DNA of 64,000 bases, taken from NCBI GenBank assembly GCA_002077065.1, contig NAJO01000017.1, positions 372,001-436,000 on the forward strand, in the 5' to 3' direction. Shown piece after piece: positions 1 through 64,000 of the stretch (positions within the stretch are counted from its first letter, which is position 1; the number at the start of each line of letters is the position of its first letter). Position numbers and translations under genes: made by a program. Below the pieces are notes generated by a model. The model was not told the origin of the DNA. It ran no database searches and worked only from the letters and a program-made list of their open reading frames with translations. The stretch comes from Cryoendolithus antarcticus (Eukaryota > Ascomycota > Dothideomycetes > Cladosporiales > Cladosporiaceae).

Positions 1-2
1 GG

Positions 3-2222
3 GAGGAGAAGCGGGATGAGGAGGATGATCGGGAGGCAGGGGAGGGGAGGTTTGTGGGTGTGCCAAGGAGTCGAGGGATGGAGAGTCCGAGGACGAGGCC
101 CGTGGGAGACAGAGCTACGGGTCTACGACCGCAGGAAGCTACTATGGGTGCGGAGCAGAAGGACGATAGGGAGAGTGGAGCCAGTGGAAGGAGTGACAGG
201 CCGACAGAAGCAGCGCTCATGAGGGATTTGCCATTCACGTTGCAAGGCTTATCGTCTACAAATATGGTGTTCGAGGACGACGTGTCGCTCAAGCTACCGC
301 CAACTCTGCCTGTGCCGATGATCGCTTTACTGCATGCACTTGCGGAGCCTGCACTGCTGTACAGGTCACTTGCAAAGTTTGCAGAGAAGTCAGAGACTGG
401 AGGGCTGGTGAGTCAGAGTCTGCAGTCTGCTATTGGAATGGAGTTGCGATCCTACCTCACTCTGGTTGCACAGCTCGAAGGTCAGATCAGGCGGGCACTG
501 CAGTCTGTGGACGAGCATGCGCCGAGAGGAGGGCTTGGGAAGACCGGCGTGACACTCAAGAGGCTGGTGGTCTGGACGCGAGATGCCACGATTGCACTGC
601 GTCTGATGAGTCTGATCGTGGAGAGCTCGAGTGGCAAGAAAGGCGGAGAGCTGATCAGCTGCATACACGATTATGCCACCTCACACGGCGACCCATCCGT
701 CCACACATTCGCCGAGCGACTACTGGGCAATATCACAAAGCCCTTCTACAGCATGCTGCGACGCTGGGTGTACGACGGCGAGTTAGAAGACCCTTACCAA
801 GAGTTCTTCGTGCATGAGAACAGCGACAACGAAGATGGTATGGGACCTGGTGCCAGTAGCGTGTGGGAGCACAAATATGCCATGAAGCCCGCAATGGTCC
901 CCAGCATAATGACACCAGACTTCGCCAATCGCGTCTTCCTCATTGGCAAGTCACTAAACTTCATCCGATACTCCTGTGGCGACTCACCTTGGGTCGAATC
1001 GCACTCCCTCACTTCGTCTCGCGAGCTCAGCTACGGCGACACAGCGACTCTCTCTTCGAGCATAGACACCGCCTACACGGCAGTCATGGCCCGTCTGCTT
1101 TCACTGATGGAAACAAAGTTCGCGCTGTTCACACACCTCACAGCTTTGAAGAAATATCTCCTACTCGGCCAAGGCGACTTCATAGCTCTACTCATGGAGT
1201 CGCTAGCGGACAATCTCGACCAGCCAGCAAATTCACAGTATCGTCACACCTTAACCGCACAACTAGAACACGCCATCCGGAACTCCAACGCCCAACACGA
1301 TAATGCCGACGTCCTCCGCCGCTTAGACGCCCGTATGCTGGAGCTCAGCCACGGCGAAATAGGCTGGGACGTCTTCACACTGGAATACCGGATCGACTCA
1401 CCTCTAGACGTCATCGTCACGCCTTGGGCCAGTAAGCAATACCTCAAAGTCTTCAACTTCCTATGGCGCGTGAAGCGGGTGGAGTTTGCGCTGGGAACGA
1501 CGTGGCGGAAATGCATGACCGGCGCTCGAGGCGTGCTGGCAGCTGTGGACGATAAGCTGGGTGCCGACTGGAAGTTAGCGCGAGGTGCTATGGCGGAGAT
1601 GATTCATTTTGTGGATCAGCTGCAATGGTATATTTTGTTCGAAGTCATCGAGGCGGGCTGGGAGGGGCTGCAGAAGAGTATCCGCAGACCCGATGCAACG
1701 CTGGATACGCTCATCTCGGCTCACACCGCGTACTTGAAGAGTATCACGAGGAAGGGCTTGCTAGGAGGCGGTGCTATCGACTTTCCAACGCAACTACATG
1801 AGCTGCTGAAGCTCATGCTCTCCTACAAAGAAGCCATCGACGCACTCTGGTCCATCTCCATCGACGAGTTCGGCCGCCGCCAAGAACGAGCCGCGAAGAT
1901 CGAGACCCGCACCAAGGCTGGCCGCTGGGGTCTCACAGAAGCCGACGACGACACTCCATTCCTCAGCACACGCTCTCCGATCCCCGCACTGCTGGCCATA
2001 GGCAACAGCAAGCCGCTGGACGAGCACGCTGTGCTCGAGACTTTGCGGCAAAGACTGAGGGGACTGAGAGGGGAGTTTAGAGCAAAGATCACGGTGCTGC
2101 TGGGTGATTTGCGGGACCAGCCGGATACGGATATGAGGTTTTTGGGGGTTGTGATGAATTTCAATGATGTTTACCAGCCGGCTAGGAGGCGACGGGCTGC
2201 TGGAGGTAAGGCGAAGGGGTAA
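3..2222 (+). CDS. SPC98: Gamma-tubulin complex component 3 (Spc98/Alp6/GCP3), 5' partial
   Basis: This is the C-terminal 740 or so codons of a gamma-tubulin complex protein, which nucleates microtubules at the spindle pole body. The frame is open from the window edge, and the first in-frame ATGs lie in a low-complexity Arg/Glu/Gly stretch, so the true start is upstream. Family hallmarks in order: the GRIP1 region starting near MRDLPFTLQGL, then RWVYDGELEDPYQEFF, LIGKSLNFIRYSCGD, YLLLGQGDFIALLME, GWDVFTLEYRIDSPLDVI, FNFLWRVKRVEFALG and a terminal MRFLGVVMNFNDVYQP. The YDGELEDPYQEFF and GQGDFI blocks and the end resemble GCP3 more than GCP2. No intron is needed over 2.2 kb. It ends at TAA 2220-2222 and converges on the protease fragment downstream. 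The family is certain; the GCP3 assignment is likely. Confidence 0.9.
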   Translation, partial: EEKRDEEDDREAGEGRFVGVPRSRGMESPRTRPVGDRATGLRPQEATMGAEQKDDRESGASGRSDRPTEAALMRDLPFTLQGLSSTNMVFEDDVSLKLPPTLPVPMIALLHALAEPALLYRSLAKFAEKSETGGLVSQSLQSAIGMELRSYLTLVAQLEGQIRRALQSVDEHAPRGGLGKTGVTLKRLVVWTRDATIALRLMSLIVESSSGKKGGELISCIHDYATSHGDPSVHTFAERLLGNITKPFYSMLRRWVYDGELEDPYQEFFVHENSDNEDGMGPGASSVWEHKYAMKPAMVPSIMTPDFANRVFLIGKSLNFIRYSCGDSPWVESHSLTSSRELSYGDTATLSSSIDTAYTAVMARLLSLMETKFALFTHLTALKKYLLLGQGDFIALLMESLADNLDQPANSQYRHTLTAQLEHAIRNSNAQHDNADVLRRLDARMLELSHGEIGWDVFTLEYRIDSPLDVIVTPWASKQYLKVFNFLWRVKRVEFALGTTWRKCMTGARGVLAAVDDKLGADWKLARGAMAEMIHFVDQLQWYILFEVIEAGWEGLQKSIRRPDATLDTLISAHTAYLKSITRKGLLGGGAIDFPTQLHELLKLMLSYKEAIDALWSISIDEFGRRQERAAKIETRTKAGRWGLTEADDDTPFLSTRSPIPALLAIGNSKPLDEHAVLETLRQRLRGLRGEFRAKITVLLGDLRDQPDTDMRFLGVVMNFNDVYQPARRRRAAGGKAKG

Positions 2223-2861
2223 AGGGACATACAGGATTCGAGGATTGATGACTTATGATACACCCACGAGAGTCAAGAGCACGACCAGAGTGATCTTGTT
2301 GGACGGCGTGCTCAGCATCGTCCCGCGCCGTGCTCTGAGCGCTTCGGTGCGAGTCGGTAAGTACGAAGGCGGAGATGCGGAAGACCTCTGCCGGGTCAGT
2401 TGCACTTGTTGTCCTGGATAGGATAACAGCGGAAAGCAGATGGCCAGATTGCGGGGGAAATCGCCCTGCATAAATGGCGCCAGATGAGTAGACTCAACGA
2501 TATCACATCGTGTGATGCCATCACGCTGAAAGACCAGATGCGGATTTCTACATCAGTGGGCAGAGCTACCACTCGATGCTCTCTTCTCTCCGCTACTGTC
2601 GGGAGGTGCCTACGCTACTGAGCATGGACTCACAATAGTAAGGTGCTCATGAGACGCTCTGGAAAGAAACTCATTGCTGAACGGTGCAATGTGCACAGAT
2701 GTTTGGTCTCTCGTAGATACAGTAGCCTGGTCCCTTGTCGTCGCAACCATACTCATAGCAGCGTTACCTACATTCCAGATAATTGGAGATGCGGCGCTAC
2801 CACTTAACATGACTCCATGGATCATCGTACGTTCCCCGAGATGCTCCGTTCGTTGTCGAGT
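2223..2861. other. Intergenic, between convergent genes
   Basis: This is 3' flanking DNA of two convergent genes. Only short, non-conserved open frames are present; I see no gene, RNA or repeat. Confidence 0.6.
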
Positions 2862-4276
2862 CTACCAATGTCCATTCGGACCCTTGGTCGCCAGCTTCAA
2901 CAGAGCAGGGAAGTTAGGTGTTCCGTAGCCAGTTACAGGATCTACGAGTCACGTCTTGTCAGTATATTCCTTTGCTAAAACAGGGCAACAACAGAGTCAC
3001 TCACCCCATCCAGGGGTAGCGTTCCAGCTTGCATACGGCACAAAGGGTGTCTTCAGCCCACTGTAGATGTCCTTGCCCGGACAGCCAGTAGACCCACCAT
3101 CGACGATATCCGTCAATCCTTTGAAACCCTCGCTGTAGATCCAAGGATTAAGAAAGCCAAGTACCGGTTTTCCAGCTTTCAATCGATACGCGTTCAACAA
3201 CGCCACTACCCCAGCAAAGGCTGGAGAAGACGCTGAGGTCCCACCAACGAGGATCTCTTTCTGCGTATCGACTACGTGGAATATATAAGACTGAGCTGCC
3301 ACATCAGGGAAGCCACGTCCTCCTGGGTTATAAAGTCCTTGCCAGCGTGAACCGAGGATGTTGAGGTATCGACGAACCGCGGTCTGCTGGTATGCAGGTG
3401 TGGGCCAAGTATCCGAGAAGCCTCCTGATGAGAATGAAATCGCACGTTCCGGTTTGACGCGGTAAGTCCCGCCGACGCTTGTCACGGAGGGACAAGCGGC
3501 TGGGAAGATGGGAAGGAAGCGTGTTGTGTTCTTGCCGTCATTTGTTTGGCAGGCTGAGCTGACGCCTGTATCGCCACTGGAGACTTGAGGAGGGTCAGTA
3601 TGAGGCGTCTTTGAAGTGATGGGGTAACATGGAATGGGAGTCAGCGAAACCATGCTTTGAGCGATGGAGTTCCGGTGATGGGGCGGGAGTGATGGAGCGT
3701 GAGTGACGTGGTGGGAGTGATGTGGCGCGAGTGATGGAGCGTGAGTGACGGGGCGTGAAGTGGCCAAGGGTGACGGATTCTAGAGTGAAGTGATGAGGCT
3801 TGATAGCTGTCCACTCTGAATGATATAATTTCGTGTAATGGGGCTTCGTCTGAGGGAACTTCGTCTGATAAAGCGCGAGGTGACCACGCTCGGGTCGAGA
3901 AGGGAGAGAAGGAGTGATGCAACACTTACAAAGTGCGCTCACGCCACGAGCACCAAGCTGACCAAACATATTGCACACCTTCTTTCGGTAGGCCAATGGC
4001 ACAGACTGTTCGTCTTCGCCATACGAAGTCGAAATAGTGTGTGGTAGGGCACGGTCGGGCTGTGCGGGTAGATACGTGAGTGCGTTGGGATACGGCTCGT
4101 TTTGACCAGGGCCCTGAGGTTGATCGAGATCTGGGACAAGTGGACCAAGACCTGGTGTTGAATAGGCATTGATAGGAACAGGGTAGCCAATAGAGAGAAT
4201 GTATTGCGCGTCCAGATTGGCTTCGACACTGTCCTCGGTGGAGTTCTGGTCGAAATCTATGCCCCATGTAGAAGGT
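2862..4276 (-). pseudogene. Sedolisin (S53) tripeptidyl-peptidase, N-terminally truncated
   Basis: Three exons read on the minus strand (4276-3930, 3583-3005, 2941-2862) give the C-terminal part of a sedolisin, a secreted acid serine protease. Catalytic features are visible: Glu and Asp in VEANLDAQY, the oxyanion Asp in [12 protein letters not shown] (completed across the first intron), the Ser in [12 protein letters not shown], and the end WDPVTGYGTPNFPALL (completed across the second intron, 2942-3004). What is missing is the roughly 180-residue inhibitory prodomain, the signal peptide and the first part of the catalytic domain. An in-frame TGA (4281-4279) lies just upstream of the first exon, and the 700 bp before the GH17 gene shows no prodomain in any frame. 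Family enzymes are about 600 residues; about 335 remain. It is either a decayed or truncated copy, or a gene whose 5' exons I cannot recognise. The first intron is unusually long (346 bp) and holds a minisatellite. Confidence 0.6.
3659..3756. repeat. 14-bp minisatellite, about 7 degenerate copies
   Basis: Seven successive 14-bp units with consensus near GAGTGATGGAGCGT start at 3659, 3673, 3687, 3701, 3715, 3729 and 3743. The units at 3687 and 3729 are identical. A more degraded continuation follows. The array lies wholly inside the predicted 346-bp intron of the sedolisin fragment. Because 14 is not a multiple of 3, copy-number change would be neutral only if the array is spliced out. Confidence 0.8.
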
Positions 4277-4974
4277 CTTCAAGCTACGATAAGTGCTGCC
4301 AAGTCGCACAGATGATGCCAATGTGAGTCTTGACACTGTGAGGGGCGGTCAAGGATGCATGGCGGCTTGGTATCGGCCAGTGATGCGCGCTTTGCCAGTG
4401 ATGAGCGGCGGCAGCGATGAGCGTACAGGTGACAACAGAAGCCGTGCTGGTCCATCCGGTGAAGCTCTCTCAGCGACGATCGAGGGTGTGCGGGACAACG
4501 TACGCTGCGCCGCAATGATGCACATGTAAGTGCGGTACCGATATGACAGTGAAGGAGATTATAGATCGTCGCCGCAATGCATGATTCCAGTGCCCCGAGA
4601 CCAATGAGTAGAGGATGAAAGTGCCAGAAATGTCGTTTGGCATTCAACGATGGAGATGGACTGTGCCTGTCTTGGCAATAGTGCCAATCATCAATTGACC
4701 AGGACTGTGACCAAGGGGACATCGCCGATTGACTGGACGCCTTTCCACGTTTTCCAAGCGAGGCAGAGTATCGAGGTCAATGTCGCACAGCCTCGTATTT
4801 GGTTCGAAAATGGGGCAAAGCAGCAGACTTTGATGCAGGTGATCTTGACTATGCAACATTATATACTACACAACTATGCCTCCCGTCTGATCCTGGCGTG
4901 GGACCAATTTTCCAGCATTTGTCATGCCCATCACGCTATGCAAGAATCCAAACAGAGGACGTCTGTAGGCTCAT
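4277..4974. other. Intergenic; expected position of the missing sedolisin 5' half
   Basis: On the minus strand, 5' sedolisin exons should lie here. I searched all three minus frames for the prodomain and the catalytic-domain start and found neither. Open frames here have no recognisable family. Confidence 0.5.
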
Positions 4975-5900
4975 CTAGCATCCATACAAGTCGTAAATCG
5001 CGTTCCCGTTGCTTCCAAACACGCCGAAGCTGGGCGAAGCATTGTAATCCTGGTAGGCATACCAAAAGATGTGTATCGAGTTGAAGGCCTGGCAGGCGAC
5101 TGATCTCCAGTACGTTTGTGCATTCTGTACGGAGGCGACCGCGGCTCCGCTATTAGGGCCGCTCACGGGCCAGCCAGTCTCGGTCACCCAGACCCATTTG
5201 CCGGGCGAGACGGCGTTGACTTGGTTCCGAGTGGCTGTGACTGAGTCCCAGAAGACGGCGGAAGCGTCCGCGATTGCAGCGTTCTGGAAGTAGGGATATC
5301 TGGGAATAACAGTCAGCGTGTGATCTCGATCATTCGCCAACGGGACAATGCTTACCCATCGAGTCCGATGAAGTCAGAAGCCGTGATGACGGCCTTGTTG
5401 TTGTTGTCCACCCACGCGGTCCAGGTGTCCACATGCCCAACCTGGGCCTGCACACCCATTGCCCTTACCATGCCTCTGACATCGTAGATCTGTTGCGCCA
5501 GTGCACTCGCCGATGTGTCTCCCCGATACAAGTCCTCGCTGCCCACCGAAATCGCGATGATCCAGTTCGAACCATGGGCGTTGATCGCAGCCTGCAGAGC
5601 GTTCTTCTCATTCGTGAAATGTGTCGCATCCTCCGCCCACACGCCCACAAGGATCTGAGTGCCGGTCGCGATTGCTGCTGGCACGGCGTTTGCGAGCGTG
5701 TTGCAGTCGCTCGAGGCGTACAGGCGGACCGAGGTGATGTGTTGAGGAAGGCCGGCTATCTTCTGAAATGCTGTGGTCCATTGTGCCGTGGTCTTGCAAG
5801 AGCCGTCTGGGTTGTTGGCGCCGACATTGAAGCCTTTCCAGTATGCTGTTGTGCAAGGAATGCTAGCCGCGAGAGCTGTAAGGATAGTGGTGAAACGCAT
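4975..5900 (-). CDS. GH17 glucan endo-1,3-beta-glucosidase (Bgl2-like)
   Basis: Secreted cell-wall beta-1,3-glucanase/transglucosidase. Two exons (5900-5356 and 5299-4975) flank a 56-bp intron (GTAAGC...CCCAG) and give 289 residues, close to the roughly 300 of Bgl2-type enzymes. The start is the ATG at 5900: a hydrophobic signal peptide follows at once (ILTALAASIPCTTAYW) and then the GFNVGANN opening typical of GH17. The acid/base Glu is in SVGSEDLYRGD and the nucleophile in WVTETGWPVSG; both are intact. FIGLDG/YPYFQNA is rejoined across the intron in the right frame, and the end IFWYAYQD is also family-like. No GPI-anchor tail follows the catalytic domain, so it is probably released or loosely wall-bound. 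Its promoter faces the fusion hydrolase gene at 6741. Confidence 0.92.
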
Positions 5901-6740
5901 GATGTCCAAATTAGATTGCAGTGCTATGCGATAATGCTCGAGGGATAATTGTGCTATGCAGGAAGCGAATGTTTGCTGAACGAACGTACGAGATGAACTC
6001 GAAGAAATAGAAACGATGGTAAGTACAGTGCTTCGCCAAAAGAATACTCCTGTCTTGTACTAGAAGCAGCGTTCACCCGATGATGTGCGTTCACGGCTGG
6101 AGTTCTCGCCGTGGTGCACCATGCTAGGGCATCATTGGCTGACGTGGTGGTTATTTCGAGATTTGCCTGCAGATCATCGTATTATTATGCATCGCTTGCC
6201 GGCACGCGGAGGGCATGACGATTCGTACGGAGGTGCCGTGGACGCCGCAGAGAACCGCAACCTATCCGAAGCGTGACTGAGCAAGCAATTGTGGAGAGAA
6301 GCAGGTCCAGCTTTCCGTTCAGGGTGCATGGGTTGAATTGAGCGACAGAGCACAGCTTGGTGTCCTTGAAGAAAATAAATCAGTCAAGCAGTTTTGCCGA
6401 GAACTGGGGTACGACCCTGTGGAATCGGGACGTCTCTGCACGCGGCGCTGCTCCGTATATCACGTATCGACATTTCAAACGCTGCAACATGTGTCAGACC
6501 CAGGTGTCGGTAGTATTGAAGCTCACCTGATTTGCGAATAGACTGGCGCTTGACATAAAGTGATGTTGCTGGCCACATGGCTTTGACTTCCTCACATCGG
6601 GTGAACGTTGTCGCGGCATCGAACAGTGCCGGGGAGCTGTACCGAGAGCTACCGTGAGTGTAATCACTCTTCAACATCGACGTGAGATGTGAGGAGCACC
6701 ATTCTCGACCAACACGCCGTCAAGAATCAGAACTATCATC
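5901..6740. promoter_or_regulatory. Divergent intergenic region
   Basis: The region between the divergent GH17 and hydrolase-fusion genes should contain both promoters. I see no gene, repeat or convincing TATA element. Confidence 0.4.
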
Positions 6741-8210
6741 ATGAACGGCCCTGGATATCTTGCAGTCGCTATCGAGACAGGCCCAAACACAGACGAATCC
6801 GCCTTCCACGACTGGTACAACACAGAACATGGCCCTCTTCGTCTTCGCCTTCCCTTTATAACAACGGGTGATCGCTACAAAGCCTCGGACTCTAAGCAAC
6901 CCGGCTGGTCCGCCGTCTACGATGTCACAGATCTCTCGAACCTCAACAAACGGATCTATTCACGCATGCGCGAGGAGCGGTCCAAACGCGAGAAGCAGGT
7001 GATGGGCACGTTCACCTCTCTGGACCGCAAGATCTACTCTCAGACTTCCACGAGGCAAAAGACCGGCTACTCTGGACCAGCACCAGTGCAAGTGGCTGTT
7101 ACGGCCGTGCTCAAGGACGAGGATCTGACTGATCTTGACGGGTGGTACGAAGAAGAGCACACCAGTATGCTCGCCAAAGTCCCCGGATGGCTGCGAACGC
7201 GGCGATTTCGATTGGTCGCCCCTGGATTGAAGGGTATGCCACCTACCGGGCAGACTGAGACGCTTGCGGTGCATGACTTCGAGGCTGAGAACGGACTTGG
7301 TGGTCCAGAGGATGATGCAGCGAAAGCTACGCCAGAGTTTGGACGAGTCTTGAAGAAGCTTGTTGGTGAGGAGATTCGGCTGTGGTCTCGCTACCATACT
7401 TTTGATGCGCTACGGGAACCACCTTCATCTGTCATCACTACTGATGGCGCGGAGCTGAAATTCCAGATGGAAGGCAACCCAGCAGATCCGGTCATTGTTT
7501 GCGTAAACTCGATACTCACGAACTTCAGCATATGGGATCGCGTCGCTGCGGATCTCACTAGAGGCGTGAGCGGCAAGACCTATCGCGTGCTACGATACAA
7601 CTCGCGAGGCTACTTACAGCAAGCATCGAAAAGCAACGACACCCGCTTCGATCTATTGACAGACGACCTCGAGTATCTGCTCGACCGCCTCAATGTCAGT
7701 AAAGCTCACGCTGTCCTCGGAGTGAGCATGGGCGGCGTCACAGCCATCAACTTCGCGATCAGATACCCGAGTAGGCTGGAGAAGTTCATAGCATGCGACT
7801 GTAACGTTGCGGCCAGCCCTGCGAACAACCAAGCGTGGGCTGATAGGATCGAGCTCGCGAAGAAGGAAGGTATGCCAGCACTGGCGAAAGCGACGGTCGA
7901 GCGCTGGTTCACGCCTGCCAATCATGGCTCGGAAAGCTTTAATAAAGTTGTTGAAATGGTAAAGCCAGCCAGTGTGGACGGATTTGAGCAGAGTGCTGGG
8001 GCGTTGTGCAATTACGATCTCAAAGACAAGCTGGCTGAGATCAAGACGCCAGGCTTGTTAATAGCAGGCGGCGGCGATGGTAAGCTGCCCGAGGCGATGC
8101 AGAAGTTCAACCTTCCCGGTGCGAGATTCACTAGCATACCCAATGCTGGACATTTGCCGATGTTGGAGAACCATAAGGCATTCATGGAGGCTGTGAGTAG
8201 TTTCCTGTAG
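6741..8210 (+). CDS. Two EthD-like dimeric barrel repeats fused to an alpha/beta hydrolase
   Basis: Single-exon 489-residue protein. Residues 1 to about 110 (WYNTEHGPLRLRLP) and about 115-235 (WYEEEHTSMLAKVPGWLRTRRF) are two copies of the EthD-like dimeric alpha/beta barrel, recognisable by the W-Y-x-x-E-H motif. Residues about 240-489 are an alpha/beta hydrolase of the 3-oxoadipate enol-lactonase type, with an RYNSRGYLQQ strand-loop, nucleophile elbow GVSMGG and catalytic His in NAGHLPMLE; the acid is probably the Asp of AGGGDGKLPE. EthD-like folds in fungi often degrade or cyclise small aromatic molecules, and the hydrolase would open an ester or lactone, so a cytosolic catabolic role is plausible; the substrate is unknown. 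No signal peptide. It lies 470 bp upstream of a beta-lactamase-fold hydrolase in the same direction, so the two may be co-regulated. The start is the first ATG in frame. Confidence 0.85.
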   Translation: MNGPGYLAVAIETGPNTDESAFHDWYNTEHGPLRLRLPFITTGDRYKASDSKQPGWSAVYDVTDLSNLNKRIYSRMREERSKREKQVMGTFTSLDRKIYSQTSTRQKTGYSGPAPVQVAVTAVLKDEDLTDLDGWYEEEHTSMLAKVPGWLRTRRFRLVAPGLKGMPPTGQTETLAVHDFEAENGLGGPEDDAAKATPEFGRVLKKLVGEEIRLWSRYHTFDALREPPSSVITTDGAELKFQMEGNPADPVIVCVNSILTNFSIWDRVAADLTRGVSGKTYRVLRYNSRGYLQQASKSNDTRFDLLTDDLEYLLDRLNVSKAHAVLGVSMGGVTAINFAIRYPSRLEKFIACDCNVAASPANNQAWADRIELAKKEGMPALAKATVERWFTPANHGSESFNKVVEMVKPASVDGFEQSAGALCNYDLKDKLAEIKTPGLLIAGGGDGKLPEAMQKFNLPGARFTSIPNAGHLPMLENHKAFMEAVSSFL

Positions 8211-8680
8211 ACAGTATAAGCACATTGCTTCGTCCCTGCGGACCGCGGCAACTGATACTTTGTCTTAGCCATGCTTAGCAAGCCTTGTTGGAAGCGTTGC
8301 ATTGACTTTGTCTTATCACCGTTTGTAATGTAAGTCAGTCGTTATGCCATTCTTATGTCCGACTGCGGACTGAACTCGGCCGATGACTTTCCGTAGCATT
8401 GGTCTATTCGACGTCGAGCACATCTCACTGACAACGAGATACTTCGCCCATCGGCACGGGGAGATTTGCTTCCCCGATGCCTGTTGCAATGTCACGTACA
8501 TGTTGTTGGCCTGTTCAAAAGCGAGAGCCGAGGTGGGCTGAACGCGGATCATATTCAATGGATGCAGCACCATCCTCAGCTTTGCACATCACTTACTCCA
8601 TCCAAGCAAGCGTATATAAGTCAGAAGCTAGTCTTTGATTTCGCTGTCTATCAAGATTTGCCCATTCCAGGTCTGTCGCA
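8211..8680. other. Intergenic, promoter of the beta-lactamase-fold gene
   Basis: No gene is seen. It contains a TATA-like element, listed separately. Confidence 0.5.
8613..8618 (+). promoter_or_regulatory. TATA-like box
   Basis: TATATA followed by AG lies 68 bp before the ATG at 8681, a plausible distance for a fungal core promoter. Confidence 0.4.
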
Positions 8681-9820
8681 ATGGCTGCTTCCGAGACTAA
8701 AACCGACTTGTCAAACTGGCGAACCCACCCATGTAGCGAATATGGTTTTGCGAACATCGATAAGTTGCTCTCTACTCAAACAATCAAGAAAGCTTCGCAA
8801 CCAAGTCCGTCATTCGAGAAAAGCTCTAGGAACCTTGACAACTTCGCACTCAAGACCAAGGATGGGAAGACGCTCAATATCACCGACTTCCTTGTCGACT
8901 CCCACACCGATGGCTTTCTCGTTTTACACAACGGCAAACGTGTCCATGGGTTCTACGCCCACGGTAACAACGAGAAGACCAAGCACATCATGATGAGCAT
9001 GACCAAGTCGGTCGTCGGTCTCGTCACTGGAGTACTCGTAGAACAAGGGCTCATCGATCCAGCTGAGAAAGTGACCACCTACCTGTCGGAGCTTAGAGAG
9101 ACTAGCTTCAAAGAGATTAGTGTCAGACATTTACTCGACATGCGAGCTGGCATCCAATACGACGACTCGTCGTACGAGTATTCGGTGTCATTTGGTTACA
9201 CGCCGCTACGCGCAGGCGACAAAGCAACGAACTTCAACGACTTCTTGAAAATATTCAACCCTCCGACGATTTCGCCAGGAGGAGCATTCACTTATAGCTC
9301 CGTCAATACTGATGTGCTCAGCCTGGTCCTGGAGCGGGTGAGCGGGAAGAAGCTGGCCGAGCTCATTTCTGAGCACATCTGGGAGCCAATCGGAGCGGAG
9401 AGCGATGCTCTCATCGCAATAGACAGCGCTGGAAATCCTCGTGGAGCAGGCGGTATGTGTGCTACCATACATGATCTTGCAAGACTCGGGCAGGCTTTAC
9501 TGTCCGATTCCCTCGTTTCGAAGGCTTGGCTTGATGACATACTGAACGGTGGTGATGCGGAAGTCTTTGCAGCTGGCTCATTCGCGCCGTTGGTAGCTGC
9601 GTTCGGGGATGCGAAGTTTGCTTATCGAGATTGCTTCACCGTCAGCGGTGACCTGGGGATCATGGTGGCAGTAGGCATCCATGGGCAGACGCTTATTGTT
9701 GACCGCAAGGCTGGTATCGTGTTGGCGAAAACCTCGAGTCAGCCGGATCCCATCATGAAGCTGTCGAGTGCTGTGCAGGGCTTCTTGGAGATCAAACGAG
9801 TGCTCACGGAGAACAGCTGA
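8681..9820 (+). CDS. Serine beta-lactamase-fold hydrolase (class C/esterase, NylB-like)
   Basis: Single-exon 379-residue protein of the serine beta-lactamase/penicillin-binding superfamily. The catalytic S-x-x-K tetrad is SMTK (about Ser106/Lys109), the Tyr-x-x element is YSSVN in FTYSSVNTDVLSLVLERVSG, and HLLDMRAGI, PGGAFTYSS and GAGGMCATIHDLARLGQALL are the usual conserved blocks. The third motif is not obvious. Members in fungi act as esterases, lactonases or amidases, and the layout resembles 6-aminohexanoate-dimer hydrolases. There is no signal peptide, so it is probably cytosolic. Start chosen at the ATG with a good context (GCAATGG). Its neighbour is the fusion hydrolase at 6741; together they could be a small catabolic pair, which is inference only. 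Confidence 0.87.
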   Translation: MAASETKTDLSNWRTHPCSEYGFANIDKLLSTQTIKKASQPSPSFEKSSRNLDNFALKTKDGKTLNITDFLVDSHTDGFLVLHNGKRVHGFYAHGNNEKTKHIMMSMTKSVVGLVTGVLVEQGLIDPAEKVTTYLSELRETSFKEISVRHLLDMRAGIQYDDSSYEYSVSFGYTPLRAGDKATNFNDFLKIFNPPTISPGGAFTYSSVNTDVLSLVLERVSGKKLAELISEHIWEPIGAESDALIAIDSAGNPRGAGGMCATIHDLARLGQALLSDSLVSKAWLDDILNGGDAEVFAAGSFAPLVAAFGDAKFAYRDCFTVSGDLGIMVAVGIHGQTLIVDRKAGIVLAKTSSQPDPIMKLSSAVQGFLEIKRVLTENS

Positions 9821-10174
9821 GGTAAGGTCTTCTCCGGAGTTCTGCAACATGAGTAAAGCTCTTTCAGGCGCATCCGTAGCAGTGTGGCTAGAATTCACAG
9901 TATGTATGAGAGATAGAGTTTAACGCTACTTTCAAGCCTTGGTGATCTCCGCGCGATGTCTGTAGACAAGGTCGTTGCATGGATGCATACCTCCATAGCA
10001 GCATATGAGCGTCCCGGGAAGTGGGCCGAAGATTTTGGTGATCATTGTTGAATTACCTGTCGCATACATACAAGAAATTGGGGTATATCGCTCATCGTGA
10101 ACCCAGCCACGACCAGCGTAGCTCCACGACTCCAATCGAGTGTCCCAAACGCCAAGTACTCGTCGTTCAGTCAT
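9821..10174. other. Intergenic, convergent
   Basis: 3' flanks of two convergent genes. Nothing recognised. Confidence 0.5.
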
Positions 10175-11071
10175 TCAAGAGTACCCACTCTCACTTTTGT
10201 ATCTCCTGCTCTTGTCCTTCCGCCCAGCAATGCAGTCAAAGCACCACACCAGACTCGCCACGAACATCACTCCAGTAGCAACCCAAGTCGAGACCAAAAA
10301 TTTGCCACCCCTTTGCGCCGACACGCCAATCTCATTACCGTAATGATTGATCACATCCGCAGCCTTGACCGCAATAGCCGTCGCGATGGCAGACGCAATG
10401 CCAATCGCCAGGAAAGCAAGCAGATCAATGAGAACATTGATGAAGCTGCTAATCCGTCCAGTGAAGAAAATGCTAGCCAGTGCTGCGAGAAAGGCAACAC
10501 CTGCGAACGCGATGGCGATGCAGTACAGCACGAACATGGCCTGCGAAGCGATCCGCAGTGCTTTCAGACCAGCATCAATCTCGTCCGGCCAGTTCAGATC
10601 AGTTAGATTGATGTTGCTGTTGCCGCTATTGTTCAGCTCGAGCTGTAGCGTCTGCTGAGGGTCGAAATGGTACATAGCCGTGCGGTTACTGCAGTCCGTG
10701 ACGTTCTTCCTGATGTCGGACTTCGACACGGTGGCGTTGGGAATGTCTGTAGGAGTGTAGAAACCCTCGCAGAAGTCCAGTATGTGCGCGGAGTAGAAGT
10801 CGTGTAAGCCGAGTTCCTTCGCAAAGGAGTTCAGGCCTTCGTTGATTTCACTTTCGATAGAATTCGTCACGTTGTCTATGAAGGAGATGAATGGGTTCGA
10901 GCTCTCCGAAGAAGTAGTGTTGAGGACGTTCTGGCCAATCCGAGATGTGTTCAGCGTGACGAGGGCGTAGTCCTCCATGCAGCCTGGGCAAGAGCCGGCG
11001 AATAGGCATAGCGTTGTGAGTATCAGGGCGGCGGTGCTGAGGAGCACGGGGAGGATGGCGAGGAAGCGCAT
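10175..11071 (-). CDS. SUR7/PalI-family four-TM membrane protein
   Basis: Single-exon 298-residue integral membrane protein. It begins with a signal-anchor helix (MRFLAILPVLLSTAALILTT), followed by a roughly 145-residue extracytoplasmic loop rich in Asn-x-Ser/Thr glycosylation sites with several Cys. Three helices cluster at the C-terminal half (about 170-195, 200-230 and 250-275), followed by a short basic Ser/Lys/Arg tail. One helix, a large loop, then three helices is the SUR7/PalI layout. These proteins sit in the plasma membrane (eisosomes) or act in pH sensing; which applies here cannot be told. Start at the ATG directly before the hydrophobic segment. Confidence 0.75.
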   Translation of the reverse strand: MRFLAILPVLLSTAALILTTLCLFAGSCPGCMEDYALVTLNTSRIGQNVLNTTSSESSNPFISFIDNVTNSIESEINEGLNSFAKELGLHDFYSAHILDFCEGFYTPTDIPNATVSKSDIRKNVTDCSNRTAMYHFDPQQTLQLELNNSGNSNINLTDLNWPDEIDAGLKALRIASQAMFVLYCIAIAFAGVAFLAALASIFFTGRISSFINVLIDLLAFLAIGIASAIATAIAVKAADVINHYGNEIGVSAQRGGKFLVSTWVATGVMFVASLVWCFDCIAGRKDKSRRYKSESGYS

Positions 11072-12005
11072 AGTTGCTGGCGTCTGTGGCGATAATTCGG
11101 TCTTGCTCTAGTGTTTGGGTGGTAGCAGGCCTCGCAGTGAGACTACGGCAGTAATGCTACGCCCTCTGAGGAGGAAGCAGTGAAGACAACAAAGTGAACG
11201 AGTCGCGCTCTCACCTGTACATACCTCAATCTATATCAGTACACCACCATGCCAGCACGCGCACTGCGTCACCTCACATTCGCGCCAAAAGGGCCCTTGC
11301 AGCAATCTCAGCATTGTCGCAAACAATCCAAGGTCGCGTGGCAGCGCGTGGACGCAACGCTGGCAAGCGAAAGTAGCAAATGACGTCGGATGTGTTGACG
11401 CGACAAGGGACACGTCTTGTTTGAGGTCGATGCCAAGAATCGTACTTGGTTCGGCATCGGAGAGTTCGCTTGACGGCAGTGTTTCAGATTCACGCTATGG
11501 GAGTCGACAGTTTGTACCGATGACCACCCGGATCGAGCAGACAGATCGAGTGGAAGCGTCAAGAATACGGAGGAGGCGCAATCTAGAGTGAGAGATAGTG
11601 ATGAGCTGATCGAGAGTGCAGCAATGGCTACCTGTGATAGTATGTACACGCAGTGCATCCTGTCAGGATCCTCTGCTTTGGGCACTCCGGCCCCAATTTA
11701 CGGGTCTGCTTCCATGTCCTCCATCGATCCACTACGGAAAATTTGCAGGAAGCGCACCGATCTCGTGAAAGTTTTATACCATTTCCCGCTTGCCTCGCGA
11801 TCGTACGCAGTGAGCCCTGGAGCAGGTGCCAAGCCCAACCTTCCTCCATGCCAATGAGCTTCTGCGCCCGAGCCCGTAATTTACAGGTCCTCTCCATTCC
11901 TCACATGACGTCAACGATGGCCAGATCGACCCGCTAGGTAAGGTCTACATTTGCACGTCAGCCACATGCACACAATTAAAGCTTGCGAAGGCAACTCGAC
12001 CAATT
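11072..12005. other. Intergenic
   Basis: 5' flank of the SUR7-like gene and 3' flank of ARS2. Small unrelated open frames only; no gene recognised. Confidence 0.5.
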
Positions 12006-14914
12006 CTAGTAGTCGAGCTCGGCCGAAGCATTGGTCGGTACAGCAGCGTCAAGATCCTCATAGCTCCGCATAGACCTGCCGGTAGTAGCGGCAATTGGTC
12101 CGATGACGCCATGCTCAATCAACGTACGCTGGTCGCGAATTCCAGTGAAGCTGGGTTGACGGGCGCGGCCGTCGTTGCGAGCATAGGGTCCTGCATTGCG
12201 GTAGTTATTATTGCGCATGCCGCCAGTGCGGATAGGACCGGTGGCACCCATCATGCCCATGATGGGGTTCGTGGCTGAGCCTGGAGGACCCCAGCCGGTT
12301 GGCAGAGTCATCCCTGGGTTGAAGCCGGGCATGCCAGTTCCCATCATGTGCTGGGAGAGGTTGAAGCCACGGGGGGTGCCTGTCAGCTGGCCGTTTTGGC
12401 CGATGGGGTAGTGGCCGTTGGAGTTGGCGTCGCTGCGACCGGGCGCGATGTGAGCGGGATCGAGGACGTAAGTATTGACGAGCTCGACGTCCTTGATCAC
12501 ACGGTCGTAAAACTCCTCGTGACGCTTCTCGACGTGCTTGCGCCAGAACTCCATGCCCTTGAAGAGCTTGGTACACTCAGGCACCTTGCAGCGGATGCGA
12601 TTAGAATCCTCCAGCTTGACCCACTGTTGTAACGTATTAGCAGATGACAACATCTCAGACACGATGCTTTCTTACCTTCTTCAGTTCGTCGTCGACCCCG
12701 TCCTCCACTGACGTCCCTCCCAACTTCACTATGTCGACATTCCCCGGCTCCAACAACTGCAAGATCTTGTCCTCGAACGTCTTCACCCACTTGTAGGCGC
12801 GTTGGAATTGGCCCACCGTCTCCCTTGGCAGCACAGTCATCTTACGCTCCATGACCGGGCTCCCAAACTCCGCATCCCCATCCTCATTAGGCGAGACTGG
12901 CCTGCCGTTGCCGCGGTCCGATCTCAATGGGAAGTCCTGTCCAGCAGCAGAAGCCCGACCGACTTCGACGGCAGTGCTGGTAAGTGACGAGCGTGGGCGA
13001 CGAAGGTGACCACCCGGACACTTGCGCTGCAGCTCATGCACCGAATCGGACTCGAAGACACAGAAGAAGCAGAAGTTGTGAACGCGGCGGAGATACTCGA
13101 CGAGGAGGTCAAGGTTTTTCTTAGTCTGGATGAATTCGATGCTGGTACTGAGGTCGGAGGCTGGCTCCTGCTCTTCAATGATTTCCCCATTCTCCTCGGC
13201 GACATCCATGTCCTCGTCAGCGTTGTCCTGGGAAGGCGGCGATGGCGCCTTCAGCTGGCCGGACTCGATGAGCTGCTCAACACGCTGCAGGACCTTGGCG
13301 ACGCCGAAGTAATTGTCGCCCAGCTCGTTGTCGAGCTGGCGGACAAGACGGGTGGCGAGCTCGGCGTCACGGACGATGCGCTCGGGAGTTGAGAACAGAT
13401 CCCACAACGCCTTCTTGCGCGGCTCGGTCGGCGGGCGATGGAGCGCGAAGTGTACAGTGAAGCCTCCGCGATCGGAGCCGTCCTCGATGACCTTACCATT
13501 GATCTTCTCCAGGGCACGCTCGCCAATACTGCCTTTAGGCGCCTCGACTGCTTCACTGCTGTCAGCCTCGGGTGTAGCCATAGTATCAGCTTTTGGCGTC
13601 TCGGGGTTGAGTATCATCCAGCCCATGCGGAAGCACTTCTTCAGCGGATTCGGGTCCGCAAGTGACAAGTGCTTGAATCCACCTTCGCCCTCCCCGAGGT
13701 GCTCTTTGGCCAGATCCTCCAGTGGGAGACGACCGACACTGGGGCCAAGTGTTTTAATGAGCAAAGTTGGCAGCGATGCGATCGGATCGCGAATGTCACC
13801 GCCAAGAGCAGCATCCAGATCGCCAACTCCCAGGACCTCTGTTGCAGCGGTAGCCTCGCCTTCCTCTTTCTCAAGTACGCCGCCAGCGCCGTTGGACTCA
13901 GACTTGTATATGCCCTCAAGACTGAAGTTGTCGAACACGCCTTCGTTCAGATCGTTTACCCAGAGATCGTAAAGCTCGCGGCGGTATCCCATAAGCTTGG
14001 CGCGGAACGGCTCACGGACTTCACCAACGTAGCGCTCGCGAAACCAGTTTTCATGCTTGTGGGCACGAACAAATTGTTGAGCGTGCTTCTTCTGCAGATT
14101 GACCTTGTACTCGTCGTAGGCAGCTTGAATGACTGTCTTCTCCGCATCGCGATCAGAGCGCATCTCACGATCGCCTTTAATGGCTGGGCGCCTGCCGGAC
14201 TTCGCGAACTCTCTCTCCTCTTTGATGCGCTTCTCCTGGCGCCAGTGCTCCGCGAAGTAGGTATAGCCAGCTTGGATCTCGAGCAGCATGGGGTCTACGA
14301 TTGGATTGACGAGGCTGAGGGGATTGGGTGCCTGGCTCGGGACGTAGCGGTCGATGGTCGGCGGCGCGCCACGGTCGCCAGGCGATGATCGACGGCGGTC
14401 GCGACGTGGCTCTTGATCACGACGCGAATAGTAGTCATCGCGAGGTACGCGGCTTGGTGCATAGCGGTCGACTCCAGGGGAGCGGGAGCGGCGGCGGGTA
14501 CGATCCCTATCATCGACCCGACGGTCTAGGTCACGTAAGCAAGTGTCATCGAAGCCTTCTGAGAGTTAACGGTGACGAGAAAAGTTGTAAGTCGTTCCAC
14601 TCCGGATCATTCAGCTCCCCGTCTTCCAGGACTTCCATGAATGAGAATTCTCTCAAGTCCAAGGGCATGTCTCCATGGCCCTTGTCGTCGATCGAGAGCC
14701 CACTCAGGTTGGTCGGAAGGAGGCGGAGGCATGACTCCAGGGGTGATTGTGAAGACATAGACGGATTTGGAGGGGAAGAGTATGAATCGGATAACTCACC
14801 AGTGACCGGGGAACGACGCCGCTCGCGGTAAGAGTCGTTTGCACGGTAATCGTCGCGCCCATCGCGGACAGGAGCGCGATCCGGCGAGTCGCGTGAGTAC
14901 TCCGCGTACTCCAT
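12006..14914 (-). CDS. ARS2/Serrate homologue, RNA-processing zinc-finger protein
   Basis: Three exons (14914-14800, 14525-12676, 12623-12006) give 860 residues. ARS2/Serrate binds the nuclear cap-binding complex and couples capped transcripts to processing or decay. In order: an N-terminal Arg/Asp/Ser-rich disordered region (RRRSRSPG); the conserved opening DPMLLEIQAGYTYFAEHW; the helical N-terminal block (YDEYKVNLQKKHAQQFVRAHK, FRAKLMGYRRELYDLW); a Glu-rich linker; the mid-domain with LRRVHNFCFFC; and the C2H2 finger CKVPECTKLFKGMEFWRKHVEKRH, joined across the 52-bp second intron. A Gly/Met/Pro-rich tail follows. The start at 14914 is the first ATG of the Arg-rich frame. The first intron (14526-14799) is long at 274 bp and stays open in the exon-1 frame for about 84 codons, so retention would give a short N-terminal isoform. 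Confidence 0.88.
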
Positions 14915-15863
14915 ACCTCTGATGATCGTGTTAGAAGGCCGGATGAGGTTATCGCTGCTCTGCTGTGCCGTGTGCTGCTGTCTGCTGAACTTGTGGTCGA
15001 TGCTGGCCGATAACGTGGTCCGGGTCTCGGACTCTGACGCTCTATGCTTAGAAATATATGTCCAGTGATGGCCTGGCAATACGGTGTTCGGCTGGTGGCG
15101 AGGTCTGGCCCGTCCGGATTCTTCGGTCAGTCCATGCACAGCGTCCAGGAGGCTTGATTTCCTGAAGACCCTGAGACAGCCACACTCACTCCAGCGTCCA
15201 GTTGTGGAGCCTGAGTGAAGTGCTGTGGGGGGGAGTTTGACTATTTGCCATTGCGCGTCAGAAGAGAACAACTTTGCCAAGCAAGTATAAACAACGCGTG
15301 CTTCAATGAGTGATGATGCCCTTAAGGCTGTGGGAAGGATGGAATAGATGCCATGCTCGCGGTGGCTCGAGGGCACACGTCGCGGAGTGGCATGGCTGAG
15401 GCGCTCATTCTGAAGCTGAAGGAGGGCGCGACTGGCACAGACGCCAGCGCGTGAAGCTGAGGGAGAGGTATACGCACAAGTGTGAAGTATTGGTGATGCT
15501 GATGAGGTTGTGTACAGCGCTCACGTAGACGTGATGGCCGGGCACGCGCTCAATGGTGTCAAGTGAAGTGAGGTCGAGGCGATGGACGTGTCGGCTCAAG
15601 TGAGAGGGGCGCAGGCGGCAGGAGCTACCTGCGGGCCGTCCCCGTCGCATGCACTAACTTGTTTGAGACTGCCTCGAAGTCGCAGCACATGCATGATTGC
15701 GGGCATGGCGTGACACAGCACCGAACAACATCCTGTGTCTTCCGATAAGGTATAAGTCACTGGGTTGGACACTCAGGCTCGCTTTGATTTCTATCTTATT
15801 CTGTCAAAGTCGGAGCGCTGATATCGCATCTTCCTGGTCGCTTCCCAATCCAACATCACCGAG
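14915..15863. promoter_or_regulatory. Divergent ARS2/TspO intergenic region
   Basis: Holds the promoters of two divergent genes. A GATAAGG followed by TATAAG lies near 15744-15756, about 110 bp before the TspO start. No additional gene recognised. Confidence 0.4.
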
Positions 15864-16640
15864 ATGACAACCTTTATACCGTCCCTTACGCTTCCAGCGT
15901 TCATCTTCGAGAATGCGGCAGCATCAATACTGCTACCAATCGTATTGGGCACTGCCTCGGGATATGTCATCACTCGACGTAGGTAGCCAAATTGACGAAG
16001 TCATCCGCTCAGAGTCGCCCGAAGTACTGACGCTCAAGCCAGCCGACAAGACCAAGCAACAATACGGCACGTTCAAAAAACCGGTAGGTTCGGAGTCTGG
16101 TACTTAGAATGTGCGGGGGTTGTAAGTATCAACGGCTGACCTCTTCATAGTAAGTATCGCGTCTTCGCAAGCCATCCTCGGCCATGTCAATCACAAGCAC
16201 AAACTTGACATCATGATAGTCCCGGTAACCCACCGGCCTGGCTCTTCGGCCCAGCATGGACGGCTCTTTATGGTTTCATGGGGCTCTCTGCACATCTTGC
16301 GTGGACGAACGGCGCCAGCTCACTTAGCCCAGCCACGAGCTCGCTCGCAAAGCAGGGCGCTACATTGTACACGATCCAGCTCGGGCTCAACATGCTATTC
16401 ATGCCACTGTTCTTCGGCTACAACCGCCCAGTGGCGGCTCTTACAGATATCGTCACACTCACTGGTCTGAATGGATGGCTCATCTATGTTTGGGGCCGGG
16501 TTGATCAGCGATCTGGATGGCTGCTGGCGCCTTACCTCGGATGGCTGAGCTTCGCTACGTATTTGTGTGCGGGGACTGGGTATCTGAACGACTGGGACTT
16601 GAGAAAAAACTCGAAACCAACGATCGAGAAGAAGGATTGA
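15864..16640 (+). CDS. TspO/MBR (translocator protein) family
   Basis: Exons 15864-15978, 16025-16082 and 16220-16640 give 197 residues, a normal length for this five-helix membrane protein, which binds porphyrins and cholesterol-like ligands in mitochondrial or ER membranes. Conserved features: helix 1 (ILLPIVLGTASGYVI), the loop KTKQQYGTFKKPPGNPP, the signature WLFGPAWTALYGFMG and AHLAWTN, and helices ending in GWLLAPYLGWLSFATYLCAGTGYLNDWD. The first intron is 46 bp. The second interruption (16083-16219) works only as a twin intron: a simple GT-AG excision from 16084 would enter a stop codon within four codons, whereas two-step removal restores KKPPGNPPAW exactly. The start is the ATG before the hydrophobic segment. 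The C-terminus is Lys-rich (EKKD). Confidence 0.85.
16083..16219 (+). other. Stwintron (twin intron, donor split after G) in TspO
   Basis: Internal intron 16084-16150 (67 bp): GTAGGT..., CTGAC at 16136-16140, ending CATAG. It separates the G at 16083 from TAAGTATC at 16151. After its removal a consensus donor GTAAGTATC forms, and the external intron (G16083 plus 16151-16219, 70 bp) ends ATGATAG, with TTGAC a few bases before. Phase and encoded protein both fit the family only in this way. Confidence 0.8.
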
Positions 16641-17039
16641 AAGACTCCATAGCTGCGGCACACACTCCGTCTGTCTCTAGTCGCGATTCGGATGTAACGA
16701 ATTGGTAGCCGTTGAGCAAGAGGTGGCAATGGCGCCTCAAGTGTAATTGTATAGTCCGGTTAATGAGCCTGTTGTCATCTTCATCCTGTAGTTCTTACCA
16801 TTAGAGACATGTACTATGTTGCTGTTGACGTGTTCGAATCCTCATGTCGTGATCTCTCAAAATTTGGGTGGGGAAGCTTTGTCCATCACTTCACCTCAGC
16901 TTTGCACTGCCTTCCGCCTGATCGATGCTGAACCTCGCATGATGACATGTTTCACCTAATCACATTGATCACTCCTCACTAATTGTGCCTTTCACGGCCA
17001 TCGCTCATCTTTACATAGTATCCACCGTATTACCGGGCG
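16641..17039. other. Intergenic
   Basis: TspO 3' flank and the promoter of the next gene. No feature recognised. Confidence 0.5.
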
Positions 17040-18405
17040 ATGCTGCAAATCCGCTTTCCATCCCTGCCTGACATAGGCAACTTCCTCACAGGTGGCGGCA
17101 TCCGCCTCCCCAAAGTGGAAACCCACAGCATCGAAGACAAACCCGAGAAACGGGCCCGAGCTATCAAGCATCTCATCAAGGCAAACCACATCAATCATAG
17201 CATCATCTACAACAAGCTCAGGTTCCACAATCACACGCCGCATGTTCTAGGATCGGCCTACATTCTTGGCGCAGACGCGGAGCAACTGAACCACGTCTAC
17301 GAGGCTGAGAGCAAACATCTGGAAGCATGGACCGATAGTCCAGGCGAGATCGCACGTCACGATTGGAGGGACTTCTTGGGGAAGCGAGAGTATGCACGGC
17401 TGCCTTACTTTGCCACAGTTAACTACAACTGACCGAGATCACAGATACCAACGAGCCTTCATCGACTTCTTCGAAGACCAACTAGTGAAATACGGCTACG
17501 ACTGGCACACCCTGCTGGACGAATTCCTCCTGCAAGGCAAAGAACCCCTAATCAATAACCTGATAGCCGGCCTCGGACACCCCCTAATCCACCTCGGCTA
17601 CGCCCACGAGCTCTCCTCGCGAACCATAGCTATCGAAGCTCTAGGTCTTGCAGCCTGCTTTCGCAATGATTGGCACGTCTACCTCGATGATCCGAAGTAC
17701 ACGCAACCTTCGAAGCAGCCGACAGATAGCCTCTTCACGATCTTGGACCGCATCAGTCATGACAAGACGTTTGAAGGACTACTGGATCACAGGGGAAGCG
17801 ACAACATTTCCACCATCCTCGCCAACGAGTCCGCAGCCGCGGCAGTACTGGAGCACTGGAACTCCTGGGATCTGAAGAATCCTAAAGAGCAATTCGCCGA
17901 AAGCCAGAAAGTCGCCGTCGCCCTCCTCGTCGCAGCCCAAGGCCAAGAGAAGTACGACTTCTTCGCCGTACACCTCCTCACAACCTCCCACGCTGTCCGT
18001 GTGCTCCTGCCCATCTTGCCATCACGCTGGCACGTCCGGCTAGTGCGACAATGGTGGCTCTTCACTCTCCTCGTCTTCATTGCCCAGCTAAGACCGAAAA
18101 TCAACATCGACACTATCAAACTTGTCGAGCTCGATGGGCGGGGCTGGGACTTTGTCACCGAGAAGGCACTGAAGGGACGGTATCGCACCGATGCGCATTT
18201 TGTCAAGGCGCTGAGAAGTATGCGGGAAGCGGGGAAGACTTGGGGTGACGCGAACTCGTTTTATCTGAAGGCTGCTGTGAAGTTCGCGGAGGAGTTCGAG
18301 GGGTGGGGTGGGTTTGGACCGGCTGATGCGGAGGTGGAGGAGCATGAGAATGGAGGTGGAGGGGTGAGGCGATATTCAGGGGAGGGTGCTGGGGCGGAAG
18401 ATTGA
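17040..18405 (+). CDS. Questin oxidase-like (AflY-type Baeyer-Villiger oxidase) family protein
   Basis: Two exons (17040-17389 and 17445-18405; 55-bp intron ending CACAG) give 436 residues. The product matches the questin-oxidase-like/AflY family, cofactor-poor Baeyer-Villiger-type oxidases known from anthraquinone and aflatoxin-type pathways. Family marks: HNHTPHVLGSAYILGA, YQRAFIDFFEDQL, LIAGLGHPLIHLGYAHEL with its paired His residues, EALGLAAC, FFAVHLLTTSHAVRVLLP, and a C-terminal WLFTLLVFIAQLRPKI helix. KREYQRAF is rejoined across the intron. The last 30 residues are Gly/Glu-rich and not conserved. No PKS or P450 lies nearby in this window, so a link to secondary metabolism is not shown, although an MFS exporter converges 88 bp downstream. 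Confidence 0.82.
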
Positions 18406-18492
18406 ATGATTGATGATGCATGTCGTGAGTAAAGTTGGAATCGTGGCTTCTAGGCAAGGCGATGCTCTGTACAGTACGTTCTTAGGCCATCC

Positions 18493-20647
18493 CTACGGGC
18501 ACTTTCCCTTCACGTTGATCCAAGGGGATAGTGGCGATACCAAAATCGAACACGCCGCGAGCACGAGAGCCATCACAAATGTCGTCGACAGCCCATCCAT
18601 GTACGCAGCGATGACCGAGCTCATTTCCTCTGTCGATAGCATGCCCTTCAGCTGGGTTGCGCCCAGTGTGAGAGCCTTGAATGACAGACCTGCATCCTTT
18701 CGCAGGACCACACTTGATATGATGCTATTGCTGAAGCTCGATTGCGCCGCGGAGACGAAAATGGCACCGCCCATAGTCTGGAAGACTGGTTCAAGTCAGT
18801 TGCGCTTCCACGGGTTGGAAGCGGATGCAGCAACGTACAGATCATGATCGCCGAAGTGGTAGCTAAGTCCTCTTGTGGCGCGAGTGCCTGCGCAGCCATG
18901 ACTGGAGTCTGGAAGCACATGCCCAGCCCGATGCCGGCCAGGATCTGAGAGCCAACCCAAGCTGTGGCAGTCGAGTCCACTCCGAGAGTATAGATCAAGC
19001 CACAGCCAATCGTTCCCGTCAACGAGTCAAGGACGAGTAGTATGGCGAAGTGGCCGGTGAGCGTCATGACGGCTCCACAGAACATTGTAGAGAATGCTAG
19101 AGGCGATATCATCAGGTGAGACATCACGTTGAGCTGGGGGGAGAACTTACTGAGCGGTATGATGAGTGCCAGATTCCGAATCGCACTCGTTACTGCAGAG
19201 CAGCCCTGCACGAACTGGAAGTATGGTGGGATTATATAGACCAAGACAAAGAGTGCTGCGCCAGTGCTGGAACGACGTCAGTGAGTTTATAGTATTCAGG
19301 TCAGGGTACGCTGACAGGAAGACCAGAGCTCCGCCAGCCCAAACCTCTCGCCTTCTGACAATATGTGCCACAAGCATTGCGCGCTCTCCTTGAGCCCATT
19401 CGATCATAGCGAAGAGTAGAAGAAGAAGCGGGAACACGACGAGCAAAGAGATTACAGTCCCTGATTCCCACGGTCTGGAGACGCCGCCCCACTGGAGCGC
19501 CAGAAGCAGCGCTACTATTGATGCTGAGAGAGTGACCAGGCCGGGTATATCCATGTGGGAGAGCTTGGTCAGTAGACTCCGTTTTCGTGCGGGATCGAGA
19601 GCCTGTGCAGTCGGTGTAGAGAAGGTGAGTGCAATCAGGAACACAGCTGCGGCGCCCACGGGGAGGTTGATCCAGAAGCTGTCATCGTCAGCAGCGGTGT
19701 CAACGGTGCCACTGCGATTGTGGGTCGACGTACCACCATCGCCAGGATATCTTATCAGCAAATAAGCCACCAAGGACCGGACCAAATACGCTTGCAAAGG
19801 CATAGGTTGCTCCGAGTATCCCCATGTAAGCAGGCCGCTTGTGTGGTACGACCGAGAAGGCGACGATCGAGTATGCTCCAGACACCACTCCTGCAGCACC
19901 AAGACCCGTCACTGCGCGTCCTATGATCAAGGCGATACTGCTTCGCGCAAGTCCTATGACATTATCAGCAGCGTGATGCACATGTCCACCGTCGGAGTAG
20001 CGTACCACAGATCAAGCTGCCGATCTCGAAAATGGCGATGCTGATTAAGAATGCCGACTTGAGATCGAAGTGCTTGTAAGCTTGGCCCCAAGTTGCTTGA
20101 GACGTGGACACTGTCAGCAGAAATGCGCTGCCGTACCAACCGACATCTTCTACTGTCTTGAATTGGCTCTACATCTCGGTCAGCTACTTGTGGTATCATG
20201 CTGATCCTGCTATCCACACACCGTGATGCTGGGTATTGTAGTGGCGACGATGGTCTGAGCGAAGCTGTCAGCACACGAGGCGAAGTTGAGAGCGATCTGG
20301 GCGTACCATGTCCAAAGAGCACTGCAACGCTGTTAGAGTTTGCGGATATGCCTTTCGCGTGTCGTACTTCCCAGGAAGATACTCAGTACCAACGCAATCA
20401 CCACGGTCGTCATGCGCGCCGCCCTCAATTCCTCCTGTCCAACGATATGCCTTGACAATCCGCTCTTGGAGGAACGCCAAGTACCGTACTCGTATTCGCC
20501 CTCTTCTCGCCTGGCCGTGTCTTTGTTAGTCTCGGTCATGTCTTGCAGGTCCCACTCCAGCTGCGTGGACCGGACATGACGGCTCCTCTCCTCTTCGACG
20601 TCTTGAGTGCAGTGGTAAGTTGCTGCAGGCCATCTTGCGGAGAACAT
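18493..20647 (-). CDS. MFS multidrug/toxin exporter (14-TM DHA2 type), many introns
   Basis: Plasma-membrane proton antiporter of the 14-helix major facilitator type (HC-toxin/aflatoxin-efflux-like). By-eye introns with family-consistent joins: 20255-20306 (SLDM/TIVATTIPSIT), 20169-20221, 19954-20005 (LIC/GLARSS), 19679-19733 (WRWC/FWINLPVGA), 19267-19309, 19097-19150 and 18786-18838 (IMIF/FQTMGGAIFVSAAQSSF). Other marks: DVGWYGSAFLLT in helix 2, GRAVTGLGAAGVVSGAY (motif C-like) and VFGPVLGGLFAD. The N-terminus is a roughly 75-residue charged cytosolic tail. The first intron (between 20319 and about 20385) is ambiguous: none of the possible joins gives a perfect first helix. The stop is at 18493. 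It converges on the questin-oxidase-like gene; an exporter for that enzyme's product is conceivable but unproven. Confidence 0.8.
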
Positions 20648-22513
20648 CGTTTCGAGATCAGCAAGCGTAGTTCATTGCATGTGAGTGGTCAAACATATCG
20701 TGTGTAGACTGCAGAGGTGGCGTCCCTTTGACGGGATGACGGAGCTCAACGAGATGTGAAGGAAGGAGTGAACGAAGCTGCATGACCACCTACGAAGGCT
20801 GGATGTTTCCAGCCCGACCTCAGACGCTTGTCCAAGGCAGCAAAGGTTGTGACTACGTTACGTCGTGTGCGACGCGCTCCGAACTCCTCGAGTCCAGCGG
20901 ATACTTGCATGACCGAGGCGAACCATGCACTGGCGTTTGCGTGACCAGACGGCTCGTACGCGTCAACATCAACAAGCCTGGCTTTATCACACCCTCGGCG
21001 GCTCTCCTCTTGGCCTCTCATACGCGCACGCCAGAGCAAGGTCATGAGAGACTCAAAAAAAAGCCGTCTCACTCGATCTCAGGCCGCTCGAAAGCATCGG
21101 CTCGGGGTCATGAATCCACTTGGGCTGCAGAGTGAGTGCAGAGCCAACGATGCCAAATTCTTAACACAAGGACCTCCACCGCAAGACCGCCAGCACCAGC
21201 GGAGTCATGGCAAGTGTATTGGAGATTGTCCATGGTTGACAGCGTGCTGCGCCATGTCGTCGTTCTGGCAAGCATACGCGTGACTCCAAAGGACGCGTCA
21301 GCAACACTCTCGCCCTCATCTGAATCATGAGATGAAAGCTGGGTGGGTGCCGCGCTGGAAATCACGTCGACCTTGTCGCCAAGCCCAATCCATAATTCCG
21401 TGCTAGTTCATCCTTGAGGGAGGCGCCGCTCGACCGGGCCGCGAAATTCGAACACCACCCGTGCGACTTCATCAATCTATCGGGTTTCACTCTGTCGATC
21501 GCGTCGCGCCATCACATGCGCACTGGCCATGTGAGCTCTCGTCGTCAACTTGCATACGCGCCTTGTCGCTAGCCCCGGCACTCTGCGACACCTCCACCTT
21601 TCTACGCGATCTGCTACGCGACGCGAGCGGCCATGCGGTCCGCAGTGGAGGGCACATGCCCGATCGATGATCCTTACTTTGGCACCAAGCATCAACGCTC
21701 GTAAGGAGGGGAACTGAAATTATGCGGTACCACTCCAGCACAACGCAATGCAGAAACGAAGATCTTGACAGCCATCACCCCTGCCGATCAGACGATATGC
21801 CGAGCACGTAATTAAGCATGCCGCCATGTGGCGTGCCATTTCAGCCTACAGCAGTTCTTATGTCTTATGAAACATCTCATGTTGCCGGAGATTCATCTAA
21901 CGAGCCTTGTCCTTGTATGCTGGCATTGTTAGTGCCGGCTGCGAACCGCCTTCTGTATGCCACCGTTGAGAGTAATTGCGCTGAATTGCGCAAGTAAAGA
22001 TTGCTTCATATCTCCACTGGAATCACGATCAGGCCCATTGTGCCTCTGAGTGCACTGCACCTTCTCCGAGAGTTACTTTCCCCTGAGTAGGCTGGAGAAG
22101 CCAATTGTTCCACCAACCTAATGGACCCGACGAGACGCGCGAACCGATACTGCATGCATTAGCATGCAAGCACGCCATCGTCTCGACATCCGGCACGTCT
22201 TGCAACAATGCACCAGCATGAAACGGCCAACCCCCAAAGACGCAAGCATACTGTGGACCGGCTATCTCGCGAGTGTCCGCATGCCATGTCGCAAAGTCGT
22301 AGGCACATCACGATCTTGGCAGATAGATTGCGCTTTGCCGCTTCCGTGCCTGATACACTCGGAGTACACTTCACACGCCCGGAAGCTCTTGGCGTGATCT
22401 CCTGGCACTCGAGACGAGTAAGTACAGTATAAGACTACTCCTGCTGTGGTCCGATCCCACGCCTTCTTTCCGTGTACACAACACACTCTCTTCAAACCCA
22501 CAAAACAGCAAAA
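20648..22513. other. Gene-poor intergenic region
   Basis: About 1.9 kb with no recognisable gene on either strand; open frames are short and unconserved. A TATAAG at 22428-22433 is 80 bp upstream of the LPMO start, and the leader just before the ATG is rich in CAAA. Confidence 0.5.
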
Positions 22514-23441
22514 ATGCTCTTCACTTCCTCTTCGGCGCAGGACGCCGTGCTTGCTGCCGCAGTCATTGCACTCGTGCCCCAGGTGGCTGCCCACGGTTAC
22601 GTTGCTGCAATCACCGCCGGTGGCAAGACCTACCAGGGCAGCAACCCGAACTGGTATTATCAACCTTCGGGGCAAGTCGTGCCCACCGCCGGCTGGTTCG
22701 CCCTGAATCAGGACAATGGCTTCGTCAGCCCGAGTGCCTACGGTACCTCCGACATTGGGTGCCACAAGTCTGGAAAGGCTGGCAACCAGCAGATCCCCGT
22801 TGCCGCTGGCAGCTCGGTGGTGCTGAACTGGAACACCTGGCCCATCTCTCACCACGGCCCGGTCATTGACTACCTGGCGAAGTGCTCCGGCAACTGCACC
22901 GCGCTCACCGATGCGAGCAGCTTGAGCTTCTTCAAGATCGCACAGAGTGGTCTGTTGAATGACAACTCGCCACCGGGCACCTGGGCTACCGATGCGATCA
23001 CAAGTGAGTGTCTTCCGAGTGAATCACGCTTAGTGGCACATGACTAACATAAACACAGCCGCTCCATACGCCTGGACCATCAAGATCCCCTCAACCGTCG
23101 CACCCGGCAACTACGTCCTCCGCCACGAGCTGATCGGTCTCCACGCCGCCGGCTCCAGTAACGGCGCCCAGAACTACCCGCAGTGCATTAACCTGCAGAT
23201 CACCGGTTCCGGTACCGCTACGCCATCGGGCACCAAGGCCACCGCGCTGTACAAGGCGACTGACGTAAGTTGATATGTGCAACGGCCGGGAATCAAAAGA
23301 TCAAGATGCTGACAGTCTACCTAGCCCGGAATCCTCATTGACATCTACAGCAAGATCAGCTCGTACACCATCCCCGGCCCGACATTCACGTCGATCAAGA
23401 AGATGGCGAGGCACGCTAGGGACTTTGTGCTCGATGCTTAG
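22514..23441 (+). CDS. AA9 lytic polysaccharide monooxygenase
   Basis: Secreted copper enzyme that oxidatively cleaves cellulose-type polysaccharides. Exons 22514-23003, 23059-23264 and 23325-23441 (introns 55 and 60 bp) give 270 residues with no carbohydrate-binding module. The signal peptide ends at ...QVAA, leaving the copper-ligating His1 in [11 protein letters not shown]. The second brace His is in [13 protein letters not shown] and the axial Tyr in [13 protein letters not shown]; all three ligands are present. [16 protein letters not shown] is the usual AA9 block before the Tyr. The tail after the catalytic core ([19 protein letters not shown]) is typical of short AA9 proteins. The start is the ATG directly before the signal sequence. 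TATAAG sits 80 bp upstream. Confidence 0.93.
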
Positions 23442-24077
23442 ATGCAGAGCATAGTCGCGTGGATGAGGTGTTAGAGGGTGTATAGATGCCGCAGGTATGG
23501 CTGGCACAGGCTGTAGCTTTTCGAGTAATGCAAGACATTCGCTCGAGACTTTGTTTGCGTGCAGGCAGCACGGAGGCAGGCTCTCCGGTAGGAGATGTTT
23601 CAAGGGGCCGCGACATGTCGCGGCAGATTGTGTTTCGTCCGCTGCGTGACACCATGCCTGTCGTCTGTGATCATGGGTGCGGTGTCCCCTCCCACTCCTA
23701 ACAACGCATGGTATCGTTCTGAAAATGTTGCTCTATCATCGGCTTGATCGCCCACAAGGCATGAGGTGAGGTCACCAGCAGAGCGGCTTAGCCTTAGGTA
23801 AACCTCGGCATTAAGTTAACTTAATAAAGTTCATTACCAAATAGCACGCCATTGCGCAGTGTTTGTTGAGGAAGATCCTCAATCGCATGGAAGCGTCGAC
23901 ATCACGGATGATTCCAATGACCGCAGGCTTGGGTCACGACGCCCTTCCACTGCTCGTGTAAGCCAGTGGCAAAAGCCTAGAACTTAAGTACAATCTCACC
24001 TGCATTCCAACCTCCACACAACTCTCCACGTCTACAACCCCCGCCACATAATCTTCAGTAACAACACCACCGCTACC
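23442..24077. other. Intergenic
   Basis: LPMO 3' flank and the cystathionine lyase promoter. There is a locally A/T-rich patch near 23810-23840. No gene seen. Confidence 0.5.
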
Positions 24078-25337
24078 ATGGCTATCGTCGACTTCGACAC
24101 CGCCATCGAGACGCCTCCCCGGCCTCACTCCCCAGTCCACGGCTTCGGCACCCTCGCAGTCCACGCCGGCAGCCCTCACGATCCAGCAACAGGCGCAGTA
24201 ATCGAGTCCATCTCCCTTAGCACGACTTTCGCACAATCCGCAGTCGGCAAACCGATCGGAGAGTACGAGTACACACGTTCGAGTAATCCAAATCGAACAA
24301 ACTTCGAGAACTGCATAGCGAGCTTGGAGAAGGCAAAATATGCACTTGCGTTCAGCTCTGGCAGCGCGACGACGGCAATCATACTGCAGAGTCTGGCGGC
24401 CGGGAGTCATGTTGTGAGTGTGTCGGACGTCTATGGGGGTACGCATAGGTATTTCACGAAGGTGGCGAGTGCGCATGGGGTGCGGGTCACGTTTACGCCG
24501 AGCATTGAGCTGCACATCGAGGACTTGATCACGCCGGAAACGAAGTTGATCTGGATTGAGACGCCTTCGAATCCGACGCTGTCGCTGGTGGATATTCGCG
24601 CTGTGGCCGATATTGCGCACCGGAGCGGGATCATGGTTGTGGTGGACAATACGTTCCTCTCGCCTTACGTCCAGAACCCGCTAGATCATGGCGCGGATAT
24701 TGTGGTCCACAGCGTGACGAAGTATATCAATGGGCACTCGGACGTACTGATGGGTGTAGCAGCACTCAACTCAGATTCCCTACATGAGAGGTTGCGATTC
24801 CTCCAGAACGCCATCGGCGCTGTGCCAAGTCCATTCGACTGCTGGCTTGCACATCGCGGTGTCAAGACGCTGCATCTACGCGCAAGAGAAGCGAGTAAGA
24901 ATGCTGCACTGGTAGCTGCAGCGCTTCAAGATAGCCCGCACGTGATAAGTGTGAACTACCCTGGCCTTGCATCACATCCCCACAGGAAGATAGCGCTGAA
25001 GCAACATCGCGATGGACTTGGTGGAGGGATGTTGAGCTTCCGGGTGAAGGGCGGACAAGCTGCGGCGGAGGAGTTCTGCAAGACGACACAGATCTTCACG
25101 CTAGCAGAGAGTCTGGGTGGTGTTGAGAGTCTGGTTGAGTTGCCCGGGAGTATGACGCATGCCGGAATTCCGGTGGAACAGAGGGAAGCGGCAGGCGTGT
25201 TTAGTGACCTGATAAGGATAAGCTGTGGGGTGGAGGAGGGCTTGGATTTGGTGGACGATGTCAGACAGGCATTGGAAAAGGTTGTCGTTGGGGCGAAGAT
25301 TAGCAATGGGAACGGGAGTGCAAATGGACATGCCTAA
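24078..25337 (+). CDS. CYS3: Cystathionine gamma-lyase (PLP enzyme)
   Basis: Intronless 419-residue PLP-dependent enzyme of the Cys/Met-metabolism family. It splits cystathionine to cysteine, 2-oxobutyrate and ammonia in reverse transsulfuration, in the cytosol. Marks: GFGTLAVHAGSPHDPATGAV, YEYTRSSNPNR (phosphate-binding Tyr/Arg), SSGSATT, SDVYGGTHRYF, WIETPSNPTL, VDNTFLSPYVQNPLDHGADIV, the Schiff-base Lys in HSVTKYINGHSD, and LAESLGGVESLVELPGSMTHA. Length and order are normal for fungal gamma-lyases; cystathionine beta-lyase is the main alternative, but the active-site blocks fit the CYS3 type better. The start has a strong context (CTACCATGGC). A short Asn/Gly-rich tail is species-specific. 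Confidence 0.9.
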   Translation: MAIVDFDTAIETPPRPHSPVHGFGTLAVHAGSPHDPATGAVIESISLSTTFAQSAVGKPIGEYEYTRSSNPNRTNFENCIASLEKAKYALAFSSGSATTAIILQSLAAGSHVVSVSDVYGGTHRYFTKVASAHGVRVTFTPSIELHIEDLITPETKLIWIETPSNPTLSLVDIRAVADIAHRSGIMVVVDNTFLSPYVQNPLDHGADIVVHSVTKYINGHSDVLMGVAALNSDSLHERLRFLQNAIGAVPSPFDCWLAHRGVKTLHLRAREASKNAALVAAALQDSPHVISVNYPGLASHPHRKIALKQHRDGLGGGMLSFRVKGGQAAAEEFCKTTQIFTLAESLGGVESLVELPGSMTHAGIPVEQREAAGVFSDLIRISCGVEEGLDLVDDVRQALEKVVVGAKISNGNGSANGHA

Positions 25338-25644
25338 AAGTATGGGCGTACAACCTCTGAAGACCATATGGTACACAGAGACGCACGGAGGAGGGTCCCT
25401 GAACCAATATGGTTTCCAGAGTAACGAGACAGCAGCGGTCATAGATTAGAGCTCGGTCAACGACACGATTTGCATGAACCTCGAATGACACACGTCCATC
25501 TCCTTTGTGAAACCCTGTACGTTTGTGCGGGTAGCCAAGACGGACATGAAAAGGACTCGCAGAACTTTACGTGGCGCGATACAGATTGGAGGAGTAAATT
25601 GCAGGATAGGCCGTGGTTCGTTCTCGAGCAATGAATCCTCCATG
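25338..25644. other. Intergenic, convergent
   Basis: 3' flanks of two convergent genes. Nothing recognised. Confidence 0.5.
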
Positions 25645-28600
25645 TCACGCAGCCGTAGCGACTCTCGGCAAAGCCAAATAGAAATTCTCCAACCCATCCA
25701 TCACATCCCTCAGGTTCGGATCGTCAGGCTTCTTCGTCCCCACCACTAATCTCTTCGGCAAGTCCGTGGTCAACTTCCAAGCCGGCTTGACTCCCACATC
25801 CGTGATCTTTGGGCCAGTAAGTTGTCCAGGCAAAGGCGCATCCCAGCCCAGAGTTGTTGCGCAGAGCGCAGCCATACCTGTTGCTAAGTCCAGCCCATCG
25901 GCACAGCAAGTCTGCCAAGTGGTTTGGATTTCCTTCCACTTCTGCGGCAGATACAGAGGATCGATCGGATGAGTCAGTGGAGCAGGGAGCAGGTCCTGGG
26001 TTTGGTCTGCGCCTGGATTGGGCATCGTCCAACTCTTGCCGTCATCGGTCAGGACTTCACTCTTCTGCGCATCCGTAGCGTTGAAAGCTGGGATATTGCT
26101 CTTCGACAAGATCGGATCCGGGGCTACGAGGCTGACAGCCATGATCTGCTTGATCGTGCCGTTGGCTGGGCTGAGAAGTTCCTGCCCGCCGCCTTTGATC
26201 ATCGGATCGCGGCTTTCATCGTAGTCGCGCCACAGCGCGGACGGGACATCTTTGACGACGTACGTGGGCTTCCAGCCAGTGATAGGTACGAGCTTCCCTG
26301 CAGCGGAGCGAATCGTGATTTTGAGTGTGGATGAGATCTCAGGATGACCGGGATCAGGCGGCGAACGCTCAGGATGCGGCGCGCTGAGATGCATTGGAGT
26401 GCTGCGTAAGGGTGCTGGTGTGTCCTTGGCAGAGATTTTCGCCTTGTCAATGTCACTGTAGCCTTCCTTGTCGTTTATGAGTTGAGCGATGCTGATCGCG
26501 AAGTCGGGTGCCACGCGGAAGGCAAAGCTGCCGCCCTTGACGAACCACTTGCTACCTGCGCCTGAGCTATCAGGCTGGGCATCTGCTTTTGCTGTGTCTT
26601 GTGAGGGCTTCGAGAACGCCCCGTCTTCCAGAGTGAGCTTGATCTGCTGATCGAGGCCTACAGTCTCGGGCCCTGTGGCAGGTGGCCGTCCAGATGTTGG
26701 GCCAGCCTTGTGGACCATGTCGTAGAAGTCGCTGAGAGTGAGTGGATCTCGTACCTTCCCTTGATCGCCAAAGTAGACATCGAAGCCAAAGATCCAGAAG
26801 TCAACGCTGTAATCTATCAGCCGATTGTCCGTGACACAGGTAGGGAGAGACGTACTGCGCAACACCGCCGAATTCAGGTCCCTCGATATGAAGATCTGCG
26901 CCAATCGACACCGAGATGTGTATAGTGATAAACAAGATATCGATGTCGCAACTGACCCCGATCGCGACGTGGACATCGGCCATATAGTGGATGGGATGTA
27001 GGTTCATCAGCGCATCGAAGGAAGCGTCGAGGTATGCACTAACAATACCTACTTGCAAGGACACGTGTATCATTGCGCCTCCCATGACAACTTTGGGTGT
27101 GATCGCGAAGTAGCCCTCGCCCTGGATGTGCACCATGTGACCTACCGTGAACGAGATGCCCAGGCGCTTCGGATTGGGATAGTGAGATGGTCTGCGACTC
27201 TGTCAGCCTCGTGCTCACGCTTTCTCACACAGGCGGGACTCATGCATTTGAAAAGAACGGTGATAGCCACCGACGCTGAACACCCAGTCCCCTGCGTGCT
27301 GTGATGTGCCAAACCAGTAGCATAAAGCGAAGCCTCCATACAATTGGCACTCTGGTACGAGAAGGAACGATGTTGGCGCAAGTGAAGCATCACAGCGGAA
27401 GTAGCAGTCGATGAAGTTCATCTCGGCGACTAGACCGATCTCGACGTAGAGGATCTGTGTGCCGCAATGTCAATTCTCATATCTTTTAGTTGAGTGGACA
27501 CGGGAAACCTTACCATGTCGGAAGTTTTCGTTACGTCTGGTGGCATCTGCGCGACAGCGTCTGCGTACAAACTCACAATGATCCCTGAGTCCCTGAAGGC
27601 GAGCAATGCTGCAGCTGTGATCTTCAGAATGTCGAACGCGGTAATCGTCATGCCAACAGCGAACCAGTATGAATCCTGTTTTGGGACCACCCATGGATTA
27701 TCTTCCTTGCACCAGGCTTGCAGCAAGTTGATGGGGTTGTTACCAACGCCAGGCAGCTCGCCAATGAGGGGAAATTGGGTAAGCTCTTCGATCGAAGGCG
27801 AGCGGATCATGCTGTTGTAGCCGAAGCCGATGCGGACACCACTGATCGTTGCTAGTCACTCAGGTCAGTACTGCCCGATAAGGTCGTCCAAGCATGCTAC
27901 CTCTAGAGCCGACTGGGAACATGGTTTGAGATGCTGCACTCACTACCAAATATCAGCAGATGCATAGTCCCAAAGAATGCAAGTAGGCTCACCCGAACTC
28001 AAGCTGGATGAGAGGGCCATCAAGCTTGGCAAAAACAAACAAGCTTTTGTACGAGCCACCGATCCTGAATGTGGCCTCCGCATACTGCCCAACAGCCACG
28101 AATGTGTACGGCGGGTAACTGATACCAATGCCACCTCTGTAAGCATCGAGTGTCTGTTCCACCGGCGGGTCGCCCACGAGCTGCTTCATGATCTCGTGTT
28201 CGAAGACGCCGGCGATCACCAAGGGCGGCTTCTCGAACGAGACACCCACACCATGGATCTGGAATTTGGCTTGACTGCCCAATGCGGCAAGGTCATTGAT
28301 TCTAGGGCTCAGACTGATATCTCCGAGAGGTAGCCCGATACCGAAACCGAGCAAAGTCAGGGCAACAGGGCCGAGGGCAACTGTCACATCGAGCATGATC
28401 CAGAGATAGCCGTCTTTGAACTGCAATGCGACGCTGTCGAGGGAGAAGAGCTTCGTGTGCGCTTTCAGTGCACCTTTTGTGGGAGCAGTCTCGTCGCCCG
28501 CCTTGTCGTTCGCTTTGTCGGCACCTTTCGCATTGTCGTCTGCCTTAGCTGGATCTTTTTTGTTTGAATCTTTACCATCATCCGTCGATTTCTCTGGAAT

Positions 28601-31174
28601 AGTGCTCTTGGCGTTGCTGAAGGCATGATCGAGTATACATTTCCCCTCGTGTACGACGATGAGGTGATGGCCCATAACGAGGGCTGTGACAGGGTCCTTC
28701 TTGTCGGCACCCTTGTCCGATGTGCCGCTCGCACCTCCCTCGGAGTTTGATGGCGTAGTCGACTGTCTGTAGAACAGCTTGTTTGCATCTCCCAGCTTGG
28801 GGTTGATAGCTTCCACATCGTCCGTAGTGAGTGCACCACCAGCTCCAACGTAAATGTATTGGCAGCCTTGAAAAGGTTGCGTGAGCTCTTTCAATATCGG
28901 GATGTCAGCAATATGTGGCAGCTCGCCAACCTTCACGCGCAGGAGTCTCTTTGGTATCGGCGGTGCTGTGGTAGTGACCTGAGTTGTGGTCGATGTTTTG
29001 CCATTCTCGCAAAGCTGAACAAAGGTGAAATCGATCGGACCAACTGCAATTTCCAGCGTCAGCACCAAGGCTGTGTCTACTGCAGCTGTCGTGATGGAGC
29101 TGCCACTCCCAGACGCGCCTGACTTTGCAGGTGGCGAAGTCTTTGACAAAGTCAAGCGTACAGGGCTGTCCCCCGCCCCGCTCGGCGCGATCTCAATGTC
29201 ACCGACGAAGCCAGGAAGCGCATCCGCAGCAGCCTGATCGATAGAGCCTACCACCTCAGCTAGCGTCGCCTTGGTGTTGGCTGCACCCAGGTACGCTTCG
29301 AAGGTCCATCCAGTACTCTTGTCGGCAGAAGTGGGTTTTGCAATGGGCTCGATCTCACCGATCGCGTCTGGCTTCTCTGCGAGCTGCTTCTCGGTAGCGG
29401 TTTCGGTAGCAATATCACTGGTGTACTGATATACTAGGTCAAGCTCGAGCAGACCAAGGCGTATCTTGCCCAGCAACAGGAAGCTACTCGCTTTGTTGCT
29501 CGACGTGCCATCGTCATTGGACGTCTTGTCGATGGTGTAGCGTAGTAGAAGCTGGCTGAGCACCAACTTGCCGAAGATGGCGCTGAATGCAGATGAACAT
29601 GAGGGGTCTGCATAGTTTGCAAGAGCACCAAATTGCAGATTATCCACTTCGCCAACCAGATCGAAATTGCCCTTCCCACTATCGTAGTCCATGTTGACAG
29701 TCATAGTTGCTGGTGTGTACAGCGCAACGTCTTCGGGTCGGGGATTGACCTGGAAGGCAGTGTCCACGTGGACAGTCACATCTGGACCTTGTTGAGTGAC
29801 ATTGATGACGAGGCTCGACCAGACGAAGGGTGACGGCACGGGTCCAGCATCAGTAATCTTGTCAGGCGGCTGGCTCTCGATGGCGAATGCAAGTTCGAAT
29901 CGCGCTGGACTTTCTTCATGTATGAGTCGTAGTGTTGCTTGGGATACGAAGTATGGTACATTATCAGGTAGCGACTTCGTTGCCACAAACAAGTCGTGGA
30001 GATTCAATACTTTGGCCATTGTACCGGGCGCCCGCATGCTCTCGTCAAAGTACGGCAATAGCATCATGACCTCATTGGCGAAGTCATTCTCGAAGAGCAA
30101 GCCACCCTCGAATGTCTTCGTGCGATTGTCGTAGGCAAGGCCGATCCAGACCGTAACCTCAGGCCTGATTACCCATTCGCAATAGAACTGTGCTTCCCAC
30201 CACATCGTACCTGCAAAGTCCTTCCCGAAAGAGACGTTCCTGAGGTGAATGTGGCCTTCGCCGATAACCGGTCGTAGTGCCGCCAACGATGAGCTTACTG
30301 CGGGATCATCATCGCAGCCTCCACTCATCAGATTCGACAGCTTCGTAAACAAGTCGCCGGTCTTTGAAGCTTCCTGTACATTGAGTGAGACGTCGTTCCG
30401 TTCGTAGATGAGGTTTACAATGAACCCCTTCAATCGCACAGTGAACGTCAGCTTCGGAGTGACTGTGATGTCGTACGTCGAGTCGTTGAGCAACGTGCCG
30501 GTTGTAGTGGTAGACACGGTGAACGAGAACAGCTTCGCAATAGCCTCCAAGTCGCTACCGTCGATTGTGCCAAGTGACGTGCCGAACTCGTGGTCTAGTA
30601 CTGATGTGACTTGCTGTATAAATCCCGTTATAGCGAGTCCGTTGAGCTTGAATGTCAAAGAAGTCACAGTCTGTAGCGTGACCATTGGATCCTTCATATT
30701 GTCGAGATCTTTGACCGGCGCCTTGGCTGGAATGAGCCAGGTCGCATTGCGGTTCTGGGGGCTCTGGTCTACGACTAAAACACTACCCAACCCTATAGCG
30801 TTGATGATCTTGTCGATGACATTCTCCGCTGTGTTGCCTCCAGGTGCTTTAAGCACTCCGAAGCCGAGGAGGACATTGTCCAATGTGACTGTTTGCGGAA
30901 GGCTGTCGAACGATAGCAAGACAATATCACCGTTGTTACCCACTTTGATAGAGGCATCTTGGAAGGTCGTGAAGTTCTGACGCGAGTTGTATATTGCCTT
31001 GATCGGTAGATCAGGCTCATATATGAATCCTTCGGATGTCGCGGGCGTCTCTACTGCAGCTTCGTATCTGAACGCGTCGTCGACGGTGGCGGATGATACT
31101 CCCTTCGCCTGCTCGAGAAAGGTCTTCCAGTTGGCCGTCAACTTGTGGTCATCTGTCAGTACGGCCGACGACAT
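25645..31174 (-). CDS. Giant DUF6603-type protein
   Basis: Exons 31174-27994, 27851-27514, 27454-27231, 27191-26856 and 26806-25645 sum to 1746 residues in one continuous frame. I recognise it, from memory, as the DUF6603 family, large beta-rich proteins of unknown function in bacteria and fungi. Its marks lie around the middle joins: GVGVSFEKPPLVIAGVFEHE, GGIGISYPPYTFVAVGQYAE, LDGPLIQLEFATISGVRIG, NFIDCYFRCDASLAPTSFLL, GDWVFSVGGYHRSF, AITPKVVMGGA, LHIEGPEFGGVAHVDFWIFG. Residues before about 1000 are less conserved, with a Lys/Asp/Ala low-complexity linker (about 28480-28600). There is no signal peptide or TM helix. The start is the ATG at 31174: the frame closes just upstream. The first intron is a twin intron; the third (27192-27230, 39 bp) is too short to trust, and its boundaries may differ by a few codons. 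It is divergent from the paralog pair and part of the 25-49 kb cluster. Confidence 0.75.
27852..27993 (-). other. Stwintron (twin intron, donor split after G) in the DUF6603 gene
   Basis: Reading on the minus strand, the exon ends TTCG at 27994. G27993 is followed by an internal intron 27992-27943 (GTGAGCC..., CTGAT, ending GGTAG; 50 bp), then TGAGTGC at 27942. Removal creates GTGAGTGC, the donor of the external intron that ends TGACTAG at 27852 (92 bp, CTGAC near the end). A single excision from 27992 would shift frame and lose the conserved ATISGVRIGFGYNS block; two-step excision restores it. Confidence 0.75.
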
Positions 31175-31862
31175 GATGTCGAGCCTGCTGCGGATGTCGA
31201 TCGTTGTCGACTGCGCAAGCACATCATTCTGCTACATCGATTCACGTACGCCGTCGGAGACATGATGTTGGGCTCCGGCACAGACCAACACCGAACACAC
31301 GTGACAAACGCATCTACCTCGTCTCTTCGAGGCATGTCACAACGGTCGCTGTTGTTGGAAGCGAGAGCTGTTCGTGGCTGGCTACGTGCTGGGGGAGCTG
31401 TCGTGACGAAGACTTTTGGCCTACCGGTACAATGCTTGGCCAAGCTTTTGCATGTCGCCAGCCATGGACCGCCTCGTCGCTACACCATCATGTACTGTGC
31501 AGCTGCTGCCTGACATGCGAAGTGTAGCGATCCCTGGTTCGCCGCTCCACATCTACCGAGCTGGCTCCACGCTGGCGCACGATTGCTCAGGCTCATTGCG
31601 GACTGCTCGGACGCGAGCTGCAACCTACATGTACCCAAGGTACTTCCGGGTCGCTGTGGTCTGTGGCTGCCATGGCACATGATACGCACTTACAACCGTG
31701 CATGTCAGAAATGCGGCGCGATAGCTTCGTACGATGCTGGAGCATCTGCGGCCAGGATCTACAGAGCACGTGAATGGCTTAAAGCAAGCTGGTCGCGTTG
31801 ACGAAGCGGTATTCGTATGACTTCACATCGTACTCGAAGCCTACGCTGGCTCGAGTGTCACA
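31175..31862. promoter_or_regulatory. Bidirectional promoter region of the cluster
   Basis: 688 bp between the divergent DUF6603 gene and paralog A; shared control is plausible. No clear binding site identified. Confidence 0.4.
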
Positions 31863-33660
31863 ATGGCCATACCCGGACCAAGGCTTGGAATCGAAATCGA
31901 GTTCCATGGTATCAATGTACGTATGCAACCTTTCTGTCCGTAGCACAATGCTCTGACCATTGAGTTGACACGCTTTCTTGAGGTGGTCTGGCGGCTGAAC
32001 GACGAGGAAAGGTCGTTCTATCCTCCGCCTGACGACGATGAGCTCTCCATACCCGTACGATCGTGGGATGCAGCGCAAGGTCGAAATGTCGATGCACCTA
32101 TTCTCGTGCCTGAACATGACGCGCAGTACGGGACCGAATCCAATGTGACTTGGGAAGGGCTTTTTGGCTTTCACTGCGTTCCTGACGCAACTACAGACAC
32201 GGACATCCTCTTCGCGGCTGGCGGAAGTGCTCCTGCAACTTTCTGCGTACTGGAATTGAACAGCTCGGCCCAGGAAATCGGTAATTACGAGTTCTGGATA
32301 CAGCTCCATATGTGCTCGAGGGTGTTTCATATGGCAATCCTTCAGTTCGCAGATCCAGGCTCAGCCAAACAGGCTGACCGACTTCCAACGAACCTGTACC
32401 CCTTGGCGGAATTCGTCAAAGAGTACAATTCGCGCGTCGATCGCATCGAGTTACCTGCTGGAATCGTAGACTTCCGGCCTCTCTTCAGAGTTCGCTTGAG
32501 CGATAGCATCAAGCGGCTAGCAGCTGGTGAGGATCCTCGATTTAAGAAGAAGAAAGAGCGGTGGAGCCCATTCTTCAAGGTAGCGAAAGGCAGGTCTCAG
32601 GAGTACTGCCACGTCCAAGTAAGTCATCCGAATACTAAGGAGGGAGTCACTACTAACAGACAAGGTCAACTTCCAAGTCGACCTTGGCTGGCTGGGTACC
32701 AATGTGGACACATTCGCTCGTCTCTGGTGGCACACATGGGTGCACAGGTTTCGCAAAGAATTGCCACCCCTCGAAACAGACGTGCTCGTCTTCGTGCATG
32801 AGTTCAGCTTTCGTTTCGTTAGCGTGGACGAGGTGTACCGGACCATGCAATTTGCTGCACTCTGGCGAGTGGCTAGGAAACGTGCTGCACAACTTGTGAC
32901 AGAACACGGAGTCGGGCGCCTGATCGAACCGGCAAGAAGTCAGATCATTGGTCTGCTAACATACCTATTGGCTGCGGGCTCACTCCTACCATCGCGTGCT
33001 ATGGGACTTACCGTCAAGAACATCTTCCCCCTGTTGCCTAAGACTTCCCCGGCTGCACTCGCGCGCGCAATCGTGGCACAAGACGCCTCCGGCGCTGCAC
33101 TGGAAACGCTCGCAAACCTTTGTACCGATGATGTTGCGGCTACAGCGGAGCAACTGGTGCAGGTCGAGATGAGAAGCCTATTCAATCTTGTCCGAGATGG
33201 CGATCTAAGGGTCACCACTCCCCAATTCGCGTATCCCGGGCTCCCAACATTCAATCATGGCGTCGGAAGGCGCAATATCTTCGACGGCGACCCGCCTCCC
33301 AATTTTGCTGCGATGTGGCAGGCTGCGCTAGAGCCAATCAACCCTGATTACAACAGGGCACACAACTTTGGATTCTACGAGGGCGCGCCCTTCCACGTGG
33401 CCTGGAGCAGCGACGTCCGTACCGCAGTGCCTCCGACTTCTGGGACCTCTCCTCCACGGCTGACCTTTGAAAGCCGGTACGCCACCTGCATCTTGAACAT
33501 TGGATGGAACCCTGGCTCCTTATCATACATGCTCGAGAAGTCATACTTACCCCTGATCAGTGAGTTTGCACCTGTACAATTACCTGCCGCCTCGACTGCT
33601 GTCCAGGCTCTGGGTAGTAGGCCAGACATAGATTGGAATTTCGAAGCTGGCTGGCATTGA
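31863..33660 (+). CDS. Cluster paralog A, N-terminal G-I-E-I-E-F motif (amidoligase-like?)
   Basis: Exons 31863-31916, 31983-32618 and 32665-33660 (introns 66 and 46 bp) give 561 residues. I do not firmly recognise the family. The N-terminus, PRLGIEIEFHGIN, has the G-x-E-x-E-F pattern that opens amidoligase-type ATP-grasp-like enzymes, but the later motifs of that family are not evident. Visible blocks shared with paralog B: YGTES-V-WEGLFGFHC, VELNSSAQ-x-G-Y-FWIQLH, VDLGWLG, HTWV, RSQI-GLLTYLLA-GSL, KTSPAALA, GAPFHV-WS-DV, AVPPTSGTS and LTFESRY. No signal peptide or TM helix; probably cytosolic. It is transcribed divergently from the DUF6603 gene and followed 549 bp later by paralog B. The start gives the motif right at the N-terminus, as in B. 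Confidence 0.7.
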
Positions 33661-34209
33661 CTTTGAAAGTAGATAATGCAGTAGCATCATCTCGTCGTCT
33701 TCTGCGGTGGCGGTTGCGCGCGCAAGTGAAGTACGGTTGTGTCGTGGTGAAGCGAGGCATTGTGGCGTGCGTGAACACGACTTTTGCACGTCAACTCACG
33801 AAGCTCATGCAACTGCAGTAGCCACGGAACCACACTTCTCGCTACAGACGGCATACTGTGAACAATTGTTGTCTCACGCCTTTCGTGTTCGCTCGAACGG
33901 TGGCTGGCTGGCCGGCGTCTCGTTCGGAGATCACCGACCCGTCCCGTATGCACGTTGCCAGCAACCATAGGTCATCGCTTGCGCTGGATCTGTCGCGCCT
34001 GCCCCTGGAAGGCTGCAGACGTGGCACCCCACTCTGCAGACCCTCCACGGCCAATCGTACACGCTCTATGCGTTGCCATCTGCACGTCAGCCTTCTGCAG
34101 TACGCTTATAGACCATGTAGCTGCGCTGGAGTCGAGGTTGCTGCGAGTAATACGTCGACCATGAACACCGCACATGGAGCTGGTGGGATGCGTGGATCTG
34201 TAGGACAAC
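33661..34209. other. Intergenic between tandem paralogs
   Basis: No gene and no evident leftover of a further duplicate copy. Confidence 0.5.
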
Positions 34210-36043
34210 ATGGCTACCGCGGGACCTCGAATGGGCGTGGAGCTGGAGTTCCCTGGCTTGGAAATTCTTTGGACCTTAGGCGATGAGAAGAGGACCTTCT
34301 ACCCGCCGCCTGGTCCGCGGATTCCTGCCGTTCCAGTGCTGGAATGGAATGCCGCGCGAGGAAGATATGACCCCCTTCCAATACTGGTACCAGCGGAGCC
34401 GTCACACTCACAATATGGCACGGAATCAGACGTCAACTGGGAAGGGCTGTTTGGATTCCACTGCGTGGCCGACGGTATTGGGGGTATGAAAGACGTCTAC
34501 TTTGCCGACGGCCCTCCAGAGACCAATGTAAAGTGCTGCATCGTGGAACTCAACAGCTCCGCGCAAGACGTTGGGGACTACCAGTTCTGGATTCAACTGC
34601 ATCTCTGCACGCGGAAATTCCGTGATACAATTTTGTTCTTCAGAGACAAATCATCTGTCCCAGGCAAGAACTCGTCCATCACCATTGATACACTGCCCAC
34701 CGTTCTACGACCGCTGAACGACTTTGTTACCAAGTATAACTCGCTTGTCGACGAAGTGAGTGTGCCCACTGGATTCGTGGATTTGCGCAATATGTTCAAG
34801 ATTCAATTGAGCAACAAATTAAGAGCCTGGCGACCGGAACGGATCCCCACTTCGACGAAGTGCATTGGACGCCCAAGTTCAGAATCGCAAAAGGCCCTGA
34901 CCAGGAGCACTGCGTTGTTCAGGTAAATGACCTGCGAGCACGTATCTACAACATGAGTGCTGATCAAAGCAGGTCAATTATCAAGTCGACCTCGGCTGGC
35001 TCGGTGCGCATGTCGAGGACTTTTGTCGTCTCTGGCAGCATACGTGGGTCTATAAATTTGGTAGGGGTCACCCTCAGCTCGATTGGCCTGTGGTGCATTG
35101 GGAATACCCGATCAACGTTCGAACGGTGAATGTAAATGATGTGCACCGAACCATGCAATCTGCAGCCCTTTGGCGCGTTGCTGGGAACTGTGCTGCTAAG
35201 CTCGTAAGGCTCGCACTCGCAGCGGCAGGAGACGAAGGGGCAAATGGCGAAGAGGAGAAAGGACAAGAAATTGACTTGCGCGAGCCACAGCGGAGTCAGA
35301 TCGTTGGACTGCTTACCTACTTGTTGGCCGTGGGCTCGCTGACCCCGACATTGACGATGGGACGGACGCCGAAGAACACATATCCCCAGCTGCCTAAGAC
35401 TTCCCCAGCTGCGCTCGCTCTAGCCGTCGTTGCACAGGACACTTCTGGAGCAGCGCGGAGACTGTTCCGGGGGCTTTCGCGGGATGCATTCGTCTCAGGC
35501 GTCGTGCGGCCGCTAGTTCTGACGGAGGTCAGGAACATCGGCAATCTGGTCACGGTTGGTGGTCTCCGTCAAGTGACACCTCAGCCTGCGAATACGACAC
35601 TGGAAGTCACTTACGACCGAGGTACTGGGGCGAAGGACATACTTGCGGGTGGCGAACCCCCACTCTGGCAAAGTATGTGGAAAGCTGCGCTAAGTCTTGA
35701 TGCCACAAACCTGACTGCCGCTTATAGGTTTGGCCTCTTCAGCGGAGCTCCTTTTCATGTTACGTGGAGCAACGATGTGCAAACGGCGGTGCCGCCAACC
35801 TCTGGTACGTCCGTGCCGCTCCTCACGTTCGAAAGCCGGTATGGCTGGAACGTAATGAATATAGGATGGAGTCCGTCCACTAGTCGCTTCATGTTCGCTA
35901 AGTCCTACTTACCCTTGGTGGCAGCTCTGGCACTAGCGCAACTAGCAGCTGCTACGCCTGCTGCGCGCGCACTGGGTACAGACAGACTCCCGTTGGCCCT
36001 GAATCTCGAGCCGGAGTTGAATCTCATTGCTGGCTGGAACTGA
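34210..36043 (+). CDS. Cluster paralog B, with an apparent one-base deletion
   Basis: Tandem paralog of A, similar along its length. It begins MATAGPRMGVELEFPGLEILW, lacks A's first intron, and has an intron at 34923-34972 in the same place as A's second (VVQ/VNYQVDLGWLG). The frame from 34210 runs correctly to QLSNK (about 34818) and then turns into non-homologous sequence. The frame matching paralog A (SLATGTDPHFDEVHW, FRIAKGPDQEHC) resumes one base out of register. No plausible intron bridges this; one A missing from the AAA at 34816-34818 would explain it. Downstream the exon from 34973 is open to TGA 36043 with all paralog blocks conserved, so either the base is a sequencing error or the break is very recent. 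Function as uncertain as for A. It contains an extra charged insert (GDEGANGEEEKGQE) absent from A. Confidence 0.65.
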
Positions 36044-36369
36044 CTGATCTCCTGAAACGCGAAGAGCCTCACAGTGGAGTGGGCGCCATGCTGAGCATAT
36101 AGAACGGCATACTCTATGCCGGCAGGTCGAATGCTGGAGAGTCGTCGAGATGTACTGAAGACAGGGATGAGATTACGGAAGGGACGATCATCCACAAGCA
36201 CAGTGCCGGACAGCGTCCAATGGGGCGTAGCAGAGCATATGCGCCGCTGAGAGTGCAGAATCCGCGGCATGCAAAACTGATGATTGACGTTTGGGAACAA
36301 CGCTCTGGGGAGCGATGATTACATGACGGTTTCATCTACGACGCAACCAGTAATGTGCGTACGTAGCCG
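36044..36369. other. Intergenic, convergent
   Basis: 3' flanks only. Nothing recognised. Confidence 0.5.
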
Positions 36370-37332
36370 CTACAAGATGTTCCTGCCAGAGATTCTCGGC
36401 AACCTCCACACAAATCCAGCCGCCATTGCCGCAAGCCCAGCACTCAGCCATGCCGCCGAAGCGTACACACTCAGAGCCTTGCCCTGCACCCACGGAGAAT
36501 GCTCGCGGTTCAGTCCGACCACAGTATCTCCATTGTTGTTATTGCCGAATGATGCGAATGCGCCATTGTCGGGAGCTGACTGCACGAATGCTAGCACGCC
36601 GTAGAACTGCGCGAAGATGTAGAGTACTCCACCGAAGACGAAGCAGAAGATTAGAAGAACGTTGAACCATGGTGCTACGGGTAGCAGAAAGCGTTCATGA
36701 GGCCGTTTGCGAACATGCTGATGCTGGGGCTGATGCGAGTGTGCCGTGGCGTGCTTTGAGGCTTCCGCGTGGGCCTCCGACTCCCGAGGTGAGTCTTGCT
36801 CTGCTGCGTTCGGGGTGAAGATCATGATCATGGAGAGAGAGGCGAGGAAGAATGTAAAGAAGAAGCCTATGCCGATGAAAGACGTGCTGGCGATGACGAG
36901 CTAGAAGTTGGCGTTAGCTCCATTCGTTGGCTTCCAAGCTGCACGACTACTCACATTGCCAGCCCAGTGGATCTGCTGGCACAGGCGTTCATCGCCATAG
37001 CGAGCATCAGACTGCGTAAGCGTGTAATTGAGCGACTCGCAGCTTGTCTTGTTGCTGCCAGACGAACCGAATCGCTGGCAGACGTAGGTGTAAGTGTTAT
37101 TGCGAGAGTCGAGACTCAAGGTAGTATTGTCTCGTCTGTAGCCACAGATCTGGAAAGGTGAACGGTACTCGGTCGAGTCGATCGTCGCTGGACTCCATTG
37201 AGATTGGTCATCTGTGTAGAAATTCCGAGAAGACCAATCCTTATGGGTTGCAGCCGTGATGGCGAAGGCTATTGCGACTGTCGCGAGCGCGAGTGGTGTC
37301 AGGATAGCTGCCAGACGTGTGATCTTCGCCAT
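36370..37332 (-). CDS. SUR7-like tetraspan membrane protein
   Basis: Two exons (37332-36955 and 36900-36370; 54-bp intron GTGAGT...TTCTAG) give 302 residues. Helix 1 (LAAILTPLALATVAIAFAITA) follows a five-residue tail, then an extracellular loop of about 110 residues with paired Cys and N-glycosylation sites. Helix 2 (IASTSFIGIGFFFTFFLASLS) is rebuilt across the intron. A His/Gln/Glu-rich cytosolic loop (ATAHSHQPQHQHVRKRP) precedes helix 3 (FNVLLIFCFVFGGVLYIFAQ) and helix 4 near the C-terminus. This is the SUR7/claudin-like four-helix plan seen in fungal plasma membranes. It sits inside the unusual cluster, between the paralog pair and the 1199-aa gene, so it may be its membrane partner or simply a bystander. 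Confidence 0.75.
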
Positions 37333-38202
37333 TGTGAGAGGATGCCCGATCCAAGGTACGCATGAGACTTAAGACGCCCAGCGGCATAGACAAATATCTT
37401 GGAGGTCGAGGAGGTGTTCGAGGAGCTTTACACGCTGTGATCACGCCTGTTGTTGAAGTCCGAAGTCAAGAGCATTTCGCTCTCGTTGCGTATGCCTGCC
37501 AATCCAGAGGGCCATATTTGCCGGTATCGCCGCGGTTGCAGCGCCCGAGACTATTCCCAGTTCATGTTGTAGCTTCGCGTGGTACAAGGGATCCGCCAGC
37601 CACAAAAGTCTCCGCGTTGTCACACATGCATCTCAGCCAGCCTCTTTGTCTCACACCATCTGCAGCTTACCATCGCCATGTCCAGACCGCTGTCGAAGCT
37701 GCGACGATCGGTTGAAGACGATGGCTTGGGACGATATCAGCTGTTGTTATCGTTGAGCGAGGTGCTGGCGGTGTGTGGTAGCGAAGCACTCGACACCGCG
37801 CCACCATTCGGACAGGCAACCTCAGAACGCGGTGGTGGAGCGCCACGCGACAGTTGTTCTGCAGCCCTTCTCTGAGGTTCACGGTAGGTCCATGTACAGC
37901 ATGATATTGTATGCTGGTCAATGGCGACGCCGTCGCGCTTCGGGGGTGTGGCGACAGCAGACAAGTCGACTTCGTCTGGACTGGCTTTGAGAGCACACCG
38001 GACGTCCAGCCTGTGGAGCGCACCTGAACCTGGAGCTCGCGGCAACTGAGCTCTGCAAGGCACCATCGATGCTCTACTGGCAATAGACCTGCCACTCCAG
38101 GAGACCGTCCTCATTACTACTGGAGTCGTCGACTGCTGCCCACCTTCACGGCCCTCGAGGTCCTATTTCAAAAATCGGCAGGACATCCTCAACATCAACC
38201 CC
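37333..38202. promoter_or_regulatory. Divergent intergenic region
   Basis: Between the tetraspan gene and the 1199-aa gene. Short open frames on the minus strand (37667-38114) show no family features. No gene called. Confidence 0.4.
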
Positions 38203-41200
38203 ATGGCCCGCGATATCCCCCTCCGCCACATGGCAAAGTTCCTGGCGGCTAACGCAGGAACGCCATTTGAGCCGCCTCTTGTCAAGCCTGGTGAGATGCA
38301 GCTGTACTCATACTATCGTCCCGGCCTGCTCGCAGGCGATTACAGTATCAATGTTGAGCAAGTAATCGAATCGGACAGCTACGAATCCAAGGACCCACCC
38401 AACGACCACGATAAAGGGTGGAGAAGAAAAAAGCTCTCGAAGCAGAACAGACGAGAGGCATCACAGAATGTCTTCATTCCAGCGCCTCAGGAGTTCGAAG
38501 TCATGGCGCCCCAGTTTGCGATCGAGAGATCCATGGTGAATAGCTACTATCCACCGGACGGTCACCAGGACGAGGCCAGAATCTTGCCACACATCGTACT
38601 CAACGATCCGCATTTCCCATGGGAGCGTCATGCAGGTGCTGGTGTTCTCATGCCCGACTTATGCGATCCCGACCTTGAATCTGATCGCGTGACCCCCAAA
38701 ACGTCAAATCCGCCGACTAACATGTTCCGTAGTGCAGTACCATGGGTAAGCATGGATGCAGGCGATTGCTCTCCTGTCATGACACTAATAAACGCCCCAG
38801 CTGGCAGTCATGGTATTCGACCCGGCAGAGCTTATACTTCCGGTCAACTTCAAGCCGAATCTCATCAAGGACTCTCCGTCAATCGATCTGAAGCTCGACA
38901 AACAGCCGCTGAGCGGTGCGTTCGCCATGCAGGTGCAGGAGTACATGCGTCTCACTCTCGGATCTCGAATCAACTACGACGCTGGTTTTGCCACCGACAC
39001 CAAGGGTCTAGACGAATTGAAGGCCTCCAACGAGGCGATGACAGCCATCTTTCCGACAAAGGCGACCTTCCTCAAACTATTCACGCAGACCGCCGCTGAT
39101 GGGACTATGCAGTCGAATGTTGAAGGCAACAAATACCTTGCTCACATGCGTGCGGTATGTTCAGCCCAATCAGGGCGCTGAGAGTGATGTGTTTGGGGCA
39201 ACGCTGCTGACAGTCGACAGGTCAACACAGAAGGCTTCCCCGATGCTGGCGTTGAGCAAGTCGGCAATTACAGTATCGTTGTGTCCGGTCGGACTGCAAG
39301 ACTTGACCTCACGGTACCGACTACTCAAATTTGCCATCTCATCTCTATTGAGCATGTCGATTCCACGCTACAGGGCGTGCACGATGCTGTCAAGACGGAT
39401 AACGATGCGATTGCTGCTGAACTCCTTGCCGACCCCAAAAGCACGAAGGTAGCGACCGTAGGCATGGAGCGCATTGCGATGGTCTCTCTGTTCTCCTGGA
39501 CGTATACAGCGCTGCCTCCCCATCCGTGGGACTTTGTAGAGGACACTCGTGAGATCATGAAGAGCATGCAGATGCTGAAGGCCCCACAAAGTCTACTGGA
39601 TGTTCTTGTCGAGGCGTCGAAAGTCACCTCCGCAACACCCGCTGTAGCCACCAAGCAAGCGAAGACAGCTGGTGCTCTGCACAAGCGGCTCGACGCAGGG
39701 TATTCGCTTGCCAGGTGGCGGACTGAGACTGGCGAGGAGACTGCAGCTTTCAGTCGAGGGCCTCTTGTACCACAGCGGGTCCAGTGGCCACCACGCGATG
39801 ACTGGTGCGCCGGAAGCAACACTTCTAAAGAGTATCAGATTCTCGATCCAGCCACTGGTCTCATCGATCTTAGCTACTCCTCTGCATGGCAACTTGGCAA
39901 AGCTTTGGCAATCGCTGACACTGCCTTCAACGCCGCTTTGATGCGTTTCCGATCACTCGTATACAATTGGGCAGTCAGCAAGGTGCATAGCGACGACAAT
40001 GGAGTCACCTCGACCCATACCATAATTGCTGGGCTCACGGACAAGATGAAAACGCTAAAAAGCCTGGCGAAAGGCACCAGCACTCCCGAACCACAAAGGA
40101 TCGTGCAGCCTACGGCAAGGACTCTTCCACCACATGCGATAGACGATCCTGCAATACGCCCCAGGATTGCACTTGCCATGAAGGATGAGATCGCTAAGCA
40201 AACCAGCGCAGGGAGCGCGATCTGGACCGAGTTCTCTCTTGACAAGCCAAACAACTCCGACTGGCCACTGATAAGCTCTTGGCTTGCGAACAAGCTATCT
40301 CTTGCCGACATCCCGGCTCACTACCTGATCCCCGACCCTTCATTCCTCCCGAATGAGTCGCTTCGATTCTTCCATATTGACCGAAACTGGACGGACTGCC
40401 TCATCGATGGGGCTCTGTCTGTGGCAAATCATCTCGATCGAGACGACGACTTGGTCCGAGACTATATCAAGGGCGTCTTCAATGAGTATCTGAAGGCGGA
40501 CGTAGGTGGTGCGCATATGCAGGTCCCGTTCAATGGTTTCATATTGCGGTCTCAGATAGTGCAGGTGATGCCTGACTTGCGCATAACGGTAAGACGATGC
40601 ATGCTGACTGCAAAGCCGTGACTGCGACATGCAGCTGACTTCTATACTTACAGGTGACATGGACAGGCGACGATCCGAAGAAACCGGCCTCTCGAGCACC
40701 GTACTGCAGGTACACCAAGCTGGACGATATCACATTGCTCTGTTTGCTTGATCGTCAAGTGGAGGAACTGGACAATATCACATTCGCACAGCCGCCTCAT
40801 CAGCAGCGTTTCAGTTTAGGGTCCTCGCTCACCACCACAGGTCTGCCCAAATTCAACCTGACGAAGCTTTACACTCGCTCGCCACTGGTGGGAAAGGACT
40901 GGCCGACATTGTCTCCATCACCTAGCGATACGGAAGCTGCAGCATGGTATGATGTAGATTCTCGCATGGTCAGGGTAACACCACTGGCCAAAGCTATCAA
41001 CGCGAAGCTCACTTTCGGATCCGCAAGTGGTAAGGACGAAGCGTACCTTGATTACGTTCCCAACTCTGCTGAGCTCGCCATGGAACTCAACGATAAAGCA
41101 TATTACTTCAAGGTCACGCCATCGACCTCAATAAGTAAGCTTGGGGAGACAGACATACGACAGCTATGGTGCGCTAAGTCAAGAGATTGGACGACCGATC

Positions 41201-42043
41201 CTGTCGAGACCGAGGACACTTCTGCCACTGCTGGAATGGGCGAACAGGAGCCTGACGGGATCTCTCAAGGTGATCCTAAGAACAACATACGAATCCAAGC
41301 TCCGTTTGACCCTCCTGCTCGAGCCGTGGCTTCTACGAACGTGACAGTGACGGGAAAACCAGCGGACATCTCACCCATCATGAACAGCAACAGGCAATCA
41401 TGGGTACGTTAGGACGTGCTCGCGAACAGATGACTTATATACTGAGACCACTCCGTAGTTTTCCCTCGACATCTTCCCTGATTACAAGGGTAAGCCTCCG
41501 AAATGGGACCGCGATGCATACGATCCGAACGGCTATATACCCATGAAGAACGACTACCTCTTTGATCTCATCTTCGTCATACGTAAGTCAAGCGGTGGAA
41601 ACGCTCAAAACTTGGCAGAGGTTGTGGTCAACCTTCCACACTCTGGGGTCACCGACGTCGAAGCACTCGTCGATGTGAACTACAATGACCCCCGCGCCCG
41701 TATGCTCTCGAACCAGCGCTTTGTCGTGTACATCAATTGGACCACTACGCATATACAAATTCGGGTTGTGCCTAGGAGTGCCAAGCCTAGACCGACCATC
41801 GTCATGAACGATGAGAGAACGAGGGACCTGAGTTTCCGACTTGCAGAGGTCCCGATTGCACTCGGGATCGGGCCAACATCGGTGAATGTGCATGGGCAGG
41901 GCCAGCAGCCGGGCTTCAGGACAAAGGTGAGGTGGGAGGAGAAGTACTACACCGATGACATGAGAGCGTTCGTGTCGGTACCCGGAGGTGGAAAGGGAAT
42001 CAAGGAGCTTTGGAAGGTCGATTCGGGCGATCCTGGCAAATGA
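38203..42043 (+). CDS. 1199-aa cluster protein of unknown function (bacterial-type family)
   Basis: Exons 38203-38745, 38801-39154, 39221-40588, 40654-41403 and 41459-42043 add up exactly to 1200 codons with stop. Every join keeps frame (VPW/LAVMVFDP, HMRA/VNTEGFPD, LRIT/VTWTGDDP, QSW/FSLDIFPD). No catalytic family is recognised. Visible blocks are SYYRPGLLAGDYSINVEQVI, FEVMAPQFAIERSMVNSYYP, ILPHIVLNDPHFPWER and PWLAVMVFDPAE. From memory this order (a 'Y-P-L-AGDY' opening, an 'F-V-AP-F' block, 'LPHVVL-LPWER', then 'PWLAVLLFD') is that of a large bacterial hypothetical-protein family. No signal peptide or TM helix; the second half (from about 380) is mixed alpha/beta with no landmark. The start at ATG 38203 precedes the conserved opening by about 30 residues. 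It shares orientation with the next two cluster genes. Confidence 0.8.
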
Positions 42044-42453
42044 GACGCCATACCATCAAGTGTTCTGCGACCTTGGCGAATTCATATTGTGATCTTGATA
42101 CGATGCTGGACGAGAAATCACATGCCAATAAACAAATCGTGCGCATTTGGTCGTTTCCGTGAGCACATGCAAGAGAGGATCACGGCCACGTTTTGATGCA
42201 GGTGACGCCTCGAGTGAGGCGTTGAATGTGCCTGGACAGGTGTCAATCGCCTTCATTTGAGTTGGGATGTGACTTCACTACAGGCAACGGAAATTTGCAG
42301 CACGCGCACGGCGGTAGGCGATCTCACGACACACTCAATGATCCACTAACTCCCACTCCACACTGACATACAATCTTCTCCTTTGTTCAAAGCACCACCG
42401 ACTGTTGCCGTTAGTGTCTATTCGCATCCACAACCTCCACAGTTTACGCCGAG
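42044..42453. other. Intergenic
   Basis: Promoter side of the 284-aa gene. Nothing recognised. Confidence 0.5.
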
Positions 42454-43427
42454 ATGGCGCACAAGTCTACCTCAGAGCAGGTCAACCAAGAAGAGCTCGA
42501 TAGGCAACTCAAGCGCTCTGTCATGATCAAGAAAGGCTTTGGCCCTCTCATCTACCCTGAGTACAACTGCTCTCTCAAATTCTACAGTACGGACATCACC
42601 GTCAGGAAGTGTCCAAAAGCTACAGCGAGAAGCTACTCAAGAAGGCGCATGAGATCGCCGCAGACACAGAGCGCAGCAATCGATCGAAGACGAGCGTCTC
42701 TGAGAACGATGTCCGCAGATTTAAGGACACCCACCTGCGCTCCAGACAAATGGTCGGGCATAAACCAAACGCCGAGATCAAGCGTGTGCAGTGCGGCTTC
42801 CTCCTGGTCGAAGATCCGCTTGATGACGTTGCGAGCCGTAAGGTACTGAAGGATTGGCCGATAGTGACGACCTTGAACCTGCGAGGCCATACGGAGCTGG
42901 TGCAGAGGCATGTGCGTGACGCGCAGACCAAGACGAGCAAGATCATCTTGAAAGTGAGTCTCGAAATCGGTTCCTTGCTGTGGTCTAAGACATCGATACC
43001 GACGTCATTGCAGGGTATGAAGAGACTGGTGGAGCATTCTGGAGGTATAGGAGCATGGAAGCAAGCCAGCGACGACCAGATCCGCGACCTACTCATTTGT
43101 CTGTTCGACGAGTTTCCGCTCACCATCTCGAAGCTGGTGTTTTGGTACGAAGACGAAGCCGTGGCCATGGAGCGCATCTGGCGCTGTTCATTCGACGAAG
43201 GCAAGTGGCAATCCCTCTTCCGCACGAAGTTCATCGATCTCGCCCAGTCCACCTGGGAGCATCGCATCAAGACCAAGAAGAGTGGACACGCTGTGCAGCT
43301 GGATGATTCTACTGGCCTGAAGCTGTCCGAGGTGTACAATATCCCTTCGCGGCCACACCGTTCGCATGGTAAGGAGAACTGGGATAGCTTCACCGCGGAG
43401 TTCGGGGCATGGTATCGCAAGGAGTAG
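42454..43427 (+). CDS. 284-aa fungal orphan protein
   Basis: Not recognised. Exons 42454-42560, 42620-42953 and 43014-43427 (introns 59 and 60 bp) give 284 residues. The first intron is inferred from phase: the 5' frame runs into unlike sequence, and GTACAA...AAAAG (42561-42619) rejoins it in frame as LIYP/DYSEKLLKKAHEIAAD. The second intron (GTGAGT...TTGCAG) joins KIILK/GMKRLVEH. The product is charged and mostly helical, with Lys/Glu-rich ends, a central FDEFPLTISKLVFWYEDEA and a basic stretch HRIKTKKSGH. No signal peptide, TM helix or known motif. It sits between the two giant cluster genes, so it may belong to the system or be an insertion of an ordinary fungal gene. Confidence 0.7.
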
Positions 43428-44338
43428 GGAGCGCGAGGTGGTCTGTGGCTCGGGTGAGCGCGGATGTGTAGGCGCGCCGTCAGCAAAGAGGGACGGGCAT
43501 AGCCTCGCTACGAGAGGGCATACTCCGGGATCCTACGCCTCCCACAGAGCTGTCAAAGGAATGATGGGTAGACATTGGTGAAGTATGATGAAGTATGAAA
43601 TGCGCTGCGAGCGTCTCATCAGCGGCCCATTTGACATACCATACGATACCCACGATTCTCGAAATGTTTATATCGCAGGGTATGCTGCTATCACGTTGAT
43701 CACAGTAGTGCAGTTCTGTGTCATGGAGACGTTGAGAGGCAAATCGTCATGGATCTTAGATACGCAAGTGGCAGGATTGTCCAGTCGCTTCGGTATCTTG
43801 CTTTCTGTCTCACAAGTCTCGTCACGGGCACACGTTGCAGTAATACGCATTCCATTATTCTCCAGCTTGCTGAAGAAACGACGGCAGCGCTTGCTTCGAC
43901 ACTAACGGATCCGCCATCTGGGTGTGGTCGTTTACACGCTTCCATCACGAGATTCACACGCAGTGCGACAGTTGTTTCTGAGTATTTACTCGACACGTGG
44001 GTAGTGCATTAGCGGTGCGCTACGGGAAAGCTCCAGCTGTCAGCCAAGTCTGGACTACGGACGTGGCTTGCTCGTTTCCATGCAACGCCGGCCTCCCCTC
44101 ACGCACAGCTCATGCAGCTCGCCAACAATCAAGCCATGTTCGATACAATGGTCAGCCACGTCGCCGTATGCAGCTGCTTAGGTCTCACGACGCAACGGTT
44201 CTGTACACGACTTCTGTCCTCTGATATGAGCCAGCCACAGGCGACTATGGCAAGTATGGCGAACGACGAAGAAGAAGCATCAGCGTTGGCTTCGACGCTG
44301 TGTTCGACCCTCGAGACTCTGGGCTACGACGGACGACC
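43428..44338. promoter_or_regulatory. Upstream region of the 1398-aa gene
   Basis: 911 bp without a recognisable gene, apart from an upstream ORF at its 3' end, listed separately. Confidence 0.45.
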
Positions 44339-44348
44339 ATGGACGTAG
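44226..44348 (+). promoter_or_regulatory. Possible upstream ORF overlapping the 1398-aa start
   Basis: A 40-codon frame (ATG at 44226; in-frame ATGs at 44247 and 44256) ends at TAG 44348, overlapping the ATG at 44339 by ten bases in another frame. If it is in the mRNA it should reduce initiation at 44339. Transcript start unknown. Confidence 0.35.
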
Positions 44349-47300
44349 TCTGTATCCCGGCCGACCTGACAGCGTTCGTACTGAACGACAAGTCTTGCGA
44401 TGGACCCTCCTACCTGGCACCGATCACGCAGCCCAACTATATGGGCTTGCAACTCGAAAACAACTTGATACAGCACGATGTCTTGGACCATGTCGACTTC
44501 CACCTGTCCACTCCAGTTGGGAAGAACCCACGTCTGGCAGATCCTTCTACCAACCCATTTTCTCTAAGACAGAATCGACTTGGCGTCTATCTCCACTGGT
44601 CACTGCCTAGGCTCTACAGAACAGCAACAGCGACTACGAATGAGGCAACTGGCACTCAAGATCCCTCGCAGCCTGTCTTTCGCAATGTACCAAACAGGTG
44701 GTTGGTCATCCGTCATCTCAATATGGACACCCGCCACCCGAAAGTCGATATGCAACAGGAGTATCAGTCCTGGGTCATCGAAAGCGACAGAGTCCGGAAG
44801 ATCGACGACATCACAGACGACAAGACTGATCTGGAAGTGGACTGCGTGCCCTTCGTGGCTGCTTCGGGCAGCAACGATCCTACCATCTTCGCTCAACAGA
44901 TCGAGGTGTTTCTGGGGAGACGTGAAGCACATCTGGACTGGACTCCAGGGAAGGTGAATCCGCAGCCTGGATATCCGTTACGACCTGAAGACGCCGCACC
45001 GACTCCAGGGTTGACCGTGATGAATTCGTCGAATCCATTGTTTCCAGGTAGGTCTCACTGATCTCGCTAACCACCGACTTGTCGGAAGATCCCAGCGTTC
45101 TGTAGTAAACGTAAGCGATGTCAGACTATGTGTACTAGCGACGCTGCACGTTCACTGCGCACTTGCCTGATTTCGACTTGGCTTCTACACCACCCTGTCG
45201 CTCCTCCCTGACTTCATATATGAAGCAGACTGATTAGCGTCGATGGCATTGAATACTGGCTGACGGATCACAGATTACGTGATGCACAACAGCAATGTAT
45301 TTAGTATGATAGATAGCTTCCAGATGCCGAACACTTCAGATCACCTGGACACCGCTGATGCAGATTACTTCGTTCTCGGCTGGCATACAGATCGAAAGGA
45401 CTCGCCACTGTTCGACAGCAATCCTGATGTTGTGGGGACCCTGAGCTCCAGGCTTGCAACTTTGTTGCTTCAAATGCCAGACGGCGACTCTGATCAGGCG
45501 GTCAAAGACATACTTAAGGCCCATGGCATATACAACGTCCTCGTACACGGCAGCATCTATGGCGTCAACTATCGTGAGAGTCCGCAGCAGAAGACGCCGA
45601 GTGCTGCCGACGAAGTCGCTATCAAGTTTACTCCGAATGTCAAGATGGAGCCACTCTCGATGGGTACCACGGCACTCGATGGTATACTGACGTTTCTGGA
45701 AGCACACAACAAAGACCACATGAACGATGAGGAGACAGTCTTCGGTTCTGGGACAGGTGCCATTGCCGAAGATGTCCTTAGCCTCGCCTCGCTACTGTAC
45801 GCTTCAGACGACAGCTACAATGAGCGTGTGAAGGCTCAAGACCTACTGTACACAACAAACTATGCCAGGGATGCCGGTGGATTCGAATGGCACTTTGATG
45901 GCAAAGCTACAGACAACAAAGTCGCCTTCCCATCACCCACAGAGCAAGGTCAATTGGCAACATTGAACGACCTACAGTCAGAATACGACTCTCTCGCGTC
46001 TAAGTTGCAGTCGCTGCGGTGGGATATGTTCTCCCTATGGTGGAAGTTCGTCAGTGACCCAGGTTGGACCGATACAGGTCTCCAAGCAGATTACACATCA
46101 AAAGTCAGGAAATTGAAGAAACTGATCACCGATGCCAATGCCCGGGTTGGGGACCTTACCCAGCAGATCACTAAATTGAGTAAGGCTTCGACGTTCAAAC
46201 GGTCCGCCAAAGCTCCTTTCTTCATCCGCAAAGATCCTACGCTCTGCATAGCCGGCATCAAAAGTGGTTGGCCAGACGACTTCCTCGACAAGGCCGTATG
46301 TCGACTTGCACAGCAAGGCCCACTGAAAGTTCGCACGACTTCGCGGGCCGACGCATTCTTCAGCCAGGCAGGGAAGCCATTGTTCGGTGACAGTGATCTC
46401 AGGATACCTGCGCGGAAGCTATTTGAGGAGTTTTTGGATCGTGTGAGCAGTCCGAGTTTGATTGTGACCAGCGATCGAGCACATCGAGCTTGGGGTGGCA
46501 AGAATCCCTTCCAGCCGCTGTTCATCGAGTGGGAGGCTCAGTACTACCATATCGACCGACACGAGTGGTCAGTAGGTGTGAGCCCAAGTCCAGTTGGGCA
46601 TAAGCACTCGCAAGTGCGGTATCGACTGAACAGCCAGCTCAGCCCGGCCGACCAGAAGGACGTGCGAACGATCAGTGGTCGTGTCATACTAACTCCACAG
46701 CCGTCGTTCTCACTGGAAGCAGTCGTCAAACAAGCTATTTCGGGTGGGACTCCAAAGCCTGAGCCAGTGACGCCAGACCCGAACAAGCCGACCCCTGCTC
46801 CAGATCCATCAGCTGCTCAAGCTACGTTGGACTCCAGTGTGTTGCCTCTGACGCAGAAGGAGATCGACGACGTCTTGGCGAATATTCGCAAGCTGCAGTT
46901 CATCTCAGCGCCACTGAGCGGATTGACCGAGCACCTCTTGACACGTTACGAGGGCAGTCATGTCAAGCCTAATTATCGTACTCAGGGCCAGTCACTCACT
47001 TCAATGAAGGCAGCAAAAGACAAGTGCAAGGCTATCGACGCAGAGGTCGATAAGGGACAGCCATCGATGGTGGACCTCATCGGACCGGAGAGGTGAGAAT
47101 TGATGCAGCAGTTGACTGATGGCGGCTGAAACTGATGTTCAATATAGCGCACTCACGCCATACGCCAATCTGCTGTCTTTCGACAGTAAGAACTACCCTG
47201 GTGTACCTTTCAAGCCAGCGACACACGGTCAGATGTTCTTCACGAAGCTGAATTTGATCGACAAGTTTGGTCAGGCCGTCTGTGTCATCGAGCCCAAGCC

Positions 47301-48816
47301 AACGCCAAGGCCACGTGATGTCAACGATAAGCGGCCCTTGCCTCCCTTACCTCCAACTCTCTACCCATGCATCAGTGATTTCCTCAGCCCGGATCCATGG
47401 ATGAAGACGGAGAAGCTGAACACCGTCTACGACGAAGACAGGAACGATGTCGGCGACAAGCACAAGTGGCCCGTTACTCGCTTTATACAGCTCACACCTT
47501 CGATCAACCAAAACGCACGTATCAATGTGTCTTTCCTCAATGCCAATCTGGACAATAAGGCGCCCTACTGGTATGAGACTAACGATGACACCCACGAAAG
47601 TCCGGTATTTGGGTGGTTGGTCTTGAATTACCAAGACCAAGGTCTTCAATTCTTCTGCAGCGACGGGACCTTCTATCGCGAAGTCAGAGTGGGTGGACCG
47701 ACCGGCACTGTAGGATCCAGTAAATGGCTACCATTTAATCCTCCCAGCAAGGCTCAAGACACCGGCAACCGTCAGCTTGATGAGTTCATCGGAAGGGTCA
47801 CAACCTACGTCCCGACCAATGCTGATGGAACGCCAGTGAAGGACGAAACGCCCGCAAAGTACTTGCAAGCCCTCTTCGACATGATCAATGGCGCTATCAA
47901 GAATATGCCCTACCCTCCGAGCGACTACGCTGCTTTTGCCAACTCTATCGTTGGCAAGCCACTTGCACTCGTCAACATCGGGTGGTCACTTGAGCTGCAA
48001 GCACCTCCGTTGAAATATCAGAACACTCTCGGCAACAAACCCGCGAACGACCAAGATGACCTACTGTCGTACAAGTTTCCCATCAAGATTGGAGACAAGG
48101 ACAGGCCATTTGATGGGATGGTCGGGTATTGCATGACCGACAATGCTTCCAGCAACGCGACGCATTGGGACAAATTATTTACTTACTTTCCTTCCATCGC
48201 TAAAGACGCCACGAAACGCTTTATCAATCTCACGGCCAACCAGCTCTTCCCCTTATCGCCTTACTTCAATGATCCAGCCTTGACATCATCCATCATTAGA
48301 ACACGAACAGACAAGTACACCATAACGACAGCCATCATCGACCCCTACACGCCGATCCACGCCTTCTCTCCAAGCCTGCCAATCAAGTCTCTTCGCCTCC
48401 AGCCATGGACGATCCAGCAAGCTTTCTCCCGTATGACAGCGTTCTTCCGTCTCGGTCCGCACCTTCTGTCAGGCGACGTTCCAACTTACAATGAGAAGCC
48501 TCTTTCAGCTGAGACCTGGAACACCTCCACCCCACCTCAAGACCCCGGTGCTGCAAGCCCCATCGATAAGACAGCCACGGCACCTATACGCCTGCCAATC
48601 AGTGGTAGGAAGGGAATGTGGCAGTGGCTACAGCCCTACGACTTAGCTGGGGCGGATTCGAAGGCTGACCGCATTACGAAATTCAGTGCGATGGATGTTG
48701 GAGAGGAAGACACGAAGATACGCAAGGAGAGGGCACCGTATGCCTTTGTTGAGGGCTACCTTCAACTAGCCAGGCCATTGTTGAAGGCGGATATCGGTAT
48801 CAGTGCCGGGAAATAG
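44339..48816 (+). CDS. 1398-aa cluster protein of unknown function (bacterial-type family)
   Basis: Exons 44339-45047, 45274-47092 and 47148-48816 give 1398 residues. No enzyme family is recognised. Landmark blocks are VVCIPADLTAFVLN at the N-terminus, RLGVYLHWSLPRLYR, NVPNRWLVIRHLN, ADYFVLGWHTDRKDSPL, LVHGSIYGVNYRE, MGTTALDGILTFLEAH, and in the C-terminal third TPYANLLSFDSKNYPGVPF and KLNLIDKFGQAV. From memory these correspond to bacterial hypothetical proteins with 'GVHLHWALPDALT' and 'PNRWLV' blocks. A coiled-coil-like stretch (about 45950-46190) and a Pro/Asp-rich linker (PKPEPVTPDPNKPTPAP) separate N- and C-terminal parts. No signal peptide or TM helix. The first intron is 226 bp, far longer than neighbours, so it may be a nested intron. 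A 40-codon upstream ORF overlaps the start. Confidence 0.8.
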
Positions 48817-49339
48817 ATGCTGAAACCTTGTCGCGACGTGCTGGCTCCACTACCCTATGCTGTATCGCCCTCTCTGAAAGCCTGAGAACGTGGGTGATGC
48901 CCGATTCAGCGTGCCTGTGCTGATCAATAGCTATAATGCTGTGTCTTTGAGAGTCTTGACTTGAAAGCAGAGACGCCTACGACCAGCACCCCCTCTCTCA
49001 CTGACAGTGGGCAATTATCCCGTTACTGGAGGTACGCTTGTAGATGCTCAGGTGCGCTATCGAACTCTTGGAGAAGCAGAGAGCGGTCCGGACTTGGGTG
49101 TATGTCCTTCGGCTTTCTGGCAGGGGCATCGAAGGCCTCTCAAGTTGACGTTCGTAGTGTATCCCAGTACGCCCAATCTTAAGCTGTACAGATCATTCAA
49201 ATCATACATAGTTATACAGAACCATTCGTAAAGCCGCGCCGTCCGTCCCAGCGCGATCGGACTCTGGGTATCCTTTTGCACCTTTTCTCCTGTTCCGTGC
49301 CCGTGCAGGTTCTGCTTCCGCGTCCTAACGTCCAGCTCA
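48817..49339. other. Intergenic, end of the cluster
   Basis: Contains a possible hydrolase relic (listed separately). Otherwise nothing recognised. Confidence 0.45.
49007..49090 (+). pseudogene. Possible relic of an alpha/beta hydrolase (homoserine acetyltransferase-like) N-terminus
   Basis: A short frame reads GNYPVTGGTLVDAQVRYRTL, resembling the opening of homoserine-O-acetyltransferase-like hydrolases (a 'LxSGxxLPDAxVAYRTYG' pattern). No GxSxGG elbow or further homologous sequence follows. It may be chance. Confidence 0.2.
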
Positions 49340-50597
49340 TCAATCCGCGAACGAGCTCCGCCGGATCAAGTCTCTTGTGCTCCCCTGATCGCTCCTCGCA
49401 CCATCATCTCTATGCCTCTCGACCTCCTGCTCGACCCGCGTCACGACTCTGATGTTCTTCGGCGAAGACGCCAACTCCTCAGTTTCGATTGAATCCTCCC
49501 CGTGACTTTCCCGCCTCGCGTACGACTTTTGCTGTGGCTGTTCTCTTCCGCTGAGTCCTCTGCCAGAGCGTTCCAGCTGAGCGCACTTCAGCGAGTTGGT
49601 GCCGTAGTAGTGCACATTGCCTGATGAAGGATTTGTGCGGTGCGCCGAAGAGCCGAGAAGATTCGGTATCGTGCGCGCAATCAGTGTCCGGAGCGTAGGT
49701 AGACAAGAGCAGATGATGCCAGTGGCTAGCTCCACTTGAGACCATAGAGCTGCCATTGCACCGTGTTGGTTTAGACCGCCTTGAAGTTGTGCAGCTGAGT
49801 AGAGAGACTGCAATCGGAGGATGGAGGTGAGACAGGTGAAGAAGCCTAGGGCGAAGACGCCCATCAGGGCGAACTTCTGGCGCTTAGCCATCTTCAATTG
49901 GCGGATCATGGGAATCGGGAGGGCGACGATGGCAATGTCTGTGACTATGTTCATGCATGCGTTGGTGAACCTGGAGGATTGTCAGCAGAGCTTGGCGGTG
50001 AGAGTCTCCAGCACAGCGTACCAGACTGGGAGCTTCGGGAAGCACTTGGCTGTTCTGGCTAACTCAAAGTCCCAGAAGCCAGCAATCGGAGTGCAGAAGA
50101 ATACTTGACCCCAGATGCACCAGCTTGAGTAGACGAAGACGATAGCCATCATTCCATAGCAGGCCATGCGGAATTCTTTCTGTGGGAAGATGCGGAGGTA
50201 CTGCAGAATGAGCTGCGGAGTCGACCGCGTTAGTCGATGATGTACCAGTGCACAGTTTTGTCTGCTTGCGAAGACTCACCGACACCTTGATGCAGAACAG
50301 CGCCACATTGTACATGATGATCGAGACATATACCGTCTTCGCGTAGCTCAGCCCTTGGGCCGGGGTGAGAGGTGCTTTTGCTCGGCCATTGTCATACACG
50401 GCCTCCAGTGCCACCATGCTTTCCGTGGCGAGCGCGAAGGCGAGGGCAAGCGCAATGAAAACATCGTCCAGTCCGGCATTGCGCGCAAGCCCGAATCGCG
50501 TGTAGAGGCGGAGCATCGTAGCTATGGTCGCTAGTATTATAAAGACCAGAGTTACTGCCAGCACGGCAATGGGCGATGCATCAGTACCAACAGCCAT
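49340..50597 (-). CDS. Pth11-like seven-helix membrane protein (fungal rhodopsin-like domain)
   Basis: Exons 50597-50280, 50212-50022 and 49970-49340 (introns 67 and 51 bp) give 379 residues. Seven predicted helices occupy the first 270 residues; typical family marks are RLYTRFGLARNAGLDDVFIALA, SYAKTVYVSIIMYNVALFCIK, LILQYLRIFP, YSSWCIWGQVFFCTPIAGFWD, NIVTDIAIVALPIPMIRQLKM, and RLQSLY followed by WSQVELATGIICSCLPTLR. The joins IKVS/LILQYLRIF and LPVW/FTNACMNIVTD are in frame. The C-terminal 110 residues are a charged cytosolic tail. Such proteins are putative plasma-membrane receptors or sensors. There is no N-terminal CFEM domain. The start is the ATG just before helix 1. Confidence 0.85.
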
Positions 50598-52600
50598 ACT
50601 GTGGAGATGATGAATGAATGTGCATGCAAGCTCATTGCAAGTGGAGCATGAGCATGTCCTCCTGAACCCTTATGATCATGGAACGGTTGCGCAGAACAAG
50701 GAGTCTGACAGGAAAACGTCGGACCTACCTTCTGCGGTGCTGCAAGAACGCGTTACAGGCGCCATGGATAGCCTGCCGATACGGTGCACAGGCGATGTTT
50801 GGTCACACCACACTGGTACGCTTGATCGTTGCGCAGGGAAATGCAGTGCAATATGGACATGAATCAGCAATGTCGGGCGATGCATGCGAGGGGTAGCATA
50901 AAGTAGGGACTCTTGCAGGCGAGATTCGCAAAATTCGGTCGGCGTTGTCGGCTTGACACGGGAAGACTGATGGCGGCGAATCACACGGGGCCGCAAAAAA
51001 GGCACGGCCCAGGGCCGATGTGCTGAGACAGGGACCCGTGCTGTTTGCGCTACCCCAGAAACTTGATCACAGGAATACCGGGGGTGGACGGGTAACGTGC
51101 GGATGTGCGGTGGGGTAGCGAGATGATCATCTGGCCAGGCTTGACTTGGAGGCTTCATGTGGTGCAATCCAGGCCGTTACGACATGGCGATCTGTAAATT
51201 GGCTTCTTCTCGAGATTCAGTTTCCGAGTTTGTTAGATCTAACTTCAAACTTTGAAGCGACGTTTTGTCGTGCAGCTCGCGTGGCACACGATAGACTTTG
51301 CCCATGGCACAAATTGGGCTTCGAGATTCATTCGGGCAGAACGCCTTACCTGTTATCTCGATGCAGATTCACCCCTGCTCGGTACACCGGCTGCGCACTC
51401 GCCGTTCGGCCAGGCCCGCCATTGCATATGAAGAGAAAGGAGAAACAGCCAAAACTGCGGCAAACAATTGAACGAAAGTGATGTGCAGCATGTTCGCGAT
51501 GAGACAATGAGTGGACGTGGCCACCGAGCGCTCACAGGTATACCCGCAAACAATGGAGGAAGAGGGGATGAAAGTGTTGCTTAGCTGTTTTGCACGCAGG
51601 AGGCAGTACGGTATACATCTATGTCCAGTACAAGTGCCGTAGGATTGTGGCGGAAGACTCTGTGCATCTGCAATGAAAGGGCTCGAAGATGCCGCCGTCC
51701 TGAACGGCAGCCTTCATCTGCCATCACACGTGGGCAGGCGTGAAGAAGATCCAAAACGTGCTGCAACGGCGTCTAGACGGCTCCCGGAGGTACGTGTCGA
51801 TCGTAATCTGGTTGTGATTTATTAGGAAAGACCCGGAAGAGGGAAAGGAGCGCATCTCTGGAGTGTGGAACCGGGAGTGGAAGGGCGTGTCGCACCAAGT
51901 GAGATTCGAAGTCTATTCGGCTTCATCACAACTTCTGATCGTCCGGTCCCCCACGCCGACGATCACCAGGAAATGTATGTATATTCGAATACTTCGGCTG
52001 TGTACCTATAAATCCAGCGGCTTGCTGGAGCGCTCTTCCTGCGAGCCACAGTCGTGGAGGCTTTGGCTAGAGTACTGCTGGAAGACACACGTTCACCGAC
52101 CGTCAACAATGACCAATCTAGACAGGTCGCCACATCACAGAGGATGATAGTGTTGCTATGAACGGCAGCACAAAGCCGCTCAGACGATATATTACACACT
52201 GTAGAGACGCGACTTCGTCATCGTCCCCGACGATGGCTAGGAGACTGCTCCGGCACAACGATTCTTTAGAGCCGAACGCCCAGCATACCAAGCACTGCAC
52301 GAGAGGGGCATTGTGCATCTCCTTATCTCATCGTCCGCCAACTCTTCAGGCTGTCTCCAGATATTGCGCTCCAAGCAGAAGGTCTGCAGCGTTGCCAAGT
52401 AGTCGCTGAAGGCTCAGATATCCAGCTAGGCTACGAAGGGTATGTCGCATTGATGATGGGACTAGGTTCCACTCCAATGCCGCTACCGTCGCGGTGTCTT
52501 GGATCGAGTGCTGGACAGTCGGAAGGTATGTTAGGTCTCTACTGTATTTCTTTCGGGTCTTCGCCAACAAAGTACCTTACTCGCAAGCCGCTTTCGTGAG
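50598..52600. other. Gene-poor region
   Basis: About 2 kb with only short unconserved frames on both strands. No transposon, tRNA or repeat recognised. It borders the protease pseudogene. Confidence 0.5.
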
Positions 52601-54687
52601 ATGCTTTTCCACTACGTGCATTTCACGTCGCTAGTCTTGGCCACTGGCCTGACATTGACACTTGCTCTACCAAGAAGGGGCCGACACCAGACACAGACCG
52701 ACCCTTTCGCCATCCCAGATCCTCAAGAATGGGAGAACACGGACCACATGACATGGGATGACTACGTCCGTCCACCAGGCTCGAACTGGTACAATTCTGC
52801 CCGCAGAGGGACGCAGCGGAACTTCAACGTCGCTCTGATCGCAGTGGACTACCCAGATGAGGCCTTCGTCATCACGCTGGCTGCCAATTCGACAGTCTTC
52901 ACGAATCCGCAGCCAGCTGCCAACAGCGTACCTCGTGCGGACGTGCCGTCCTTTTACCGCGATTTGCTCAAGAAACCCCAGGAGCAAAATCTCAATCACA
53001 CTCTGCACGAGTACTGGATGGAAGACAGTGGTGGTAAGTACGGGGTTGACTTGACATCATTTGGACCTTACCGATTGCCATCGCTGCCTGTCAACATGGC
53101 ATCGACGACGAAGAGGGCGGGTTCAACGAGAACGCATGCCCTACTGGACAATCTTGCTCTGTCGATCTGCGAACCGATGCTCTTGGAGCCTGGCGAGCAG
53201 CTGTCGGTAACGCCACAGCAAACTCATTCGAGCTTGTGTTCATTCTGTCTGCGGGCCAAGATGAGTCGTCTACCTGGCAAGAATTCTGCAAGATGCTCTT
53301 CGATGGACCTGACGCAGTGGCGGATGCTTTCGGCCCACCAGCTAACAGCACGCTTACCAATTGGGCCGATACGCGATACGTCAATTGGACGTCTTGGGCG
53401 TCCGCTGCTACGATCTGGCCGAATGCCGGACGAAGCTCGTCTACCCAGGCCGAGAGCTCGGGAATGGGCACTTACGCTCACGAGCTGAGCCATCTTCTCG
53501 GTATTGGCGACAACTATAATAACCCTTACTCAATTCCTCCCATTCGAAGCTATACTGCTCCGTTCAGCATGATGTCACGTGGTAGCTTTGATGGCCCGGG
53601 AGGTCCTCATACCCGCTGGCAGATCCCGGCGCTCTTGGGCGGGTAATATGGCTCACATCATACGACTTTCGACAAGATGTGCATCGGTCTCGTAGAGAAT
53701 GCCACGATCTTGACCATCTCTCATGACGCCCTCGCCGCGTCTGGCGTAGTCTTGGTGGCGAATGTCACAGCTCGTGTCGTCCACCCCATTGCTGGCGCAG
53801 GTCTAATGGGCATCCACATCGAGATGGGAACCGACCTTTCGCCACCTTGTAATTAATCTACCGATCCCCTCTGCGATGGCGGAGGCTACAATAGTTACGA
53901 CGTCCAAGTCATTGACTGAATGGGCGCGGACTCGTTCCAACCTGATCCCGGTGTGTTCCTATTTAGAACCAAGAACAAGGATCGCCAGCCATTCGAGTGG
54001 ATGATAGACGCAAATGCGCAGGATCTGGGTCTGCTGGACTTTGTGCGGCCGAATGGAAGCGCGCGCTATATCACTGTTGGAGACTACAGGCAACTAGCTG
54101 ATGGGCTTTTCCACGCGGGGACGAGGAGCGAGAGTAAGGCTGAGTATGTGGACGAGGCTAACAGATTGCACTTCTATGTTTTGGATGTGCCGAGAGATGC
54201 TCAGGGGGTGTTGCACTATGTTGTTGGAGCGAGGTCGCTAGACAGCCGAATTGGGAGAGCTGGTGTGCGACTTGGTGCTGGCAAGGTCGGACAGATGTAC
54301 AAGAATACGGACAGTGAAATCTCAACAACATGCACGTTCGACCTCAAGAACACTGGGAAACCCTCTGCACAGGCCCGAGGGAACACAACGTCATACTTGC
54401 AATCCGACCTTTACAGATTGAGCGTGGAAGTCGACGGTGAGGGCTGGCAGGCGGTGTTGCCCAATGAATTCGCGAGTGCTACTTTCGGCGAATCGACGAA
54501 AGTCAAAGTTGCTGTAGGAGCATGCAACGGAGCGGCAAGGCGAGGCAAAGTATACTTGACTGCGGTTCCGAGCTGGATGCTTCACAGGTGTCGAAGAAGA
54601 CCTGTAGAGTGGGTAGAGGCTATTGATACTGAGTTTGTAGAAGAGGTCACTTCTACAGCTCCGTGGCAATTAGAAGTCACAAAGTGA
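52601..54687 (+). pseudogene. Broken M6-type secreted metalloprotease
   Basis: Starts with a good signal peptide (MLFHYVHFTSLVLATGLTLTLALP) and reads as a fungal M6-like zinc metalloprotease: FNVALIAVDYPDEAFVI, then GKYGVDLTSFGPYRLP, then, one base out of frame from about 53091, DEEGGFNENACPTGQSC, and the zinc motif HELSHLLGIGDNYNN with a third ligand Asp. The homologous frame is then interrupted by three stops: TAA 53644-53646, TAA 53854-53856 and TGA 53917-53919. Between and after them it stays open and protein-like (FDKMCIGLVENATILTIS, DPGVFLFRTKNKDRQPFEWM). A further shift near 54570 may precede the original end around 54626. Each stop is one transition away from CAA, TGG or CGA, as RIP or C-to-T decay would give. 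No intron can remove all breaks. The active site survives but no full protein can be made. Confidence 0.88.
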
Positions 54688-56708
54688 TGCCATAGACTGC
54701 AGTGTGTCGGCAGCACCCTGACAAGAGGGCGGCGCGAGTGACAAGATTAGCGGACCGCTCGGCAATCCAGCGTGAAAGAGGATGCTGTTGCATGCCGCGC
54801 TGCATTTGTATGTATTTACCAAGGCTGTCGACGAGAGTGGTGATCTTATCCAGTATCTCTCGTAGGCGGCACTCACATCCGTTCGTCAATACAGCGCTGT
54901 CTACACTAGCGTTGCCGACTGCCCGGTGTTCTCGAGAGGTCCGCTTCTTCTGTTATTCGAGTGATGGCGTGTTGGCCACGTGAGGCAGTAGCGTGCGTCA
55001 GATGGTTGTACAGGATCGGAAGGATAAACTCCAGCGGCCCGGCGGAGGTAAACTACAACAAGGCCGGGCGCCCACCACGTCGATTAAGTTGCCAGAGAGG
55101 CAGTCGTCTTCGATTGAGGTCACATCTCCTCGATGCACATTCGACTACGGGGGGGAGACTTTACTGTACGCTAATGTGGACGTGGACGTAACCGTCGGTG
55201 TGAGCACTCTGGTAGGGAAGGCGCGATCGACACGTTTGAAGAACTTCCGACGTTGCTGTCGCACGGCAGAGCGGATCCTGTGCGATCAACACACAGTACT
55301 GAATTACATCTACGCTGCTCTGAGTGACAACTTGGTTCGGCCGGAATGTCTCTACTTTATGTCCATCCTCCTCCGCTCTGTGGAAAGTATATGTGCCTGA
55401 TCTTGACTTCAGGCCATGAGGCTGTAGAACGCCAAGCATCCTTCGGCCCGCGCCTCTCGTCGCAACTGAGCAAATCTGAAGCGCTCCTTCTCATAATTGG
55501 CCACTTCCTCGTCCACTTCCTTCCCTGACCTGTGATTTGGCGCCTCCACTCTCTGTCTACCAAGATCCATCATCCTATCGGGCTGTTCCCGCCGCCAGTA
55601 CTCACCGCACTACACCACACACACACGCCCGCGCGCACACCCACGCGTGTCTCAGTCGCACGCGACGAGCGACGAGTAAGCTGCCAGGTACGCACATCAC
55701 TGTCCCCTCCCGTGACCATCGAATGCTGCGAGAGATAGCCTCGCGATGAATTGCTGGGACCATCGCAAGCCTGTCGCTGTCGCCTTGTCGCGAATATGAC
55801 GTCGCTCCGCGCAGTGTACCTGAACGGCAATGGAACCTTACGGCAATGAACAGTGCTGACCAGTGCAGACGCAGGTTATTACTATCGGTGTACGGACGTC
55901 GGACGAGCTCAGGTAAGCGGCGCAACGTGCCTCTCACGTGTCTGCTTTGTTATACGAAAAGATATTTGGCGCACTAATCACACAGGCTACCCATGATGTG
56001 AGCGGGTAATTGCTTGTATCGGACCGCTGTGATGGGATTCCGAGCACGCACGCAGACCGTCATCACCACGCACAGAAGTCATGCATCATGGCCAGACCAG
56101 CCTCATCAATATCGCCTAACGATTTGAGTCGAGTTCGTCACCACATTGCGAGCATGTGGCGGTGCACGCAGCAAGCGCGCGGTTGATGCGCTGGCAGCCG
56201 ACTCGTCTCGCGCACGTCTCGCACATCCATTGGCGCCGCTTTGCTGTTCGTGAAGATTTAGTGCTGCCTCCCCTGCCAACGCCTACATCAGCGCCCAATT
56301 ACTTTCTATACTCAACACGCGCATCATCGCTAACACACGTTCCGCCTAGGTCCCGCTACTTCGGCTGCTCTCTGACTGGTACGCCTCATCAAGAAATCTT
56401 GCGTACCATCACTGTCAACCTAAACCTTATCTCCATTACTGCACCGCCTCTTCGGCACCAGGTGTTTGCCACCTCCGGTGCGCTGTATCCGACTGCTCGT
56501 GATTCGCAGCAGCATAAACGCGGTCTGCACGCGTCGTGGTCGCCTCTGGGGTCTTCCGACCAATACGCCTCACTTGGGCCGCAACACTGACGAGTCATCG
56601 CGCGACCTGAACTGCCGACCGCGTCAAGACTTATCAACGCCCACTCGCGGCGCGTACAGCAACCTTCTCGCTCGTGCCGAGTGTTGATCTCCCGGAGACT
56701 TCGACATC
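54688..56708. other. Long intergenic region upstream of hapB
   Basis: About 2 kb with no recognisable gene. The last few hundred bases, pyrimidine-rich with many CAxC runs, are probably the hapB promoter and leader. A purine-pyrimidine alternating run is listed separately. Confidence 0.5.
55614..55650. repeat. CA/CG alternating run
   Basis: CACCACACACACACGCCCGC-type sequence continues through GCGCGCACACCCACGCGTG. It is simple alternating purine-pyrimidine sequence of the kind that can adopt Z-DNA. Confidence 0.5.
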
Positions 56709-57779
56709 ATGGAGGCTTATTCGCAGTATCAACAAGCTCCACCTTATCCTCATCAACAACACCCTCACCAACAACATCCACAACAAGCAAGTCCCATCTT
56801 GCACAGTCAACAGCAACAGCAACCTCACTTTGGACAGCACCCTCAGGATCCGGCCATGGCACAGACTGGCATGATGAATCACATGGTCTACCCTGGTCAA
56901 CAGTACAGCATGCAGCAGCCGTACGCAATGCCGATGGAGACCACGCAGACACAGAAGCAACAAGCCGCCATGGCAGCTACGGCCGCAGCGTCTGGCTTCG
57001 GTCAGCCATACTCGATGCCAGGTATGCCCATGTCTGGGCCGATGCATCAAACATCACCGAGGCTGCAGCACTTGAAACAAGATGGATCTGGATTACAGCG
57101 ACCGAGTCCACCATCACCACGCTCTGGACAGATGCACGTGCCGGGTAGTATGTCATCCCAGATGAACATGCCTCCCGCACAATCTATGCCGGTGAGTATG
57201 CCTCCGCAGATGCAACAACAGATGCAGCAACAGCGGCGGATGTCACAAGCGATGCAAGTCCCGACATCACTTTCCACCCAACAACCGCAAGCCATGATTC
57301 AACCGCCTCGGCCCTCTGTGCAGCAGCCACCCCAGCCAGCTCCTCCACAGCAGCCAACGCAGCAATCGCCGGATGTAGCCCCTGCAGGTACGGCAGAAGA
57401 GTCGCCGTTGTATGTCAACGCAAAGCAGTTTCACCGTATCTTGAAGCGACGCATGGCTCGCAGCAAGCTCGAGGAGGCACTCCGACTGACGAGTAAAGGC
57501 CGCAAGCCGTACCTGCACGAGTCCCGACACAATCATGCTATGCGTAGACCTCGGGGACCGGGTGGCAGGTTCTTGACTGCGGATGAAGTCGCTGCGATGG
57601 ACGCAAAGGGCGTCTCGAACTTCTCAGATCTTACTCCGGAGGATCTTGCTGCCATCAACGGGAGTGCCACAGAGCATGTCAAGCGAAAGATGAACGGCAA
57701 GAAAAACGGCGGAGGGAAGAACGTCAAGAGGCTTAGCGACGAGGAGGATCAGGACGGCGATGCTGAAGACGACATCTAG
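56709..57779 (+). CDS. hapB: CCAAT-binding complex subunit HapB (NF-YA/Hap2)
   Basis: Intronless 356-residue sequence-specific subunit of the CCAAT-binding complex, which with HapC and HapE activates promoters carrying CCAAT boxes. The first 230 residues are Gln/Pro/Met-rich activation-type sequence encoded partly by CAA/CAG runs. The conserved core runs from about 229: EESPLYVNAKQFHRILKRRM (subunit-interaction helix), a short linker, then the DNA-binding KGRKPYLHESRHNHAMRRPR and GPGGRFL. An acidic tail (DEEDQDGDAEDDI) ends at TAG 57777-57779. The same frame then stays open for another 63 codons (next entry), so the annotated C-terminus may not be complete. The start is the ATG after the pyrimidine-rich leader, in context ATCATGG. 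Confidence 0.93.
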   Translation: MEAYSQYQQAPPYPHQQHPHQQHPQQASPILHSQQQQQPHFGQHPQDPAMAQTGMMNHMVYPGQQYSMQQPYAMPMETTQTQKQQAAMAATAAASGFGQPYSMPGMPMSGPMHQTSPRLQHLKQDGSGLQRPSPPSPRSGQMHVPGSMSSQMNMPPAQSMPVSMPPQMQQQMQQQRRMSQAMQVPTSLSTQQPQAMIQPPRPSVQQPPQPAPPQQPTQQSPDVAPAGTAEESPLYVNAKQFHRILKRRMARSKLEEALRLTSKGRKPYLHESRHNHAMRRPRGPGGRFLTADEVAAMDAKGVSNFSDLTPEDLAAINGSATEHVKRKMNGKKNGGGKNVKRLSDEEDQDGDAEDDI

Positions 57780-57971
57780 GAGATGTCGAAGGACGTGTCG
57801 TTGCCGGTCAAGCGCAAGTCGAAAGCCAAAGCCACAGCCACGAGCTCGAGTAACGGATCCGAAGCGCCTGCTCCTAAGAAGAAGTACCAGCCGCGTGTCC
57901 GTCAGCCTCGACAGGACTCACCATTACGCTTGCTTGCACCTGAGCCGCCTCAGGAAAGCATATTCGGTTGA
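57780..57971 (+). other. In-frame open extension after the hapB stop, basic and NLS-like
   Basis: Directly after TAG 57777-57779, 63 sense codons in the hapB frame run to TGA 57969-57971. They encode VKRKSKAKATATSSSNGSEA, then PAPKKKYQPRVRQPR and a Pro/Glu tail, i.e. two basic clusters like a bipartite nuclear signal. No intron removes the TAG. Options are stop read-through, a recent nonsense change, a base error, or chance. Confidence 0.5.
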
Positions 57972-58857
57972 GTGCGCCGCTTTCCAGTTTGTGAAGCCTC
58001 GCCAGTCATGGACAGCGCACTTCTCAACCCGAACGACAGAGCCTCTGGAGCTCGTGACAATGGAGGCTTGGACACGACTGAGAATAAGTATTCTCTACTT
58101 GCCGCGCTACGATGTTCATGATGCGCGAACGCAACTGAGGGAATAGTACATTGGGAAGGGGGATGGAGATGGTGGCTTCACAGCCCGAGAAGGCGTTACG
58201 GGAGAGAATGTGAATTGAACTTTGGGAGGGTGGGCGTTCTTCGCGGGATGATGTTGATGGGAGCGCTCGCTTATACCCCTGCAGCTGGCTGCTGCTGATC
58301 GAGTGAATGAGATGGGGTGATTGGGTGTCTATTGGGCTTCGGAGCTAGAGTGGGTAGAATGGAAACTCTCAGATGTATGTTGACCCGTCATCTCAGTGTC
58401 CGTGAATGGTAGGTGGTCATGCGAACCCTGATACTGAACAAACCCTAGCTCGACGCCGAAGTCTTGCAATTCAGGAAGGAGTGATGGGCTCCTCAAGCTT
58501 CTGCTGGCTCACCTTGCGCTCAGGAGGCCGAACAATCGCACCGACATTGCCAAATTTTTGAGTGATGGATGCAAGTGAGGACGCGCTACTGCTCGTCGCC
58601 CGGCGTGCTCATACAAATTTGTATGGTAGGGTCGGACGAGGTGCGCTCACTCCAGTCTGCCCAGCACCTTGCACGTGAAAGGAAAGCAACCGAAGCGCAG
58701 CGATGTGGGCTTGCCTGGCAGCCTGCTCTGCGACTACTTCTACTTCGACCGCAGTTCACTTCCACCACTTCCTCGACAACCACTACAACATTGCCTCAAC
58801 CCAAGACTACCCACTACTACCCTTACACAGATCATCACACTCAACCAAACAATTACG
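57972..58857. other. Intergenic
   Basis: hapB 3' region and the promoter of the small gene at 58858. No gene recognised; the leader before the ATG is rich in ACCACTACA-type sequence. Confidence 0.5.
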
Positions 58858-59374
58858 ATGGCCAAAGACACCGCCACCGCCGAGAAGACCTACTCCAGCG
58901 ACCTCTTCGTCGCCCTCCTCGCCGTCTTTCAGAAAAAGGCCGGCACTTTAGGCAACGCCGACTACGAGTTCATGGCTGCGGCCGTCGGCTCTACGGCCAC
59001 GGCTCTGCAGCACAAGTTCCGTGAGCCGAAGAAGGAGGCTGCTGAGCTACTTACGAAGGAGGGGAATGGAGAGACTGCTACGCCGAAGAGTGGCAAGAAG
59101 CGCGGTGAGTCTGGCATTACCCATGAGTTTGCAGCAGTGCTAACGTGCATCGACAGGCAAGAAGGTGCAGGCTGCTGCTGATGGCGAGGAGGACGACGAG
59201 GCGAGCCCGACGCCGGCAAAGAAGCAGAAGAAGTATGTTAGGAACAAGAAGGGCGACCCGGTCAAGCAGGAGAAGACCTCTGATGATGAGGGTGGAGAGG
59301 CTGGAGAGGAGGGCCAGGAGGGCGGCGAGTTTGTCGCTGACTCTCACTTCGATGATGTGGTAGGAGACGCGTGA
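58858..59374 (+). CDS. Small Lys/Glu-rich protein, unknown
   Basis: Two exons (58858-59104 and 59157-59374; 52-bp intron GTGAGT...CGACAG) give 154 residues. The N-terminal 55 residues (SSDLFVALLAVFQKKAGTLG, then NADYEFMAAAVGSTATALQH) have the helix spacing of a small Myb/SANT-like or helix-turn-helix fold often seen in short fungal nuclear proteins, but this is a weak resemblance. The rest is disordered, with basic clusters (TPKSGKKRGKKVQ, PAKKQKKYVRNKKGD) and an acidic Glu/Gly tail. The basic clusters suggest nuclear location. Start at the first ATG after a CA-rich leader. No family name can be given. Confidence 0.75.
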
Positions 59375-59773
59375 AGGGACGGCCTGAGATCGTACGAACG
59401 GAAGGCTTGTGGACGAGAGGCTTTGTGCGGCAAGCGGAGCTACATGCGGCCTTGATCGATGGCTATTTGACTACCGTGGGCGTGGGACAGCTTAGCTGCT
59501 CGTGTTGAGGCCCGAGCATAGCACTGCTGCAGGCACTGCGCTACAGGAGACAGCCCTAAAACTCGATAGCAGTATGGAATCGTGAAAAAAACCATTAGCT
59601 GCACCCACACATCATGTGCACATACTGATTCTCAGGACTCAGCAGACGTGCAGTGAAGTCGCAAAACAGACTTCCGGACATTCCCGCTGTAAGCGAGCGT
59701 TCGACAGCACAGCACCACAACGAGCTCCATGTCCAATGCGCGCACGACCTCGCTACTTCTCACCATACACACA
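59375..59773. other. Intergenic
   Basis: 3' flank of the small gene and promoter of the complex I gene. Nothing recognised. Confidence 0.5.
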
Positions 59774-60579
59774 ATGCACTCGATACGAAGAGCAGTCCCC
59801 CGGACTGCGCACCAGTTCCGCCAACCTCTCCGCCAGCCCCACCGCCGCTTCGACTCCCACTCCTCCCACCCGCCCAGCACCCCAGTCAACGAGTCCTTCG
59901 GCGTTCGTCTCCCTCTTCCCTCCTCCCCTGCCCTCCCACTGACCCTCCCTGTGCATCCAGGCCGGTTTCTACATCACCCTCACCGCAATTCCCATCTTCT
60001 TCCTCACACTCAACTACACCGGCGCCGGGTCCTACGATACATCTTCAATTACGCGGCTGATCACGGATACTTACAATGGTTATGAGGAGAAGTGGGCACA
60101 GCGGAACGATGTGCATACGCAGATGATCGAGCAGGCGGCGAGTGATCGGGTGTTGTTTCTCAATGAGGCGAGTGCGGCGGTTAGGCATGTGGATTTGAGG
60201 TTTCCTGAGTAAGTTCCTTGCATTTACTAGCTAAGTTAGGCGGATACAACTTGGGGGCCGGAAGTCGGGAGCGAAGGGGCGAAGAACGAGACATAGGAAG
60301 CGAAGAGGGACCCGCGCGGAGAGCAGAGGAATGGCAAGAGGCTTCGAGTGATGTCAATGTGCTGACTATGAGACGCGCAGGATCTTCAACACTGGCTCGC
60401 CCTACAATGTGCCTGCTGGACATGGCAGCGCGAACATCGACCAGCTGATCGCGAAGTACCAGAAGGAGAGCAATGAGGCACAGGAAGAGAAGTTGGAGCA
60501 GCTGAGGAGTAACCGGGTGCCAAGGGAGCAGCCGGTGAAGGACTTTGCTAAGATCACGCCCGCAGCTGTGGACTCGTAG
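59774..60579 (+). CDS. NADH:ubiquinone oxidoreductase 17.8-kDa accessory subunit
   Basis: Nuclear-encoded accessory subunit of mitochondrial complex I, of the fungal 17.8-kDa type. Exons 59774-59902, 59961-60208 and 60381-60579 (introns 58 and 172 bp) give 191 residues. A presequence rich in Arg and free of acids (MHSIRRAVPRTAHQFRQPLR) precedes PVNESFGAGFYITLTAIPIF, a single membrane helix, and the matrix or intermembrane part RNDVHTQMIEQAASDRVLFL, followed by IFNTGSPYNVPAGHGSANID across the last intron. These blocks and the NTGSP-NVPAG signature fit the family. The first intron has a less usual donor (GTTCGT), the second is long. It converges on COA3, another mitochondrial gene. Confidence 0.85.
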
Positions 60580-60842
60580 GGTTTGTGTAGGTAGGGCAAG
60601 GCTGGGAGTGTAGAGTGTACATATGGTCAAAGAACACTGAACAACCATATTCTACGCGTGCATTGCGGTCTCGATGTCTTGCACCACTGGCCTGAATGTT
60701 CCGTGTCGTGCCCAGTGAAGCGCTATCTTCCGGCATAACACATGTATATGCCCATCCGGCTTCACGTGCCCCAACGCCGCCCATGCAATCATCCCTATGC
60801 CCTGTACAATTCTTTGTCGATCACCTCTTCCTGGACCGCTCA

Positions 60843-61215
60843 TCATTGCTTTTTTGCCGGCGCACTCCCTGAACTCCCCACTAATGCTCCGCTCTGTACA
60901 GGCGCATCCGGCATGGGTATATCGCTGAAGTCGTCCTGTCCTATTGCTCGGATGGTGTAGCTATCTTGATTGAAGCGTTAGTCCATTTTCGTAGTCCACT
61001 GCCTCATGATATCGGCAGACGTACAAACGCCAGCCACGAAGCCCATGATACATAGTCCCGTTATCGTATTCCGGATGAGGTATGGCTGTCGTGCTCGGTA
61101 GAGGGCTGCTGTGGGGCGGTTCTGGGCGTCGTAGTAGGAAGACTGGGGGACTCTAAGATCCGTCAGTGAATGGCACATCTCTTCTCGAGAACCTTCCGTA
61201 CCGTCCTAGAGGCAT
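60843..61215 (-). CDS. COA3: Cytochrome c oxidase assembly factor 3
   Basis: Three exons (61215-61202, 61152-61025, 60964-60843) give 87 residues. COA3 is a single-helix mitochondrial inner-membrane protein that binds newly made Cox1 and regulates its translation and assembly. The protein reads MPLGRVPQSSYYD, then RPTAALYRARQPYLIRNTIT, a helix (GLCIMGFVAGVYSYTIRAIG) and QDDFSDIPMPDAP. The PQSSYYD, YRARQPYLIRN and YTIRA-GQDDF blocks are the family signature. The first exon is only 14 bp, so neither end is visible in simple open frames. Introns are 49 bp (61153-61201) and 60 bp (60965-61024, with CTAAC). It is divergent from PTA1 and convergent with the complex I subunit. Confidence 0.85.
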
Positions 61216-61657
61216 GATGGCGAATATGAGTGGTCTGAGGCTGTAGGCGCAATCGTCTGCTCGTTCAATGTGTAGTGACTACTGCTGCTGCGAGAGATAC
61301 TAGCGCCGGACTAGGCCGAAAGCTGGGCATGCGCGATGAGAGAACGCGATGCCGGATCTCGACCTCACTATTGACTACCCAATATCTCGTGCACATACTT
61401 CGACCGACCCGCCTTCTCCCTCTTCACCTCCGTCTAAGCTTCCACTCGTCACCTTCCCACGACAGCGAGTGCACTACCGACGTCGACCACACCTCACTAG
61501 GACACACCCCGACATGATCAGTCGCACACCCGATCTTTCTTTCCCTTGCCTTCCGTAGAGCTTTGAGCGTGCTTCGTTGAGCGAGTGCGCTGGTAATTGT
61601 TACTTGCCAGCGTCTAGGAGGGTGTGCCGTCTCGCTGGGTCGTCGTTGCAATCCACC
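61216..61657. promoter_or_regulatory. Bidirectional promoter, COA3/PTA1
   Basis: 442 bp between divergent start codons. The PTA1 leader shows CTTCCACTC/TCACC pyrimidine runs. No specific site assigned. Confidence 0.45.
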
Positions 61658-63961
61658 ATGGGCTCGCCGGCGGACGTCGTGAAGCAACTGAGCTCCGCAC
61701 GTGACATCTGCCTCCGCGACCCATCTATCTACCCCCAGGTCATCCCCGGTGTGTTGCCCGTAGTCGGACCTGCCACTCCAGTCGAGCAGCGAAGATGGGG
61801 TGCCGACTTCCTCGCCGAGGCATTTGCCTCTCCAGTGTTCAGCGCAGGGCAGAAAGAGAAGGTCATTGGCAGCAGCAGCGTGATGAGCACATTGAAAAGC
61901 TACCTATGTCGGAAGCTGGAGCTTGGGCAGGAGGAGGACCCAGCAGTGGTCAAGAGCGCCGTACAATGCGCAGCAAGTGTCTACCCGCTGGTCTTCAGAC
62001 ACGTGATGAATACCTCAGACGAGGAGATGTGGGGAACGATGGGTGCGATCAAGTCTAGCATTCTCCGGCGCATGGATGCTGGACCCGCAGGAGTGCAGAT
62101 CTGCTGTGTCAAGTTTGCTGCGATCGTGGTGCAGGTGCAGACTGCGGGACTTGTAGCGGACCCGAGACGGCAGGAGCAGAATGAGATCAGTCTCGCGCTC
62201 GTTCCTAGTGAGCATGGCGTGTTGAAGGTCGGGAATCTGGAGGCTGAGGCGAGCGGGCTGCTGGATCGCTTGATGTTCGTACTACAGGAGAACTCTGTGG
62301 ACGCTCTACTAGTGACAGCCACATTGAATGCGCTGGCGACGATTGTGCAGAGACGGCCGAGTGTGGGAAGTAAGATACTGGGGACTGTGCTGAATTTCAA
62401 TCCGCTCAAGCTGGCAAGTGGGACAGCGTCAGGGAAGGACAAGGTCGCTGTGCGGAGCATGACGAGGACGACAATGTCGTTTTTGCTCAATGCAATGAAG
62501 CGGAACCCACAGAACAATCTGGCCGGACGGATAATGCAGCATGTCGACCGACTTCGTGCTCTGCTTGCCCAAGCTTTCACAGAGACGAAGCAGCTCAAGC
62601 GTCCTGCACCGGACGAGCCCACAGACGGCTTGGACGATGTCAAGCGGCAGCGCATTGAAGGAGCGACGGTCAACGGCACGAGCAATGCACAACACACACC
62701 ACTAATACCGACGTACATACCACCAGGATCGACCTTGGCACGGCTCTTCACGCTCTCAAATGACAGGGCAGTAACGAGCTTTCACGTCGAGCAAATACCA
62801 ATACCCTACGTTGCCCAGCTCGTACCACCCCTGCTGGCGTCGATAGATCCGGCAAAGTTCGTCGCAGCAACAAAGATCATCTCAGAGCGCCTTCTCAACC
62901 TCAGCCGACCGCCACCCCCAGATGCACGATCAGCAGCCCGTGGGATACTCGGAGACGACGAGGACGACTACGACCCAGCCTCCGCCTTCCAAGAAGGCGA
63001 CGTAGAGCAAGTCACGAATCGCCTCGACCAGATGCCACCGGAAGACATCGCCGGTCCGGGCATAGCTATCGGGCCATTCAAACTCCCAGCGCCGCCTCCG
63101 ATGGACGACTTTGAGAAGGAAGAGTACACTAAGACCGCTCTGGTGCGAGTCTTCTCCACGCTCCGCGAACTAGACGAAGAAGCTAAGGTTAAACCCGCCA
63201 AGAAGGCTGAAGTAAGTAAGGGCTTCACCCGCTCTACGAGCACAGCGCACGATAGAGACCACTGGATCACACTACTTACTCGGATCGCGACACGCGCATC
63301 GTTTGGCCTCAGCGATGACTCTTCCGACTCGAAGCAGGAGAACGGCGACCGTAGCCTCATTAAAGCACCACCTCACAATCTCTCCTCCCGCATCCGCGAG
63401 ACGCTCCTGAGTTACATCATGGAAGACTTCCGGCGACGGATAAATGTCGCTATTGCGTGGTTGAGCGAGGAGTGGTATTGTGGTACACTTGCCTATCGCG
63501 CTGCTCACCCTTCGGATGCTGCAAATGGGAATGGTAATGTGACGCCATCGCCAGAGGAGCAGACGCCTACTTACACAGCCCTCACACTTCGGCTGTTGGA
63601 CTCGCTGATCCCCTACCTCGACACGAAAGACAACAAAATTTTGATCAGGCTGCTTTCCGAGATCCCTTCACTTCCCGCTGGCGTCTTTCCGCGGATTGAA
63701 AGAGTGGCCAACGATCCGGAGCGTGTCGGCCTGGTGGTGCAAGCACTGCTTTACCTCGTTATGTTCAGACCACCTGTGCGAGAGCTGGCGCTGGATGCTC
63801 TGGAAAGTCTGTGGCGGAGTAATGAGGATGCGAGGGCGTTGGCGGGGAAGCATTTGGGGAAGTGGAGGCCGGATGTGGTGAATGCTGGTCTTGGTAGTGA
63901 AGGGAAAGTGGAGGCGCTTGGAGAGGTGGGAAGGGAGGTGAAGAGTGAGGAGGCTACGTAG
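61658..63961 (+). CDS. PTA1: Symplekin/Pta1, mRNA cleavage and polyadenylation scaffold
   Basis: Intronless 767-residue scaffold of the cleavage/polyadenylation factor, which links the endonuclease module and Ssu72 phosphatase to the poly(A) machinery in the nucleus. The N-terminal HEAT-like region (about 1-310) carries the Pta1 blocks SARDICLRDPSIYPQVIPGV, RRWGADFLAEAFASP, SAVQCAASVYPLVFRHV, CVKFAAIVVQVQTAGL and NALATIVQRRPSVGSKIL. A Lys/Arg motif PDEPTDGLDDVKRQRIEGA ends this domain, and a charged linker and second helical part follow (MEDFRRRINVAIAWLSEEWY, LLSEIPSLPAGVFPRI). The start is the ATG at 61658 in context CCACCATGG. Longer in-frame sequence upstream lacks an ATG in good context. 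The stop is TAG 63959-63961. The C-terminal symplekin domain appears reduced, as in yeast-type Pta1. Confidence 0.88.
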   Translation: MGSPADVVKQLSSARDICLRDPSIYPQVIPGVLPVVGPATPVEQRRWGADFLAEAFASPVFSAGQKEKVIGSSSVMSTLKSYLCRKLELGQEEDPAVVKSAVQCAASVYPLVFRHVMNTSDEEMWGTMGAIKSSILRRMDAGPAGVQICCVKFAAIVVQVQTAGLVADPRRQEQNEISLALVPSEHGVLKVGNLEAEASGLLDRLMFVLQENSVDALLVTATLNALATIVQRRPSVGSKILGTVLNFNPLKLASGTASGKDKVAVRSMTRTTMSFLLNAMKRNPQNNLAGRIMQHVDRLRALLAQAFTETKQLKRPAPDEPTDGLDDVKRQRIEGATVNGTSNAQHTPLIPTYIPPGSTLARLFTLSNDRAVTSFHVEQIPIPYVAQLVPPLLASIDPAKFVAATKIISERLLNLSRPPPPDARSAARGILGDDEDDYDPASAFQEGDVEQVTNRLDQMPPEDIAGPGIAIGPFKLPAPPPMDDFEKEEYTKTALVRVFSTLRELDEEAKVKPAKKAEVSKGFTRSTSTAHDRDHWITLLTRIATRASFGLSDDSSDSKQENGDRSLIKAPPHNLSSRIRETLLSYIMEDFRRRINVAIAWLSEEWYCGTLAYRAAHPSDAANGNGNVTPSPEEQTPTYTALTLRLLDSLIPYLDTKDNKILIRLLSEIPSLPAGVFPRIERVANDPERVGLVVQALLYLVMFRPPVRELALDALESLWRSNEDARALAGKHLGKWRPDVVNAGLGSEGKVEALGEVGREVKSEEAT

Positions 63962-64000
63962 TGCCGAGAGAGAGTGGCGAATAGTTCCTGGACATGCTTC

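Follow-up and report, generated by a model that had tools for sequence, protein, structure and literature searches.

Tc toxin complexes and contractile-injection particles are large multi-protein assemblies that combine a swappable binding tip with a swappable enzyme. Genes for metallo-beta-lactamase-fold (MBL) nucleases have been acquired by several antiviral systems, in which they recurrently lie upstream, as described in PMC12799240. In the literature searched, we found no open paper naming DUF6603, the domain around which the present work revolves. The cluster that we describe here lies in a fungal genome, and the reading that we prefer, tentatively and with less than even confidence, is that it holds a copy of a bacterial three-gene module found in the same order across several phyla, whose three proteins would likely form one complex, touch lipid via DUF6603 and convey an exchangeable enzyme to a target membrane.

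The window, that is, the whole stretch of Cryoendolithus antarcticus DNA that was analysed, is 64,000 nucleotides long. Its genes, which we modelled using a splice-aware script, are as follows.

31174-27993, 27841-27514, 27454-27231, 27191-26856, 26806-25645, minus strand: DUF6603 protein, 1743 aa, five exons (spliced model)
31863..33660, plus strand: GxE1, with an N-terminal GxExEF motif, 567 aa (gene model)
34210..36043, plus strand: GxE2, tandem paralogue of GxE1, to which it is ~45-50% identical
36370..37332, minus strand: tetraspan membrane protein, 302 aa (gene model and hydrophobic segments)
38203-38745, 38801-39154, 39221-40588, 40654-41403, 41459-42043, plus strand: p1199 core protein ("ILPHIVLNDPHFPWER"), exactly 1199 aa, five exons
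about 42453..43427, plus strand: orphan reading frame, a putative gene
44339-45047, 45274-47092, 47148-48816, plus strand: p1398 core protein ("VYLHWSLPRLYR", "VPNRWLVIR"), exactly 1398 aa, three exons

A first-pass annotation had listed these as seven contiguous genes. The models of DUF6603, GxE1, tetraspan, p1199 and p1398 lie where it had placed them, and the DUF6603 protein is close to the 1746 aa it had claimed; as for the other two, GxE2 is frame-shifted and the orphan is a putative gene. A profile search of the window strand identifies the DUF6603 protein as a member of Pfam family PF20248, with 206.6 bits against a curated cut-off of 27. Its N-terminal part alone scores 79.6 bits, again above the curated cut-off, and its bacterial homologues have E values of 1e-40 to 1e-70. 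No Pfam or NCBIfam family was matched by p1199 or p1398, and a search of 5.8 billion proteins returned full-length fungal homologues of both (best 98% for p1199 and 93% for p1398).

When an alignment of fungal p1199 was compared with a genome-contig collection covering 84,980 species, two bacterial loci were found, in Paenibacillus tuaregi and in a Methylococcaceae MAG, both with a DUF6603 protein directly before p1199 and a p1398 relative directly after it. The same arrangement recurs in plasmid records from Streptomyces, Embleya and Paenibacillus. At least 1181 proteins score with a profile of the two bacterial p1199 proteins, and names among the best 120 of them include Paenibacillus, Streptomyces, Chlorobiaceae, Myxococcota, Hymenobacter and Roseibium, together with others. 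Linkage was sampled by the DUF6603 profile alone, at the level of phylum, genus and order around the Paenibacillus genome and of order and phylum around the Methylococcaceae one, which yielded 30 loci once the two starting genomes and two below-cut-off matches were excluded. The full trio, in the order DUF6603-p1199-p1398 and on one strand, is present in 21 of these; one has DUF6603 and p1199 only, and in eight DUF6603 lies beside other large proteins, the contig of one of these eight (L042) stopping inside DUF6603 with the downstream neighbours off the contig. Eight of ten records found with p1199 were examined, two further Streptomyces clavuligerus records being left out, and seven contain the trio, while the eighth (L012) lacks DUF6603 and has a split p1398. 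The trio is also present in two loci on one Embleya plasmid (L046 and L047). All bacterial loci together, the trio is found in DUF6603, p1199, p1398 order in 30 of 40, with the three genes on the same strand in 30/30. In several loci (L039, L046, L049, L050, L052-L056, L062 and L063), p1199 is split over two reading frames. The first-pass statement that relatives of the DUF6603, "LPHIVL..PWER" and "YLHW.LP../PNRWLV" proteins co-occur in bacteria was thus correct, and they do so in one order.

Both the window and a second copy of the cluster, on contig C65 of the same genome, hold the three families in one cluster with the bacterial order kept. The strands are unlike those in bacteria, with DUF6603 on the minus strand and the other two core genes on the plus strand in the window, and DUF6603 likewise opposite in C65. 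Elsewhere in fungi, p1199 and p1398 are found on one contig in 11 named species, whereas DUF6603 was seen linked to them in one fungal genome only, in both copies. That homologues never occur together elsewhere, which the first-pass annotation had named as a way for its proposal to fail, is ruled out by the bacterial trios and by these shared fungal contigs. It is consequently extremely improbable that old, vertically inherited and unrelated fungal genes became neighbours by chance; such a reading would accommodate the lack of bacterial partners for the GxExEF, tetraspan and orphan genes, but is contradicted by the same three families adjoining in bacteria, by the p1199-p1398 contigs of the 11 fungal species and by the presence of the three families in both cluster copies of this genome. 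Among the phylogenies that had been proposed as a check, those of p1199 and p1398 were run, on hand-picked rows of uneven composition, using quick searches and with some long branches, and each places all fungal rows together on one side of a single branch with an SH-aLRT of 100 (p1199, 55 rows, 22 fungal and 33 bacterial; p1398, 34 rows, 14 fungal and 20 bacterial). One fungal clade in each tree is consistent with a single ancient acquisition, which would have gone from bacteria to fungi since the bacterial spread is wider.

The C65 copy contains p1398, p1199, tetraspan, one GxE gene and DUF6603, and the orphan is absent; p1398 is found at these two places only in the genome. The two copies sit in a longer duplicated block, of at least 16736-51431 in the window versus C65:571560-602999, the left end of which (16.7 kb in the window) is a lower bound because it is the edge of the compared sequence. 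Nucleotide identity between copies is 85-92% for the greater part of the left flank, 88% in the right flank and up to 97% in p1398, and falls to 59-79% across 25.5-36.5 kb, which encompasses DUF6603 and GxE. Ka/Ks is 0.13 for DUF6603 (1734/1743 codons), 0.089 for p1199 (1197/1199 codons), 0.111 for p1398 (1121/1398 codons) and 0.103 for the tetraspan gene, one aligned stop each in the DUF6603 and p1398 alignments being taken as overrun into introns; GxE1 synonymous sites are saturated and give no ratio. Since Ka/Ks is ~0.1, the fungal core genes are under purifying selection and have been kept working, which lends indirect support to the earlier idea of a working system. Ks between copies is 1.27 for DUF6603, 0.80 for p1199, 0.34 for the tetraspan gene and 0.25 for p1398, while in the flanks it is 0.97 for a cystathionine-type gene and 0.59 for another gene, with a mis-framed one-stretch "exons 2-5" row left out, as were the flank frames on the minus strand and the frame 22472-23044, whose status as genes is doubtful. 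We considered whether the fungal cluster is under balancing selection, with the identity drop at 25.5-36.5 kb as a divergence peak, but the flanking genes tell against a simple reading of this sort; as synonymous divergence varies (from 0.25 to 1.27) over the whole block, we do not claim it. Elsewhere in the window, a ~230-bp repeat at 54733-54963 has at least 16 other occurrences across the genome, with 67-79% identity.

Of the remaining genes of the cluster, GxE1 has one homologue in the C65 copy and no Pfam match. Relative to GxE1, GxE2 changes frame near 34815-34826, where an intron would not fit, and it is therefore a pseudogene or an assembly error. Both resemble Amidoligase_2 (PF12224) in having near their N terminus the GxExEF motif, which we take to be an amidoligase hallmark, but differ from it in that neither model matches that profile at E up to 1, the sole match in the whole genome being on contig C128. 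A role of the GxExEF protein as the enzyme of the system is only putative, and, judged on sequence, the gene is a fungal companion of the core module and not an amidoligase by profile. The orphan has no match in the C65 copy and no Pfam match. None of the GxExEF, tetraspan and orphan genes has a relative in any of the 40 bacterial loci examined, and the view that all seven genes make up one system is not supported by this comparison. Nor is there "nothing ordinary" between the giants, as had been stated, since the tetraspan gene is conserved in both copies (Ks 0.34, Ka/Ks 0.10) with no relative in those 40 loci. With respect to the core module, both the orphan and the tetraspan gene are probably bystanders.

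In part of the bacterial loci, the trio is preceded by an enzyme gene and followed by a gene with a binding domain, several kinds of each being present. The upstream gene encodes an MBL-fold protein in 6/30 trio loci and an Exo_endo_phos protein (EEP, nuclease/phosphatase fold) in 5/30. An upstream enzyme is therefore recognised in 11/30, or 12/30 if L008 is counted, where the EEP label is by eye only and Pfam gives no match, and none is recognised in 18 or 19; the MBL of L050 is slightly under the Pfam cut-off (21.6 vs 22.7). In half of the trio loci (15/30, the other 15 being without it), the next downstream gene has a common ~190-aa domain and encodes the putative tip. The C-terminal ends of these tips differ, with a tail collar fibre in L033 (Pfam Collar being just under cut-off), a β-propeller in L009 and L034 (only Cytochrom_D1 and Lactonase of the Pfam propeller models being above cut-off) and F5/8 type C in L014, whereas those of L008, L058 and L059 matched no Pfam family. 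A PHROG search of three tips assigned that of L033 to tail fibres and that of L058, weakly, to one PHROG of unknown function, and returned none for L008. The downstream gene of L039 is without the common domain and ends in Fib_succ_major. In 1025 frames from the window and C65:575000-602999, the tip, MBL and EEP proteins are without a match even with E values of up to 1 allowed, and the three core profiles do match in the same frames. Other genes were seen near individual trios: a phage baseplate V-like gene, a GH-E nuclease and an ankyrin gene 7-9 kb upstream in a Paenibacillus polymyxa plasmid (L013:1-1894), and a CATRA caspase/TPR-associated gene with a CHAT protein in a Streptomyces plasmid (L011:1-4034).

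In the mechanism that we propose, DUF6603, p1199 and p1398 would assemble into one complex made in the cytosol, DUF6603 would provide a lipid-contacting sheet, the downstream protein would be a target-binding tip and the upstream enzyme a cargo or effector acting at the target membrane; in fungi, the GxExEF protein may stand in for this enzyme. We consider it rather unlikely that the module is instead an intracellular conflict or immunity system, the giants sensing a challenge and then releasing or activating a nuclease or hydrolase that is attached to them, without delivery to other cells. The recurrence of MBL-fold nucleases upstream in several antiviral systems, as reported in PMC12799240, would suit such a role, as would the PADLOC models closest to the L033 upstream MBL, the one tested, which are LmuA and RTasMBL. 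So would the location of several module copies on large plasmids and a patchy distribution, DUF6603 being above cut-off in 1/299 (the starting genome), 2/40, 11/246, 11/201 and 9/398 genomes of overlapping samples. On the other hand, PADLOC gives 0 matches for the DUF6603, p1199, p1398 and tip proteins of L008, nothing recognisable as an NTPase or sensor domain was seen, and tip ends of the tail-fibre, propeller and F5/8 type C kinds are better suited to surface binding than to cytosolic sensing.

An N-terminal hydrophobicity scan, used rather than a signal-peptide predictor, finds nothing over threshold in the three core proteins of the fungus or in 11 proteins from bacteria, the N terminus of the EEP-like protein of L008 coming near the membrane threshold (1.59 vs 1.6). 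Since the core proteins scanned have no clear signal peptide, synthesis of the complex would take place in the cytosol, where it would either act, as an immunity system would, or from which it would leave by another route. The same result speaks against a surface or spore structure, be it an extracellular or spore-coat layer or an adhesive appendage to which the enzyme is incidental. We regard this as unlikely, because the module is also found in the Methylococcaceae MAG and other genomes of that phylum, and because upstream hydrolases recur. To return to the delivery complex that we favor, in fungi it may work within the cell, because tip, MBL and EEP were not found in the fungal cluster and a GxExEF gene adjoins in both copies.

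The proposed lipid contact comes from structure prediction. DUF6603 is predicted to form a long amphipathic antiparallel β-sheet, in a model that is weak overall (mean pLDDT 65.9, pTM 0.52), while p1199 is predicted to be a mixed α/β protein with Ig-like sandwiches. Amphipathic strands also occur in soluble β-sandwich proteins, and seven p1199 strands were used as a control. The leading Foldseek fold matches of DUF6603 are apolipoprotein B-100 and LptD, the remaining apoB entries in the same list having a probability of only 0.23 to 0.60. Since its matches to apoB, LptD and porins have a large rmsd, the closure and curvature of the sheet are not fixed by the model. Repeating β-groove, AsmA and VPS13 lipid-bridge proteins are absent among the 50 structure matches listed for this weak model. 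These matches and the amphipathic strands could also point to a lipid-handling module, in which DUF6603 moves or stores lipid like apoB or bridge-like transfer proteins and p1199 and p1398 act as a scaffold, with no role in conflict. DUF6603 reading frames range from 832 to 3518 aa, as an extensible sheet would give. Nevertheless, this is distinctly unlikely, as swappable nuclease-type enzymes and fibre-like tips lack an obvious place in a lipid transporter and the patchy distribution speaks against housekeeping. The frames of 3251 to 3518 aa, in L052-L056, have a long N-terminal part, which in L052, the one tested, has no Pfam match.

A second kind of DUF6603 locus, which we call "type B", is found in L037, L038 and L040-L045. 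Those other than L042 encode a second protein of 900-1100 aa and a giant of 1500-1950 aa, and some also a 570-670 aa protein ("LARQWQLGEF"); their upstream proteins are of other kinds (PhoD, peptidase M64 and, below cut-off, NAL1-like). The second protein (four aligned) has the p1199 N-terminal region in common (probability 87, 77 columns), and the third (five aligned) shows no relationship with p1398 or p1199.

Two giant families with no Pfam or NCBIfam entry and one DUF therefore constitute a single conserved gene module, found in bacteria and in fungi, and one structure or knock-out would annotate many "hypothetical" giant genes, given the 1181 or more proteins that score with the profile of bacterial p1199. 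Should the module turn out to serve delivery or immunity, it would represent a new kind of machine, and with its persistence in fungi, where purifying selection acts on it, eukaryotes would, unusually, have retained a bacterial system of several genes. A bolder version of the preferred reading, to which we give modest credence and hold as doubtful, is a new type of machine: a particle of three giants, with DUF6603 as a lipid-wrapping β-belt, a tip and an exchangeable enzyme, which many phyla would use on other membranes and which fungi would have captured whole once, now with a GxExEF enzyme.

How does the module compare with what has been described? Its first protein belongs to PF20248, but the one-line Pfam description is that of a domain of unknown function, without two fixed partners or an operon, and a complex of this kind is apparently without description in the family libraries and open papers searched. 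To the modules that carry MBL nucleases in the antiphage systems Lamassu, AVAST, Hachiman and DRT (PMC12799240), it is similar in having an MBL gene upstream of the core, in the 6/30 trio loci; it differs in that the L008 core matches no PADLOC model and no core of the HamA, Avs or LmuA type was seen. With the solved structures of apolipoprotein B-100 and LptD, DUF6603 shares the predicted long antiparallel amphipathic β-sheet, but at ~5-10% identity and with a large rmsd, which makes this a resemblance of fold only, and we claim no membership. PHROGs yielded 0 matches for the three L008 core proteins, and the phage and viral collections searched contain no relative of p1398 or p1199. In contrast to contractile-injection particles, the L008 core thus has no PHROG family and, except for DUF6603, no Pfam family. 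It is by its mode of working only that the module may be likened to these particles and to Tc toxins.
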